Shown here piece after piece: positions 1-64,000 of a DNA stretch of 64,000 nucleotides (its first letter is position 1; every line of letters begins with the position of its first letter). Under the pieces are notes generated by a model. That model searched no databases. It saw only the letters and a program-made list of their open reading frames with translations, and was not told the DNA's origin. Position numbers and translations under genes: made by a program. This stretch comes from Hexactinellida sp. DTS-2022 (lineage: Eukaryota; Porifera; Hexactinellida). Where the stretch lies: the NCBI GenBank assembly GCA_028753945.1, contig JAPNXP010000009.1:434001-498000 (forward strand), in the 5' to 3' direction.

Positions 1-40
1 ACCCTCTTGTGAGAATCTGAATAGGAACTCAATAAATACA

Positions 41-50
41 GCATAAATAC
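41..50 (+). promoter_or_regulatory. TATA-like box upstream of the Rab9-like gene
   Basis: GCATAAATAC lies about 30-40 bases before the ATG at 80. Position and sequence fit a core promoter with a short 5' UTR. This is inference from sequence only. Confidence 0.35.
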
Positions 51-79
51 TCTCTATTAGAACATAGTTATATGTACAA

Positions 80-709
80 ATGTCTGTCAAACCGTGTCAG
101 CTCAAAATGATACTAATCGGGGACGCGGGGGTTGGTAAATCCAGTCTTATGAACCGGTATATAAACTCTCGGTTCGACCAGTCCTCTTTCACTACGATTG
201 GCGTCGAGTTTCTCAACAAAGAGATTATAATGGACGCGCGTCGGTTCACTGTCCAAATTTGGGACACGGGTGGGCAGGAGAGATTCCGGAGTTTGCGGAC
301 CCCGTTCTACCGTGGGTCGGACTGCTGTATCCTCACATTCGCGCTTGATGACAGGGCCAGTTTCGCGAACCTCGACATGTGGAAAAAGGAGTTCCTACAC
401 TACTCGGACGTGGCTGGACTCGAAAGCTACCCTTTTATAGTTCTCGCGAACAAGGCAGACCGGCCGGCCCACATGAGACAGATTAGCAACGAAGAAATAG
501 AGGAGTGGTGTAAGACCAACGACTCAATCGGGTATTTTGAAACCAGCGCCAAAGACAATATATGCGTTGATGACGCTTTCCAAACTGCCATTCGGTTGAT
601 GGTTAAAAACTCGAAACACCAAATTCACAAGCGACAGAGCATCAATAGTGTGGACCTGAACGCTAGGTCTGAGAGCGCGTGGGGCGTAAACTGTTGTAAG
701 AGCAGCTGA
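80..709 (+). CDS. Rab9-like small GTPase
   Basis: Single-exon 209-residue Ras-superfamily GTPase. Visible motifs: P-loop GDAGVGKSS (about residues 14-22), switch I TTIGVEF, switch II region WDTGGQERFRSLRTPFYRGSDCC, base-binding NKAD and ETSAK. The run FRSLRTPFYRGSDCC with KKEF and FETSAKD is what I associate with Rab9, which works in late endosome to trans-Golgi transport. The C terminus has two cysteines followed by three residues (CCKSS), suitable for prenylation, although Rab9 proteins usually end directly in CC. Odd features: Gly replaces the usual Ala in WDTAGQE, as in Arf and G-alpha proteins, and the guanine-specificity motif is NKAD where human Rab9 has NKID. Rab family call is good; the Rab9 orthology is likely but not proven. 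Confidence 0.85.
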   Translation: MSVKPCQLKMILIGDAGVGKSSLMNRYINSRFDQSSFTTIGVEFLNKEIIMDARRFTVQIWDTGGQERFRSLRTPFYRGSDCCILTFALDDRASFANLDMWKKEFLHYSDVAGLESYPFIVLANKADRPAHMRQISNEEIEEWCKTNDSIGYFETSAKDNICVDDAFQTAIRLMVKNSKHQIHKRQSINSVDLNARSESAWGVNCCKSS

Positions 710-827
710 TTAATTATTTTATGCAATAAGGGAATATTTTAACTAATATAATTCATAATTGTGTATACTTTGTTTGTATTTTTATAAACTATCAATTAAA
801 TTAGGAATATTTTCTAATGTAATTTTC

Positions 828-1035
828 AGGCACCAGCAATGTCACTTTTTAGCATCAAAAATCACTTTTGCGAAGCCGGGTTTTATATTGAAAGGTGTTG
901 GCCGATGTACTATATAAGTAAGCCCTTTAAGTTACAGTAAAACATCGTTAGTCCGAACACCAGGGGACCGTCAAAACACGTTCGCATTATACATTATCCA
1001 GAATTATTCTAAACCAATATCATTTATATTGGAAG
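828..1035. repeat. MITE remnants between Rab9-like gene and NDC1
   Basis: The stretch around 828-927 (cores GAAGCCGGGTTTT and TATATAAGTAAGCC) resembles sequence at 51730-51856 and about 47760-47830. It is followed at about 937-1035 by a piece resembling the TIR element with CACCAGGGGACCGTC-like interior seen elsewhere in the window. No intact inverted repeat was resolved here. The 400-base spacer otherwise shows nothing. Confidence 0.45.
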
Positions 1036-1110
1036 GCTTTGAAGGGACTGGATAGTGTTCGTATTACCCTGTTCCTACTAACAAGTTATACTATAATAAT
1101 ATCTGTTAGC

Positions 1111-2769
1111 ATGTTCGAAGAGGCGTCTCTCCCGCCTAAGCCATTCCGTAGCGAGTTCGTAGCTCGCACAGTTAGCTCTGCTCTCTGGCTGTTCCTTATA
1201 AACTGTTTCCTCGCCCTCCTATACTCCCTCGGATCCTGTGTCCTACACCCCACTCTCCTCTTCTCCACGGAGTGGCTCGTAATATCCCCGCATTCCCTGT
1301 CCCTCCTTTTCCAACTCGATATATTCTCCTGTCTCTCCATCGCTCTCTTCTCCAGCTCCTATGCCATTAGACTACAGCTATTCCCCTCTCGCTATAAGCT
1401 TATAATCTCGTTTATAAGCAGACAGTCAGTAGCCTTCCTATGCATATACACCGTATTGTCCTGGGCTAATGTTGTCACGTGGCGGCGCCATGACTTCGCA
1501 TTGGTATTCTATCCGGCCGACCGGCTAGAAGAGTTGGTGTACCTATTCTACGGTCTCGCGTTTGGTATTTATACTTCCCTCTCCTTCCTCTCCTCTCAGT
1601 CGCACACGCTTTCTTTCCCAGTTATCCAGCAGCCTAAGCTCTCCCGTATACAGCTGGAGATATTCTCATTCTCGAAGCTACACTTGTTACACACCCTCAT
1701 ACGTCTATGGTTATACAGCTCGCTATCTCTCCTCGCTATAACAGCCCTGGTCCCCGTATGGCTCGTGTCGCACTCAACTCTGTCGGTCCTATTCCTGATC
1801 CTAAACCCTGTGTTCCTCATAAAGCTAGTCTTCATACTATCTCTATCTATAACACAGAACTTGCTCGCATGGCGACTATTCAACATATCCCACACCCACC
1901 CCTATCGGTTCCCCTGTGGCCCCACCCCCTTCCCCTCTCCCCTGTCCCTCCCGGAGGCGGTACGCACCCCCTGTCCGCTCCTGTCCCGTCTCGCGTTCCA
2001 GGACCTCTGCTCCCTCTCTCTCCACTCCCCCCCGCGGCGCGCCGCTCTCTTCTCGCTGGACGCACACTCGGGGCAGGGGGACAGCTGGTCCCACGTGTAC
2101 CACGCATGCACTAGACTCATCAACGAGTTCATAGCTAAGCTAGACACCGAGCCCGAGATACGCAACCATAACGATTCCATTCCTGGCGCCTTCTACTCCC
2201 CGACCTCTAAACTAGTCTCCCCTGGCCCCGCCCCCTCTCGGTCGGTCAGCACGGGTCCCTCCGCCCCCCTGCCCCCTAGGGGACTACAGGACAGGGCCTG
2301 GGACGGGGCTATTAAGCTGCTGGCACAACTGAGACGGTACCTAGAGTACTCGCCTCTAGCGAGGTACTTTAGCGAGCCGCAGCGGCTATGGATATACTTC
2401 GGTGCTTATTCGGACGCGGGTTTGTACCGCTGGGCGGTGGTGTCCCTCTCGGAGCTAGCGACCGCCGCTTATCAAGAGGATAAGTACGGTCTGGTGCAAC
2501 GGAACTTAGCTGGGATAATCTCACAGCTGCTGACCCTCTCGCATAAACTGGAGACCCACAAGCCGCCCTCCTCTCTCTACGCCTCCCCCGGAACTGCCGA
2601 TTATAAGATCCGAGAGCTGAACACCCTGCGGGCCGGAATAACCGCTTCCGTCGCCTCATGTCTGCACCGGATAAGCATAACTTACCGGTCCCATATATAC
2701 TCACTGGGACTGTCCAGCGAACAACAGCTGAAACTAGAGGCCCTATCCAGAGACCATTTCAGCGAATAG
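1111..2769 (+). CDS. NDC1: Nucleoporin NDC1 (transmembrane nucleoporin)
   Basis: The first in-frame ATG is at 1111, giving 552 residues; the open frame continues upstream to about 1039 without an ATG, so a 5' exon is possible. The N-terminal half holds about six hydrophobic segments. They end before FNISHTHPYRFPCGP, followed by the soluble part with LAFQDLCSLSLHSPPRRAAL, LFSLDAHSG and W.HVY.ACTRLINEF, which matches the NDC1 family pattern. NDC1 anchors the nuclear pore complex in the pore membrane and, in fungi, helps insert the spindle pole body. The C-terminal half includes LLAQLRRYLEYSPLARYFSEPQ, typical of the cytosolic domain. Single exon, close to the usual length for the family (roughly 600-670 residues). 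Confidence 0.8.
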   Translation: MFEEASLPPKPFRSEFVARTVSSALWLFLINCFLALLYSLGSCVLHPTLLFSTEWLVISPHSLSLLFQLDIFSCLSIALFSSSYAIRLQLFPSRYKLIISFISRQSVAFLCIYTVLSWANVVTWRRHDFALVFYPADRLEELVYLFYGLAFGIYTSLSFLSSQSHTLSFPVIQQPKLSRIQLEIFSFSKLHLLHTLIRLWLYSSLSLLAITALVPVWLVSHSTLSVLFLILNPVFLIKLVFILSLSITQNLLAWRLFNISHTHPYRFPCGPTPFPSPLSLPEAVRTPCPLLSRLAFQDLCSLSLHSPPRRAALFSLDAHSGQGDSWSHVYHACTRLINEFIAKLDTEPEIRNHNDSIPGAFYSPTSKLVSPGPAPSRSVSTGPSAPLPPRGLQDRAWDGAIKLLAQLRRYLEYSPLARYFSEPQRLWIYFGAYSDAGLYRWAVVSLSELATAAYQEDKYGLVQRNLAGIISQLLTLSHKLETHKPPSSLYASPGTADYKIRELNTLRAGITASVASCLHRISITYRSHIYSLGLSSEQQLKLEALSRDHFSE

Positions 2770-3419
2770 AATCCTAATATCACTTGTGTATCTAATTGTG
2801 ATTGATTTTAGATTATAATTAGATTTTCATTTGACTATTAAACATGATCATTTCTTTTCAAGCTACCCTCTTATTATTTGTTGTTTGTGTTGTTGTTGTT
2901 GTTTTATTAATTGTGTTTCTTTTCAGATTATATTAATTAAAGTTGCTACATCTATATGTGAAAAGCTGGCTTTTAATCCGTTGAAGCTCGTTATTTTGAA
3001 TTTGTTTTGTGTCAAAATCTTCATTATATCTATACCCCTGCTAAACACCATTATTTACAAACTGATTTCCTTGTATAATTTATACAATTCAGTTATAATA
3101 GTTAGAGTCTCGGGATAATTATTCTATACATAATTTTATACTATAGATATACTTGTACGATACTGTACATTGGTTTTATAACATAAAACCTAAACTAAGT
3201 TAATATTAACTACTAGCTGAGAACAACAAATTAACAATAAACAAATTTCTGATGTTTCAAATCTTCCATCACTCTCCCTACGTTCTTATATCTATACGTT
3301 ATTATAATTGCGCAATATATAATACTTGTATCAAGTTTCTACTGGTTGTATTGTGGTTAATTAATCTAACATTGTATTGCATTACAACTCAACACTGTTC
3401 TCAACATAACAATACTATC
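2770..3419. other. AT-rich spacer, nothing recognised
   Basis: About 650 bases of AT-rich DNA between NDC1 and the CREC gene. Short open frames here are low-complexity (Cys/Ile/Tyr-rich) and have no family resemblance. It probably holds the NDC1 3' UTR and the CREC promoter. Confidence 0.6.
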
Positions 3420-3429
3420 TATATAAATA
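3420..3429 (+). promoter_or_regulatory. TATA-like box of the CREC gene
   Basis: TATATAAATAC at about 3420 lies about 45 bases before the ATG at 3467, a good distance for a TATA box with a short leader. Confidence 0.45.
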
Positions 3430-3466
3430 CTTGCATTATAATACAGTACACACTATTCTACTAATA

Positions 3467-5995
3467 ATGAGACTGTGCGCATTGCTTATAGCCGTTATAT
3501 GTGCCGGTGTTTACAGGGGGGCATGGGGTAACCCCTCGCACCATAGGGAGGATACCAGTTTCCTAGAAGACAGGATTATTACCGACCCACACTCGCATCA
3601 CGAGCAATTCATAGGTAAGTTAAATACTACAGTGAACTCTCGCGCTGGTTATAACGAAGTGCTTGGGATCTGTAAATCCCTTCGTTATATCCGGATTTTC
3701 GTTATAAGCGGATAATAATTAATTTCGTTATATGCCAATGCTTATAACGGGAGTTCACTGTATTTGCAGTCAGTTTCTGTCTTGTATAAGTACTTTAAAG
3801 GGACCTAATTTGTGTTTTTCATATTATAAGGACTTTATAATAAGCGTACCTTTGTAAGTTGTTAAATTGGGACCTCAAAACAAAAAGTTTAATTTAATAC
3901 ACGTAAATAGTCACAACATACCTGACTGGTTCTATTACTATAATTCTATAATTCTATAACTATACTTAACCACACAGGAGAGGAGGAGGCCGATATGTTT
4001 GACCAGCTGCCCCCCGAGGTGGCCAAGAAGCTGCTGGGTAGAATCGTGGAGAGAATAGACGGGGACGGAGACGGGTTTGTTACACGGACAGAGCTACTGG
4101 AGTGGATAGAGCATCTCACCCACAAGTAATCATTTGTAGTGCAACCTTATTATACGAACACACTGCTAGCCCCAATGTTATTACATAATTTGTTCATCCT
4201 TAAATTATCCGAACATGTTTGACTGGTCTCACCCAGGGTTTCATCTAGGCGTGTAATTTTGAAAGAAAAATTTCCTATGCGCGCGAAAATCGAGAGATGT
4301 TCCATATACAAATTGAATATTTTAGGCGCGTTAATCTAGGCGCGCAGAAAACTTTGCCTGGATGAAAGCCTGGTCTCAACGAGTTCGAATAACCGAGGTT
4401 GCACTGTTATAATGCTTGTGATTTAATTGGTTAAACCTACGTAATATAAATAGGAAGGTGCACGAGACAACAGATTTCCGCTGGCACCACTACAACCTCG
4501 AGAACGTGGACAAGCTGGGCTGGGATGAGTACCTGGTTAATTCCTGGGGTCAGGAGGCCAAGGAGGGGAAGGGACTCGATGTAGTGACAGACCCAGAGCG
4601 GGGATGGACACTGGGGTTCATTGTTGGTGAGTTATGCTGTCTATTAGTGAGTACAGTAGACTCTTGTTAATAGGGACATGTACTATAAGGGGAATATCGG
4701 TTAAGGAGTACAAAGTTTAATTTCCATAGCCTATACGAATGCATGTAAGTGACTCCGGTTAATACGTGCAGTCAACTCTCGTTATAACGAAGTGCTTGGG
4801 ATCTGTAAATCCCTTCGTTATATCCAGATATTCGTTATAAGCGGATAATAATAATGCACTCAGTGCTTCGTTATATCCGACTTCGTTATAACGGGAGTTC
4901 ACTGTATTTCGGTTAATACGAACAAATTTCAACGGTCCCCTAGTGTTCCTATTAACAGTCTACTGCTATTTGCATACAATAGGGAGTTAGTTCCGTTATT
5001 CCTACTAACAGAGTCTACTCTACTATACTGCTATTAGCATACAGTAGACAGTGAGTTTATATGGTTGCTTATTTCCAGATCGCGAGAAGAGACGGTGGGA
5101 CGGGGCGGACACAGACGGAGACGGGATGCTCAGCTTCGAGGAGTTCAAGGCGTTCTCAGAGCCGCACGCCTTCGCGCACATGAAACACATCGTAATATCA
5201 GACTCCATGGACGACCTAGACGCTAACCACGACAACTCACTCACTCTAGAAGAATACTTCTCTTATGTGAGATATAAGTCTTAATTGTACCTAATGTTAG
5301 TAGCTATGAGGCCATCTATAGTACAGTATAACTCGGTTATAACATACTACGTATTATCCGAGTGTACATGTACGTACTAACCGAGTTTAACCTACATAGA
5401 AATACATACTGCTTTATAGACTTGGTAAATAATGAGTACGTTATAACCGAGTTCTACTGTACATTATAATACAGTGAACTCCTGTAATGAAGTCGGATAT
5501 AACGAAATAACTGCTTATAAGTTATAATGAAATGGAGAATTCCCCCAGAGCACCAAATGCATTAATTATTATCCGCTTATAACGAATATCCGGATATAAC
5601 GAAGGGATATACAGGTCCCAAGCACTTCGTTATAACCGAGTTATACTGCATATAATTCTATAACTATATATATATATCTGCTCTAGGTGTTGCGGGGTCG
5701 GGACGAGAGGGAGCCCGACTACGAAACTCTAAAGAAGAGATACCAAGAGGACTTCTCTAGCAACAGAGACCTCAACAAGGACGGCGTACTCGACAGAGAC
5801 GAGTTTAGCTACTGGGTGTATCCGGAGGGATTCCATAGACCCACTTCCGAAGTTAACTTCTTGTTCCAGAGAGCTGACATGAACATGGATGATAAGTTGT
5901 CGCATAAAGAGATAGTGGATAATCACCTAGTGTTTGTTGGGAGCAGCGCTACTGACTATGGGCAGATGCTCAAGAGGAAGAAGGATGAACTGTAG
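3467..5995 (+). CDS. CREC-family EF-hand protein (calumenin/reticulocalbin-like), ER lumen, KDEL end
   Basis: Five exons by GT-AG junctions that keep frame: 3467-3614, 3978-4125, 4454-4626, 5079-5266, 5687-5995, giving 321 residues, the usual CREC length. Exon 1 encodes a signal peptide ([21 protein letters not shown]). EF-hand loops: [12 protein letters not shown] (exon 2), a degenerate one around [10 protein letters not shown] (exon 3), [12 protein letters not shown] and [12 protein letters not shown] (exon 4), [12 protein letters not shown] and [12 protein letters not shown] (exon 5). The protein ends KRKKDEL, a canonical ER-retrieval signal. CREC proteins buffer calcium and act as chaperones in the secretory pathway. 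Introns 1, 3 and 4 carry MITEs. Exons 3-5 are copied nearly perfectly at 7679-9223. Confidence 0.9.
3630..3760. repeat. MITE, family A (TA-flanked, CAGTGAACTC ends)
   Basis: Starts CAGTGAACTC and ends GAGTTCACTG, with TA on both sides (3628-3629 and 3761-3762). The inner arms carry GTTATAACGA and its complement. It lies in CREC intron 1. Terminal sequence and TA target fit a pogo/Tigger-like non-autonomous element. Confidence 0.8.
4222..4372. repeat. MITE with CAGG...CCTGG ends (CREC intron 2)
   Basis: Left end CCCAGGGTTTCATCTAGGCG and right end CCTGGATGAAAGCCTGG are imperfect inverted repeats; the interior has GCGCGC motifs. The CREC duplication begins inside this element: the copy at about 7557 picks up at GTTAATCTAGGCGCGC. 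Confidence 0.6.
4654..4965. repeat. MITE, family B (CAGTAGACTC ends), interrupted by a family A MITE
   Basis: Left end CAGTAGACTCTTGTTAATAG and right end CTATTAACAGTCTACTG. It is split by another element at 4769-4904, and the remaining halves match intact family B copies elsewhere. Located in CREC intron 3. Confidence 0.75.
4769..4904. repeat. MITE, family A, nested inside the family B element
   Basis: Starts CAGTCAACTCTCGTTATAAC and ends CGTTATAACGGGAGTTCACTG-like sequence; flanked by TG/TA. Insertion into the host MITE shows a younger age. Confidence 0.75.
5324..5648. repeat. Two adjacent MITEs in CREC intron 4
   Basis: The first, 5324-5459, runs from CAGTATAACTCGGTTATAAC to GTTATAACCGAGTTCTACTG. 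The second, about 5472-5648, starts CAGTGAACTCCTG and ends CGAGTTATACTG. Both have GTTATAAC arms, like family A. Confidence 0.65.
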
Positions 5996-6092
5996 TTGTG
6001 ATAATTATACTCTGTTAGTATTAGTTGTGTGTGTTATTGTATTCTGTTGTGAGATACTGTATTAGACTGGGTTTAACAGCTAGTTTAGAGTT

Positions 6093-6190
6093 CGCGTAAT
6101 AGCAAGTCGCATTTTGCACGATATTTTCTTGCTAATAGCTAATGGGCAAACTTAGAAGAACAGAATTAACATTAAATGCTCGCGGGCTGA
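6093..6190. repeat. Remnant of family G MITE downstream of CREC
   Basis: GTTCGCGTAATAGCAAGTCGC and TTGCTAATAG resemble the family G element at 52286-52612 and the one around 50955-51226. A related remnant follows the second CREC copy at about 9315-9400. Confidence 0.45.
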
Positions 6191-6351
6191 AATAACTTAG
6201 TAATAGAATAATACTGTACGGGTTCTACTAACCATTTTATTGAGTAATAAATAATATAATATGCGTGCTAACTATAGGCATTAAATAGTAAATATGGATA
6301 TATAAATGTAGAGGGACATGTCTATACTCCACTAAATTTGTACGATACAAA

Positions 6352-7083
6352 ATGTCAGGTTGGCAATTTAACTTTTCCCCTGGATGGGAAGAACAGAAGC
6401 CTCCAGCATTAGTACACAACAAACCATTCAGTGAGGGGGCTTGTCGCTATGCCTATCAAGCTGTATATACCAAATATCATGCAACCCAGCCTCATGGTAA
6501 AAAGGCTGTCGTTAAAAAACTGAAAGATTTCACTTGCTGGAAGAGAGAAAACTGGGATCAAGAGTTGAAATTAGCTGAAAAAGCCAAATGTTTAGTTGAT
6601 ACATGGAATTCAACGCGAGCAATAGAAAAGCGATATATTTTATATGTACCAGAAATTGCACCAATAGGTAAATGCACAGGTCCTGGTGACTTTAGTCCAG
6701 GAGAGTGGATAAGTTTAGAACCATATATTGAGGGTGATTATATTAAATGGAACTCGAATAGCGGTGCTTTTCATGACGAAAAGTTATCCGTGCATTCATT
6801 CTGCCACTGGACTTACCATCAATCGAAGGGTGATCTCCTCCTATGCGACGCACAGGGCGTTAGGAATGCAGATTCGTATACGATCACGGATCCCGCTATA
6901 TGCAGTCGTGTGGCAGGCCAGTATGGTATGACGGACTGTGGTGAGCCCGCCATTGCACAGTGGTTCCGGGGTCACAAGTGTAATGAGTACTGTAACCCCG
7001 CTTGGTTGAAGCATTGTAGCGCTAGTCCTTATATGCCAGTGGTAATGGCTTCTACTTATACCTGGCAAACGAAGAAGAAGTGA
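6352..7083 (+). CDS. Standalone alpha-kinase, copy 1
   Basis: Single exon, 243 residues, essentially just an atypical alpha-kinase (MHCK/eEF2K/TRPM7-type) catalytic domain. Visible landmarks: FSEGACRYAY near the N terminus, the ATP-binding lysine region KKAVVKKLK, GEWIS.EPYIEGDYIKWNSNSG, HWTYHQSKGDLLLCDAQGVR (DAQG where many members have DLQG), TDPAI, and the C-terminal zinc motif H-K-C-N-E-Y-C at about residues 208-214, the HxCxxxC pattern that coordinates zinc in the family. Substrate cannot be told. The gene sits directly downstream of CREC copy 1, and the unit is repeated at 9631. The ATG follows TTGTACGATACAAA, conserved in all three copies. Confidence 0.87.
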   Translation: MSGWQFNFSPGWEEQKPPALVHNKPFSEGACRYAYQAVYTKYHATQPHGKKAVVKKLKDFTCWKRENWDQELKLAEKAKCLVDTWNSTRAIEKRYILYVPEIAPIGKCTGPGDFSPGEWISLEPYIEGDYIKWNSNSGAFHDEKLSVHSFCHWTYHQSKGDLLLCDAQGVRNADSYTITDPAICSRVAGQYGMTDCGEPAIAQWFRGHKCNEYCNPAWLKHCSASPYMPVVMASTYTWQTKKK

Positions 7084-7319
7084 TAGAACTCTAGAATTCT
7101 TAGAATTCTTAGTTTGTATATACTTTGGGAATTTATTTGCTGTATGCTATTAACAGTTTCTAGTTGTATATTTGAGTGCTTTAGTATTGTTAGGCCATTG
7201 CATGCATGGTAATCTTGTTTATATAGCTGGGCTTCCGAACCATAAATTATTACTTATTTCACTATAATAGCAATGTTACTCACAAGTCACAACAGTATTA
7301 ACAAATCCGTTGCTTTTCA

Positions 7320-7440
7320 TATACATATTTGGTAGTCACATAAATACACTAATTCAACTTGGTATACAGTCACATAAATACACCAATTCAATTGCTAAAC
7401 AGTAAAGTCACATAAATACATTCATTGCTATACAGTATAG
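7320..7440. repeat. Short tandem repeat with TCACATAAATACACCAATTCA core
   Basis: About three imperfect copies of a unit with the core AGTCACATAAATACACCAAT lie after alpha-kinase copy 1. A longer array of the same unit lies at about 10676-10950. Confidence 0.6.
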
Positions 7441-7553
7441 TTGTTGCAGTGTATACGCACTTTTGGTGTACATGCATGTACACCGGTGTATATGCACTTT
7501 ATGAACTATATTGGCTACAAGTGTATATACACCGGTGTACACGCACTTTTAGA
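7440..7553. repeat. Inverted repeat with GTGTACACCGGTGTA-like cores
   Basis: CATGTACACCGGTGTATATGC and TATATACACCGGTGTACACG recur here with neighbouring CGCACTTTT motifs, giving hairpin potential. It ends exactly where the CREC duplication begins (about 7554). Whether it contributed to the breakpoint is conjecture. Confidence 0.45.
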
Positions 7554-7678
7554 CGTTAATCTAGGCGCGCAGAAAACTTTGCCTGGATGAAAGCCTGGTC
7601 TCAACGAGTTCGAATAACCGAGGTTGCACTGTTATAATGCTTGTGATTTAATTGGTTAAACCTACGTAATATAAATAG

Positions 7679-9223
7679 GAAGGTGCACGAGACAACAGAT
7701 TTCCGCTGGCACCACTACAACCTCGAGAACGTGGACAAGCTGGGCTGGGATGAGTACCTGGTTAATTCCTGGGGACAGGAGGCCAAGGAGGGGAAGGGAC
7801 TCGATGTAGTGACAGACCCAGAGCGGGGATGGACACTGGGGTTCATTGTTGGTGAGTTATGCTGTCTATTAGCGAGTACAGTAGACTCCCGTTAATAGGG
7901 ACATGTACTATAAGGGGAATATCGGTTAAGGAGTACAAGGTTTAATTTCCATAGCCTATACGAATGCATGTAAGTGACTCCGGTTAATACGTGCAGTCAA
8001 CTCTCGTTATAACGAAGTGCTTGGGATCTGTAAATCCCTTCGTTATATCCAGATATTCGTTATAAGCGGATAATAATAATGCACTCAGTGCTTCGTTATA
8101 TCCGACTTCGTTATAACGGGAGTTCACTGTATTTCGGTTAATACGAACAAATTTCAACGGTCCCCTAGTGTTCCTATTAACAGTCTACTGCTATTTGCAT
8201 ACAATAGGGAGTTAGTTCCGTTATTCCTACTAACAGAGTCTACTCTACTGTACTGCTATTAGCAATACAGTAGACAGTGAGTTTATATGGTTGCTTATTA
8301 ACAGATCGCGAGAAGAGACGGTGGGACGGGGCGGACACAGACGGAGACGGGATGCTCAGCTTCGAGGAGTTCAAGGCGTTCTCAGAGCCGCACGCCTTCG
8401 CGCACATGAAACACATCGTAATATCAGACTCCATGGACGACCTAGACGCTAACCACGACAACTCACTCACTCTAGAAGAATACTTTTCTTATGTGAGATA
8501 TAAGTCTTAATTGTACCTAATGTTAGTAGCTATGAGGCCATCTATAGTACAGTATAACTCGGTTATAACATACTACGTATTATCCGAGTGTACATGTACG
8601 TACTAACCGAGTTTAACCTACATAGAAATACATACTGCTTTATAGACTTGGTAAATAATGAGTACGTTATAACCGAGTTCTACTGTACATTATAATACAG
8701 TGAACTCCTGTAATGAAGTCGGATATAACGAAATAACTGCTTATAAGTTATAATGAAATGGAGAATTCCCCCAGAGCACCAAATGCATTAATTATTATCC
8801 GCTTATAACGAATATCCGGATATAACGAAGGGATATACAGGTCCCAAGCACTTCGTTATAACCGAGTTATACTGCATATAATTATATAACTATATATATA
8901 TATATCTGCTCTAGGTGTTGCGGGGTCGGGACGAGAGGGAGCCCGACTACGAAACTCTAAAGAAGAGATACCAAGAGGACTTCTCTAGCAACAGAGACCT
9001 CAACAAGGACGGCGTACTCGACAGAGACGAGTTTAGCTACTGGGTGTATCCGGAGGGATTCCATAGACCCACTTCCGAAGTTAACTTCTTGTTCCAGAGA
9101 GCTGACATGAACATGGATGATAAGTTGTCGCATAAAGAGATAGTGGATAATCACCTAGTCTTTGTTGGGAGCAGCGCTACTGACTATGGGCAGATGCTCA
9201 AGAGGAAGAAGGATGAACTGTAG
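7679..9223 (+). CDS. Partial duplicate of CREC gene, exons 3-5 only
   Basis: Exons 7679-7851, 8305-8492 and 8915-9223 equal exons 3-5 of the gene at 3467 in length and phase (173, 188 and 309 bases) and encode the same residues, including the KDEL end. Even introns and their nested MITEs are copied. No signal peptide or first-EF-hand exon lies upstream, because the duplicated block starts inside intron 2. It could be spliced from exon 2 of the first copy as an alternative 3' cassette, or it may be silent. Near identity, including introns, indicates a recent duplication. Open frame fully intact. Confidence 0.75.
7879..8190. repeat. Nested MITE pair, duplicated copy
   Basis: Copy of the nested arrangement at 4654-4965: family B ends at 7879 and 8190, with the family A insert at 7994-8129. 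The nesting was therefore in place before the segment duplicated. Confidence 0.7.
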
Positions 9224-9630
9224 TTGTATTAATTATACTCTGTTAGTATTAGTTGTGTGTATTATTGTATTCTGTTGTGAGATACTGTATTAGACTGGGT
9301 TTAACAGCTAGTTTAGAGTCGTATTTTGCAGGAAATTTGCTTGATAGTAGGCAAACTTGCTAATAGAGGAACAGAAATAACATTAAATGCTCGCTTGGGG
9401 ACTGAAATAACTTAATAATAGAGAAATACTGTACGAGTTATGTTAATAGAACTCTCTTTGAATTATTAAATTACTAGACACGGGTTCTACTAACCATTTT
9501 TATTGAGTAATAAATAATATAATATGCGTGCTAACTTGTGAAATATGAAACTATAGGCACTAAATAGTAAACATGGAACTATTAATATACAGGGATATGT
9601 CGATACTCTTCTTAATTTGTACGATACAAA

Positions 9631-10362
9631 ATGTCAGGTTGGCAATGTTACTTTACCCCTGGGTGGGATGTTGGGAAGCCTGGAGCAATAGTAGACAGCA
9701 AACCATTCAGTGAGGGGGCCTGTCGCTATGCCTATCACGCTTTATACAGCAAATATCATGCCACCCAGCCTCATGGTACAAAGGCTGTCGTTAAAAAACT
9801 GAAAGATTTCACTTGCTGGCAGAGAGAAAACTGGGATCAGGAGTTGAAATTAGCTGAAAAAGCCAAATGTTTAGTTGATACATGGAATATAACGCGAGCA
9901 ATAGATAAGCGATATATTTTATATGTACCAGAGGTTTTACCAATAGGTAAATGCACAGTTTCTACTGAATTTAGTGTAGGAGAGTGGATAAGTATAGAAC
10001 CATATATTGAGGGTGATTATATTAAATGGAATTCGAATAGCGGTGCTTTTCGTGACCATAAGTTTTCCGTGCATTCATTCTGCCACTGGACGTACCATCA
10101 GTCTGGTGGTGATCTCCTCCTATGCGACGCACAGGGCGTTAGGAATGCAGATTCGTATATCATCACGGATCCCGCTATATGCAGTCGTGTGGCAGGCCAG
10201 TATGGTATGACGGACTGTGGTGAGCCCGCCATTGCACAGTGGTTCCGGGGTCACAAGTGTAATGAGTATTGTAACCCCGCTTGGTTGAAGCATTATAGCT
10301 CCAGTCCTTATATGCCAGTAGTAATGGCTTCTACTTATACCTGGCAAACGAAGAAGAAGTGA
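9631..10362 (+). CDS. Standalone alpha-kinase, copy 2
   Basis: 243 residues, same organisation as copy 1: GACRYAY, TKAVVKKLK, GEWISIEPYIEGDYIKWNSNSG, LLLCDAQGVR, TDPAI and the HKCNEYC zinc motif. It differs from copy 1 clearly in the first 50 or so residues (for example SDSKP-type changes around residue 20 and GWDVGKPGA in place of GWEEQKPPA) while the last 70 residues are nearly identical. That uneven divergence points to gene conversion or to relaxed or diversifying change at the N terminus. Lies downstream of the partial CREC copy, as copy 1 lies downstream of the full CREC gene. Confidence 0.86.
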   Translation: MSGWQCYFTPGWDVGKPGAIVDSKPFSEGACRYAYHALYSKYHATQPHGTKAVVKKLKDFTCWQRENWDQELKLAEKAKCLVDTWNITRAIDKRYILYVPEVLPIGKCTVSTEFSVGEWISIEPYIEGDYIKWNSNSGAFRDHKFSVHSFCHWTYHQSGGDLLLCDAQGVRNADSYIITDPAICSRVAGQYGMTDCGEPAIAQWFRGHKCNEYCNPAWLKHYSSSPYMPVVMASTYTWQTKKK

Positions 10363-10675
10363 TAGAACTCTAGAATTCATAGAATTCTTAGTTTGTATAT
10401 ACTTTGGGAATTTATTTGCTGTATGCTAACAGTTTATAGTTGTATATTTGAGTGCTTTAGTTTGTTGTTGTTAGGCCATTGCATACATGGTAATCTTGTT
10501 TGTATTATAAAAATAACAAAACTTTTCAAAATATGATATTCTATACCTGTGGTAAAGGCCTCGACTTATATATGTATATAGCTGGGCTTCCGAACCATAA
10601 ATTACTACTTATCTCATTATAAATAGCAATGTTACTCACAACAGTAGTAACAAATCCGTTGCTTTATACAAATAC

Positions 10676-10950
10676 ATATTTGGTATACAGTCACATAAAC
10701 AAACTAATTGAATTTGGTATACAGTCACATAAATACACCAATTCAATTTGGTATAGGGTCATAGACAAACTAATTCAATTTGGTATACAGTCACATAAAA
10801 TTAAATAAATACACCAATTCAATTTGGTATACAGTCACATAAATACACCAATTCAATTTGGTATACAGTCACATAAAGAAACCAATTCAATTTGGTATAC
10901 AGTCACATAGACAAACTAAATCAATTTGGTATACAGTCACATAGACGACA
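10676..10950. repeat. 34-bp tandem repeat array
   Basis: About eight imperfect copies of a roughly 34-bp unit with the core GGTATACAGTCACATAAA, with variants carrying TAGACAAACTAA. It is an expanded form of the three-copy stretch after alpha-kinase copy 1. Confidence 0.75.
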
Positions 10951-10969
10951 AACTACAGTCAACTCCGCT

Positions 10970-11135
10970 TAAGAGGAAGGATGAACTGTAGTTGTGATAT
11001 TATACTGTGTTATTAGCTGTGTGTATTATTGTATTCTGTTGTGAGATACTGTAATATAGACTGGGTTTAACATCTAGTTTAGAGTTCGTATTTTGCAGGA
11101 AATTTGCTTGATAGTAGGCAAACTTGCTATTAGAG
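10970..11135 (+). pseudogene. Relic of CREC 3' end
   Basis: AAGAGGAAGGATGAACTGTAG encodes the last residues of the CREC protein and its stop codon. The following 3' flank matches that after 5995 and 9223 (GTGTGTATTATTGTATTCTG, GAGATACTGTA, GGGTTTAACA). Only the tail of the last exon survives, so this is the third and most decayed copy of the cassette. Confidence 0.7.
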
Positions 11136-11200
11136 CAGGGCTCTTCAATTAGTGGCCCGCTGCCTATATTTTGGTGGCCCGCCCAATCTTTTCAGTTTAT
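11136..11200. repeat. Possible hAT-like element fragment
   Basis: CAGGGCTCTTCAATTAGTGGCCCGC, with a second GGTGGCCCGCC, resembles the ends of hAT-type MITEs. The other end was not found. Confidence 0.3.
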
Positions 11201-11515
11201 ATATTTATTTGATATTATTTCGCTCATAGCTTCATGCTCTGCAACTGAAACTGTAAATTATCCTTCTTAGGCCCTATAGTAGTTACTTGATCATTCCAAT
11301 ATTGGCTATGCAATATGTATTTATATAAAGCAACGGATTTGTTACTACTTTTGTGAGTAACATTGCTATTTATAATGAGATAAGTAATAATTTATGGTTC
11401 GGAATCCCAGCTATATACATATATAAGTCGAGGCCTTTACCACAGGTATAGAATATCATATTTTGAAAAGTTTTGTTATTTTTATAATACAAACAAGATT
11501 ACCATGCATGCAATG

Positions 11516-12476
11516 TAGTGGGGTCAAAAATTAAGGTTCCGTGACCAACCTCTGGCTAGTTAAGTTTTATGCCTGATTCTGATACTTTAGGATATAACTC
11601 GCGATTTAAGCTCCCATGCCGCTTTGGAAAGTTTGGGCAAACTTTTTTATAGCGACAAATTCAAAGGGCCTCCGGCAATCATTTTGAAAAATTAAGGCCC
11701 CTCTCTGAACATTTCATAAATTGAGATTCGAGTATTTTTGAACAGTATGCAATAAGTAGTAGCTGCACTGAAAATTTCAACTCAATCGGGACTATACTTT
11801 TAATGTAATAACCTTTTGAAGATTCTTACGTCATGCTAAATTTAGGTCTATTACCGAGATTTACATGGAGACACTACAATAGCGAGTTAAAAGGTTATTG
11901 CATATACAGGTAAACCTCCCAAAGCGGCACCTCCGAGTAGCGGCAACCTCCGAGAAGCGGCACAAAATCATTCTCCCGATTGTTGCCGCTTTGGGAGTTT
12001 TACCTTACGAGCAACCTCCCAAAGCGGCAACCTCCGAGAAGCGGCACAAAATCATTCTCCCGATGGGTGCCGCTTTGGGAGGTTTACCTGTATAGGATAA
12101 GATATGCTTCAAATCCCTTAAAAAAATAGTTTAAAGAAGGGACCTCCAATGGTTACAAATGACGTAAGAATCTTCAAAAGGTTATTACATTAAAAGTATA
12201 GTCCCGATTGAGTTGAAATTTTCAGTGCAGCTGCTACTTATTGCATACTGTTCAAAAATACTCTAATCTCAATTTACGAATGTTCAGAGAGGGGTCTTAA
12301 TTTTTCAAAATGATTGCCGGAGGCCCTTTGAATTTGTCGCTATAAAAAGGTTTGCCCAAACTTTCCAGAGCGGCATGGGAGCTTAAATCGCGAGTTATAT
12401 CCTAAAGTATCAGAATCAGGCATAAAACTTAACTAGCCAGAGGTTGGTCACGGAACCTTAATTTTTGACCCCACTA
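11516..12476. mobile_element. 961-bp element with very long terminal inverted repeats
   Basis: The left arm starts TAGTGGGGTCAAAAATTAAG, and the right arm ends with its complement CTTAATTTTTGACCCCACTA. The arms match for about 350 bases. The empty site is visible in the sister cassette: GCAATGG there becomes GCAATG-element-ATGG here, so a 3-bp ATG target duplication (11513-11515, 12477-12479) is the simplest reading. It has no coding capacity. A 184-bp MITE sits in its centre. Confidence 0.8.
11907..12090. repeat. 184-bp MITE nested in the long-TIR element
   Basis: Begins CAGGTAAACCTCCCAAAGCG and ends with its complement, with TA on both sides (11905-11906, 12091-12092). Inside, the motif CCGAGAAGCGGCACAAAATC is repeated, so the element looks like a head-to-tail fusion of two half units. 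Pogo/Tigger-like by ends and TA target. Confidence 0.8.
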
Positions 12477-12590
12477 ATGGTCTAACAACAACATACTAAA
12501 GCACTCAAATATACAACTAGAAAATGTTAGCATACAGCAAATAAATTCCCAAAGTATATACAAACTAAGAATTCTATGAATTCTAGAGTT

Positions 12591-13324
12591 CTATCACTTC
12601 TTCTTCGTTTGCCAGGTATAAGTAGAAGCCATTACTACTGGCATATAAGGACTGGAGCTATAATGCTTCAACCAAGCGGGGTTACAATACTATTACACTT
12701 GTGACCCCGGAACCACTGTGCAATGGCGGGCTCACCACAGTCCGTCATACCATACTGGCCTGCCACACGACTGCATATAGCCGGATCCGTAATCGTATAC
12801 GAATCTGCATTCCTAACGCCCTGTGCGTCGCATAGGAGGAGATCACCACCAGATTGATGGTACGTCCAGTGGCAGAATGAATGCACGGAAAACTTTTCGT
12901 CGCGAAAAGCACCGCTATTCGAATTCCATTTAATATAATCACCCTCAATATATGGTTCTATACTAATCCACTCTCCTAGAGTAAAGTCACCAGGACCTGT
13001 GCATTTACCTATTGGTGAAATTTCTGGTACATATAAAATATATCGCTTTTCTATTGCTCGCGTTGTATTCCATGTATCAACTAAACATTTGGCTTTTTCA
13101 GCTAATTTCAACTCCTGATCCCAGTTTTCTCTCTGCCAGCAAGTGAAATCTTTCAGTTTTTTAACGACAGCCTTTGTACCATGAGGCTGGGTTGCATGAT
13201 ATTTGGTATATAAAGCGTGATAGGCATAGCGACAGGCCCCCTCACTGAATGGTTTGTTGTGTGCTAATGCTGGAGGCTTCTGTTCTTCCCATCCAGAGTA
13301 AAAGTAACATTGCCAAACTGACAT
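12591..13324 (-). pseudogene. Alpha-kinase copy 3, frameshifted
   Basis: Inverted third copy. The frame is intact from ATG at 13324 through RGHKCN, then one base is missing (near 12690; GAG of the other copies is AG here). This gives a stop at 12668 and a 218-residue product that loses the second cysteine of the HxCxxxC zinc motif and the last 29 residues. The remaining coding sequence is otherwise preserved to the equivalent stop near 12591. Its N-terminal half mixes residues typical of copy 1 (GWEEQKPPA) and copy 2 (YAYHALY). Either a young pseudogene or a base-calling error. Confidence 0.75.
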
Positions 13325-13521
13325 TTTGTATCGTACAAATTAAGTGGAGTATTGGCATATCCCAGTGTATATTAATAGTTCCATGTTGTTTAGTGCCTAA
13401 AGTTTCATATTTCACAAGTTAGCACGCATATTATATTATTTATTACTCAATAAAAATGGTTAGTAGAACCCGTGTCTAGTAATTTAATATTTCAAGGAGA
13501 GTTCTATTAATTCCATTCCAG

Positions 13522-14328
13522 ATGAGACACAGTATACCATCCTGTGTGCATCCCCTGTCCGACAGAGACGTAGAGTATTTCAAACACCTCTCGGATGTTT
13601 CAGAGGGTTGGGACGAATCATTCCTGTCGGACCAAACATTGATTCAAACGCGATCTTTCTCCGGCACTAATATCCGGATGCTACGAGCTAACTGCTTATT
13701 TAGCGGAGTCTCTGTCGCTACCGTATACGACTTTATACAGGATTCTGAGTATAGGGCAACACTTAAATCCTCCACAGCTACATCCCACACTATATGCTAT
13801 CTAGACAGTACTTCCTCCATTGAATATGTATGCATACCATGTATGGTCATAAGGAACAGAGACCTCGTTCTACAGAAAACCTGCATACAAGGGTCGGATG
13901 ATTACATGATTATCTACCATTCAGTGGAGGATAATTTGTACCCACAAAATGGTTGGAATGTCCGTGCGCATAATTACATAACTGGCTACCGTTTGCGTTA
14001 TACAGAAGAGGGGACTTCGGTTACATTTCTATCGCATTCTGATCCCAAAGGATTCATACCTTCTTTCTTATGCAACCACATAGCCAAGATAGCTGCCCCT
14101 AACATGGTGTCCGCAATGTACAGAGCTAGTCTCCAGTACCTGGAATGGAAACATTCCAATAACCCTCTATTCACACCCTGGAGATGTCCCGAGCAGAGAG
14201 ACAAGTGTTTGTATGCAGATAGCAGCTCTCTCGCCAAATGGGGGTTTCTCACAGATTCTGTAGCGTCTGTCAATCGGAATGATTCTCTCATTGCAAGCCA
14301 GGAAACACCAGTTAACTCAGCTTCTTAA
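13522..14328 (+). CDS. START-domain lipid-transfer protein (PCTP/STARD10-like)
   Basis: Single exon, 268 residues. After DRDVEYFKHLSD come EGWD, RDLVLQKTC, a H.YITGY region, TFLSHSDPKGFIPSFLCNHIAKIAAPNMVSAMYRASLQYLEWK and PWRCPEQ. The pattern ITGY...SDPKG..P......A...A..M......YLEWK is that of the PCTP/STARD2, STARD7 and STARD10 subgroup, which bind phospholipids. No signal peptide or membrane segment is seen. The ATG directly follows CCATTCCAG, which could be a splice acceptor for a 5' UTR exon. It shares the upstream region with the inverted alpha-kinase cassette, so that rearrangement may have moved its promoter. Confidence 0.85.
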   Translation: MRHSIPSCVHPLSDRDVEYFKHLSDVSEGWDESFLSDQTLIQTRSFSGTNIRMLRANCLFSGVSVATVYDFIQDSEYRATLKSSTATSHTICYLDSTSSIEYVCIPCMVIRNRDLVLQKTCIQGSDDYMIIYHSVEDNLYPQNGWNVRAHNYITGYRLRYTEEGTSVTFLSHSDPKGFIPSFLCNHIAKIAAPNMVSAMYRASLQYLEWKHSNNPLFTPWRCPEQRDKCLYADSSSLAKWGFLTDSVASVNRNDSLIASQETPVNSAS

Positions 14329-14446
14329 TACACTCACTTAACACTCATTATGCATTATTATCACTTCACGTATGTCCGTTATTGAAATATATTTTCGAAT
14401 TGTAATTAGTTTGATTCGATTTATTTATTTATTTATTTACAATGGT

Positions 14447-14555
14447 CAATGGACTCTCGTTAATAGACATGGTTAATACAAATTCCGGATAATACAAACA
14501 AATTCGACGGTCCCCTAGTGCTTTAGTATTATTCCTATTTACGAGAATCTACTGT
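14447..14555. repeat. Family B MITE, degraded
   Basis: GGACTCTCGTTAATAGACATGG at the left, GACGGTCCCCTAGTGC inside and ACGAGAATCTACTGTG at the right give a short degraded family B copy between two genes. Confidence 0.55.
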
Positions 14556-14601
14556 GTTGTTGTTATTTACAAATTCCACTTAACACTAGAATATAACTCT
14601 A

Positions 14602-15522
14602 ATGCTCTACTCCCTGTATACCGTTTCTCTCTACAAACACTCGTCAGACATTATATACCTATACAGGTCCCTTTCCATTTCCCCTACCCGTCATAGGCTC
14701 TGCTCTCTCTGCCTCCTATTAGTTAGCTCTATAGCAGCCTACCTGCTATGCTACGCCATTAGAATATCCCTTATGTGTTTCGAATCCCTACTCCCCTGTA
14801 TCCTATCTAACTTTAGCTACTACTCCCTCTCCTATCTCTCTCTCACAGAGCGGACAATACACTCCCTAACCGAGTACCCCCTAGGTCTGAAACTACATCC
14901 CCTCCTTGCTTCCTTCCTCTCCTCATTTTGTAACCACCACATTAACCTATGGAGGGACATCCTAGCTTACTTTATGCCTGTACTCACGTACCTAGTGGCT
15001 TATAAACCGGCTGCTCTCTTACTATACATAAACACACAGTTAACTATCTGTCTACTACTGGACTTCCTGCGGTTATTAACACTACCGATACCAGTTTTAC
15101 TGCTATACACGCATAAAACTACGCTTCTAATCTTACACGTATTGAAGCATCTCGGGCTACTGTTCATTGGCAAGAACTGGGATCCTATAATGAGGCGTGT
15201 GTCTAGTGTTCCATTGGGTTTGGATGAGTTGGTTATAAGCACGATAATATTCCTATCTCTCCTCTTCCTATACCCCACCCTACTAACCTTGTACGTATCT
15301 GTACTGGCGATATCCCTACCCCTGTACCTACTGCTATTGACAGGGGACTGGGCCGTGGCACTCATAACCGCGGGGAATAACTGGTGCTTTATAACAGCTG
15401 ATAGGAAGCCAGGTACTACATTGCATTACTTGAGGCTTGGAGACACAATTGGGTCAAAGGAATGGGAACATATTCGTAACTGGGTATCCGAGTGTAGAAA
15501 TATATTATCTCATCCCAATTGA
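14602..15522 (+). CDS. PIG-Q/GPI1-like membrane protein
   Basis: Single exon, 306 residues, with about seven or eight hydrophobic segments. The clearest family signal is FIGKNWDPIMRRVSSVPLGLDEL (about residues 186-208), followed by hydrophobic runs and LYPTLL; PIG-Q/Gpi1 proteins carry GKKWN.LR.RVDS...DLDQL.. at the same place. PIG-Q stabilises the GPI-GlcNAc transferase that starts GPI-anchor synthesis at the ER membrane. The protein is much shorter than human PIG-Q and seems to hold only the C-terminal Gpi1 region; an upstream exon was not seen. A fast-evolving membrane protein, so the call is moderate. Confidence 0.6.
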   Translation: MLYSLYTVSLYKHSSDIIYLYRSLSISPTRHRLCSLCLLLVSSIAAYLLCYAIRISLMCFESLLPCILSNFSYYSLSYLSLTERTIHSLTEYPLGLKLHPLLASFLSSFCNHHINLWRDILAYFMPVLTYLVAYKPAALLLYINTQLTICLLLDFLRLLTLPIPVLLLYTHKTTLLILHVLKHLGLLFIGKNWDPIMRRVSSVPLGLDELVISTIIFLSLLFLYPTLLTLYVSVLAISLPLYLLLLTGDWAVALITAGNNWCFITADRKPGTTLHYLRLGDTIGSKEWEHIRNWVSECRNILSHPN

Positions 15523-15726
15523 GTTATTATAATTGAATCCGTTCGTCACTCAGTGTTTAAATGAAGTATCATTCAATAAATTGGTGACATTAGCATTTGT
15601 TGGTTAATTACGAGACAAACAATATAGCGACGCAAGCGTATATCATGTTTAACTAATTCTACAACAAACCACTCTAGGCATGCCTACTATTGATGAGGTA
15701 TATAAATATGTTTGTATGGAAACTTA

Positions 15727-15811
15727 TACGAATTCATGGAGCTGCATTTAGGCCAGGCTATCGCCCCTAACAACCCTAGGAGTTCGAGTACTTCCGATCT
15801 CTGTGAGATCA
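15727..15811 (+). pseudogene. Fragment copied from the 5' end of the neighbouring STARD10-like gene
   Basis: TACGAATTCATGGAGCTGCA and the next 70 bases match, in opposite orientation, the first codons of the START gene on the minus strand (ATG at 16745): HLGQAI, then an APNNP-like stretch and a frameshifted EYF region that soon stops. It is an inverted duplicate of the promoter-proximal end, about 0.9 kb from its source. Confidence 0.75.
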
Positions 15812-15923
15812 TATAACTTGTAAATAAAATTAAATATTTAAAAACACAAATAATTTTCATTGAAAATACCCTCGTTTGAATTTACTACATGAATCATGAT
15901 GATACTAATATACATAACAAACA

Positions 15924-16745
15924 CTATGTATACTCTACTCCCTCATCTGCGCTCATGAATGCCTCCTCCCCAGAGTCCCCTGCAGACAGGTCTGTTAGCA
16001 GAGGGGCCGGGGGCGGGGGGAACCCCCAGCCCATCAGCGCTGCCGGGTCTGCGTACTGCTCGGGGCGCCGCTGCTGCTCGAACCGCCAGGGCTTATGCTC
16101 CGGTCGGTGTGTCTCCTTCCACTCCTCATACCCCTCGGAAGCGGCGGACAACTTACGGAAGAGTCTGGGGGCCATATAGGTACCGATCTTGCTACACAGC
16201 CACTGAGGAAGGGCCACCTTGGGGTCTCCGTGGGAGAGGTAGGTTGCGCTGCAGCCGCTGTCCGTACTGACCACGTAGTACCCGGTTATGAGGGAGGCCG
16301 CCCTGACTATCCCGGGGAGGGGAGGGTGTGTGGGGAGCTCCACGGAATGGTTCATTAATATGTACCCTCCCGGAATCTGTCGCCACATCCGTTGGAACAC
16401 GAGATCTCGGTTCTGCAGAGGAAACGGGCAGGCCAGGCAATAGTAACCGAGGTTTGTATGCTTGTCTAATGCGCATATTTCAAAGGCTTCTAAGCGCACT
16501 GTGTCCCATCTGTTCCTATACTCGTCGTCACACAGACAGTCGAACATTGAGTCCGCACTGACCCCCCTGACCCCGCCTCGCACCCGGATGCACTTAGAGG
16601 TTGTACCCGGGAAATCTCGGCTCTGTACGGTGACGTCACTGTCGTAGCTGAGGTCCCAGCCCTCCTCGCTCTCACACAGAGACCGGAAGTACTCGAAATC
16701 TCCCGGTTTGTTAGGGCCGATAGCCTGGCCTAAATGCAGCGCCAT
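15924..16745 (-). CDS. STARD10-like START-domain protein
   Basis: Single exon, 273 residues. Features: FEYFRSLCESEEGWDLSYD, C-DDEYRNRWD, NRDLVFQRMWR, SLITGYYV, SATYLSHGDPKVALPQWLCSKIGTYMAPRLFRKL, EEWKE and HKPWRFEQQ. The order DPK..LP.W......A....K......Y.EWK....KPW is characteristic of STARD10, a phosphatidylcholine/ethanolamine carrier. The C-terminal tail is acidic and contains a run of prolines. It is paralogous to the START gene at 13522, with clearly different sequence, so the pair is old. Local GC is higher than that of the neighbours. Confidence 0.87.
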   Translation of the reverse strand: MALHLGQAIGPNKPGDFEYFRSLCESEEGWDLSYDSDVTVQSRDFPGTTSKCIRVRGGVRGVSADSMFDCLCDDEYRNRWDTVRLEAFEICALDKHTNLGYYCLACPFPLQNRDLVFQRMWRQIPGGYILMNHSVELPTHPPLPGIVRAASLITGYYVVSTDSGCSATYLSHGDPKVALPQWLCSKIGTYMAPRLFRKLSAASEGYEEWKETHRPEHKPWRFEQQRRPEQYADPAALMGWGFPPPPAPLLTDLSAGDSGEEAFMSADEGVEYT

Positions 16746-17644
16746 GAATTCGTATTAGTTTGCTGAAGTTTAACAAATATATACGTGTGTCGTACTGTCG
16801 TTTGATATGACTAACAAACAGTGGATTGTGGCTAGCAATTAATGTACGTAGTTTTGGACTTAGTTTTAAGTTTTAACACGTATTAAAATTATGTGTTGGA
16901 ACAAAGTTGCTAAATCAAATTTGCAATATAATCAGGTCTGTTATTGTGAACAAGCCCTATGGTCCCAATATTAACAACTTACATGGGGTTTGTATAAAGT
17001 TGAGTTCGCTTATTATTAACTATTATGAACATCATTTTTGGTCCCTTGAATGTTCATAATAAAGAACCTGACTGTATAATTGTATTCTAGAAAAAATACG
17101 AAGTCAAGTCAACATATGTAACAAATTTGATTATTCTTAAAATTGTAAAGGCTAATACTTTGTATTGATTCTCCTTTTGGTTGAACCAGTTATTTATCTT
17201 GTGAGATATGCAATTATAGAATTCTACCAAAGTGATATGAATATTATCATAAGCAGACCATTTTCACAGGGAAAATTGTATTCAAAAAACGAACTCGACT
17301 AAATACAATCCCTAAGTAAGTTGTTACACGCACCATAAAAAGTTTCATTTTAATCAGACGGGAAATTGTCTAGACCTGACTGTTTAAGGCATTTTCATCA
17401 TATAATTTGAATTATTTAACTATAAGTAGACAACCTATGCCAGGATTAGATTACTCCGCCATATAGGTATAGATCGAGTTACAAGAGACACACTGATATA
17501 TGAAATTGTTATATAATTTAGGCGCATTTCCCAAATTTTATTAGCTACTTATAATTAACTGACTCGTTAGATACAGGGGCGTAATCTCTGGGCTTGCAAA
17601 TATAAATAATATTTTGTAATCTGTGAATTATTTAATTTAGAAAG
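16746..17644. other. Intergenic region before CaMKII, one MITE
   Basis: About 900 bases of AT-rich sequence. A family C MITE occupies 16933-17074. The rest shows no coding potential or recognised site. Confidence 0.6.
16933..17074. repeat. MITE, family C
   Basis: Left end CAGGTCTGTTATTGTGAACA, right end TTCATAATAAAGAACCTGACTG followed by TA. Interior: CCCTATGGTCCCAAT and TTTGGTCCCTTGAATG. Further copies at 19852-20043, 44358-44552 and 58733-58804. Confidence 0.7.
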
Positions 17645-18985
17645 ATGGCTGGTTATAGTTCTGAACAAGACTTTCTGAAAGAATTCAAAATAGGCAATGA
17701 ACTTGGCAAAGGGGCATTTAGTGTCGTCAAAGAAGCGATAAACCTAAAAACCAAAAAGACAATGGCAGTAAAATTAATTAAAGCAAAGAACATTTCGGCC
17801 CGTGACGCAGGGAAAATAGATAGGGAAACGAGAATATGCAATACTATAAAAGACCATCCAAATATTGTCTCCATGTACCATAACTATAAATCGCCAGACT
17901 ATTATTTCTTGGTTTTCGAGTTGATAACTGGGGGAGAATTGTTCGACGACATCGTAAAACGGGAGTTTTATTCCGAAGAAGATGCAAGCAAGGCTGTTAG
18001 GCAGATACTATCCGCGATCCAATATTGCCACGAAGGAAATATTGTGCACCGCGACTTGAAACCGGAGAACCTTCTCCTCTCCTCCAAGGTCCAGCCGGCC
18101 GATATAAAGGTAGCGGATTTCGGCCTTGCGATCGAACTCGAGCACCCGACCGCCTTCAGTTGGTACGGGTTCGCCGGGACCCCGGGGTACCTGTCTCCGG
18201 AAGTGATCAAGAGGGAGAGCTACGGAAAACCGGTCGACACCTGGGCCATCGGCGTTATCCTGTACATCCTATTGGTGGGCTATCCGCCCTTCTGGGACGA
18301 GGTACAGGAGAAACTCTACAAACAAATAAAACTGGGAAGTTATGAATTCTCCAGCCCAGAGTGGGACACGGTGTCTAAATCCGCTAAGGACCTAATCAAA
18401 CAGATGATGACAGTGGACCCTCACAAGAGGATTTCAATCTCGGAGAGCCTTGATCACCCCTGGATAAAGGGCAAGGAGGCAAACAAGATGCATCGCCAGG
18501 AAACACTGAAGGCTTTGAAGATGTTCAATGCGCGCAGGAAGCTCCGCTCTGCCGTTAACGTTAACATATTCCTTAACCGCATGACGCCAATGTCCTCTGC
18601 GAAGGAGCAAGCGGAGGAGACGGAGAAGGGGGCGGAGCACACCGATCTCGAGGCCGACACCATAAAGGCGGACATCCAGCAGGCCACACAGAGGCTGCTG
18701 GAAGCAGTGGTCGCGGGAAACGAGGCGATTATCGCTGCGCTTACGCACCCTAGCGCCACGTGTGTCCCGCTTAAGGAGAAGCGCTGCTTCTTGAAGGACG
18801 CCCGCGTAACCGTACTGGAACCCAAGGTTCACCTCTTGGGCCCTAGCTCCGCTTGCATTTCCTACCGAGCGCTGGTTAAGCAGAAAGCGGCGGACCAACC
18901 TGAGGAGGTGTTCCAGCTGAGCGAGACGCGGGTCTGGGACCACATCGATTCCGAATGGAAATGCATTCACTCCCACACCTCATAG
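17645..18985 (+). CDS. CAMK2: Calcium/calmodulin-dependent protein kinase II
   Basis: Single exon, 446 residues. Kinase domain 14-272: GNELGKGAFSVV, AVKLI, HRDLKPENLLL, DFGLA, GTPGYLSPEV, DTWAIGVILY. The autoinhibitory segment MHRQETL keeps the threonine equal to T286, followed by the calmodulin-binding LKMFNARRKLRSAV. A short linker precedes the hub (about 340-446): DIQQATQRLLEAVVAGN, KVHLLGPSSACISYRALV and SETRVWD....W...H.H. The hub assembles CaMKII into 12-14-mers. Two oddities: the residues aligned with the inhibitory sites T305/T306 are Val and Asn, and the hub lacks about 18 residues in the segment that contains the EPEALGNLVEG region in other animals. CaMKII genes usually have many introns; this one has none. 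Confidence 0.94.
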   Translation: MAGYSSEQDFLKEFKIGNELGKGAFSVVKEAINLKTKKTMAVKLIKAKNISARDAGKIDRETRICNTIKDHPNIVSMYHNYKSPDYYFLVFELITGGELFDDIVKREFYSEEDASKAVRQILSAIQYCHEGNIVHRDLKPENLLLSSKVQPADIKVADFGLAIELEHPTAFSWYGFAGTPGYLSPEVIKRESYGKPVDTWAIGVILYILLVGYPPFWDEVQEKLYKQIKLGSYEFSSPEWDTVSKSAKDLIKQMMTVDPHKRISISESLDHPWIKGKEANKMHRQETLKALKMFNARRKLRSAVNVNIFLNRMTPMSSAKEQAEETEKGAEHTDLEADTIKADIQQATQRLLEAVVAGNEAIIAALTHPSATCVPLKEKRCFLKDARVTVLEPKVHLLGPSSACISYRALVKQKAADQPEEVFQLSETRVWDHIDSEWKCIHSHTS

Positions 18986-19202
18986 CCTGCCTCCTTAGAG
19001 GTTTTATTTTCCTTATATTTGAGTGTAAATGTACTAGCTTAGTCCCTATCGTGTGCCCAACTTTCTATAGGTTTCCTGTAACATATATTGTCTGCTAATG
19101 GCTCGCTATGGGTCAGTGATACTTCTGTATTTCTTTATTTAGTTACTAGTTTGCTCATATAATTATTTAGAAATGTATATCTATTTACAAAAAGTGGGCG
19201 AG

Positions 19203-19352
19203 AAGACTTATTAATAGGAACACTAGGGGACCGAGAAATATGTTCGTATTATCCGGAAATTCGTATTAACCGGAGTCATTTGCATGCATTTGTATAGGCT
19301 AGGGGAATTAAACCTTGTACTCCTTAACCGTATTCGTATAACGAGAGCTCGA
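19203..19352. repeat. Family B MITE, degraded, downstream of CaMKII
   Basis: TTATTAATAGGAACACTAGG at the left, AACCGGAGTCATTTGCATGC and TACTCCTTAACCGTATTCGT inside, and CGTATAACGAGAGCTC at the right. The interior matches intact family B copies in inverse orientation. The rest of 18986-19751 shows nothing. Confidence 0.6.
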
Positions 19353-19751
19353 GAGTATAGAGTAAGAACTGGACTTGTCCAGGAAATAAACTATTATAGA
19401 AAATGGGAAATTAGGAGAACTTATTACAACATGTAATTACAATTATTTAATAAATAATTTGGGTTTCTCGAATAACAATTTAATTTCAGGTCTCAAAAGA
19501 CTCGATGAATTAAATAAGTCGATAATTACATTTGCCATATGCCCCCCCTTGCTTGTATATTCCGGACAAACTAGCATTTAGCTGAAGAGAAATAATTGCA
19601 GTTTTGTTGATGGAAATAACGAATGAAACTCATGTCTGTCTCCGCCCAATCAAATTCCAGAGTCAATACTCCTAAAGCTCCAAACTATAAATAGAAGAAC
19701 CGCGAATTAAAATGTAGAATCGCGCTTTTTATTTGAATTTAACCTTTGTTA

Positions 19752-22700
19752 ATGTCGGACAAACATTTCAAGCCGAGTATCGTCTCGGCTGGCCCTAGAG
19801 ATGCGGGCACAGAATGCTCCGAGGACTTTATGCAGGTTAGTTTGAATCATACAGGCAGGTCTGCTTATTGTGAATAATATTTCGTCTGCTTAATATGAAG
19901 AACTTTATTATGAACAAGCCCTATGGTCCCAATTTTACAATTACTTAAGGTTTTTATTAATTTGAGTTCACTTATTATGAAGTCTCTCTATTATGAACAC
20001 AATTTTTGATCCCTTGAATGTTCATAACGAAATTACCTAACTGTATTATAATTTACGCTCGATTTATTATTTTCTGATCCTACCCCAGGAGCTGGAACAG
20101 ATCCCCTCGCACCCCTCCTTCATCCAGCCGCTGCTGGAGCAGGGCGAGACGGCGGAGGACGGACGCAAGCTGCTCCGGAAGATAAAGCAGGATCCCGAGT
20201 GGAAGAAGCGAGTGGAGAAGATGCTCAACTTCGAACTCCACACCCTGAGGGGCAGACTCTACTGGGAACAGGACAAGCTCAATGAGCAAAAGAAGTACGA
20301 ATTTATTGCATAATCACCGTATTGCTTCGAATAAGCGCCCGGCGCTTATTGTTTTCGTAAAACAAAATTATCCTGAAATCTTTCTGAAAAATCCGAAAAC
20401 ATAATTTCATACCGAATTCGTCAAAATCGATGTAATTACACGCCAGTGATTAACTAAAGTGTTTAAATTTTTATCATACCAATGTCATTTTTATTGCCCG
20501 GCGCTTATACGGGGAATACGGTAGCTATTACTCTGCGTTTACTTGTGTGTCCTTAGATGTCTGCGGAAAGAGAAGGAAGAAGGAGACAGCTCGCACTCGG
20601 GACAGCTCCAGCTGATCAGTCAGCTGAAACAGAATCTGAGAGAGTACATGACTAACCGGATTAAACTAGAGTCAAACCTCGCAGAGGACAAGGTACCGAC
20701 TCACTAATCAAAATAAATAATAACAACAATATTCTACACCAGATATCCGTTAGTCGCTAGCCATTGAAAGCAGTTCTTCCTTGCTCGCACTGTAGTAGCT
20801 GTCTTTCCAAACCTGTTTCAGTTTGTCCTTAACCTCTGCCAGCTGCTTCCCCTTAAAGTTCAGCTTTAGCAGGTCGTGTCCTGTCACGGGGAAGGCGGGG
20901 CACTCCCAGTTCTCCAGCTGTGCGACCTCCTCCGCGGCTCTCTCCACATACAGCATAACCTCCCGCACCTGGCAGACCGGCATCCCGTCCACTACCAGGT
21001 CTCTGCAGTGCTTAACGTAGTCGTACTCTGGTGTGTGCACCTTCCCGTAGAGAGTGCGCTGCGTGACAATAACGATAGCCAGCTTCCTCTCCTTGTTGGA
21101 CATTCTCCACTTACTGCATAGGTCCCCCACCGAGTGCGCGTCGCCTCCCTCCAGCAGCGAGACGAACAGCGTCTCAGCTGACAGCTTCCGGCCCCCGCTG
21201 TGGACCCGCCACACCCTCTCCAGCTCCTGGAGGTTCCCGGGCGTCGGCAGCCGCAGGGGCAGGCCCAGGCCCAGCTGGTACATCAGCCGCAGGAGGGAGG
21301 GGCAGTGGCCCCCCGTCAGGATCTGCTGCAGCTCTCTCCAAATCCGCTCCACTGATATGTCTCTGAGGCCCCCCGCGTTCTCCCGGATAGCGTCCAGCGT
21401 CTGCGGCTCGTGTGCGTCCGGCGCACAGCTGATCCTCCCGTAGAACCGGAAGTACCTCAGAATCCGCAGGTAGTCCTCGCGGATCCGCTGGACCGGGTCC
21501 TTCACGAACCGGAGTCTCCTCGCCCGGAGGTCCTCTAGTCCACAGAAGTAGTCCATAACCTCCCCACTCTCGTCCATGAACATCGCGTTAATCGTAAAGT
21601 CCCGCCTCGCGGCGTCGCCAGCCCAATCGTTCGTGAACTCTACTTCCGCGTGCCGTCCGTCCGTCACCCTGTCCACCCGGAGTGTGGTCACCTCTATGGG
21701 CGGGGTCCCCTCTATCACCACCATTATGGTGCCGTGTTTTATGCCGGTGGGCTCGGTCCTGTACCCTGCCTTCTCTAGGAACGCTTGCATCTGCTCGGGA
21801 GTCGCGTTGGTGGCCAGGTCCACGTCGTGCGGCTCCGCCCCCAGGAGCAGGTCCCGCACGGCGCCCCCCGCCACGCGCGCGCGGAACCCGTTTCGCGAGA
21901 AGCAGCTGATCAGTCCGGTTACCTTATCTGGCAGGACCCGGGCCAGCAGCGCCGGGTCAATCAGCCCCGAGTGCAGCCGCAGCCCGTCCGACTCCCTAGT
22001 TACCCCGGAAGCCATTAGGTATGCTGCTTTGTTGAGTCTGTGAGGGGCTAGGCTTCTTGTTGGAGCAATTAATTCTCTTGTTCTGCGGCAAATAACAGTT
22101 AGCATTTATCGCTATTATTACAGCTAATTACGAGCTATACTATTGTTGTTTATAAGTTGTTTGTTCTCAGCGCTTGAGTAAGAAGCTCGTCGAGGAGGCG
22201 AAGAAGGCAGCCAAGCCGAGACCCAAGCTCAGCGAGGTTCTCAACAGAGCCGCTCCCGCCCCACAGCAGCAGCCAGAGGAGACAGCCTCGCGACTAGTGA
22301 CACCTGTGGAGACAGCCTCGCGACTAATCACACCTGTGGAGACAGCCTCGCGACTAATCACACCTGTGGAGACAGCCTCTGCCTCGCGACTAATCACACC
22401 TGTGGAGACAGCCTCTGCCTCGCGACTAATCACACCTGTGGAGTCAGCTGTGTCGGCTGTCTGCACAGAGTATAGCGAGCTGAGCAGACCTGCCTCTCCC
22501 CTCTCCTCCCTTCCCTCCCCCTCCCACACAGACAGACCCGCCAGCAGGAGCTCCAGGAAAGAGTCGGGGAGTCCGAGGGGCCGCAGTCCCAGTCCCAGCG
22601 TCTCGGACAACCCCTCCTCCGCAAAGGTGCCCTGCTACCTCAGCGAGGCCGGTTCGGTCGGAAAGCCGGCCTCTCTCGCTCAGTCGCAGGACTCCGTAAA

Positions 22701-25700
22701 GTTCCCAAAGATAACGAACTCCCCTCTCATCTCCGCTCCGGACACAACCACCAAGCCCCCCTCTGTCCAGCCAGACCCCTCCATTCAGTTCGGCCTGTCC
22801 CAAGAGGAGTCAGCTGTCTCCCTCAAGTCCAAGTGCTCTCGCTGCGGAACCAAGAAGTCCTCCCGGACACACCCCTCTCCTCGCGGAATTTCTACCGCCA
22901 CGCAGGATTCCCAGCCGACCCTCTACGCACAGGCGCCCGCCAGCTACCTGCAGTACCCGCCGCCGCACCTGCGCCAGGCCACGCTCCCCTCGCACAACCT
23001 GCACCTCTCCTCGCCCCCCGTCCTCCTGCAGCACGCGCCCATCCCCTACAGCTACCTGCAGCCCTGTCACGAGTGCGTGCCCGCCCCACAGCACCTCTGC
23101 CACCAACAGCTGCTCTGCTCGCCCTGTCCGCTCCACAAGGAGGCCGGCTTCTCGCAGCAGTTCGAGAACCTCAAGGAGTTCATCCGGGAGGAGATCCGAA
23201 CCGGCTGGACCAAGTCCCCCCGCGTCCGGCGTCCCAAGGGCTACCCCACCCAGTACGCCGGCACTGAGACCACCACTGCCTCTGAGACGGAGTCAGAAGA
23301 CCCCTACCTGCTGCCCGGACAGACCCGCTCCTCCCTCTCCTCCAAGCGGGCCGGCAAGCCCCTCAAGAGCTGGAAGGGACAGGACACCTCAGTGCACACC
23401 CTCGCGGCTACTCACAGCCTGCAGTCCAAGCGCTCCGAGGCCTCCAGCATCCTAGACGACGAGCTCTTCATGAAGCTAGTCTCCAACCCAGCCAAGTACA
23501 GCTACGAGCTCCAGGAAATCGCGAAACTTCTCACCTCTCCCCCTGCTTCCCGCGCCAGCAGCACGACCTCCCGCCAGAAGCTGCGCACCATAAAGCACCT
23601 GGTGCGTGACGCCATCAGCAGCTACTCCACCAGCGAGATGGACAGCGACACAGCTGACGAGGGCCCGCTCCGCGCAGAGCTCTCTGAGTCGGACGCGAAT
23701 CTCTCCCGTCTGGAGCACGTGAGCAGCCGCACTATACACAAGGCCAGGAAGGCCAAGGAGCAGGGACTGCGGGTCGAGCCGCGCATCAGCCCCAAGCCCT
23801 CCATCCTGAAGACCTCCAGTCGCACCTCCGACCGGGCCGTCGACCCCGCCACCTCCCTCACGGGCCTCAAGAGGGTCAACTTCTCCTCAGAAACCATAAA
23901 CATCGACGACGGACAGCCCATGCAAGTCAGCAACATTCCAGATGACTACGTGGTTGTCGAGGAGGACGAGATATCCCTGGCCACACAGGAGCTCCAGCAG
24001 TCAGAGCAGTCAGATTCCGCGCTAGCGAGCAGAGCCGAGTCAGCTGATGCCCTCTCCTCCCCCACCAAGAGCACCATGCACGTGGCCTACCCCTACGACC
24101 AGTACATCGCCGGAGAGCTAGCCGAGCCCTACACGATCCTGCAAAACGAAAACGAGTCTGTCTCCCTCTCCGAGAGCGCGGCGTCCGGGCGGGGCGGGCG
24201 TGTGGGCGCTGCCAGCCGAGTTCTCACCGAGATGGGTCTGGACTCCGAGCTGAGCAACAAGCTCTCCTACTCGCACAGCCTCGAGCTGAAGGCCTCCCTC
24301 CCCTCCATCCCCTCCTACGTGTCCGGGACAGAGAGTCGCAACAGCATTTCTCTGCGCCCCAACAAGCCCGCCCTCGAGAGCGCGGATCAGACGGACCCCG
24401 GTCGGGGGGGTCTGCTCTCTCACAGAGCCTCCCTCAACCAGGTGGTGCCACAAGACCTCAGGCGCGACGAGTTAGAAGAGGAGAAGAGGAGCAACCGAGA
24501 CCCACCCACCCCCCCTGATGCTCCAGCTGTTCCCGTCTGTGTCGAGGTGTCACAAGTCGAGACGGACTCTCAGCCCCCCAGTCGCCGCGGCTCCCTCTCC
24601 TTAGGGGAGCGCGAGTCCAGGAGACAGTCCCTGGCGCAGCTGAGTAGAGCCTCACTTGTGTCCAAACCCTCCAGGCATACCGGCATGCAGCAGCAGCAGC
24701 CCTCTCTAGCGGAGGAAAGTGTTATAGAAAAGCAAACCTCCAAATCCTCTCTGGCAGAGAAGGCCAGCAGGATATTCTCCAGCATCACATCTCTCGTGTC
24801 CATGAAAGCCTCCAAGAGCTCTCAGCACGTGGGACCTGTGGCCGAGGAGGGATCCAATACAGGGATGCATTCCAATGTCTCCAATGCGTCTCTACCCGCA
24901 CACCCACAGTCTGAAGAAGCAAACACTTCAGTCAGCAGGAGTGGGTCCAAACAAGAAATACCAAAAGTCAATAGTTCAGTTAGCAAAGTGGCATCCAAAC
25001 AAGAAATACGAAAGGTCAATAGTTCGGTTAGCAAGGTCGCATCCAAACAAGAAGACTTACACAAGGTCAATAGTTCTGTTAGCAAAGTGGCATCTAAACA
25101 AGAAATACCAAAAGCCAATAGTTCGGTTAGCAAGGTCGCATCCAAACAGGAAGAGTTACAGAAAGTCAATAGTTCTGTTAGCAAAGTGGCATCCAAACAA
25201 GACGACTTACAGAAAGTTAGTTCAGTTAGCAAAGTCGCTTCCAAACAAGAAGAGTTACAGAAAGTCAATAATTCAGTTAGCAAAGTGGCATCCAAACAAG
25301 AAGAAATACAGAAAGTCAATAGTTCAGTTAGCAAAGTGGCATCCAAACAAGAAGAGTTACAAATGGTCAATAGTTCGGTTAGCAAAGTGGCATCCAAACA
25401 AGACGACTTACAGAAAGTTAGTTCAGTTAGCAAAGTCGCTTCCAAACAAGAAGAGTTACAGAAAGTCAATAATTCAGTTAGCAAAGTGGCATCCAAACAA
25501 GAAGAAATACAGAAAGTCAATAGTTCAGTTAGCAAAGTGGCATCCAAACAAGAAGAGTTACAAATGGTCAATAGTTCAGTTAGCAAAGTGGCATCTAAAC
25601 AAGACGACTTACAGAAAGTCAATAGTTCTGTTAGCAAAGTGGCATCCAAACAAGAAGAGTTACAGAAAGTCAATAATTCTGTTAGCAAAGTGGCATCCAA

Positions 25701-27612
25701 ACAAGAAGAGTTACAGAAAGTCAATAGTTCGGTTAGCAAGGTGGCATCCAAACAAGAAGACTTACACAAGGTCAATAGTTCTGTTAGCAAAGTGGCATCC
25801 AAACAAGAAATACCAAAAGCCAATAGTTCTGTTAGCAAAGTCGCTTCCAAACAAGAAGAAATACAGAAAGTCAATAGTTCTGTTAGCAAAGTGGCATCCA
25901 AACAAGACGACTTACAGAAAGTCAATAGTTCGGTTAGCAAAGTGGCATCCAAACAAGAAGAGTTACAGAAAGTCAATAGCTCGGTTAGCAAAGTGGCATC
26001 CAAACAAGAAATACAAAAGATCAATAGTTCTGTTAGCAAAGTCGCTTCCAAACAAGAAGAGTTACAAATGGTCAATAGTTCAGTTAGCAAAGTGGCATCC
26101 AAACAAGAAGAAATACAAAAAGTCAACAGTTCTGTTAGCAAAGTGGCATCCAAACAAGAAGAGTTACAAATAAGTGCGGATTCTAACGGAACTGACGAAG
26201 AGCCTCCTCAGTGTGACTGCACGGACTGTCCAGATCCCACAGAGTGCACTGGGCCCTGTATCCCTCCTGTGGAGCCCTCTCTCTCCGCGGAGGCTCCCGT
26301 CCGGATAGTGCTCTCCCCCGAGGCGCCTCCCGCCGCCAGGGCCGAAGAGGGAGGGGAGATGGGCGTGGTGATGACGTTCTCCAAAGAATGGAAGATTGTG
26401 TGCACCAAGGCGTGCCCTGGCGGCGTCCAGGAGACCACTATAACCGACTGGAGAGACCCGAACGTAGACTCGGAAGTTATACAAGTCTCGCAATCCTCGG
26501 AACCGATGGGAGAGGGGACAGACACGATTACAGCCCCATCATTAGAAGGAGAAGTGGACAGCTCTGAAGGGAAGGAGCAATCTAACCAGATTGATACTCC
26601 ACAGGAGTCTGAATCAATAGAGACACCAGCTGCGTTAGGAGATGCTCAGAAGACAGATTTAGAATCAGCAGAGACAGAGGAACCAGTGTCTGACAGAACA
26701 GAGTTTATAGAGACATACGAGTCTGCTCAGCAGGAGGCTAACAGCTCCAATAGTGCAGTGACAGCTCCAGCTGATGAACTGACCGAGACGGGAGAATGTC
26801 TGGAGGAAGAGCACAGAGCCTCAGATAAGGTGGGAGCTCCTACAGAAGATAGTAATACGAATGAGGAATCTGGAATCATAGTTATAGAATCAGAATCTAC
26901 AGTAGAAGCTCCTATAGAGACTATAGATATCACAGGTACAACTGAATCTACAGAGAATATCGATAGCACAGGTCCCACTGAATCTACAGAGACTATCGAT
27001 AGCACAGGTCCCACTGAATCTACAGAGAATATCGATAGCACAGGTCCCACTGAATCTAACGCTACAGAAATTATAGATAGCACAGGTCCCACTGAATCTA
27101 ATGCTACAGAGACTATAGATAGCACAGGTCCCACTGAATCTAATGCTACAGAGACTATCGATAGCACAGGTTCCACTGAATCTAACGCTACAGAAATTAT
27201 AGATATCACAGGTCCCACTGAATCTAACGCTACAGAGACTATAGACAGCACAGGTCCCACTGAATCTAATGCTACAGAGACTATCGATAGCACAGGTTCC
27301 ACTGAATCTACAGAGACTATAGATAACACAGGTCCCAATGAATCTAACGCTACAGAAACAGCTGAGCAGACTCAGTCTCCCAAATCTGAAGTTTCCACTG
27401 CTAACACAGAGGCAGGAGCTATACCAACTAATCTCAGCTCAGAAGTACCCAAATATACTCCGATAGAAACCGCAGCAGACGAACTGGAGTCTGTTGATCT
27501 CACAGATTCCGCAGAGAAAACAGATTCTACGAATGGCCGCGATCCACAAACCGGAGATCTAGAGTCGAAAGATGTTCCTATCGCCGGGACGGACACTCCC
27601 CAGGATAAATAG
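19752..27612 (+). CDS. Large repeat-rich coiled-coil protein, unrecognised
   Basis: Four exons, 19752-19835, 20089-20294, 20557-20692 and 22171-27612; all junctions are GT-AG and in phase, giving 1,955 residues. The N terminus is charged and probably coiled-coil (LRKIKQDPEWKKRVEKML, LISQLKQNLREYM). Three tandem-repeat zones follow: about five copies of ETASRLITPV (22280-22440), about 24 copies of a 17-residue unit NSSVSKVASKQEELQKV (24960-26168), and about twelve of a 9-14-residue unit with DSTGPTES (26920-27350). Between them are Ser/Pro-rich stretches and a CSRCG motif. I recognise no known domain. The last exon carries no upstream ATG, so it must be joined to the exons before it. The gene hosts TRNT1 in its third intron. 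Function unknown; composition suggests a structural or scaffold protein. Confidence 0.78.
19852..20043. repeat. MITE, family C, in intron 1
   Basis: CAGGCAGGTCTGCTTATTGT at the left, TTACCTAACTG followed by TA at the right. It fills most of the 253-base intron, but the splice sites lie outside it. Confidence 0.65.
20316..20522. repeat. MITE with ACCGTATT ends, in intron 2
   Basis: Left ACCGTATTGCTTCGAATAAG followed by CGCC, right GGCGCTTATACGGGGAATACGGT: an imperfect inverted repeat of about 24 bases. A related piece lies near 41585-41625. Different in ends from the CAG families. Confidence 0.6.
20750..22105 (-). CDS. TRNT1: CCA tRNA nucleotidyltransferase
   Basis: Single exon, 451 residues, antisense within intron 3 of the repeat-rich gene. 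Class II nucleotidyltransferase features are all present: VAGGAVRDLLLGAEPHDVDL with the two metal-binding aspartates, EVTTLRVD, RRDFTINAMF, the RIREDYLRILRYFRFYGRI flexible region and the helical C-terminal body. The enzyme adds CCA to tRNA 3' ends in cytosol, nucleus and mitochondria. The first 30 residues are rich in Arg/Leu/Ser without acidic runs and look like a mitochondrial presequence. A second in-frame Met at residue 31 (22015, MASGV) would give the cytosolic form. Length is normal for animal TRNT1. Confidence 0.95.
   Translation of the reverse strand: MLTVICRRTRELIAPTRSLAPHRLNKAAYLMASGVTRESDGLRLHSGLIDPALLARVLPDKVTGLISCFSRNGFRARVAGGAVRDLLLGAEPHDVDLATNATPEQMQAFLEKAGYRTEPTGIKHGTIMVVIEGTPPIEVTTLRVDRVTDGRHAEVEFTNDWAGDAARRDFTINAMFMDESGEVMDYFCGLEDLRARRLRFVKDPVQRIREDYLRILRYFRFYGRISCAPDAHEPQTLDAIRENAGGLRDISVERIWRELQQILTGGHCPSLLRLMYQLGLGLPLRLPTPGNLQELERVWRVHSGGRKLSAETLFVSLLEGGDAHSVGDLCSKWRMSNKERKLAIVIVTQRTLYGKVHTPEYDYVKHCRDLVVDGMPVCQVREVMLYVERAAEEVAQLENWECPAFPVTGHDLLKLNFKGKQLAEVKDKLKQVWKDSYYSASKEELLSMASD
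24960..26168 (+). repeat. 51-bp coding minisatellite, about 24 units
   Basis: In-frame units of 51 bases (48 in some) encode NSSVSKVASKQEELQKV variants. A four-unit block (DDLQK, EELQK, EEIQK, EELQM types, one unit short by a residue) occurs twice in a row at about 25200-25560, showing recent multi-unit duplication. Because the unit has no stop in several frames, long shadow frames appear on both strands here. Confidence 0.9.
26920..27350 (+). repeat. Coding tandem repeat, TIDSTGPTESNATE type
   Basis: About a dozen in-frame copies of 27-42 bases; the longer ones contain an extra ESNATE. High Ser/Thr content and Asn-Ala-Thr sequons appear, but the protein has no signal peptide, so glycosylation there is unlikely. 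Confidence 0.85.
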
Positions 27613-27799
27613 CTAGGGAAACCGCCGGGCTCAATCCAGCCTCCCTCTGGCACTCATTTACTCTCATTTTATGAACTGCATAGCTCTGTAATACCGATTG
27701 TGTTAATATTACTTATACACCTGTAACTAGCTACACCCCATCTCATTATAAGTAGACAGTTAAGATAGCAACAAATTAATAAAATAACGGAGATTAAAA

Positions 27800-28420
27800 T
27801 CAGTCTATATTACCGACTGTACTTTTGCTTTTCCGGTCAAACATGCCTGCATACATTTCCTTCTCTTTCTTCCTGAACACTTTCATCTTCCGCTCTAGCT
27901 CAGTCAGCTGACTCTCAATCGCTGCGTCGCCTGGAGAGAGACCGAGTGCCTTGTTAAGATCGGAATCTGCCCCGTCCAGGTTCCCTATAGCTAGGTAGGC
28001 AGCGCCGCGTCTGTAGAATACCTTGCTGCTCCCCTCTGGCTCTATCTCCAATGCTTTGGTAGCGTGGAGTATAACTCTATCGTACCGCTTGTTCCTAAGC
28101 ATACAAGCGGAGAGGTTGTTGTAGCAGGCGAGGAGCGTCCGAGTCTTAGTCTCTTTCTGGGACTTTGTTAGAGTGTGGGACTCCGATCCTGGTACCAATT
28201 TATCTGTCGGGGATTCTCCCAGTCCCTTCAAATACAGCACTGAGTAGTTGTATTTCTTAATAGCCTCTTTGTAGAGTTCAGATTTAAAACATTCGTTTCC
28301 TTCCTCCTTCAGTCCGACTGCCTTCTCTAGCTTTGCATCTAAACTCATCTCTGCTTTAGTCTCGGGTTTCTCTCTAACTTCTGAATCAGCTGTTCCTCCT
28401 GTCTCCGTTGCTTCTGCCAT
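27800..28420 (-). CDS. TTC9-like tetratricopeptide protein
   Basis: Single exon, 206 residues, with a charged N-terminal tail and three TPR units: LKEEGNECFKSELYKEAIKKYNYSVLYLKGL, LLACYNNLSACMLRNKRYDRVILHATKALEIEP, and KVFYRRGAAYLAIGNLDGADSDLNKALGLSP. The end, RKKEKEMYAGMFDR, matches the KEKQLYLGMF-like end of the TTC9 family. Family members have been linked to Hsp90 binding. FKBP-like immunophilins share the TPR layout, but no FKBP domain is present. It lies tail to tail with the repeat-rich gene, 187 bases apart. Confidence 0.75.
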   Translation of the reverse strand: MAEATETGGTADSEVREKPETKAEMSLDAKLEKAVGLKEEGNECFKSELYKEAIKKYNYSVLYLKGLGESPTDKLVPGSESHTLTKSQKETKTRTLLACYNNLSACMLRNKRYDRVILHATKALEIEPEGSSKVFYRRGAAYLAIGNLDGADSDLNKALGLSPGDAAIESQLTELERKMKVFRKKEKEMYAGMFDRKSKSTVGNID

Positions 28421-28464
28421 GCCACACTCGCTAACACTTTATACTGCACTATACTATACGGCCT

Positions 28465-28625
28465 GCTACACTCGTTAGTACGAACACGGTTGATACGAAT
28501 TTCCGGATAAGATGAACAGATATTTATAAAATCAGGTCTCTCAATGGCTGTTCAATTGGTATTTTTCCGGTTAATACGAACACATTTTCCGTTGGTGTTC
28601 GTATTAACGAGGTTATTCTGTACAA
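28465..28625. repeat. Family B MITE, degraded, upstream of TTC9-like gene
   Basis: CACTCGTTAGTACGAACACG on the left and GGTGTTCGTATTAACGAGGT on the right are inverted repeats, with ATACGAATTTCCGGATAA inside. Lies between TTC9-like and the satellite element. Confidence 0.65.
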
Positions 28626-28724
28626 ATAGATACCCTTTGGCACCCGTTATAAGCCTGTTTTACTATATTTATTCACTGTTCAAAATTTATAATCTGAAAA
28701 CAAACAACTAAGAATATCTACTAT

Positions 28725-31700
28725 AAACCACGACAACTTGAGTTAAAAGGACGCCAGAAAAAATAGTATTTGAAATGAATATAGATAAGAAAATGCATGC
28801 AAAATGGAATAGGAAGATAAATATAGGTTTAAATGGATGGGCAAAAAATAGTAAATGCAAAAATTTTAAACAAAATTACTACGACGAGTAAAACAGTCCG
28901 TGTCCTTTTAACCACATAAAGTCCCTTTAACCGCTTCGTGTCCCTTTAACCGCTTCGTGTCCCTTTAACCGCTTCGTGTCCGTTTAACTGCTTCGTGTCC
29001 CTTTAACCGCTTCGTGTCCGTTTAACTGCTTCGTGTCCCTTTAACCGCTTCGTGTCCCTTTAACCGCTTCATGTCCCTTTGCCATTACATATCCCTATAA
29101 GCTATAACCGATACGTGTCCCTTTATTCGCTTAATGTCCCTTTAATCGTTTCATGTCCGTTTAACCGCTACATGTCCGTTTAACTGCTTCGTGTCCCTTT
29201 AACCGCTTCGCGTCCCTTTAACCGCTTCGTGTCCCTTTAACCGCTTCGTGTCCCTTTAACCGCTGCATGTCCGTTTAACTGCTTCGTGTCCCTTTAACCT
29301 CTTCATATCCCTTTAACCGCTTCGTGTCCCTTTAACCGCTTCGTGTCCCTTTAACCGCTTCATGTCCCTTTAACTGCTTCGTGTCCCTTTAACCTCTTCA
29401 TATCCGTTTAACTGCTTCGTGTCCGTTTAATCGTTTCATGTCCGTTTAACTGCTTCGTGTCCCTTTAACCGCTACATGTCCGTTTAACTGCTTCGTGTCC
29501 CTTTAACCGCTTCATGTCCCTTTGCCATTACATATCCCTATAAGCTATAACCGATACGTGTCCCTTTAATCGTTTCATGTCCGTTTAACTGCTTCGTGTC
29601 CCTTTAACCGCTACATGTCCGTTTAACTGCTTCGTGTCCCTTTAACCGCTTCGTGTCCCTTTAACCGCTTCGTGTCCCTTTAACCGCTTCGCGTCCCTTT
29701 AACCGCTTCGTGTCCCTTTAACCGCTTCGTGTCCGTTTAACTGCTTCGTGTCCCTTTAACCGCTTCGTGTCCCTTTAACCGCTTCGCGTCCCTTTAACCG
29801 CTTCGTGTCCGTTTAACCGCTTCGTGTCCCTTTAACCGCTGCATGTCCGTTTAACTGCTTCGTGTCCCTTTAACTGCTTCGTGTCCCTTTAACCTCTTCA
29901 TATCCGTTTAACTGCTTCGTGTACGTTTAACCGCTTCGTGTCCGTTTAACTGCTTCGTGTCCCTTTAACCGCTTCGTGTCCCTTTAACCGCTTCGTGTCC
30001 GTTTAACTGCTTCGTGTCCCTTTAACCGCTTCGTGTCCCTTTAACCGCTTCGTGTCCGTTTAACTGCTTCGTGTCCCTTTAACCGCTTCGTGTCCCTTTA
30101 ACCGCTTCGCGTCCCTTTAACCGCTTCGTGTCCCTTTAACCTCTTCATATCCGTTTAACTGCTTCGTGTCCGTTTAACCGCTTCGTGTCCGTTTAACTGC
30201 TTCGTGTCCCTTTAACCGCTTCGTGTCCCTTTAACCGCTTCGTGTCCCTTTAACCGCTTCGTGTCCCTTTAACCGCTTCATGTCCGTTTAACTGCTTCGT
30301 GTCCCTTTAACCGCTTCGCGTCCCTTTAACCGCTACATGTCCGTTTAACTGCTTCGTGTCCCTTTAACCGCTTCGCGTCCCTTTAACCGCTTCGTGTCCC
30401 TTTAACTGCTTCATGTCCCTTTAACCGCTTCGTGTCCGTTTAACTGCTTCGTGTCCCTTTAACCGCTTCGTGTCCCTTTAACCGCTTCGTGTCCCTTTAA
30501 CCGCTTCGTGTCCCTTTAACCTCTTCATATCCGTTTAACTGCTTCGTGTCCGTTTAACCGCTTCGTGTCCGTTTAACTGCTTCGTGTCCCTTTAACCGCT
30601 TCGTGTCCCTTTAACCGCTTCGTGTCCCTTTAACCGCTTCGTGTCCCTTTAACCGCTTCATGTCCGTTTAACTGCTTCGTGTCCCTTTAACCGCTTCGTG
30701 TCCCTTTAACCGCTTCGCGTCCCTTTAACCGCTACATGTCCGTTTAACTGCTTCGTGTCCCTTTAACCGCTTCGCGTCCCTTTAACCGCTTCGTGTCCCT
30801 TTAACCGCTTCGTGTCCCTTTAACCGCTGCATGTCCGTTTAACTGCTTCGTGTCCCTTTAACCTCTTCATATCCGTTTAACTGCTTCGTGTACGTTTAAC
30901 CGCTTCGTGTCCGTTTAACTGCTTCGTGTCCCTTTAACCGCTTCGTGTCCCTTTAACCGCTTCATGTCCCTTTAACTGCTTCGTGTCCCTTTAACCTCTT
31001 CATATCCGTTTAACTGCTTCGTGTACGTTTAACCGCTTCGTGTCCGTTTAACTGCTTCGTGTCCCTTTAACCGCTTCGTGTCCCTTTAACCGCTTCGTGT
31101 CCGTTTAACTGCTTCGTGTCCCTTTAACCGCTTCGTGTCCCTTTAACCGCTTCGTGTCCGTTTAACTGCTTCGTGTCCCTTTAACCGCTTCGTGTCCCTT
31201 TAACCGCTTCGTGTCCGTTTAACTGCTTCGTGTCCCTTTAACCGCTTCGTGTCCCTTTAACCGCTTCGCGTCCCTTTAACCGCTTCGTGTCCCTTTAACC
31301 GCTTCGTGTCCGTTTAACTGCTTCGTGTCCCTTTAACCGCTTCGTGTCCCTTTAACCGCTTCGTGTCCCTTTAACCGCTTCGTGTCCCTTTAACCGCTTC
31401 GTGTCCCTTTAACCGCTTCGTGTCCCTTTAACCGCTTCATGTCCCTTTGCCATTACATATCCCTATAAGCTATAACCGATACGTGTCCCTTTATTCGCTT
31501 AATGTCCCTTTAATCGTTTCATGTCCGTTTAACCGCTTCGTGTCCCTTTAACTGCTTCATGTCCCTTTAACCGCTTCGTGTCCGTTTAACTGCTTCGTGT
31601 CCCTTTAACCGCTTCGTGTCCCTTTAACCGCTTCGTGTCCCTTTAACTGCTTCGTGTCCCTTTAACCGCTTCATGTCCCTTTGCCATTACATATCCCTAT

Positions 31701-34700
31701 AGGCTATAACCGATACGTGTCCCTTTATTCGCTTAATGTCCCTTTAACCGCTTCGTGTCCCTTTAACCGCTTCGTGTCCCTTTAACCGCTTCGTGTCCGT
31801 TTAACTGCTTCGTGTCCCTTTAACCGGTTCGTGTCCGTTTAACTGCTTCGTGTCCCTTTAACCGCTTCGTGTCCCTTTAACCGCTTCGTGTCCCTTTAAC
31901 CGCTTCGTGTCCCTTTAACCGCTTCGTGTCCCTTTAACCGCTTCGTGTCCCTTTAACCGCTTCGTGTCCCTTTAACCGCTTCGTGTCCCTTTAACCGCTT
32001 CGTGTCCCTTTAACCGCTTCGTGTCCCTTTAACCGCTTCGTGTCCCTTTAACTGCTTCGTGTCCCTTTAACCGCTTCGTGTCCCTTTAACCGCTTCATGT
32101 CCCTTTGCCATTACATATCCCTATAGGCTATAACCGATACGTGTCCCTTTATTCGCTTAATGTCCCTTTAACCGCTTCGTGTCCCTTTAACCGCTTCGTG
32201 TCCCTTTAACCGCTTCGTGTCCCTTTAACTGCTTCGTGTCCCTTTAACTGCTTCGTGTCCCTTTAACCGCTTCGTGTCCCTTTAACCGCTTCGTGTCCGT
32301 TTAACCGCTTCGTGTCCGTTTAACCGCTTCGTGTCCCTTTAACCGCTTCGTGTCCCTTTAACCGCTTCGTGTCCCTTTAACTGCTTCGTGTCCCTTTAAC
32401 CGCTTCATGTCCCTTTGCCATTACATATCCCTATAGGCTATAACCGATACGTGTCCCTTTATTCGCTTAATGTCCCTTTAACCGCTTCGTGTCCCTTTAA
32501 CCGCTTCGTGTCCATTTAACCGCTTCGTGTCCCTTTAACCGCTTCGTGTCCCTTTAACCGCTTCGTGTCCCTTTAACCGCTTCATGTCCCTTTGCCATTA
32601 CATATCCCTATAGGCTATAACCGATACGTGTCCCTTTATTCGCTTAATGTCCCTTTAACCGCTTCGTGTCCCTTTAACCGCTTCGTGTCCCTTTAACTGC
32701 TTCATGTCCCTTTAACCGGTTCGTGTCCCTTTAACCGCTTCGTGTCCCTTTAACCGCATCGTGTCCCTTTAAACGCTTCGTGTCCCTTTAACCGCTTCGT
32801 GTCCCTTTAACTGCTTCATGTCCCTTTAAACGCTTCGTGTCCCTTTAACCGCTTCGTGTCCCTTTAACCGCTTCGTGTCCGTTTAACCGCTTCGTGTCCC
32901 TTTAACCGCTTCGTGTCCCTTTAACCGCTTCGTGTCCCTTTAACTGCTTCGTGTCCCTTTAACTGCTTCGTGTCCCTTTAACCGCTTCGTGTCCCTTTAA
33001 CCGCTTCGTGGCCCTTTAACCGCTTCGTGTCCCTTTAACCGCTTCGTGTCCCTTTAACCGCTTCGTGTCCGTTTAACCGCTTCGTGTCCCTTTAACCGCT
33101 TCGTATCCCTTTAACCGCTTCGTGTCCCTTTAACTGCTTCGTGTCCCTTTAACTGCTTCGTGTCCCTTTAACCGCTTCGTGTCCCTTTAACCGCTTCGTG
33201 GCCCTTTAACCGCTTCGTGTCCCTTTAACCGCTTCGTGTCCCTTTAACCTCTTCATGTCCCTTTGCCATTACATATCCCTATAGGCTATAACCGATACGT
33301 GTCCCTTTATTCGCTTAAAGTCCCTTTAACCGCTTCGTGTCCCTTTAACCGCTTCGTGTCCCTTTAACCGCTTCGTGTCCCTTTAACTGCTTCGTGTCCC
33401 TTTAACTGCTTCATGTCCCTTTAACCGCTTCGTGTCCCTTTAACCTCTTCATGTCCCTTTGCCATTATATATCCCTATAGGCTATAACCGATACGTGTCC
33501 CTTTATTCGCTTAATGTCCCTTTAACCGCTTCGTGTCCCTTTAACCGCTTCGTGTCCCTTTAACCGCTTCGTGTCCCTTTAACTGCTTCGTGTCCCTTTA
33601 ACTGCTTCGTGTCCCTTTAACCGCTTCGTGTCCCTTTAACCGCTTCGTGTCCCTTTAACCGCTTCGTGTCCCTTTAACCGCTTCGTGTCCGTTTAACCGC
33701 TTCGTGTCCGTTTAACTGCTTCGTGTCCGTTTAACTGCTTCGTGTCCCTTTAACCGCTTCGTGTCCCTTTAACCGCTTCGTGTCCCTTTAACCGCTTCGT
33801 GTCCCTTTAACCGCTTCGTGTCCCTTTAACCGCTTCGTGTCCCTTTAACCGCTTCGTGTCCCTTTAACCGCTTCGTGTCCCTTTAAACGCTTCGTGTCCC
33901 TTTAACCGCTTCGTGTCCCTTTAACCGCTTCATGTCCCTTTGCCATTACATATCCCTATAGGCTATAACCGATACGTGTCCCTTTATTCGCTTAATGTCC
34001 CTTTAACCGCTTCGTGTCCCTTTAACCGCTTCGTGTCCCTTTAACCGCTTCGTGTCCCTTTAAACGCTTCGTGTCCCTTTAACCGCTTCGTGTCAGTTTA
34101 ACCGCTTCATGTCCCTTTGCCATTACATATCCCTATAGGCTATAACCGATACGTGTCCCTTTATTCGCTTAATGTCCCTTTAACCGCTTCGTGTCCCTTT
34201 AACCGCTTCGTGTCCCTTTAACCGCTTCGTGTCCCTTTAACCGCTTCGTGTCCCTTTAACCGCTTCGTGTCCCTTTAAACGCTTCGTGTCCCTTTAACCG
34301 CTTCGTGTCCCTTTAACCGCTTCATGTCCCTTTGCCATTACATATCCCTATAGGCTATAACCGATACGTGTCCCTTTATTCGCTTAATGTCCCTTTAACC
34401 GCTTCGTGTCCCTTTAACCGCTTCGTGTCCCTTTAACCGCTTCATGTCCCTTTGCCATTACATATCCCTATAGGCTATAACCGATACGTGTCCCTTTATT
34501 CGCTTAATGTCCCTTTAACCGCTTCGTGTCCCTTTAACCGCTTCGTGTCCCTTTAACCGCTTCGTGTCCCTTTAACCGCTTCATGTCCCTTTGCCATTAC
34601 ATATCCCTATAAGCTATAACCGATACGTGTCCCTTTATTCGCTTAATGTCCCTTTAACCGCTTCGTGTCCCTTTAACCGCTTAATGTCCCTTTAATCGTT

Positions 34701-37700
34701 TCATGTCCGTTTAACTGCTTCATGTCCGTTTAACTGCTTCGTGTCCCTTTAACCGCTTCGTGTCCCTTTAACCGCTTCGTGTCCCTTTAACCTCTTCATG
34801 TCCCTTTAACCGCTTCGTGTCCCTTTAACCGCTTCGTGTCCCTTTAACCGCTTCGTGTCCAGTTAACCGCTTCGTGTCCCTTTAACCGCTTCATGTCCCT
34901 TTGCCATTACATATCCCTATAAGCTATAACCGATACGTGTCCCTTTAACCGCTTCGTGTCCCTTTAAACGCTTCGTGTCCCTTTAACCGCTTCGTGTCCC
35001 TTTAACCTCTTCATGTCCCTTTGCCATTACATATCCCTATAGGCTATAACCGATACGTGTCCCTTTATTCGCTTAATGTCCCTTTAACCGCTTCGTGTCC
35101 CTTTAACCGCTTCGTGTCCCTTTAACCGCTTCGTGTCCCTTTAAACGCTTCGTGTCCCTTTAACCGCTTCGTGTCCCTTTAACCTCTTCATGTCCCTTTG
35201 CCATTACATATCCCTATAGGCTATAACCGATACGTGTCCCTTTATTCGCTTAATGTCCCTTTAACCGCTTCGTGTCCCTTTAACCGCTTCGTGTCCCTTT
35301 AACCGCTTCGTGTCCCTTTAAACGCTTCGTGTCCCTTTAACCGCTTCGTGTCCCTTTAACCGCTTCGTGTCCCTTTAACCGCTTCGTGTCCCTTTAACCG
35401 CTTTGTGTCCGTTTAACCGCTTCGTGTCCGTTTAACTGCTTCGTGTCCGTTTAACTGCTTTGTGTCCCTTTAACCGCTTCGTGTCCCTTTAACCGCTTCA
35501 TGTCCCTTTAACCGCTTCGTGTCCCTTTAACCGCTTTGTGTCCGTTTAACCGCTTCGTGTCCGTTTAACTGCTTCGTGTCCGTTTAACTGCTTTGTGTCC
35601 CTTTAACCGCTTCATGTCCCTTTAACCGCTTCGTGTCCCTTTAACCGCTTCGTGTCCCTTTAACCGCTTCGTGTCCCTTTAACCGCTTCGTGTCCCTTTA
35701 ACCGCTTCGTGTCCGTTTAACTGCTTTGTGTCCCTTTAACCGCTTCGTGTCCCTTTAACCGCTTCGTGTCCCTTTAACTGCTTCGTGTCCCTTTAACCGC
35801 TTCGTGTCCGTTTAACTGCTTCGTGTCCGTTTAACCGCTTCGTGTCCCTTTAAACGCTTCGTGTCCCTTTAACCGCTTCGTGTCCCTTTAACCGCTTCAT
35901 GTCCCTTTGCCATTACATATCCCTATAGGCTATAACCGATGCGTGTCCCTTTATTCGCTTAATGTCCCTTTAACCGCTTCGTGTCCCTTTAACCGCTTCG
36001 TGTCCCTTTAACCGCTTCGTGTCCCTTTAACCGCTTCGTGTCCGTTTAACCGCTTCGTGTCCGTTTAACCGCTTCGTGTCCGTTTAACTGCTTCGTGTCC
36101 CTTTAACCGCTTCGTGTCCCTTTAACCGCTTCGTGTCCCTTTAACCGCTTCGTGTCCCTTTAACTGCTTCGTGTCCCTTTAACCGCTTCGTGTCCCTTTA
36201 ACCGCTTCGTGTCCCTTTAACCGCTTCGTGTCCGTTTAACTGCTTTGTGTCCCTTTAACCGCTTCGTGTCCCTTTAACCGCTTCGTGTCCCTTTAACTGC
36301 TTCGTGTCCCTTTAACCGCTTCGTGTCCCTTTAACCGCTTCGTGTCCGTTTAACTGCTTCGTGTCCCTTTAACTGCTTCGTGTCCGTTTAACCGCTTCGT
36401 GTCCCTTTAACTGCTTCGTGTCCGTTTAACTGCTTTGTGTCCCTTTAACCGCTTCGTGTCCCTTTAACCGCTTCATGTCCCTTTAACTGCTTCGTGTCCC
36501 TTTAACCGCTTTGTGTCCGTTTAACCGCTTCGTGTCCGTTTAACTGCTTCGTGTCCGTTTAACTGCTTTGTGTCCCTTTAACCGCTTCGTGTCCCTTTAA
36601 CCGCTTCATGTCCCTTTAACCGCTTCGTGTCCCTTTAACCGCTTTGTGTCCGTTTAACCGCTTCGTGTCCGTTTAACTGCTTCGTGTCCGTTTAACTGCT
36701 TTGTGTCCCTTTAACCGCTTCATGTCCCTTTAACCGCTTCGTGTCCCTTTAACCGCTTCGTGTCCCTTTAACTGCTTCGTGTCCCTTTAACCGCTTCATG
36801 TCCCTTTGCCATTACATATCCCTATAGGCTATAACCGATACGTGTCCCTTTATTCGCTTAATGTCCCTTTAACCGCTTCGTGTCCCTTTAACCGCTTCGT
36901 GTCCCTTTAACCGCTTCGTGTCCCTTTAACCGCTTCGTGTCCCTTTAACCGCTTCGTGTCCCTTTAAACGCTTCGTGTCCCTTTAACCGCTTCGTGTCCC
37001 TTTAACCGCTTCATGTCCCTTTGCCATTACATATCCCTATAGGCTATAACCGATACGTGTCCCTTTATTCGCTTAATGTCCCTTTAACCGCTTCGTGTCC
37101 CTTTAACCGCTTCGTGTCCCTTTAACCGCTTCGTGTCCCTTTAACCGCTTCGTGTCCCTTTAACCGCTTCGTGTCCCTTTAAACGCTTCGTGTCCCTTTA
37201 ACCGCTTCGTGTCCCTTTAACCGCTTCATGTCCCTTTGCCATTACATATCCCTATAGGCTATAACCGATACGTGTCCCTTTATTCGCTTAATGTCCCTTT
37301 AACCGCTTCGTGTCCCTTTAACCGCTTCGTGTCCCTTTAACCGCTTCATGTCCCTTTGCCATTACATATCCCTATAGGCTATAACCGATACGTGTCCCTT
37401 TATTCGCTTAATGTCCCTTTAACCGCTTCGTGTCCCTTTAACCGCTTCGTGTCCCTTTAACCGCTTCATGTCCCTTTGCCATTACATATCCCTATAAGCT
37501 ATAACCGATACGTGTCCCTTTATTCGCTTAATGTCCCTTTAACCGCTTCGTGTCCCTTTAACCGCTTAATGTCCCTTTAATCGTTTCATGTCCGTTTAAC
37601 TGCTTCATGTCCGTTTAACTGCTTCGTGTCCCTTTAACCGCTTCGTGTCCCTTTAACCGCTTCGTGTCCCTTTAACCTCTTCATGTCCCTTTAACCGCTT

Positions 37701-39348
37701 CGTGTCCCTTTAACCGCTTCGTGTCCCTTTAACCGCTTCGTGTCCAGTTAACCGCTTCGTGTCCCTTTAACCGCTTCATGTCCCTTTGCCATTACATATC
37801 CCTATAAGCTATAACCGATACGTGTCCCTTTAACCGCTTCGTGTCCCTTTAAACGCTTCGTGTCCCTTTAACCGCTTCGTGTCCCTTTAACCTCTTCATG
37901 TCCCTTTGCCATTACATATCCCTATAGGCTATAACCGATACGTGTCCCTTTATTCGCTTAATGTCCCTTTAACCGCTTCGTGTCCCTTTAACCGCTTCGT
38001 GTCCCTTTAACCGCTTCGTGTCCCTTTAAACGCTTCGTGTCCCTTTAACCGCTTCGTGTCCCTTTAACCTCTTCATGTCCCTTTGCCATTACATATCCCT
38101 ATAGGCTATAACCGATACGTGTCCCTTTATTCGCTTAATGTCCCTTTAACCGCTTCGTGTCCCTTTAACCGCTTCGTGTCCCTTTAACCGCTTCGTGTCC
38201 CTTTAAACGCTTCGTGTCCCTTTAACCGCTTCGTGTCCCTTTAACCTCTTCATGTCCCTTTGCCATTACATATCCCTATAGGCTATAACCGATACGTGTC
38301 CCTTTATTCGCTTAATGTCCCTTTAACCGCTTCGTGTCCCTTTAACCGCTTCGTGTCCCTTTAACCGCTTCGTGTCCCTTTAAACGCTTCGTGTCCCTTT
38401 AACCGCTTCGTGTCCCTTTAACCTCTTCATGTCCCTTTGCCATTACATATCCCTATAGGCTATAACCGATACGTGTCCCTTTATTCGCTTAATGTCCCTT
38501 TAACCGCTTCGTGTCCCTTTAACCGCTTCGTGTCCCTTTAACCGCTTCGTGTCCCTTTAACCGCTTCGTGTCCCTTTAACTGCTTCGTGTCCGTTTAACC
38601 GCTTCATGTCCGTTTTACCACTTCATGTCCCTTTAACCGCTACATGTCCGTTTAACCGCTTCATGTCCGTTTAACTGCTTCGTGTCCCTTTACCCGCTTC
38701 GTGTCCCTTTAACCGCTTCGTGTCCCTTTAACCTCTTCATGTCCCTTTAACCGCTTCGTGTCCCTTTAACCGCTTCGTGTCCCTTTAACCGCTTCGTGTC
38801 CCTTTAACCGCTTCGTGTCCCTTTAACCGCTTCGTGTCCCTTTAACCGCTTCGTGTCCCTTTAACCGCTTCGTGTCCCTTTAACCGCTTTGTGTCCCTTT
38901 AACCGCTTCGTGTCCCTTTAACCGCTTCATGTCCCTTTGCCATTACATATCCCTATAAGCTATAACCGATACGTGTCCCTTTATTCGCTTAATGTCCCTT
39001 TAATCGTTTCATGTCCGTTTAACCGCTACATGTCTCTTTAACTGCTGCATGTCCCTTTAACTGCTTCATGTCCCTTTAACCGCTACATGTCTCTTTAACT
39101 GCTGCATGTCCCTTTAACTGCTTCATGTCCCTTTAACCGCTTCGTGACCTTTTAACCTCTTTTTCTTCATTCATTCATTCTTACAAGTATTTTTTAATTC
39201 TTTAATTTTTTTTCATTTATTTTATTTGAACTATTTTTTTCTTTGTTTCCCTACTTATTTTTCATTTAGTTTTGCTTGTACTATTTTTATTTGATTAAAT
39301 TTACTATTTCTAAATCTCGTGTCCATTTAACCGTAGTTGTCGTGGTTT
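28725..39348. mobile_element. 10.6-kb element with terminal inverted repeats, filled by satellite DNA
   Basis: The left end AAACCACGACAACTTGAGTT reads on to AAAAGGACG; the right end GTCCATTTAACCGTAGTTGT continues CGTGGTTT. The two are imperfect inverted repeats over about 28 bases, with weaker AT-rich similarity inward (AAATAGTA motifs on both sides). Between them: about 170 unique AT-rich bases on the left, about 10.3 kb of satellite, about 190 unique AT-rich bases on the right. No open frame of note. The target duplication is not clear. It appears to be a non-autonomous DNA element whose inside expanded. Confidence 0.7.
28897..39160. repeat. 19-bp satellite array, about 540 units
   Basis: Unit CGTGTCCCTTTAACCGCTT, with common variants GTCCGTTTAACTG and CCTCTTCATATC. 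About 30 times the run is broken by a variant block reading CCATTACATATCCCTATA, then GGCTATAACCGATA, then TTTATTCGCTTAATG, giving a higher-order pattern that is densest in 31.4-39 kb. A block of about 1.3 kb near 33.9-35.3 kb reappears about 2.9 kb downstream. The array has no coding potential. Exact length may be affected by assembly. Confidence 0.97.
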
Positions 39349-39389
39349 CCTACAATAAATACAAAGTTACAAACCAATACAGCTCCCAT

Positions 39390-42300
39390 TCAAACTGAGC
39401 TGACACAGGTCTCTTCTTCCTTCTTCAGAGATAACAGGTGTTGCAGGCACGCGTGATTAGGATCCGATATATGCGCATAGTTCATAAGCAGATGGTAGCA
39501 ACACTTGTGGAATAGAAAGCTAGCTCCATAACTGAGCGCCGCTTGGTACAGCTCCAAAACAACTTCGTTATCGATCTTCCTAGCTAGTATACTCTCCATT
39601 TCTCCCTGCATGCGCTCTATTAGGAACTGTTGCGCACAACTCAATAGCTCTACTCCCATCGTTAGATCGTCATGAGGGTATATAAGGTCCCCGGTGTACA
39701 GGTATGTCAGTACGTGCGATAATACCTAGTGACAGAACTGTGTGAATGGTATGCTGATATTATGTCACCTGTGAGCTAACCTGTGATCTTATAGTTGGAA
39801 AGGTGTGTTCGTTATTTTCTTTCTGTTCCCATAAACCGGATTCCAGCATGCTCTTAAATACCGGACTCTGAGTGCATAGCAACAGTTTGTGAGCGTAGAA
39901 CCTACAAATATACTCGGTACTTATTAGAGGCACTGAACTAACTAACACACAAGTTATAATCGGAATTAACTAACTAAGTTATAATACAGTTGTTCCCAAC
40001 CACAAGATGTATTACGGTTAATGGGAGGGGTCACATAATGTCTAATACTATTACTATAGGGAGTCCACGGGTGAAAAAGGTTGCAATTGCTGTTCTAATA
40101 GGAACTAACAAAGTTCTATTAGCAACTAGCTAGCTAGCTATGGGGTCACAGGACGCGAGGAGGCCTGAAATCGCCGCTAAGCAGAGGGGCCCAGGCCCGG
40201 CTAAGTACGTCCTCCCCTCCCAAACCGGGCGCATCTGTCACGACCCGACCCGCATGATGTCACCGGCCTACTCCTTCGGGAAGCGTCTCGGCTCCAGTAT
40301 CGTGCGTCCGTGGTCCTCGCCGGGCCCCGTGCACTATGTGCACCCGTCCCTAACGCGCACGGGGCGGGAGGGAGCCCCCGCCTACACCCTCAGACCCAGA
40401 ACCAGAGTTCTGCAGCCCGCGGCGATCCCGGGCCCGGGGGCGTACCGACCGGAGCGTACCCCTGTCCTCTCGCAGAGGCGGGCCCCTCAATACTCCTTCG
40501 GAACAAAGGGACCGGAGCCCCCGGCAAGTCGCACCCCCGCCCCCAACAGCTACGCGATTAAGACCACCATAGGCCGGGACGCCGCCACACAGCACTCGGG
40601 ACCGGCCTACTCGATGCTCGGACGCTCCCTCTCCGGCTCCTTCGCAGAGGACAGGGCCCGGACGCCCGGGCCCGCGGCCTACCACTGCGAGCGGAGCGAC
40701 CGATTCTTAAAGCGCAGTCTCTCCTACTCCATTCTGGCGCGTAACTTCGGCGTAGAGGGGAAGAGCCCCTGCCCCCCGCCCGGGAGCTACAGTCCCGAGA
40801 GGTGTGTGACTCCCTACTCCAGCTCCCCCGAACCCACATTTGGGGTCAGACACTCAGAGTACTTGACACCTCTGATGGACTCAAAGCTACATTAACCCCC
40901 TTTCTATTTTGTTATTATTTACCGCGCGGCTAATTATTATACACCACTTATTATTTATTTTGTATTTTTTTTGTATTTGTATTGAATTAAACTTTTTATA
41001 TTTTACATGGTAACCTTTGAAAGCAAACGAATTTGTAGTTTGAAAATACATTAAACCAATAGATTTGTAGCGTATTAACCGTGTTCGTACTAACGAGGTT
41101 CTACTGTATACTAATTAACTCACTTTTTCCCATCGCTGGATATGAGTATGACGTCACTGAGACTCTCATTACTGAGATAACTCGAGAAGTCCAGACAGCC
41201 GAACCCAATATTGGCAGGCACCTCCTTGCCCGTCCCTGGCGCGAACTTCTTCATAGCCAGGTAATGCAGGGCGGTGGTGTTGGCCTCGGTTAGTATTATA
41301 GGGTTTGCGCCGAGCTCGAGCAGCTGTATCATCATCTCGTAGTCGAACTTACGCGCGGCAGTAAGGAACAGAGTGTTGCCTAGGGGTAAGGGACCATGGA
41401 TTATAAGGGTCATAAGGATTGTTTCATGGGACAAATTTTTGAGCCTCAAATTTTTTTTGAAAAATCCAGAAAATAGCATTTAGGTGGATTCTAATGGTTC
41501 TCAGTAAACATATCGAAATTGCATAAATTAATGTTAATATTTAGTTATCAACTAATGGGTATTAATATCATACAATATCATTTTATTGACCCTCCGCTTA
41601 TCGGGAATACAATACGGTATATAATACCTTCCTTGTTAACAGGCCCTGTGTCTATCTTCATGTTGTGTTTGTTGATGAGGTGAGCTAGCATTCCTATTTC
41701 TCTCTGATTGAAAGCCTCGAACATCCAACAATAATCCTTCCTAATAACGACCTCTTCTGAGCGCAGTATCGCTTCTCGGTGAGTCAGAACCACATCCAGA
41801 ACCTGCATGCCAATGGTTAACTCCGGTAGCTATGCCAGATAGCTATCCATGGTTACCTGGATGCTCCTGCTGCGAATGCTCTCATAGGCCAGTGTCGGTT
41901 CGCAGAGGGTATAAATACTCGCGAGTAGGCTCTTCTCCAGCAGCCCCGCCAGCGACCCAGTGTCGCCTCGGGCTATAACCTCGATAATCTCGTCCGTGAC
42001 GCCCTTGTTGCGCTCCTGGAGGGCGCTCAGTCGCTTGGGTCTGAGAGAGACGGGAGGGGGGTTCCGACGAGTGTCCTGAAGTGACACGTCCCTAGCTAGG
42101 GTGGGGCCGGCCCGCCCCTGGGGCCCCTGGGACTCCAGACTCAGATGCAGGTCTCTCAGGTCCCCCGCGTTCAGGTTCAGGTTCTGGAACCTATAATAAG
42201 GCTTGTATAGTCAAACCGGTTTATAACTAAACGGATTACTAACTATTTATTCTAATTGTGTAAGAAATTCAAATTTTGTTCTATCTTCAATCGGCTTATT

Positions 42301-44327
42301 TTAACTATCGGATTTTCCTACTTTATTTCCATGCAAAGAATTGGTTAGAAACCTGTTTAGACTGCGCATTCCAATTGCCTAACATAGTAGCTATGCTTAC
42401 TTAGGGTGCCTAGGCACGTTAAGCTGTGTCTCGAGACTCTGGCACAGCTGTGAGATCTGACTGAGCGCGATGTATCCGCTCTTAACCCGAATGTTCTGCT
42501 CTATCCTGTTGAGCCCCGACTCCAGGGCAGTGGCGTATATCAGGAACGACTTATCGATCAGCTCTGAGAGGAGCACAATGGCCACTACCCTAGCCTGGTG
42601 CACCAGCGCTTGTAGCTCGTCTCTGTCGATAGAGAAATATGAAATCATAGAGGAAAAGGCCCCCTCGGTGTTAATGCTGCAGGAACTGGAGCTCAGCTTC
42701 GTGAGGGAGTTTATCAGGCGCGTGTGAGATAGGGGCGTGTTCTCAACCTAATTACAGAAATAATGTATAGTTGAAACCGGTGTTTTCTAATCAATTCTTT
42801 GCATGGAAATGAAGTAAAAAAATCCGATAGTTGGAATAAACCGATTGAAATTAAAACAAATTGGAATTTCTTACACATTTAGAATAAATAATAGTACGTG
42901 GTTAGAAAAATCCGGTGTTAGAAAAAACCGGTTTCGACTGTAGTATACTCGTTATAGGAACACCAGGGGACAATCTTAATATGTTCGTATTAACTGGAGT
43001 CGCTTGCATGCATTCGTATAGGCTAGGGGGGATTAACCCTGCATATATCCGTGTTCCTATTAACGAGTATACTGTATCTCTCTATCCTGGATACGGTATT
43101 ACCTTGATGGCATGCTCTTGCTGTAGACAGGTATCTAGGTCTGCTTTGAATGTTCCCATCTCCTTAACAATGTTGGTGAGTGTGCATATCATAGCGACTG
43201 GCCAGTCGAACTGGGATACCAACGCCTCCTCAGGAATGTTATCCTCCTGCACAGCTGTTTGGAAGCTGGTTACCTTATTATAGGAAATTAACGCGCCATG
43301 AAATGAACTCGAAGGAAATTAACGCGAAGGAAATTAACTCGAAGGAAATTAACGCGCCATGAAATTAACGCGAATTGGAGCTGAACATTTTCAAATACAT
43401 GAAATTAACGCGAATAATTTTTAGAAAAAAATTCAGGATTATTAATCTCCTGATTAAAACTATTTATTGTGCCCAAATTTCCTATAACAAGTTACCTTCT
43501 GCAGGAGGCCGCACAGCTGTCCGTGCTTGAGTCCGGTCCTCTGGGCGTCTAGCACCGCTTTCTTGAGGGCGTTGATATCGGAGGAGAGCTCTGCCAGTCG
43601 GTCGCGGGACCGATGCATGTGAGAGATGCGCTTTCCTAGCAAAGCAGAGCTGAGCTCGCTGTGCACGCTACGGAACTCCCCGTCCTGTGTCTTGAGTTCA
43701 GATCTCTCCTAGCGTGTTAGGTTATGTGTTAGGTATAAGGAGTGTACTTGTTATAGGCCAACACCTCTATAGTGTAATTACAGACACTGGCAAGGTCATT
43801 TGTATAGCAAAATTCTCCTTTAATTTGTAGGTCTTGGTAATGAAAAAAAAAATGAAAATTTTCACCAGGTATCAAAAATAGCCTAATAATGTTATATTTT
43901 TAATAAATAAAAATTCTTTTCGATATTTAGAATTTCTGAAAATTTAATATGAGGACACCGTTATATATAAGTACGTATTATTGAAAGGTGTGTCCGCTAC
44001 ATAAGTAGTCCCTGTATTATTAACAGTATAGATACGCACCTGTACCTGCACCTGTCTCAGCTGGGCCCCCTGTCGTATCCCCATAAGCAGAGCCTCTCTG
44101 GGGGTGTCTAGCTGAGGGGGGGCACCTTGCTCTATGGGAGGAGGGACTGAGGTGCCATTCGTCTCAGGCTCGTATTCGTAGACTACCCAGTCTTCTGGCA
44201 TATCCGGCGGGGGCTCGGGTATCTCAGAACCGAAGGGCTTAGATTTAATTATGAATTCCTCAGTCGCTTCATCTGTCGGAGAGTCAGGAGTTTGCTCGTG
44301 GTCGTTGGATCCGTTGGAAGAGGCCAT
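39390..44327 (-). CDS. WH2-motif, ankyrin and BTB protein
   Basis: Nine exons on the minus strand: 44040-44327, 43496-43708, 43103-43273, 42401-42747, 41857-42190, 41628-41802, 41124-41379, 39781-39901 and 39390-39725. All are GT-AG and in phase, 746 residues. Exon 1 could also end at 44046. Layout: acidic/proline N terminus, WH2-like actin-binding motif LLMGIRQGAQLRQV (about 80-93), helical middle part, ankyrin-like repeats with GNTLFLTAARK...LLELGANP (about 400-560), then BTB with LSDVILISSDGKKFYAHKL and VLTYLYTGDL (about 575-680) and a BACK-like tail. BTB proteins often recruit cullin-3. I know no named family with this exact order. Intron 2 looks like an introner and intron 7 holds another gene. 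Confidence 0.8.
39987..40092. repeat. hAT-like MITE
   Basis: CAGTTGTTCCCAACCACAAG at the left and GGTTGCAATTGCTG at the right; interior GTATTACGGTTAATGGGAGGGG, as in copies at 49467 and 51025. Flanks TTATAATA and TTCTAATA give a 6 of 8 match, consistent with an 8-bp hAT target duplication. Confidence 0.6.
40140..40895 (+). CDS. SHIPPO-repeat protein (ODF3/CIMAP-like)
   Basis: Single exon, 251 residues, inside intron 7 of the ankyrin-BTB gene, opposite strand. At least six Pro-Gly-Pro repeats of SHIPPO type at about 35-residue spacing: GPGPAKYVLPS, SPGPVHYVHPS, IPGPGAYRPER, APNSYAIKT, TPGPAAYHCER and PPPGSYSPER, alternating with AYSFG/QYSFG-type motifs. This arrangement and length match the ODF3/CIMAP family of sperm-tail and ciliary microtubule-associated proteins. 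GC-rich. The ATG follows repeated AGCTAGCTAGCT. Confidence 0.8.
   Translation: MGSQDARRPEIAAKQRGPGPAKYVLPSQTGRICHDPTRMMSPAYSFGKRLGSSIVRPWSSPGPVHYVHPSLTRTGREGAPAYTLRPRTRVLQPAAIPGPGAYRPERTPVLSQRRAPQYSFGTKGPEPPASRTPAPNSYAIKTTIGRDAATQHSGPAYSMLGRSLSGSFAEDRARTPGPAAYHCERSDRFLKRSLSYSILARNFGVEGKSPCPPPGSYSPERCVTPYSSSPEPTFGVRHSEYLTPLMDSKLH
41803..41856 (-). other. 54-bp intron with in-frame stop
   Basis: GTAACCATGG...GGCATGCAG between exons 5 and 6 of the ankyrin-BTB gene. Its length is a multiple of three, but it contains TAG in frame, so retention would truncate the protein. Using the first AG instead would give a 27-base intron, which I consider less likely. Confidence 0.65.
42206..42364. repeat. 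MITE family K, copy 1
   Basis: TAGTCAAACCGGTTTATAAC on the left and AAACCTGTTTAGACTG on the right; interior includes TTCCATGCAAAGAATTGG. It lies in intron 4 of the ankyrin-BTB gene and has an inverted relative at 42769-42940. Confidence 0.65.
42769..42940. repeat. MITE family K, copy 2, inverted
   Basis: AGTTGAAACCGGTGTTTTCT to AAACCGGTTTCGACTG. The interior CAATTCTTTGCATGGAAATG is the complement of the matching part of copy 1. Lies in intron 3, the neighbouring intron. Confidence 0.7.
42943..43074. repeat. Family B-like MITE in intron 3
   Basis: TACTCGTTATAGGAACACCA at the left and GTTCCTATTAACGAGTATAC at the right form an inverted repeat; TCGCTTGCATGCATTCG inside matches the family B interior. 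Confidence 0.7.
43274..43495 (-). mobile_element. Introner-like intron (TIR element with co-opted splice sites)
   Basis: Intron 2 of the ankyrin-BTB gene, read on the minus strand, is GTAA followed by an element that starts CTTGTTATAGGAAATT and ends AATTTCCTATAATAAG, followed by GTAA at the start of the next exon. The 4-bp GTAA repeat looks like a target-site duplication. Its first copy supplies the GT donor; the end of the element supplies the AG acceptor. Splicing would restore AAG-GTAACC exactly. The interior repeats GCGTTAATTTC and GAGTTAATTTC. Confidence 0.8.
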
Positions 44328-44357
44328 TCTCACCGAACTAATCAACTAGCAAATGTA

Positions 44358-44552
44358 CAGTCAAGTCTGTTTATTTATTTAGTTTCTGAAGTGCCTAAGC
44401 CTTCTCAGGCAGTACTTCTGTAATTGTACTTTTTTCTTGCACAAATTATTATTATTATTTTTATAGGGTTTGTATTAAGTTGAGTTCGCTTATTATAAAG
44501 TCTCTCTATTATGACAATTTTTGGTCCCTTGAATTATAATAAAAGAAACTGA
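44358..44552. repeat. Family C MITE
   Basis: CAGTCAAGTCTG at the left, TTTTTGGTCCCTTGAATTA and AAACTGACTTA at the right; TA precedes the left end. Interior TTGAGTTCGCTTATTAT matches other family C copies. Confidence 0.55.
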
Positions 44553-44608
44553 CTTAATCATATATTTATATGGTCCTTTTGTTCACAAGGCTTTAAAATA
44601 TATACGTA

Positions 44609-44768
44609 TAGTAGACTCGTTAGTAGGAACATAGATAAGGGAATTATGATCAGTTAAGAGTACAAGGTTTAATTCCCCTATACAAATGTATGCAAGTGAC
44701 TCGGTTAATACGAATTTCGGGATAATACGAACATATTAAGACGGTCTCCTATTAACAAGAGTCTACTG
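44609..44768. repeat. Family B MITE
   Basis: TAGTAGACTCGTTAGTAGGAAC at the left and CCTATTAACAAGAGTCTACTG at the right, with AAGGTTTAATTCCCCTA inside. Confidence 0.7.
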
Positions 44769-44882
44769 AATAACTAAATTAAAAATTAACATTTTTATCA
44801 AACTAATTCAGAGTTTATTATCAGATTAATTCAGAGAATTGGCTTTAGAGAATTGTGTTAGAATTAGGTAATTTGTAGGAGA

Positions 44883-44892
44883 GTATAAATCA
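44883..44892 (+). promoter_or_regulatory. TATA-like box of the small membrane-protein gene
   Basis: AGTATAAATC lies about 35 bases before the ATG at 44917. Supports the reality of the small gene. Confidence 0.4.
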
Positions 44893-44916
44893 GGGCAAAT
44901 AGGCCAATATTGCGTT

Positions 44917-45177
44917 ATGGCTAGCAACTCTGCGTCTGAGACTATTCTCGTTATTTTGTTGTCGATGTTCACGCTTTGTACCCCAGTACTGGTGTTCATT
45001 GCGTGCTTGATATTCCTACAATTCTGCTGTAAACTATTCTGTCCGAAGAATAGTATTTACGTCCCGCTTAATGAGACAGACGGACTCGTGACAAACGAAA
45101 ACAGAAATTTTCAGAGTTCGGAAATACAAGAAATGCCTCCGAGTTACAACAGCGCAATTCAGATGGGGAAATGTTAA
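44917..45177 (+). CDS. Small single-pass membrane protein with PPSY motif
   Basis: 86 residues. One strongly hydrophobic segment at about 8-35, followed by a Cys-rich juxtamembrane part (QFCCKLFCPK) and a polar cytosolic tail containing MPPSYNSA near the end. PPxY motifs bind WW domains of NEDD4-type ubiquitin ligases. No known family recognised. Support: a TATA-like box upstream, and AATAAATATTAATAAATAAA about 35-50 bases after the stop as poly(A) signal. It converges with the NHL gene, 107 bases away. Confidence 0.55.
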   Translation: MASNSASETILVILLSMFTLCTPVLVFIACLIFLQFCCKLFCPKNSIYVPLNETDGLVTNENRNFQSSEIQEMPPSYNSAIQMGKC

Positions 45178-45284
45178 TATTTTGTATTATTATTGCACAC
45201 AATTATTAATAAATATTAATAAATAAACCCGATATATACAAACACAATTCGTAAACACAACAACAACAACAATATTTGTTTACT

Positions 45285-46484
45285 TCAGAAGCACTGTAGC
45301 ATTCTATCAGGGGACCCCTCGTCGCAAACAAATATTTCATTTCTGTCCGTAACCGTCACTCCGCTTATTTTCAGGAATTCCCCAGGCCCCCAACCCATTT
45401 TACCGATCACATGTTGTAACTCGCCCGCGCTGTTAAACACCTTAATCACATACATAGTGTTATCCGTGAGGATTATATTTCCGACCGAGTCGAGAGAGAA
45501 GAAACGCGGGAAGGGGGCCTCCTTAGCAGAGACTAGAACCCTTAGGAATGTGCCGCACATGTCGAATAGTTGTACTGAGTACTGACTGTACAGAAAGAGA
45601 ATGTATATAGAATAATTCCGGAGTTTAACATCCATGGTTAATGTGTGTTCTGTCATGAACGGAGTTCGCAATTGAATCTCACTCAACAGATTCAAGTGTG
45701 GGTCGCAAACAATAATCTTAAAATCCCTTCTTACGCAAGCGAACAGGCCGTCATCGCAAACCGCCAGGCCCCGAATTTCCCGGTTAGTTTCCAGCTCTCC
45801 GCATTCCTGTCCGGTATTCGAGTCGAACTTTATAATTCCACCGCTGTGCGACACGAAAGTGGCGTCCTGCCAGACGACCACGCCCCAATACTCCCTGGCC
45901 GGAACAGAGAACCTCTTCAGATACGCCCCCTCTCGGTCGAACACCTTCACACACCGCAGGAATGTGTCCGCTACGAGAATGGCGCCGGTTCTCTCGTCCA
46001 CCGCGACGCCGTGAGGCATGGACAGCTCGCCCTCCTCGGTCCCCTTCGCGACACACCCCCACTTAGGGGTGCCCTTGTGGTTGTACGTGCCGAACCGTAG
46101 AATGGTACAAATGGAGCGGATACAAGTTTGAAACGAAACCGTTTTCCAAACAATTTCTATTTGTGCATTCTGCGATATTTGTTGTTCCAAACTGTCGAGT
46201 TTGCATTGTAGCTTTTGTAGCGTGTTAGGAAGTACGTCACTGAATTCGTTGTCTTTCAAGAAAATATGAGCGTCCTCCTTCGCTTTAAAGAGTTTACACA
46301 AAGTCCCTTTGTTCCTCTCGAACTCGAACTCAAGTTCCTGTATTCTCCTCTCGATCTCCTCCAGCAGCTCTTCCTCCCGTCGCTTCGCTTCGGAATACAT
46401 CTCACTGAATACCAAACGGATCTCGTTCTTAGCTTGCAATAACTGGTGTTTGTGAGTTAGAATCTTATCAGCGAATGCCTCCAT
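45285..46484 (-). CDS. Coiled-coil and NHL-repeat protein (TRIM-like, no RING)
   Basis: Single exon, 399 residues. Residues 1-115 are a long charged coiled coil (EAKRREEELLEEIERRIQEL). From about 145 follow NHL beta-propeller repeats: MPHGVAVDERTGAILVADT....VKVFDREG, GLAVCDDGLFACV, FFSLDSVGNIILTDN...IKVFNSAGE and ISGVTVTDRNEIFVCDEG. The order coiled coil-NHL is the C-terminal half of TRIM-NHL proteins, but RING and B-box are absent and the ATG starts directly in the coil. The propeller normally binds RNA or protein partners. Such RING-less relatives are common in some invertebrate genomes. Confidence 0.8.
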   Translation of the reverse strand: MEAFADKILTHKHQLLQAKNEIRLVFSEMYSEAKRREEELLEEIERRIQELEFEFERNKGTLCKLFKAKEDAHIFLKDNEFSDVLPNTLQKLQCKLDSLEQQISQNAQIEIVWKTVSFQTCIRSICTILRFGTYNHKGTPKWGCVAKGTEEGELSMPHGVAVDERTGAILVADTFLRCVKVFDREGAYLKRFSVPAREYWGVVVWQDATFVSHSGGIIKFDSNTGQECGELETNREIRGLAVCDDGLFACVRRDFKIIVCDPHLNLLSEIQLRTPFMTEHTLTMDVKLRNYSIYILFLYSQYSVQLFDMCGTFLRVLVSAKEAPFPRFFSLDSVGNIILTDNTMYVIKVFNSAGELQHVIGKMGWGPGEFLKISGVTVTDRNEIFVCDEGSPDRMLQCF

Positions 46485-46954
46485 TTAGATTCACTATAGT
46501 AATTTCAACATTTATACGATGTTACTGTGGTTTAGGAATTCAGAATTAGACAAATATGTATTCCTAACAATGACCTCTTACAAGTTATTAATTATTTCAT
46601 TAATACTAGCGGTTTAGAATCTCTATTGTATTTCAAATAGTAACTTAATCAGAGTTGTTTTGTAAAAATGTAAAATTTAGGGGGAAAGACTAAATTTCAA
46701 GAGTTACAAAGTTCTTACCTAAGATAATATAAATATCTGTTATTTGGGGTATAAATATTCTTCATTTCTCCAATAAATAAATACAAATAATACAAAAATA
46801 AATACAAATCTCAACCCAATTCAATACATATCTAACAATAATTATATTCCTGTATAATATATTATCAATCAAAGGGAGTTAATTAATATCAGAAGTGAGG
46901 TGCGCCTAAGTGAAGTGACACAGAGGGGGGGGGGGGGGGACAGGGGACAGGGGA
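46485..46954. other. AT-rich spacer with a poly-G run
   Basis: No gene seen. A run of about 17 G residues sits at 46923-46939, just after the stop of the next minus-strand gene; homopolymers like this are error-prone. Confidence 0.6.
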
Positions 46955-49900
46955 CTAATTAGGGTCCTCATGAGGAACCCAGTCTCTTAGAGAGGAGTGC
47001 TGTTTGCAACAAATTATTAAAGAGTCCGGTGTGATTATTCTGTCTTGGCATTGTGAGTAGTGAGAGACCGTCTTACTGGGGTGTCGGAAATGGACCGAGA
47101 GGTCGATTACGTGGACCCCTGGTCGGCCCCAGCAGGGAAGGGAGCCCCTCACCTCAGACAAGCTAGAACCTATAAATAGAACAGTTAAACCAGAAGCTTA
47201 GGTGGATTTATCCAGGAGCGCGATCGCTCCTTTTGGAGCATAATTTTTGGAAAATTTGAATATAGGAGCGTGAAAATTTGGAATCCTCTCCTATACCGTA
47301 ACATTAATTTGGGATTTAGGCGTTTGAAAATTGGATCAGAACAGGATTAGGAGCGTATTTACAATAAAGTCCACCCAAAGTGTTCTGGAATAAAATCTAA
47401 TTAGTAATCTCGCCCAGTCAGATTGTAAGAATAACTACGAATCTCTATGCCTACATACATACAGGTACGTACCCTGGTATTTGATTGGGTGATGGCTCTG
47501 TATAACCTGCACGAAGCTGACGGTAGCCTTCGAGAGGGCAGCTGTCTTTCTCTTCCCGGGACATCCCTCCACGGAACAGGCCGGACCGATGGCTATATGG
47601 AACCCCTTGTCGGTTAGACCCATCTTGCTGAGAGCTCTCCCCGCGCAGGAGTACACGCGCAGAAGCAGGTCGGGCAAAGCCTTGGAGGGGGTCGAACCGA
47701 ATCTATTTTAGATACAGTAGCAATAATAGAAGGAACTAATTAGATATCTTCAGGCATGGCAAGGTCTTTCTTAATTTTTAGATTTTAGATTTGAGAAGGC
47801 GAGTTTTTATATTGAAGGTGTTGGCTGATACAGTGGATGCCGGTTCTAAGAACATCGTCGGGAACTGCATATAATGTTCTTATAACCGGCATACATTATA
47901 AGGGGTATATGGCAACCGTTTTCCAGTAGAATGTTCTTAAAACCGGTGTTCTTATATCCGGTATCTACTGTATAAGTAAGCCTGTACGTATAACATTGCC
48001 CTGTGGACTGTGGATAAGGACTCACTTTGCCCTGAACTCTATCTGGAACTGGTCCTGGTGGTGTATTATCTCCAGGTTGCATCCCAGCAGCTCCTGGTCG
48101 AACAGCCGGGCCACAGTGGCGCCGCGGAACAGCTGGAAGTCGTACAGCGGCAGCGCCCCCAGATCCCCCCTCACCGGGGAGAGAGCGGAGAGCGACCGGT
48201 GCACCGCTCTCAGGAGCTCGGTGAGGAAGAGAAAGTAGAAGCGGGAGGAAATGGGATCCGACACGTCCAGGTAGAATATGTGTGCGTCCGAGGAGAATAC
48301 GGTGGAGGTGTCTGCCTTCTTGTAATCTGATAAACACATGACGTCATTAATAGTATAGAGACTCCAGTTAATAGGGACACGGATATCGGTTAAGGAGTAC
48401 AAGGTTTAATTCCCCTAGCCTATACAAATGACTCCGGTTAATACGAATTCCGGATAAATACGAACATATTTCGACGGTCCCCTGGTGTTCCTATTAACGA
48501 GTCTACTGTAGTTATAACTAACCGTTCCATTGAGAAATGCTTGGCATAAATATCTTAACGTTCTTATGTCCCGGTTTGGGAGTCATGGACTTGTTGAGTG
48601 AATATTTCTCGAATTCCTCAGAAGAGATGGGCCCGCCGATTATGTAAACAAAATTTAACTTTTCCATCCAACGAAGCAGTGCTCTAGCAATGTGATTCAA
48701 TCTAAAATATAACATTTGTGGATAAGAACGCGATAAGATTAAATTAATACAGTCAACTCCGCTTAATAGAGCCACCGGTTAACCGGTTTCTCCGCTTAAT
48801 CGGGTCAAAATTTCACAGGATTTATAGGACATAGTTACAGTTTGGCTTACAATATTTTCGGTTAATCGGTTTCTCCGCTTAATCGGGTCAAAACAACCTG
48901 GTCCCGAGGTGGCTCTAATAAGCGGAGTTGACTGTACTTATCAACTCTCCAGGATTACAGGGAAATCCAAGGATTTATGTTGGCTTAGTTTTTTTAATAA
49001 ATATGCAAGTGAGACAATTTATGTTATTCTTTAAGAAGCAAGAAGATAACTCGAAAACTGTAATATAAACTATAGTATATTTGAAGGATTAAAATTCAGG
49101 GAAAACCTATAAATTCCCGACAAAAAACCCCACAAAATCCATGGATATTAGCATTATATCCAGAAAATGTAAGTAAGTACATATCAGATTGTATCTACTG
49201 CTTACTTGTAGCAGCATTGCATGATAGCGTGTATCAGCACGGTGGGACTGAAGTAGCAGGACTCTCTGAGCTGCTTACAGATCTCTCTCTGCTCGGGGTA
49301 CCTGTCGAGCCCCTCCCCCCCCGACCACTTCTCCAGCTGTCTCAGGACGGACAGGAATATCCCCGGGCGCAGCAGCAGCCCCTCCTCGCCGAGGTTAGAC
49401 AGCGTATCTGACAGAAATATAGGATTATACACAGCTGATAGGATATCAACAGTGGACCCTATAAGGCAGTGGTTCCCAACCTGGGGACAAGGGATGTATT
49501 ACGGTCAATGGAAGGAGTCCACAGAATGTCTAATATTTACTATAGGGAGGGGGGGGTCCACGGGTCCACGGGGCCTCAAATCACCATTTTATACTGAGGC
49601 GAATTCAGATTAGTATGTGGTTATATTTTTAAAATTCAGGTTTTTTATTCGAGAAATTTATTGAACTAAAAATTGGTCAAAATTTGTATATTTTTATTTC
49701 CAGCGATCGTTAAATACCTGCCTATATCCCGGCTATACCCTATACCCCCTCAGAGCAATGGCTCCTACCTGGCGCCAGGAAGGGCGTGCACTCGACGAGA
49801 GCGCTGAGCGCAATCTCCAGCTGATGCTCGGGCAGCTCCGTCTCCAGCAGGATCTGACCGATCTGCTCCGAGAGCAGAACTGGGACCGTAGACTGCAGAA

Positions 49901-52900
49901 GGCTGCAAACCCTAAACTTGTTGAAGTTGTCCGGCACCCGTAGCGTCCCTGCCAGCTCCTCCCCGGTCTCCTCTCTCGCGCCGCCCCCTCGCGAGAAGGC
50001 CAGGAGGGTCTGTCTCAACACGTGCACCGTATCCATGTTCCTGTCGCGGCGACAGATCGGGAACACACAGGTCTCGAACCGCCGGCTGTCCAGCACAACG
50101 TGGGAGTTGAAGAGGGACTCGAAGAGATCGTGTAAGGACCGACAGAAGGAACGGACAGTGGAGTCCGCCAGGGAATCGTAGAGACCGACTATAAACACCT
50201 TAACCGGGTCCGGGAACGGCAGCGAGTGTAGCTCAGTTAGCATGCGCAGGTAGAAGTGCATCTCGCTCTCCAGAAAGGAGAATATCTTCTCCAGGTTAAC
50301 CACCATTACGTAGAGGCCGGAGCGCTTGAATAGCGGGAACAGGTCAGGGGGGGAGAGGGAGGAGAGCTCGCGGGTGTTCCGGAACAGAACCAGGGATATG
50401 GCGGCCTCCGGGACCGGACAGGTCAGGTCGCATCGGACCAGGAGGTCGGGGGCCTGCTCGGAGCTGAGACTCGAGGAGGAGGAGGAGGGGGTCAGGAGAG
50501 AGATGGAGACCGGTCTGTTCCGGCCGAACCCGGTCTCCTGTTTGGGGGCCGCCCCCTCCGTCCTGTGGCGACAGGGGCTCTCGGCTAGGGTCCGGTGCGC
50601 CGGTGACCTCACGGCTGGGCTGGGCGGGTAGGAGAGGGAGGAGAGGACAGGGGTGTAGCAGACGGGTCGCCACTCAGAATCTAAGTCTAGCTCCGTTATG
50701 ACGCGCTCCTCCGCGGAGGCAGAGCGGAACAGCTGATCCAGGAGGGAGCAGTTCGGATAGAGGTCGGGAGAGAAGTCGGGTCGCTGGAAACAGCTGTCCT
50801 CCAGAGGGGAGACCCGCGGACGCGTGCTCTCGTGCAGGAGACGCCCCACCAGTTCGTACACGTCCTCGTAGAGATGCACCCCAAGGATGTACACCTAAGG
50901 CAAAGCGTAAAGCTAGGTGTAAAGCGAATAGGGTAATACTCAGTTGTAGTATGTTAACGTGTTCGTATTATAGCAAGTCGAATGTGCAGGATTTGTTTGC
51001 TATTAGGCGAACTTGCTATTAGGGCAGTGGTTCCCAACCTGGGGTCCACAAGATCTCAAAATTTGTATTACGGTCAATGTGAGGGGTCCACAGAATGACT
51101 AATATTTGCTATAGGGGGTCCACGGTTGAATAAGGTTGGGAATCGCTGTATTAGAGGACAGAATTAACATTAATGCTCGCTTGGGGACTGATAATAACTT
51201 GCTATTAGGCGAATACTTTGGTTGCTATTCGCTGTCTAACCTTAAGATAGTTGTACTGCTGTGCGTCGTGTGTGAATACGGACCTCAGGGGGTCGTCTGT
51301 CCGGCCGGCCCCCATGAGGGGGAGGGAGGGGGACTCCTTAAGGACCAGTTTGGGAATCGGTCCAGGCTGGTTAACCAGGGCCAGACCGATGCCCGGGTCC
51401 CTCTTGATGCCGTCTATGAACCGTAGAAGGTTCGAGAACTTTATCTTAATCTGCTCGTTTAGTAGGGACTCCTGCAGGAGGATAGGAATCCCCTCTGATA
51501 GCGGGAGGTCGGAGAGGGTGCGGTCGTTAATGGAGAGGAATATGCTCTTGAGCTCTATGCCCTTGTCGAGGTACTCGGACTCTGCTCGCGGCGAGAAGCC
51601 GGATATCATAGCGGAGAGCTTCCCTTGGTACAGCTAGCGTATAATGGTGATTAATCACATTGTCACACCTCTTGGGGTAGGTACTAATATCGATCATAAT
51701 GCAAATTAAAAGCTAACATTTTTATGGAATTACTTATAATTTTTCTGATGTAATTTTAAGACACTGAAAAGGTTATTTTTAAACATCAAAAATTCGCCTT
51801 TTCGAAGCCGGGTTTTGTATTAAAAAGATGTTACCCGATATACTGTAAATAAGCCTTATTATTACGATTGTCTTACATTTTTCTTCTCTGTGAATGTGAT
51901 TCCGAACTTCTGTCTCTTCCCGGCTATGAAGGCGACCCGCTCGGGCCCGTACGTTCTGACTGCTCTCTGCACCACAATCTGTACATACGAGCACTTGGCT
52001 ATAACGCTATCGAGCTGTCTCCCGTCCGTCTGTGTGTCTGTGTACACGTACCCCTTTATGCAGAGGAGGTGGTCGTTAACCCAGAGACAGGGGCAGACCG
52101 CAGCCGGCGTGTCCGGGATTATCTCCGTTATTATCGGAACTGTAAGGGGGGAGTCTTGTGAGAGCGTAGCGTCTATTGCCTGTAAGGCGTATACAGGTTA
52201 TAAACAGGGTATAAACAGGGTAAAAATTACAGGCATATACAGGCATATTGAGGGGCCGATCAAACGTTAACCAATGTGTTTTCTACAGTGGTGTTCGTGT
52301 ATAAGCAAGTTGCATTTTGCAAGAAATTTGCTTGCTAATAGAGGATCATAAATATTATTAAGAAATTACTTATATAGAGCTGAGCTTTGTAGAGTTCAGT
52401 TTTTCACTATGTGATTCATGCACTGAGAAAGGTCAGTTTTTTTCCAGAGTTTGAAATTGACCTTTAGAAAGTAAGCCTGGGCTTTTAGTATGGGAAAAAA
52501 TCTGAACTCTACAAAGCTCAGCTCTATATAAGGATTCCCTATTATTAAATGCTGGCTTGGGGATGAAAAGTAACTTAATTTTAGAGCAATTACAATTAGG
52601 CGAACGCCACTGTATTTCGTGATAGTAACGTTTGAATTCCTCTTATTATACATGCCGTATGGCCTGCTACAAACAACTATATTAGCTACACACGGACATA
52701 AGAGCTACCTTGATAGGGATCTGTCTGAATCGGATGCCCAGTACCTTATCGCCCTTAGCTTTCAGGAATGTGAGAACTCTCAGCTGGGAAGTCCACTGGA
52801 CAATGTTGTCATCGCTCTGCAGGTAGCGAGCTGAAACAAATTCAATTTAATTATAAACTCTACCAACACAACACCTAACAAACCCATAAAGTAAACAACA

Positions 52901-55900
52901 ATAATATTCGATAATTATTCCCGCACATAGAAGAGAGTCAGTATTATTATTCTACATAACGGCAATCCAAATATGCAACAGCATATACCTTAGTTACAGC
53001 CATGGGCTTATGGTATTAAACGGATTAATTGAGTGAGCTACGTAATGCGGGGACGCTTCGCTGGAGAAGTTATTTCAAAGTCCGGAGGTTCGCATTGTCT
53101 CGAGTTGTCGGCGAGGGGGGCGAGGGGTACAAAAGTGGCCCCACTGGGTGCCGCCTCTTCCCGCGGACGGACGGGGGGACTCGGACCGGTTTCTGACACC
53201 TCTGGGTCGCTGTCCTCATCGCTGTCCGGCTCGTACTCCACCAGGCGCGTGGGGGTACGAACGGCGGGGGTCGGGGAGTCGGGAGCGCTGTCCTTGATAG
53301 GACTCGCGGTTATTATCGGGAGATCTGACAGGTCGGTGCTCATAGGTGCCAAGTCCTCCCCGGGGCTGCTGGAATTAACCGCGTACACGTCATCGTCTCT
53401 GTCGAACCACGCCTCCTGGTCTCGCTGCTCGCGCTGGTCCTCCCGGGCCGACCAGTGCATCATACCCTCCAGCTCGCGGATCGGGTTTATGCTCTCAGCC
53501 TCTCGCATGCGGTCGTATTCTAACTGCATCTTAGAGAACAGTTCCACGTACCCGATGTCCCGGACCTCAGGCAGGGACTCCACCACGTAGCGGAGCAGCC
53601 CACTCGTCCGCTCGCTTAGGATGAAGCTGAACAGCTCAAGACAAGCCGAGTTAATCATGTTATAATTCGGCGTAGTCTTAAGCAGCGTAGCGACCGGCTG
53701 CAATAAGTTGCTACGGACGATGTACGAGTTAAGGCCCTCCTCCTTCATACCTATTATCTTCCGAATTAATCGGATTGTTATGAGCACCAGATGAGAGTGT
53801 CTTGAGGTCAACAGGACAACAACACGCGACAACAAGTTCTTGTTTATAATGTACACTCTACTGTGGTAGGTGTGCTGCTCCACACAGAATGCCAGCAGCT
53901 GGATTATGTAGGATAGGATCTCAGTATTCTCGATTGTGTCGGTGGATCGTCCGACCCGTAAATCAGTTGTGACTGCCAGGAGTGGCGCTATCAAGTGGTG
54001 CATGCAGCTTTTGTATAAATAGGAGAGAAACGAGGTTCTATCGACCAGCTTCATTTCGGGACTGAAGTTGTCCGGGTCTATAAGAGTCTTGATGAGAAAG
54101 AAAGTGGAAGCGTCGAGAGAAGACTTGTGTGGGTCCACGAGTATGTTGATGAGGAGATTCATAATCTGTTCGTCCTCTTCTTGCAGGTCCGCTTCGAGTG
54201 TAACTTTCAGTTGAATGCTGGTGCAAGAAAACTCGGTTATGGTCTGGAGTATATCTACTCCGCACTGTAGTATGGAGTCATCGTCAGAGCTGAGGATTAT
54301 ACCCAGGGACTTCATGATGCCGTTATTCCATAGAATCTGAGAAAAGTTGTGTTTGGAAGTAGGATTCTGCGCCGCCTGAGAGAACAAACAGATCTCTTTC
54401 AGAAGAAACACGAGATCTCTGAATTTGTGCCCTACCACCTGTATATTCTCGTCCTCAATACCCGCGAATAAATCCATTAGAAATGAGTCTTCCTTTTCTA
54501 TCATTTCTACAATCTCTATTTTTTGGAACAGAATGTACTGGCCCAGGGCGCTCATAAGATTCTCCTCAAACATCGAGGGCGCTGGGAGAATTGCGTCCTG
54601 TATGTATTGCATTTTGTACATCAGGTGTATCTTGGTTAGCAGATCTCCATTAGCTATGGGGATCACATCTTTGAAGGTCGCTTGTCTCAGAATGAACTCC
54701 CTGTGAGTTGAAGGGGTAGGCAGCCTCGGGTCGTGTTCCAGACACCCTATAACGTCCATAATGCACGCCTCGCTAAGCATTATCTGCAGTATAGCGGCCC
54801 TGTTCATTAGGAAGAGATTCTTGAATATACTGTACAGGTTCTGTAGACTTGCTACGTCACTCTCCTTCTCGCAGACCTGGAACAGCTCGAGCAGCTTCCG
54901 AAGATAATCCTCGGATTCTATGGCCGCTATCACGCCGTCCTTCTTTATGACAGGGTTCGCGTACTTGGCCAGGAGCTCGTTTATGCAGGGCAAATTATCT
55001 ACTGAGCACCCGGGTAGATCGATTGTGTAGGTTGTGTCCTGTGAGTTGTGGAATATCTGATCGTCGTCAAACGCCTCCGCCCCCGAGAGATCGTCCCCTG
55101 TCTCTCCCAGCTCCTGTGTCCGACCCTGCACCTCTCGGATCTTGGACCAGACGTCGTCACAGCCCTGCTTCTCCTGGAAAGAGAGGGCTTTCTCGATCTC
55201 GTTTTCGTCCCACACTATAAGCGTAGCGTCCTGCTTTTGGTAGACCCTGTCGGTCTCGATTCGGGACTCGAGGAGGACGGACCCGTTGTCCTCGCTACGC
55301 ACAACCAGCGCCAACCCCTGTAGGTACTCGAGGAACACCACCGTCACGTGGCCCGTGCCCTTGTCCTCCCAATCGTGCATGTCGTTCAGAACAAAGAGTT
55401 TTACGCGCCTTCGAGTCTCCACTATGAGCTCGTCGACCCCGTTTTCCCGGATCCCCTCCTGCTCCTGAGAAGGATCTTGGTCCCCGTCTTGTTCTACGTC
55501 CATCTACTATAGTCTCAGGCAATTCAGACTCAAAACGAGCTGCTAAAGCACAATTCATAATCAAGCTAAAATAACTGAAATTAATCAGTCAACAAATTGT
55601 AGAGATCAGATACAATTCTACTTATAACGAATAGGAATTCATATAAACAATGTCAATATAAGGGGCCTAGCTAGTATGTAACATGCGATATTCGGGAAGT
55701 GTATATAAGTGTATGAAATGACTGAATGAGTAAAAGTAGCAATAATATTATTATGAGTGTATAAGAGAAAGCAAAGATTTAGGCTAATTATAAACCAAAT
55801 AAATGAAGTATAAAAGTCCTATACCAAATACACAATATGAATGTACCCCTCACTGCTAAACTGAGATAACTGGTACCAGAGTTTTAGTGCTGGGCTAGAA

Positions 55901-56856
55901 ATAATAAATTAGGATTAATTAGTCGTCATTAATAATTACATAATTAACAGAGCAATATATAAATTATAATACGTGTAAATCTATTTTTAGAATAACGGAG
56001 TTGTTAACTTCGTTAATATATAAATGAGTTATGAAACAATAACATAAACAGAACTATTATGGCTATTATGGAGTCAATTTTGTGAATAACTGGTTATTTA
56101 TCTTAGAAGAAATTATAATATTCGTCAGCCGAGATTGTTCATGGGTCAATAACAATTATAATTATAAAACTAACCTTTGAGATAAGAGTCGATATGATTC
56201 GTCAGTTTCCTTGTGTCAAGTGTTGAGTGTTTGTCTCTGGAATCGAGAGTATATTTCTGAATCGAGAATTGAAGCAGGCCGCATAGAGACTGTCCATACT
56301 CCTTCTGGAACACTTTACGCGTTGCCTTTCGGCAGAAATAGAACACAACAGTCTTGCTAGAAGACAGCATGCCCAGAAATCTAGCTAGATATTCAGATTT
56401 CAGTTGCGATGCGTCCTAAAAACATCCATTATAAGTAGCGTATTCTGGAAATACAATTATGAACCTCACCCTGGCAAACAGGTTGACTACGAATCTCTCG
56501 GCTAGCGCGTTGTCCCGCATGAACTGCTGTAGGAGATCCAGGTCCTTCCCGAAAGAAAAACTGTTGGAGAGAGAATCCACAGATTTGGAAGAGGAGATCG
56601 GCGAGTGGCCTCTCGCGAACATTCGCGCGGGGAAAGAGGGCGAGTAGGAGAGCGGCCAATCCGAAGCGTCCGTATCTGGGAAGTGCGTGACGTCATAGTT
56701 CTGTTTCAGACAAGCGATCAGTTCTCTTTCGAGGGAAGAATAGTCCGCCCTGTCGAAGCCTGACAGTGCCTTTATGGATCTGCTTCTGGTGTGTTTGAGG
56801 CGAGCGGATATCACACAGAGGGAGGGGGACCGCGGGTCGCTACTCTTACTAGTCAT
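46955..56856 (-). CDS. PDZ-containing protein with possible divergent Roc-COR-like region, 11 exons
   Basis: Exons (minus): 56470-56856, 56175-56415, 52709-52830, 51877-52179, 51241-51633, 49769-50894, 49206-49407, 48523-48701, 48026-48326, 47473-47702 and 46955-47169. Every junction is GT-AG with matching phase; the sum is 3,699 bases, 1,232 residues plus stop. Exons 3-4 encode a PDZ-like fold (VLGIRFRQIP, VPIITEIIPDTPAA, WVNDHLLCIKG, VQIVVQRA). A second PDZ-like unit follows (FGITF, AMISGFSPRAES, LSINDRTL). After a Ser-rich linker, LYVMVVNLEK...VKVFIVGLYDS resembles the core of Roc GTPase domains, and LGEEGLLLRPGIFLSVLRQLEKW resembles COR, but no P-loop is evident. The ROCO link is therefore weak; the gene model is strong. 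Intron 2 contains PPP4R3. Confidence 0.75.
47201..47376. repeat. MITE family E
   Basis: GGTGGATTTATCCAGGAGCG on the left, GGAGCGTATTTACAATAAAG then TCCACC on the right; interior GAAAATTTGGAATCCTCTCC. Lies in intron 10 of the PDZ gene. Relatives at about 59400-59495 and 62796-62970. Confidence 0.65.
47831..47970. repeat. MITE with CAGTGGATGCCGG ends
   Basis: CAGTGGATGCCGGTTCTAAG to CTTATATCCGGTATCTACTG, with TA on both sides (TACAGTGG, CTGTATAA). Contains two further CCGGTT-type arms, suggesting a folded palindrome. Confidence 0.75.
48351..48509. repeat. Family B MITE in intron 8
   Basis: TAGAGACTCCAGTTAATAGG to CCTATTAACGAGTCTACTG, then TA. Occupies most of the 196-base intron of the PDZ gene. 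Confidence 0.75.
48750..48934. repeat. MITE with CAGTCAACTCCGCTTA ends
   Basis: The perfect inverted repeat CAGTCAACTCCGCTTA / TAAGCGGAGTTGACTG is flanked by TA. Interior repeats CGGTTTCTCCGCTTAATCGG twice. In intron 7 of the PDZ gene. The perfect ends suggest recent activity. Confidence 0.85.
49467..49580. repeat. hAT-like MITE, right end unclear
   Basis: CAGTGGTTCCCAACCTGGGG at the left, then GTATTACGGTCAATGG and GGGGTCCACGG. Same family as 51025-51148. In intron 6 of the PDZ gene. Confidence 0.6.
50955..51228. repeat. Family G MITE interrupted by a hAT-like MITE
   Basis: GTGTTCGTATTATAGCAAGTCG and GCTATTAGGCGAAC at the left, CTTGCTATTAGGCGAATAC at the right; the middle is displaced by the element at 51025-51148. 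In intron 5 of the PDZ gene. Confidence 0.65.
51025..51148. repeat. hAT-like MITE nested in family G
   Basis: CAGTGGTTCCCAACCTGGGG to AAGGTTGGGAATCGCTG. Flanks TATTAGGG and TATTAGAG match at 7 of 8 bases, as expected for an 8-bp hAT target duplication. Confidence 0.8.
51730..51856. repeat. Family J MITE-like repeat in intron 4
   Basis: ACATCAAAAATTCGCCTTTT and CGAAGCCGGGTTTTGTATT, matching 828-927. Ends not resolved. Confidence 0.45.
52286..52612. repeat. Family G MITE carrying a nested palindrome
   Basis: CAGTGGTGTTCGTGTATAAG to TTAGGCGAACGCCACTG, flanked by TA. A second element at 52371-52530 sits in it. In intron 3 of the PDZ gene. Confidence 0.75.
52371..52530. repeat. Nested MITE with perfect 29-bp inverted ends
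   Basis: Left arm contains GAGCTGAGCTTTGTAGAG and the right arm its exact complement; the match extends through flanking TATATA and inward to CTGAACTCTAC for 29 bases without mismatch. A different family from its host. Confidence 0.85.
53038..55503 (-). CDS. PPP4R3: Protein phosphatase 4 regulatory subunit 3 (SMEK/Psy2/Falafel)
   Basis: Single exon, 821 residues. An acidic N-terminal tail precedes the EVH1/PH-like domain (about 30-135): RRRVKLFVLNDMHDWEDKGTGHV, LVVRSEDNGSVLLES, YQKQDATLIVW, ALSFQEKQGCDDVWSKI. The SMK-1 region (about 170-370) with LPCINELLAKY and armadillo-like helices follow (LCEKESD-like, FSQILWNNGIMKSLG, YNMINSACLELF). The acidic C terminus ends SPAKRPRIT, a likely nuclear signal. 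It targets the PP4 catalytic subunit to substrates in DNA repair and chromatin. The gene lies complete within intron 2 of the PDZ gene, on the same strand, so it needs its own promoter inside that intron. Confidence 0.95.
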   Translation of the reverse strand: MDVEQDGDQDPSQEQEGIRENGVDELIVETRRRVKLFVLNDMHDWEDKGTGHVTVVFLEYLQGLALVVRSEDNGSVLLESRIETDRVYQKQDATLIVWDENEIEKALSFQEKQGCDDVWSKIREVQGRTQELGETGDDLSGAEAFDDDQIFHNSQDTTYTIDLPGCSVDNLPCINELLAKYANPVIKKDGVIAAIESEDYLRKLLELFQVCEKESDVASLQNLYSIFKNLFLMNRAAILQIMLSEACIMDVIGCLEHDPRLPTPSTHREFILRQATFKDVIPIANGDLLTKIHLMYKMQYIQDAILPAPSMFEENLMSALGQYILFQKIEIVEMIEKEDSFLMDLFAGIEDENIQVVGHKFRDLVFLLKEICLFSQAAQNPTSKHNFSQILWNNGIMKSLGIILSSDDDSILQCGVDILQTITEFSCTSIQLKVTLEADLQEEDEQIMNLLINILVDPHKSSLDASTFFLIKTLIDPDNFSPEMKLVDRTSFLSYLYKSCMHHLIAPLLAVTTDLRVGRSTDTIENTEILSYIIQLLAFCVEQHTYHSRVYIINKNLLSRVVVLLTSRHSHLVLITIRLIRKIIGMKEEGLNSYIVRSNLLQPVATLLKTTPNYNMINSACLELFSFILSERTSGLLRYVVESLPEVRDIGYVELFSKMQLEYDRMREAESINPIRELEGMMHWSAREDQREQRDQEAWFDRDDDVYAVNSSSPGEDLAPMSTDLSDLPIITASPIKDSAPDSPTPAVRTPTRLVEYEPDSDEDSDPEVSETGPSPPVRPREEAAPSGATFVPLAPLADNSRQCEPPDFEITSPAKRPRIT
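55504..56174. other. Intron sequence upstream of PPP4R3, nothing recognised
   Basis: AT-rich, about 670 bases between the PPP4R3 ATG and exon 2 of the host gene. It must hold the PPP4R3 promoter if the nested model is right. No repeat or motif recognised. Confidence 0.5.
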
Positions 56857-58122
56857 GTCACTCTCTCTCTACTCAGTGTACACTATATAGGAGCCGGTCA
56901 AACGTAGGGTAACGCCAGTGTGTTACAGACCATCCTTTTGTATTACAAACAGGTCAACAAGTTTGATATAGTGACTAGGGAAGGGTATAATTTCCTATGA
57001 TTTTGCGTTTCATAACGTTTGAATGGGCCATACCTTATAAGAACATGTTCTTCTAAGTTATAACCACTAGTATATAGTAGTTGAGTTCATATTAATTAAC
57101 TCAAGCGGTTACTCAACAGTGGTTAATTATCTAATTATACTAACACCAACAAAATTAATTTGTAAGTATAAGTTAGGTTCCTACAACAATAGCTACTGTA
57201 CCACAATTATCAGCTAATCCTATAGGAACTGGAAATTAGGACTAGAAGGCTCTCATATAAGGACACTAACTCTATTTATTATATCACCTAATTATCATGT
57301 CAAGCAAGCAAGCAACACTTAGTTAACTAACTATAGCTCATAAACTACTCTCTGCTATTATTATAAAGCAGTGTAATCTTGTTAATCAGCTGATGCATGA
57401 TGATACAAAGCTAAACGAAATGTTCTCATAGCAACTAACAGCCTACAAAGGCATGTATTCGGCTTCTCAATTAAGAGTCTTACGTAATTACAATTTTAAG
57501 AAATTACAACACAAAATTGCCCGTAATATTTGCTAGGAAATATGATGCGCTGAAACTAGTTTACTAGAACAGTGGCCTAATGGCATGTCCAATTAAGAAG
57601 AGTAATTTGAGGTTTGTAGTTTCAAACAGTTCATGAATAAATTAGTCAAATAGAATTGGTTCTTCAGTCAGTTTAATCTGAAAAGTAAATATTTACAAAG
57701 AAAGCTAAAGTTCTTTGTAATCAAATGAAGATTAATATTGCAAGATGTCAAATAGCTAAGATTCCACACAAGATGGGAGAGTATACTTTGCAAGCACGTG
57801 CGGCGCAGCTTAAATATCAGCTCAGATAGGAATTCTGCTAGCATTTTGTTGCATTAAAATAGTCAATCAAAAGTTCTTATCTACTATTTCTAAAGAGTAG
57901 ATTTGAGACTCAATGTATTCCCAAAAGGTTTCGTCTAAGCTAACATTGTGTTATTAGGGATCAGTTTTCGTTCTTGATTCTTGATTTTAATAACACGGAT
58001 TTGCGGTAATAAATATAATAAAAGGTTAGGAAACCTAGCAGGAGAACATTCCCAGTAGAGATTCGAATTTGTAGTTTAAACTGGTTTCTTAATAATTAGT
58101 TACAAGCGACTTATCAATTGGA
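56857..58122. other. Divergent intergenic region, nothing recognised
   Basis: About 1.27 kb of AT-rich sequence between two divergently oriented genes. It is free of the MITE families that fill other spacers of this length. No coding signal. Confidence 0.55.
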
Positions 58123-58731
58123 ATGGCCAGCAGAAATAAGCTTTTGGGAATCAATAAAGGAAGTTTTAAGTCCGTCCCGAGACAACTAATTACAAGAGAC
58201 ACGCTGGATGAACTGATCAATACATTTATGACAGTCCCCTACAAGCCAGAGGACCCCGGTTCAGCTCACTACCTGGAGCGCTGCTGGTACCTATTCAAGC
58301 TCGACTATCATATCGGACAGGTCGCCAACAGCGACGGGTTTCTCTGTGCGCACTACCCACCCACGATTCTCATCCCGGAGCGGGAGGTGACAGAGGGGGC
58401 GACCCGAGAGAGCAAGCGGCAGATGGAGACGATCACAGAGCATAAGAGGAGGAGCGAGTGTGTGCTAGATAGCATGAATGGGAGGGGCGATCAGATGTCG
58501 TGTGAAGACGCCCCCTCCCGTCAGCTGTCTGGCTGGGTGCACGTGGAGGGGACAGAGGGGGGCCAGTACACACGGAGTCTCGAGACCAGCGGGCGTCACG
58601 GCATGGGGGAGTACGGGAGTTATGCAGTTATAGACGGGAACAGTAGCGGCACTACGGATATACCAGCTCTCAACGGAGGAATGCCTGCAAGTGGGGTGAG
58701 TAGTATATTAATTAGGGACCGTTCTAACTAG
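58123..58731 (+). CDS. MTMR14-like N-terminal region, probably a first exon
   Basis: 202-residue open frame. Residues about 24-75 (ITRDTLDELINTFM, then ERCWYLFKLDYHIGQVANSDGFLCAHYPPTILIPERE) follow the pattern of the N terminus of myotubularin-related protein 14, a PI(3,5)P2/PI3P phosphatase: ERC..LF..DY.....N..G..C.HYP..I. No phosphatase domain follows; after the match the sequence is low-complexity (GRGDQM, TEGGQYT). A strong donor GGG-GTGAGTAG at 58695/58696 suggests splicing, with the catalytic exons beyond the window. If so, CFAP45 and others lie within its intron. Otherwise it ends at 58731 as a truncated gene. Confidence 0.5.
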   Translation: MASRNKLLGINKGSFKSVPRQLITRDTLDELINTFMTVPYKPEDPGSAHYLERCWYLFKLDYHIGQVANSDGFLCAHYPPTILIPEREVTEGATRESKRQMETITEHKRRSECVLDSMNGRGDQMSCEDAPSRQLSGWVHVEGTEGGQYTRSLETSGRHGMGEYGSYAVIDGNSSGTTDIPALNGGMPASGVSSILIRDRSN

Positions 58732-58732
58732 T

Positions 58733-58804
58733 CAGGTTCTTATTTGAACATTCAAGGGACCAGAAATTGTGTTCATAATAGAGACTTCATAATAAGCAGA
58801 CCTG
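58733..58804. repeat. Short family C MITE
   Basis: CAGGTTCTTATTTGAACATT to TTCATAATAAGCAGACCTG, followed by ACTTA. The shortest copy of the family. The remaining bases to 59140 hold nothing seen. Confidence 0.6.
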
Positions 58805-59140
58805 ACTTATACTGTATACTAACCAATGTGACAGGCCATCCTTCTTGTATTACAAAATGGTCAAAAAGAGTAACATAGGGAAAGGAGTGTCTAATTTTTG
58901 GGATTTTGAGTTACATAGAGTTTGAAAGGTCCCTTAATAGCAAATATAAATTGGTTATTTATGTCGCAATCATGTATATTTTAGTTTAACATACATATCC
59001 ATAGTCTTAATGTTAATACTGACTACTGAATATAACGAATTCATTAGTATACATTGGATAGATGAGTACAGATAATAACATAGTAATTAGTACACAAATA
59101 GTATTGAGTAGCGTATAGTGATCGGGTAGTAGAAAGGATG

Positions 59141-62100
59141 TTAAGACATAGTGAATGAGACGGGGTGAGGTGCGTGTAACCGGCGACTGACCTCAGCTGT
59201 GTATTTAGTGGGAATACCGGCGTCTTTAAGCTCCTGGAGTTTGCGCATCTTTATTTCGTCCAACTTCTTCCTGCGGTCTTTAGCCTCCTGGTCCAGCTTT
59301 ATTCCCTCTTCGAAGAAGTCGCTCCTTCGCTGGAGACGTTCCTCCTCCTTGCTCTTAACCTGCTTGCGCACCTATAGAGTTGTACAGGGATTATACAGGG
59401 CATAATTTGGGATCCTCTCCTATCCGTAACATTAATTTGTGAATTAGGCGTGTGGAAATTGGATCAGACCAGGATTAGGAGCGTATTCACAATGGCTGTA
59501 TAATACACTGGTGTTGTATCAAACCACATTACAGCAATGCCAGGCATTTGTCCTATTAAACAGTTATTCGATTGTATCAGTTATCTACAGTTGTTCGTTC
59601 ATCGCTTGCACTAGGACTTAACGCACTAGCTTATATATCAAACATATTATTATACAATAGAACTTGTTAATAAGAACAGGATAATACGTATATCCGATGA
59701 GTGAGTACTAATTTTACGGTCCCTTGTTGTACGTATAACGAGGTTCTACAGTCTATATAAATGTGTGGTTAGAAGGACGTAATAGTCTATGTATTACTGA
59801 TTACGCTCCTATCCTGTACCTGTTCTGAGTAGGCCTTGTTCTTGGTTGCGTGCTGTTTGGAGAGCTCCTGGTCCTTCTGCTGGAGCTCCTGCTGCACCTG
59901 CAGAACTCTAGAGAACTCAGCGCGGTCCCTCTGGGCCTGGAGAGACAAGAAGTGCTCCTTGTCATTAATCTGCTGCTGTCTCGCCTCCTTAAGCATACGG
60001 TCGTTATCAGCTTTCTTCTCAGTCGTCTCTTTCTGCTTCTTTCGCCAGTCCCTCTCGAACTGCTCCTGGTTCCGCTTGGCCCTGAGTGCGTCTTTCTCCG
60101 CCTGTACGTCCTTGGCTCTCTCCTGCTGCTGACGGAGTCTGGCGATCTCTTTCTCTTTCTCGGCGGCCTGACGCTCCTGCTCCTTCTGGTAGGCCTCCTC
60201 GCGAGCCTCCTTCTCCTTGATGTACTCCAGCACCTACGCACTCATAACTACCGTACTGAGCCATAGCTATTCGAACTGATAACCATGGTACAGAGATTCA
60301 TTCTTATAATTAATATAATTCTGTTTATAATTCTGTAAAACTTCTGCTATAGAACAGTTGTTCGTAATCCCAGATAAACGTCACTTAGTATTTTAGAATT
60401 TCAACAAGTGAGAATTCGTTTAAAATATTATATTTCTCGAAACTTTCATTGTCTTGACTCTCAAATAAAAAATATGTTAGAAATAAAACCTGTGACGTAA
60501 ACGCTACTACGTCATTATGACTACGGAATTAAGAATTAACTCGGAAACAATTAAACGGAATTTGAGTTCAACGCTTGAATTCTGCCATATGCCTTCCCTC
60601 TATGTTAATTAACATATGAATTGGTAGTAGTTGCATGTGGTTGGCAAGACAATGGAATGTAAGTGACAACTGTCAGGAGGTTTTAATGAATGCAAACGGA
60701 TTCCTATTCTACATTTCTATTACTTGCTATACGTGTTCTCTTATACAACTTACTACCGCTTGAATATACCATCAACTCTATACATTTTAAGCATGCCTTC
60801 TGCCCATACGCGTAACTAGCTTATGTGTAATCACTAATCAAGCATCCTTACTTAATTCGTTTCCTCAAATCTTTACAGTTTAAAGGTAACACAGTAAGAA
60901 TTAGATTAGAGTCTAAACAGATGGCTAATGATGCTATTGTATACTGCTTAGACAAGTTACTTGTACTCGAGTGAATAGAACATAATTTCACAGTTATTAA
61001 TGTGGTTGGTGTCTTAAAGAAATGGCATTCGGGACAAGACGGTAGCATGCTATAGCGGTTAATCTGTCAAAGAGCAAGTGTTGTGATTATACTCCTTCTG
61101 TACTATAAGGAATATTCAAATTAATAACTTAAAAGTAAATTAATAAGTTAGATTTGGAATATTCTATAGTTTTAGATATTTTGTTTTCTCTGTACCAGTC
61201 TTGGGAACTGATATTTGTAAGAAATTCCAGTTAATAAGCACATTGTTTCAGTCCCCATAAAGTCCAGTGACACCTCTTAATACGAATATCCGAAAAGACG
61301 AACAAATTTCGACGGTACAGTGTTTTATACTAACGAGAGTAGAAAGTACGTATTCTGAATAAGGAGTAAATAATTAATTAAGTAGTTAATGGATTTTAAT
61401 TATTTAGAAATCTTATTAAACCCACTCCCGTCATTAATTAGTTCTGCCTAAAAAGATTAAAATCTTACAAGTATCACAGCGTAGGTTCCAACACAACAGT
61501 ATTGATTCCCATCTGCCTCACAAACCAAATAGCATAGAGATTAAGAACGCGAATAGAACTCAGAAATCTAGTGATATTGGCAGCTCAATTAGCACCATTA
61601 AAAAGAGATTCCAAGTAAGAGATTCTCAATTAATATATGGCCTTGATTCGAATTGAAAATGTTTACGAAGCCTTGAACCCTCAAGTCAGTCTGTCAATCA
61701 CAACAATGGCAACTCGTATAAATACACAGCGCGAGTTACTAAAACATTAAACATTTAAAAAGACTAACTTTGAAATTACGCTTCACAACAATGATAACAG
61801 CAACTTATAACATGTTCTCATTCAACAAACTGTTGAACTCTCCTCGCAAATACAAAGATACTACTCTCTCCTTGAATAAGGAACCTAAGTTAGTTCCGGT
61901 TACAGACACCTACACTAACGAGGCACTAACGCCCCAGGGTACCTCGCGGCGCTCCTGCTACCCGGCTGACGACATTCAGCAGCGAGCGGCCGAATTTCTG
62001 GTATCAAGCAACTTCATGTATGTCCCCAATCGCAATGACTTAGGCAGCTCTCTGCTCGCGAGCAAGAGAGACGAGTTCGAAGGCACCCTCACGGACACAG

Positions 62101-63963
62101 GGGAGGGCGGCAAGCGGATGCTACTGGAGGAGTCAGCTGTTGAGATAAAGACAGCCCTTAAGCGGCTCTACGCTAGGGGGAAGGCGCTGGGCCTACAGGA
62201 ACACGAAATGGTTAAGTATATAATGAGAAACGCGTTCGAATCTCTAACAGACTCAGAAACGGATGAGGAGGAAATACTATACTCGCCGAGCGGTCAAAAG
62301 TCGCGAGTTAAGAAACTGAAGCGGCCGCGGCTTAGCAAACAGGAGTGGGACCTCATAAAAGTGTTTCCCAGCAACTGGAAACCGACACGAAAGGGACAGG
62401 GGCTGCCAGCTGACTTCATCCTGGCCTGGTTTAACTTCCGTCTGCAGAAGATCGGTTTCGGTCTGTGGAAGTCTCAGAGCAGACGTTGGCAGTACGTTAG
62501 GGACCTGTATGGGATCGGCACTACATACGGGTGTTGGGTACAGCAGGACTAATGCCCCCCCCCCCCCCCCCCCAATGGGGAATTGTATATCGTATGATGC
62601 CTTGATTAATGTAAGCAAGCTCAACAGTCTTGTTTGAGTAACAAAAGTTGAAATAAACTAATTTGAAATCGCCATTATTATATTAGAACATATTCTAACT
62701 AATTTCAGAGAATCGAAAACTTAGTTTGCTGTTAGAATTTAATCTCTAATTATTCTCATAATCAATATATTGTGTCACACATTATGTTGCAGCCAAGGAA
62801 TTATCCAGGAGCGCGAGACGCTCTTTGGAGTATGATTTTTGGAAAAATTTGAATTTAGGAGCGCGAAAATTTGGAATCTTCTCATATACCGTAACATTAA
62901 TTTGTGATTTAGGCGTATTCAAATTGGATCAGATAGGATTAGGAGCGTATTTACAAATGGCTGTATATAATTATCACTGGACTTACAACTTACAACAGTA
63001 TTTATAACCATGGATCATACCTTCATCTCCGCTAGCTTATCGTGTTCCTTCTGCAGCAGTTTCTGTCGCTGTATCTCCTCATTAGCCACGCTTATCTCTC
63101 CCATAAGTTTGTTCTGTCGGGTGACCTTCTCGCCCATCTCCTTGATGTCCTCTATCTGGAGTCGCTCCAGATATTCCAGCATGGCCTTGGTTTCCTGGTC
63201 CTTCTTCTCCGTCTCCAGCAGTCGGTCCTGCTCCCGGTCCTTTATCTGCTGCTGGATTACCTGATAGCACACAACAGTAAACTCCGTGTAAGGAGTACAA
63301 GGGACCCCTAGTCTACTTAGGTTGTTATAAGTTAATAACTGGACAGTAAACTCTCGTTATAACGAAGTGCTTGGGAGCAGTAAAATCCTTCGTTATAAGC
63401 GGATAATAATTAATGCATTTAGTGCTCTGGAGGGTTATCATAATATCCATTTCTTTATAAGCAGTTATTTCGTTATATCCGACTTCATTATAACGGGAGT
63501 TCACTGTAGTTGATTTTACTCCGCTTATAACAAACTCCGCTTATAACGAAGTAATAACATACACCTTGTACTCCGTTATACCGGGACTTAACTGCATATC
63601 TATATATATAGTAGACTACAGAGTGTGTATAGCTATTACCTGTGCCCCTAGGAGCCTCTGCCTGTGTCTCTCCTGCTCGCGACGCTCGTACTCCTGCAGA
63701 GCCTTGAGTCGGTCCACCTCCATCATGGTGTCCAGTCTCTTCTCCTCCTGACCGATGTCCTCCTTAAGAATATCCTTCTCGGAGAGCTGCGCGTCCCGAA
63801 TCGCGTGGCACTTGGCGTTGAGAATAACCTCGTTAAGTTTCTTAATCTCGTCGTCCTGTTCCTCCATCATGTGCTTGGACCTGAGCATGAGCATCTCCCG
63901 GGTGTCCTCGGATTCCTTCTCGAGGTCAGACTTCTCGTTTGTCCGACGGGCTAGCTCTATTGC
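59141..63963 (-). CDS. CFAP45: CFAP45 (cilia and flagella associated protein 45), 3' part
   Basis: Four exons, 63640-63963, 63021-63260, 59820-60233 and 59141-59371, all GT-AG and phase 0, giving the last 402 residues; the 5' exons lie past the window edge. Nearly all coiled coil of the TPH (trichohyalin-plectin homology) type. Diagnostic stretches: LNEVILNAKCHAIRDAQ, EKRLDTMMEVDRLKAL, AMLEYLERLQIEDIKEM, EKEIARLRQQQERAKD, AEKDALRAKRNQEQFERDWR, LSLQAQRDRAEFSRVL, and the C-terminal DEIKMRKLQELKDAGIPTKYTAEVSRR. CFAP45 is a microtubule inner protein of ciliary doublets. The second of these introns (60234-63020) contains another gene on the plus strand. Confidence 0.92.
59404..59495. repeat. Family E fragment
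   Basis: TGGGATCCTCTCCTATCCGTA to GATTAGGAGCGTATTCACAA matches the right part of the family E element at 47201-47376. Confidence 0.55.
59658..59752. repeat. Degraded family B-like MITE
   Basis: TAGAACTTGTTAATAAGAACAG on the left, GTACGTATAACGAGGTTCTAC on the right, with TACGGTCCCTTG inside. Confidence 0.5.
60234..61715. other. CFAP45 intron, left part
   Basis: About 1.5 kb of AT-rich sequence. Only a weak family B-like trace (CCGAAAAGACGAACAAATTTCGACGGT) at about 61265-61345. No coding signal. Confidence 0.5.
61716..61727 (+). promoter_or_regulatory. TATA-like box of the nested gene
   Basis: CTCGTATAAATAC lies about 50-75 bases upstream of the candidate starts at 61770 and 61791. Good match to TATAAATA. 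Confidence 0.4.
61791..62552 (+). CDS. Unrecognised basic protein, nested in CFAP45 intron
   Basis: The ATG at 61791 (MITATYNMFSF) gives 253 residues; the frame continues upstream to 61770 without a clear ATG. No membrane segment or signal peptide is evident. The middle has a helical stretch (EESAVEIKTALKRLYARGKALGLQEHEMVKYIMRNAF), then an acidic run (TDSETDEEE), a basic run (KKLKRPRLSK) and a Trp-rich C-terminal block (QEWDLIKVFPSNWKP, AWFNFRL, FGLWKSQSRRWQYVRDLYG). I do not recognise the family. GC content and codon use match the neighbouring genes and a TATA-like box lies upstream, so it is probably real. Confidence 0.6.
   Translation: MITATYNMFSFNKLLNSPRKYKDTTLSLNKEPKLVPVTDTYTNEALTPQGTSRRSCYPADDIQQRAAEFLVSSNFMYVPNRNDLGSSLLASKRDEFEGTLTDTGEGGKRMLLEESAVEIKTALKRLYARGKALGLQEHEMVKYIMRNAFESLTDSETDEEEILYSPSGQKSRVKKLKRPRLSKQEWDLIKVFPSNWKPTRKGQGLPADFILAWFNFRLQKIGFGLWKSQSRRWQYVRDLYGIGTTYGCWVQQD
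62555..62573. repeat. Poly-C run directly after the stop codon
   Basis: About 19 consecutive C bases start two bases after the TAA of the nested gene. Length is likely variable or miscalled. If longer or shorter, the coding frame is not affected. Confidence 0.9.
62796..62970. repeat. MITE family E copy
   Basis: GGAATTATCCAGGAGCGCGA to GGATTAGGAGCGTATTTACA; same interior (GAAAATTTGGAAT, CCGTAACATTAATTTG) as the copy at 47201. Confidence 0.65.
63344..63506. repeat. Family A MITE in CFAP45 intron
   Basis: CAGTAAACTCTCGTTATAAC to TTATAACGGGAGTTCACTG, then TA. Followed by a further half copy (CTCCGCTTATAACGAAGT) to about 63590. Confidence 0.7.
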
Positions 63964-64000
63964 CTACACGTAGATATAGTGTGTAGCCTCTTAGTAGGGC

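Follow-up and report, generated by a model that had tools for sequence, protein, structure and literature searches.

Probable conversion of a single MITE-like element into an intron of a WH2/BTB gene

Intron 2 of a predicted WH2/BTB gene is probably a single transposon-created intron: a non-autonomous, MITE-like element of the TA-target type appears to have inserted into a coding exon, is predicted to be spliced out of the transcript and would later have been shortened by a deletion. The gene lies in the window, by which we mean the whole stretch of 64,000 nucleotides that was analysed. At the level of sequence, the element and its TA duplication make up the whole intervening sequence, the element belongs to a family of hundreds and the predicted reading frame is open only if the element is removed. 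The features concerned are as follows.

39390 to 44327, minus strand: model of the host gene, nine exons and 746 codons, exon boundaries placed by hand
43496 to 43708, minus strand: exon 2, 213 bp, boundaries placed by hand
43274 to 43495, minus strand: predicted intron 2 of the WH2/BTB gene, 222 nt (74 codons), GTAACT...AATAAG
43493 to 43494: intron-side copy of the TA target-site duplication, which forms the donor GT with the host G at 43495
43273 to 43492, minus strand: MITE-like element, 220 bp, with the ends ACTTGTTATAGG...CCTATAATAAGG, the family end being CCTTATTATAGG
43475 to 43479: approximate junction of the internal deletion, placed by comparison with longer copies
43273, minus strand: terminal G of the element and first base of exon 3, which substitutes for the host G shifted into the intron (direct reading)
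43271 to 43272: exon 3 copy of the TA target-site duplication, from the family comparison
43103 to 43273, minus strand: exon 3, 171 bp, boundaries placed by hand
42748 to 43102, minus strand: intron 3, two other elements within a short intron with a host remainder of about 46 nt (our reading of the sequence), inverted repeats detected
42191 to 42400, minus strand: intron 4, another element within a short intron with a host remainder of about 50 nt (our reading of the sequence, boundary approximate)
41803 to 41856, minus strand: intron 5, 54 nt, element-free

On the minus strand the junctions read AAG/GTAACTTGTTATAGGAAATT...AATTTCCTATAATAAG/GTAACC, with GTAA flanking both sides and inverted ends; direct reading of the letters and coordinates agrees here with a preliminary description of 43274..43495. 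When intron 2 is removed, AAG/GTA ACC continues in frame and all 746 codons stay open, whereas in a retained intron the frame runs for 11 codons before it meets the first of 10 stops. The product spliced in silico is the sequence minus the element and minus one TA, so the exact restoration of the coding sequence claimed earlier is borne out in silico. Intron 2 consists of the element and the TA duplication only. The lack of any host intron remainder, compared with about 46–50 nt in introns 3 and 4 and with the lengths of introns 5 and 8 (54 and 55 nt), supports the view that the element is the intron. Thus, the intron has the make-up expected of a transposon-created intron, namely a mobile element with its target duplication and nothing else, and its removal gives back the coding sequence reconstructed for the site before insertion from the flanks.

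The profile scan of the whole 746-codon model finds a BTB domain at residues 576–683 (E 1.3e-18), which is encoded downstream of the insertion, and a WH2 motif at residues 76–100 that falls just below the Pfam cut-off. An ankyrin match is weak (E 2.6e-4, under the cut-off, with the exon 7 frame scanned in isolation) and is absent from the domain scan of the whole model. A search of the same genome for paralogs, with E up to 1, returned only the gene's own exons (three matches). Introns 1, 6 and 7 measure 331, 248 and 1222 nt in the model. Inside intron 7 (41123–39902) lies a nested gene on the opposite strand, a single frame with sperm-tail PG-rich (SHIPPO) repeats at 40134–40895 (+). Elsewhere in the window, a CaMKII-like protein with an association domain (449 aa, 17636–18985, +), a poly(A)-polymerase-head protein (451 aa, 20750–22105, −) and a PP4R3-like protein (821 aa, 53038–55503, −) each lie in one uninterrupted frame, in contrast to the eight introns of the BTB gene model. 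An Ndc1-like protein of 605 aa also occupies a long single frame, and a single frame of 1818 codons at 22156–27612 (+) contains two repeat arrays, a long one made up of SSVSKVASKQE-like units and another of STGPTESNATETID-like units.

To define the element, we compared it with its relatives elsewhere in the genome assembly, which comprises 18 contigs and 112 Mb. Used as a DNA query, the interval gave at least 88 same-genome matches including itself, counted from the 40 scored of 579 candidates, and the best non-self match among those 40 has an E value of 2e-79. The preliminary description had let its claim depend on a second copy of the element in the genome; the 25-base terminal-repeat pattern is found at 922 places (455 + 467) with up to three mismatches, and the reversed pattern used as a control is found at none. 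The interval is therefore not a chance arrangement, and its family numbers hundreds. The sample compared below comprises 61 distinct copies with both ends within 1.5 kb, taken from 90 fetched loci; it leans to well-preserved copies, and older intronised copies could be missed. The median copy length is 378 bp. The left 150-bp flanks of the 61 copies have a mean GC of 0.337, and a coding empty site is absent in 60 of the 61, a measure that does not distinguish intronic from intergenic placement.

The ends of the family deduced from the other copies are CCTTATTATAGG...CCTATAATAAGG, and they place the target-site duplication at TA. TA stands on both sides in 51 of the 61 copies and not in the other 10, a count biased towards TA because loci L031–L090 were fetched with TA-containing patterns and the patterns that recognize copies include TA themselves (up to four substitutions). 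GTAA, previously described as a 4-bp duplication, is ruled out as the target-site duplication by this comparison and was a misreading of TA. The GTAA seen on both sides has two sources: the element's terminal G looks like the host G that precedes the TA, and the first element base on the donor side is here an A. At this position the 53 other copies have C in 97 of their 106 ends, T in seven, G in one and A in one, and ends starting with CCTTATTA are the commonest (82 of 106). The account of the splice sites given earlier has to be divided in the same way: the element does supply the acceptor and the donor is borrowed from the insertion site, but the donor is made from the host G and TA, not from a 4-bp duplicate. 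With a TA duplication, inverted ends and hundreds of relatives, the central claim that the intron is an entire insertion of the DNA-transposon type stands.

The window copy is also distinguished by what it has lost. Relative to 36 longer copies, an internal stretch of about 190 bp is missing (median 193, range 167–223), and with it most of one terminal repeat. With up to three mismatches allowed, the pattern of the deletion junction has a single match in the genome, and none of the other copies shows it. The predicted RNA fold of the window interval with short flanks has an energy of −58.7 kcal/mol (z −2.2), compared with −122.1 kcal/mol (z −7.5) for a full-length copy with its flanks, whose terminal stem is far longer than that of the window copy. 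This shortening may help splicing of the window copy.

These features can be ordered into a likely course of events. The target would have been AGG-TA-ACC on the coding strand, within the element-free sequence AGGTAACC reconstructed from the flanks, and insertion would have turned it into AGG-TA-[element]-TA-ACC. In this arrangement, the last host G and one TA copy would form the donor GTA. The last bases of the element are AAGG, of which AAG would serve as the acceptor, and the final G would replace the displaced host G. Removal by the spliceosome through the G+TA donor and the AAG acceptor would then yield the exact pre-insertion mRNA, AAG/GTAACC. The internal loss of about 190 bp presumably came after insertion, and the C that the family has at donor position +4 appears to have been replaced by A. 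The usual splice donor consensus is GTAA, which the A on the donor side of the window copy fits.

The framing by GT...AG is weak evidence of splicing taken by itself, since insertion at any coding GTA yields it. Coding sites of this kind are common: in ten window ORFs, 133 of 782 coding TA sites (about 17%) are preceded by G and 42 by AG, so the framing needs no selection. The intact downstream frame of the predicted gene is the stronger point for splicing. All 1740 bp of coding sequence downstream are open and stop-free. Under neutral substitution and with indels ignored, the chance of meeting no stop would be 0.52, 0.27, 0.13 and 0.04 at 1, 2, 3 and 5% divergence, respectively. The tree tip of the window copy is 0.041 long against a median of 0.027 (49 copies), and the copy diverges from the column majority by 0.074 (14 of 189 columns), the fourth highest value of 54 copies. 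Part of this divergence reflects subfamily difference and alignment, because strictly private substitutions are found at just two of 166 well-covered positions, which is too sparse for a firm age. The tree suggests that the copy is moderately old and not young. The tip length and the open frame together favour continued function after the insertion, although they do not amount to proof; with so few private substitutions the age argument is softer, and at 1–2% divergence an open frame would be unsurprising.

The main alternative is that the element is a disrupting insertion which is not spliced, or not efficiently, and that the window holds a recent or segregating knock-out allele whose GT...AG framing is a by-product of landing at a GTA. 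The frequency of G-preceded TA sites and the few private changes fit such an allele, and so does the acceptor, which is weak: it reads AAG, compared with TAG or CAG at the other seven modelled acceptors of the gene, and a competing CAG lies 8 nt downstream, where its use would break the frame. However, the downstream coding sequence is open and the BTB domain intact in spite of a tip length above the family median, and the internal deletion of this copy has a junction found in no other. On balance we consider a knock-out allele rather unlikely, and a spliced insertion remains the preferred explanation.

The preliminary description went further and regarded the element as introner-like; introner families comprise at least four similar introns in the definition given in PMC9860276. 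Among the sampled copies we find one such case. When the flanks are joined at the empty site, 10 of the 61 copies have 25 codons of open frame to either side. The hexamer score is 0.564 for the window copy and −0.268 for the best of the other 60; the table used was trained on window ORFs selected for their length, and one of these ORFs overlaps exon 1 of the WH2/BTB gene. Coding flanks are thus joined by one of the 61 paired copies, that of the window. The genome holds 52 exact GTA-flanked ends, and of the 38 inspected with at least 150 bases of flank, again the window copy alone lies in coding sequence (score 0.687), followed by L106 (0.164), L101 (−0.002) and the other 35 at −0.234 or below. 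The terminal repeat preceded by AG-GTA has just four exact matches, and the three besides the window copy have non-coding flanks on the donor side. Across the window and the fetched loci, some of them overlapping (344,705 bases), 809 overlapping pairs of TA-flanked inverted repeats of any kind were scored, and two pairs are positive on both sides: the window element and a marginal pair in L030.

The runners-up were rejected on inspection. The donor-side flank of L106 is GC-rich and open in one frame, but most of this flank is another repeat, which matches L050 at 81% over 151 bases, and the far side has 40% GC; the far side of L101 has 29% GC; and the pair in L030 (2587–2788) scores a marginal 0.03 with no G before the TA. 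Within the host gene, the acceptor of intron 4, CCTTATTATAG/G, matches the terminal repeat letter for letter, but what else intron 4 contains looks like a short host intron with an unrelated element, and the acceptor was set aside as a second element-derived splice site. The repeats AGGTATGTTGTAATAAGAA and AGGTATTCTATTATATGAA were also tried as introner candidates, and the seven places read are unrelated AT-rich or tandem repeats. In four closely similar repeat copies (L094–L097, compared by eye), an AT-rich leader is followed by a tandem GGGGGAGAAACGGGGGGCGTGGC array. The window holds further TA-flanked repeats of about 850 bp with common inverted ends, at 4783–5634 and 8008–8860, which are possibly a tandem duplication. 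They adjoin two of the window's three alpha-kinase frames. Profile matches are found for the frames 6292–7080 (+) and 12671–13339 (−) (7.2e-41 and 5.9e-39), and a third frame at 9616–10359 (+) resembles an alpha-kinase by eye in the ORF listing.

In the sample, which is not the whole genome, an introner family is therefore not supported: the family has given one intron, and its sampled copies otherwise lie outside coding sequence. It could still be proposed that many other introns are older and more diverged copies beyond the reach of the search, as the 922 end matches and the lean of the sample to well-preserved copies would allow; with coding sequence at the window copy alone in both counts, and with non-coding flanks at the other AG-GTA matches, we hold this to be very unlikely. 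Least probable of all is an older intron at this position that was invaded and then replaced. Introns 3 and 4, which hold other elements within short introns, offer a model for it, but beyond the element and its duplication nothing of a host intron remains here, and insertion straight into an exon predicts just such an exact restoration at the duplication.

A more far-reaching reading of the same insertion can be offered tentatively. On either strand the family element has a potential 3′ splice site at its end (...TTAATTTCCTATAATAAG/G), and wherever it entered a coding GTA it would be framed by GT...AG with exact restoration, so the family may be pre-adapted to making introns. The window copy might then represent a first step of a MITE towards an introner, tuned after insertion by the change of donor position +4 to A and by the loss of most of the long terminal-repeat stem through the internal deletion. 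The best reading of the present sequence remains a one-off conversion of a transposon to an intron, with sampled copies that are otherwise ordinary non-coding repeats.

Compared with known elements, the window family shares a TA duplication, inverted ends, a short body and hundreds of copies with TA-target MITEs of the Tc1/mariner type, the first two of these hallmarks being seen in a TA-biased sample. By these hallmarks it is a candidate member of the superfamily. Tc1 splicing in Caenorhabditis elegans concerns laboratory mutations, and removal is often imprecise. As is predicted for the window case, an exonic TA-target element is removed from the pre-mRNA via sites at or near its ends; however, removal in the window case is predicted to be exact and is apparently long-standing.

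Transposon insertion is a mechanism of intron gain for which PMC3443670 tabulates 35 events in Oryza, Drosophila, Oikopleura and Zea, and the same paper describes many recently gained introns without a traceable source. In the tabulated cases, as probably in the window case, an AGGT-like site receives one DNA element that makes up the entire intron, and the coding sequence is unchanged. Those introns use a duplicated AGGT, whereas the window case has a TA duplication only, a donor G from the host and a terminal G of the element that replaces it. If spliced, the window case is a member of this class; on the sample tested, it lacks the similar introns that would make an introner family. The introners of Symbiodinium microadriaticum, the example given in PMC9860276, resemble it in having inverted ends and a target duplication, in taking the 5′ splice site from the side of the duplication and in carrying the 3′ splice site within the element, but they have 4-bp duplications and families of at least four introns, compared with TA and one intron in a family whose sampled copies are otherwise non-coding. 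According to PMC9860276, introners are enriched in genes in 161 of 175 introner genomes, and its 2022 survey of 835 animal and land-plant genomes reports them in only two groups, both animals. The window case may add a lineage if its host belongs to the animals or their close relatives, as the CaMKII-like protein with an association domain and the usual distribution of such proteins suggest. A single conversion within a large, ordinary MITE family raises the question of how an insertion intronised only once differs from a spreading introner.
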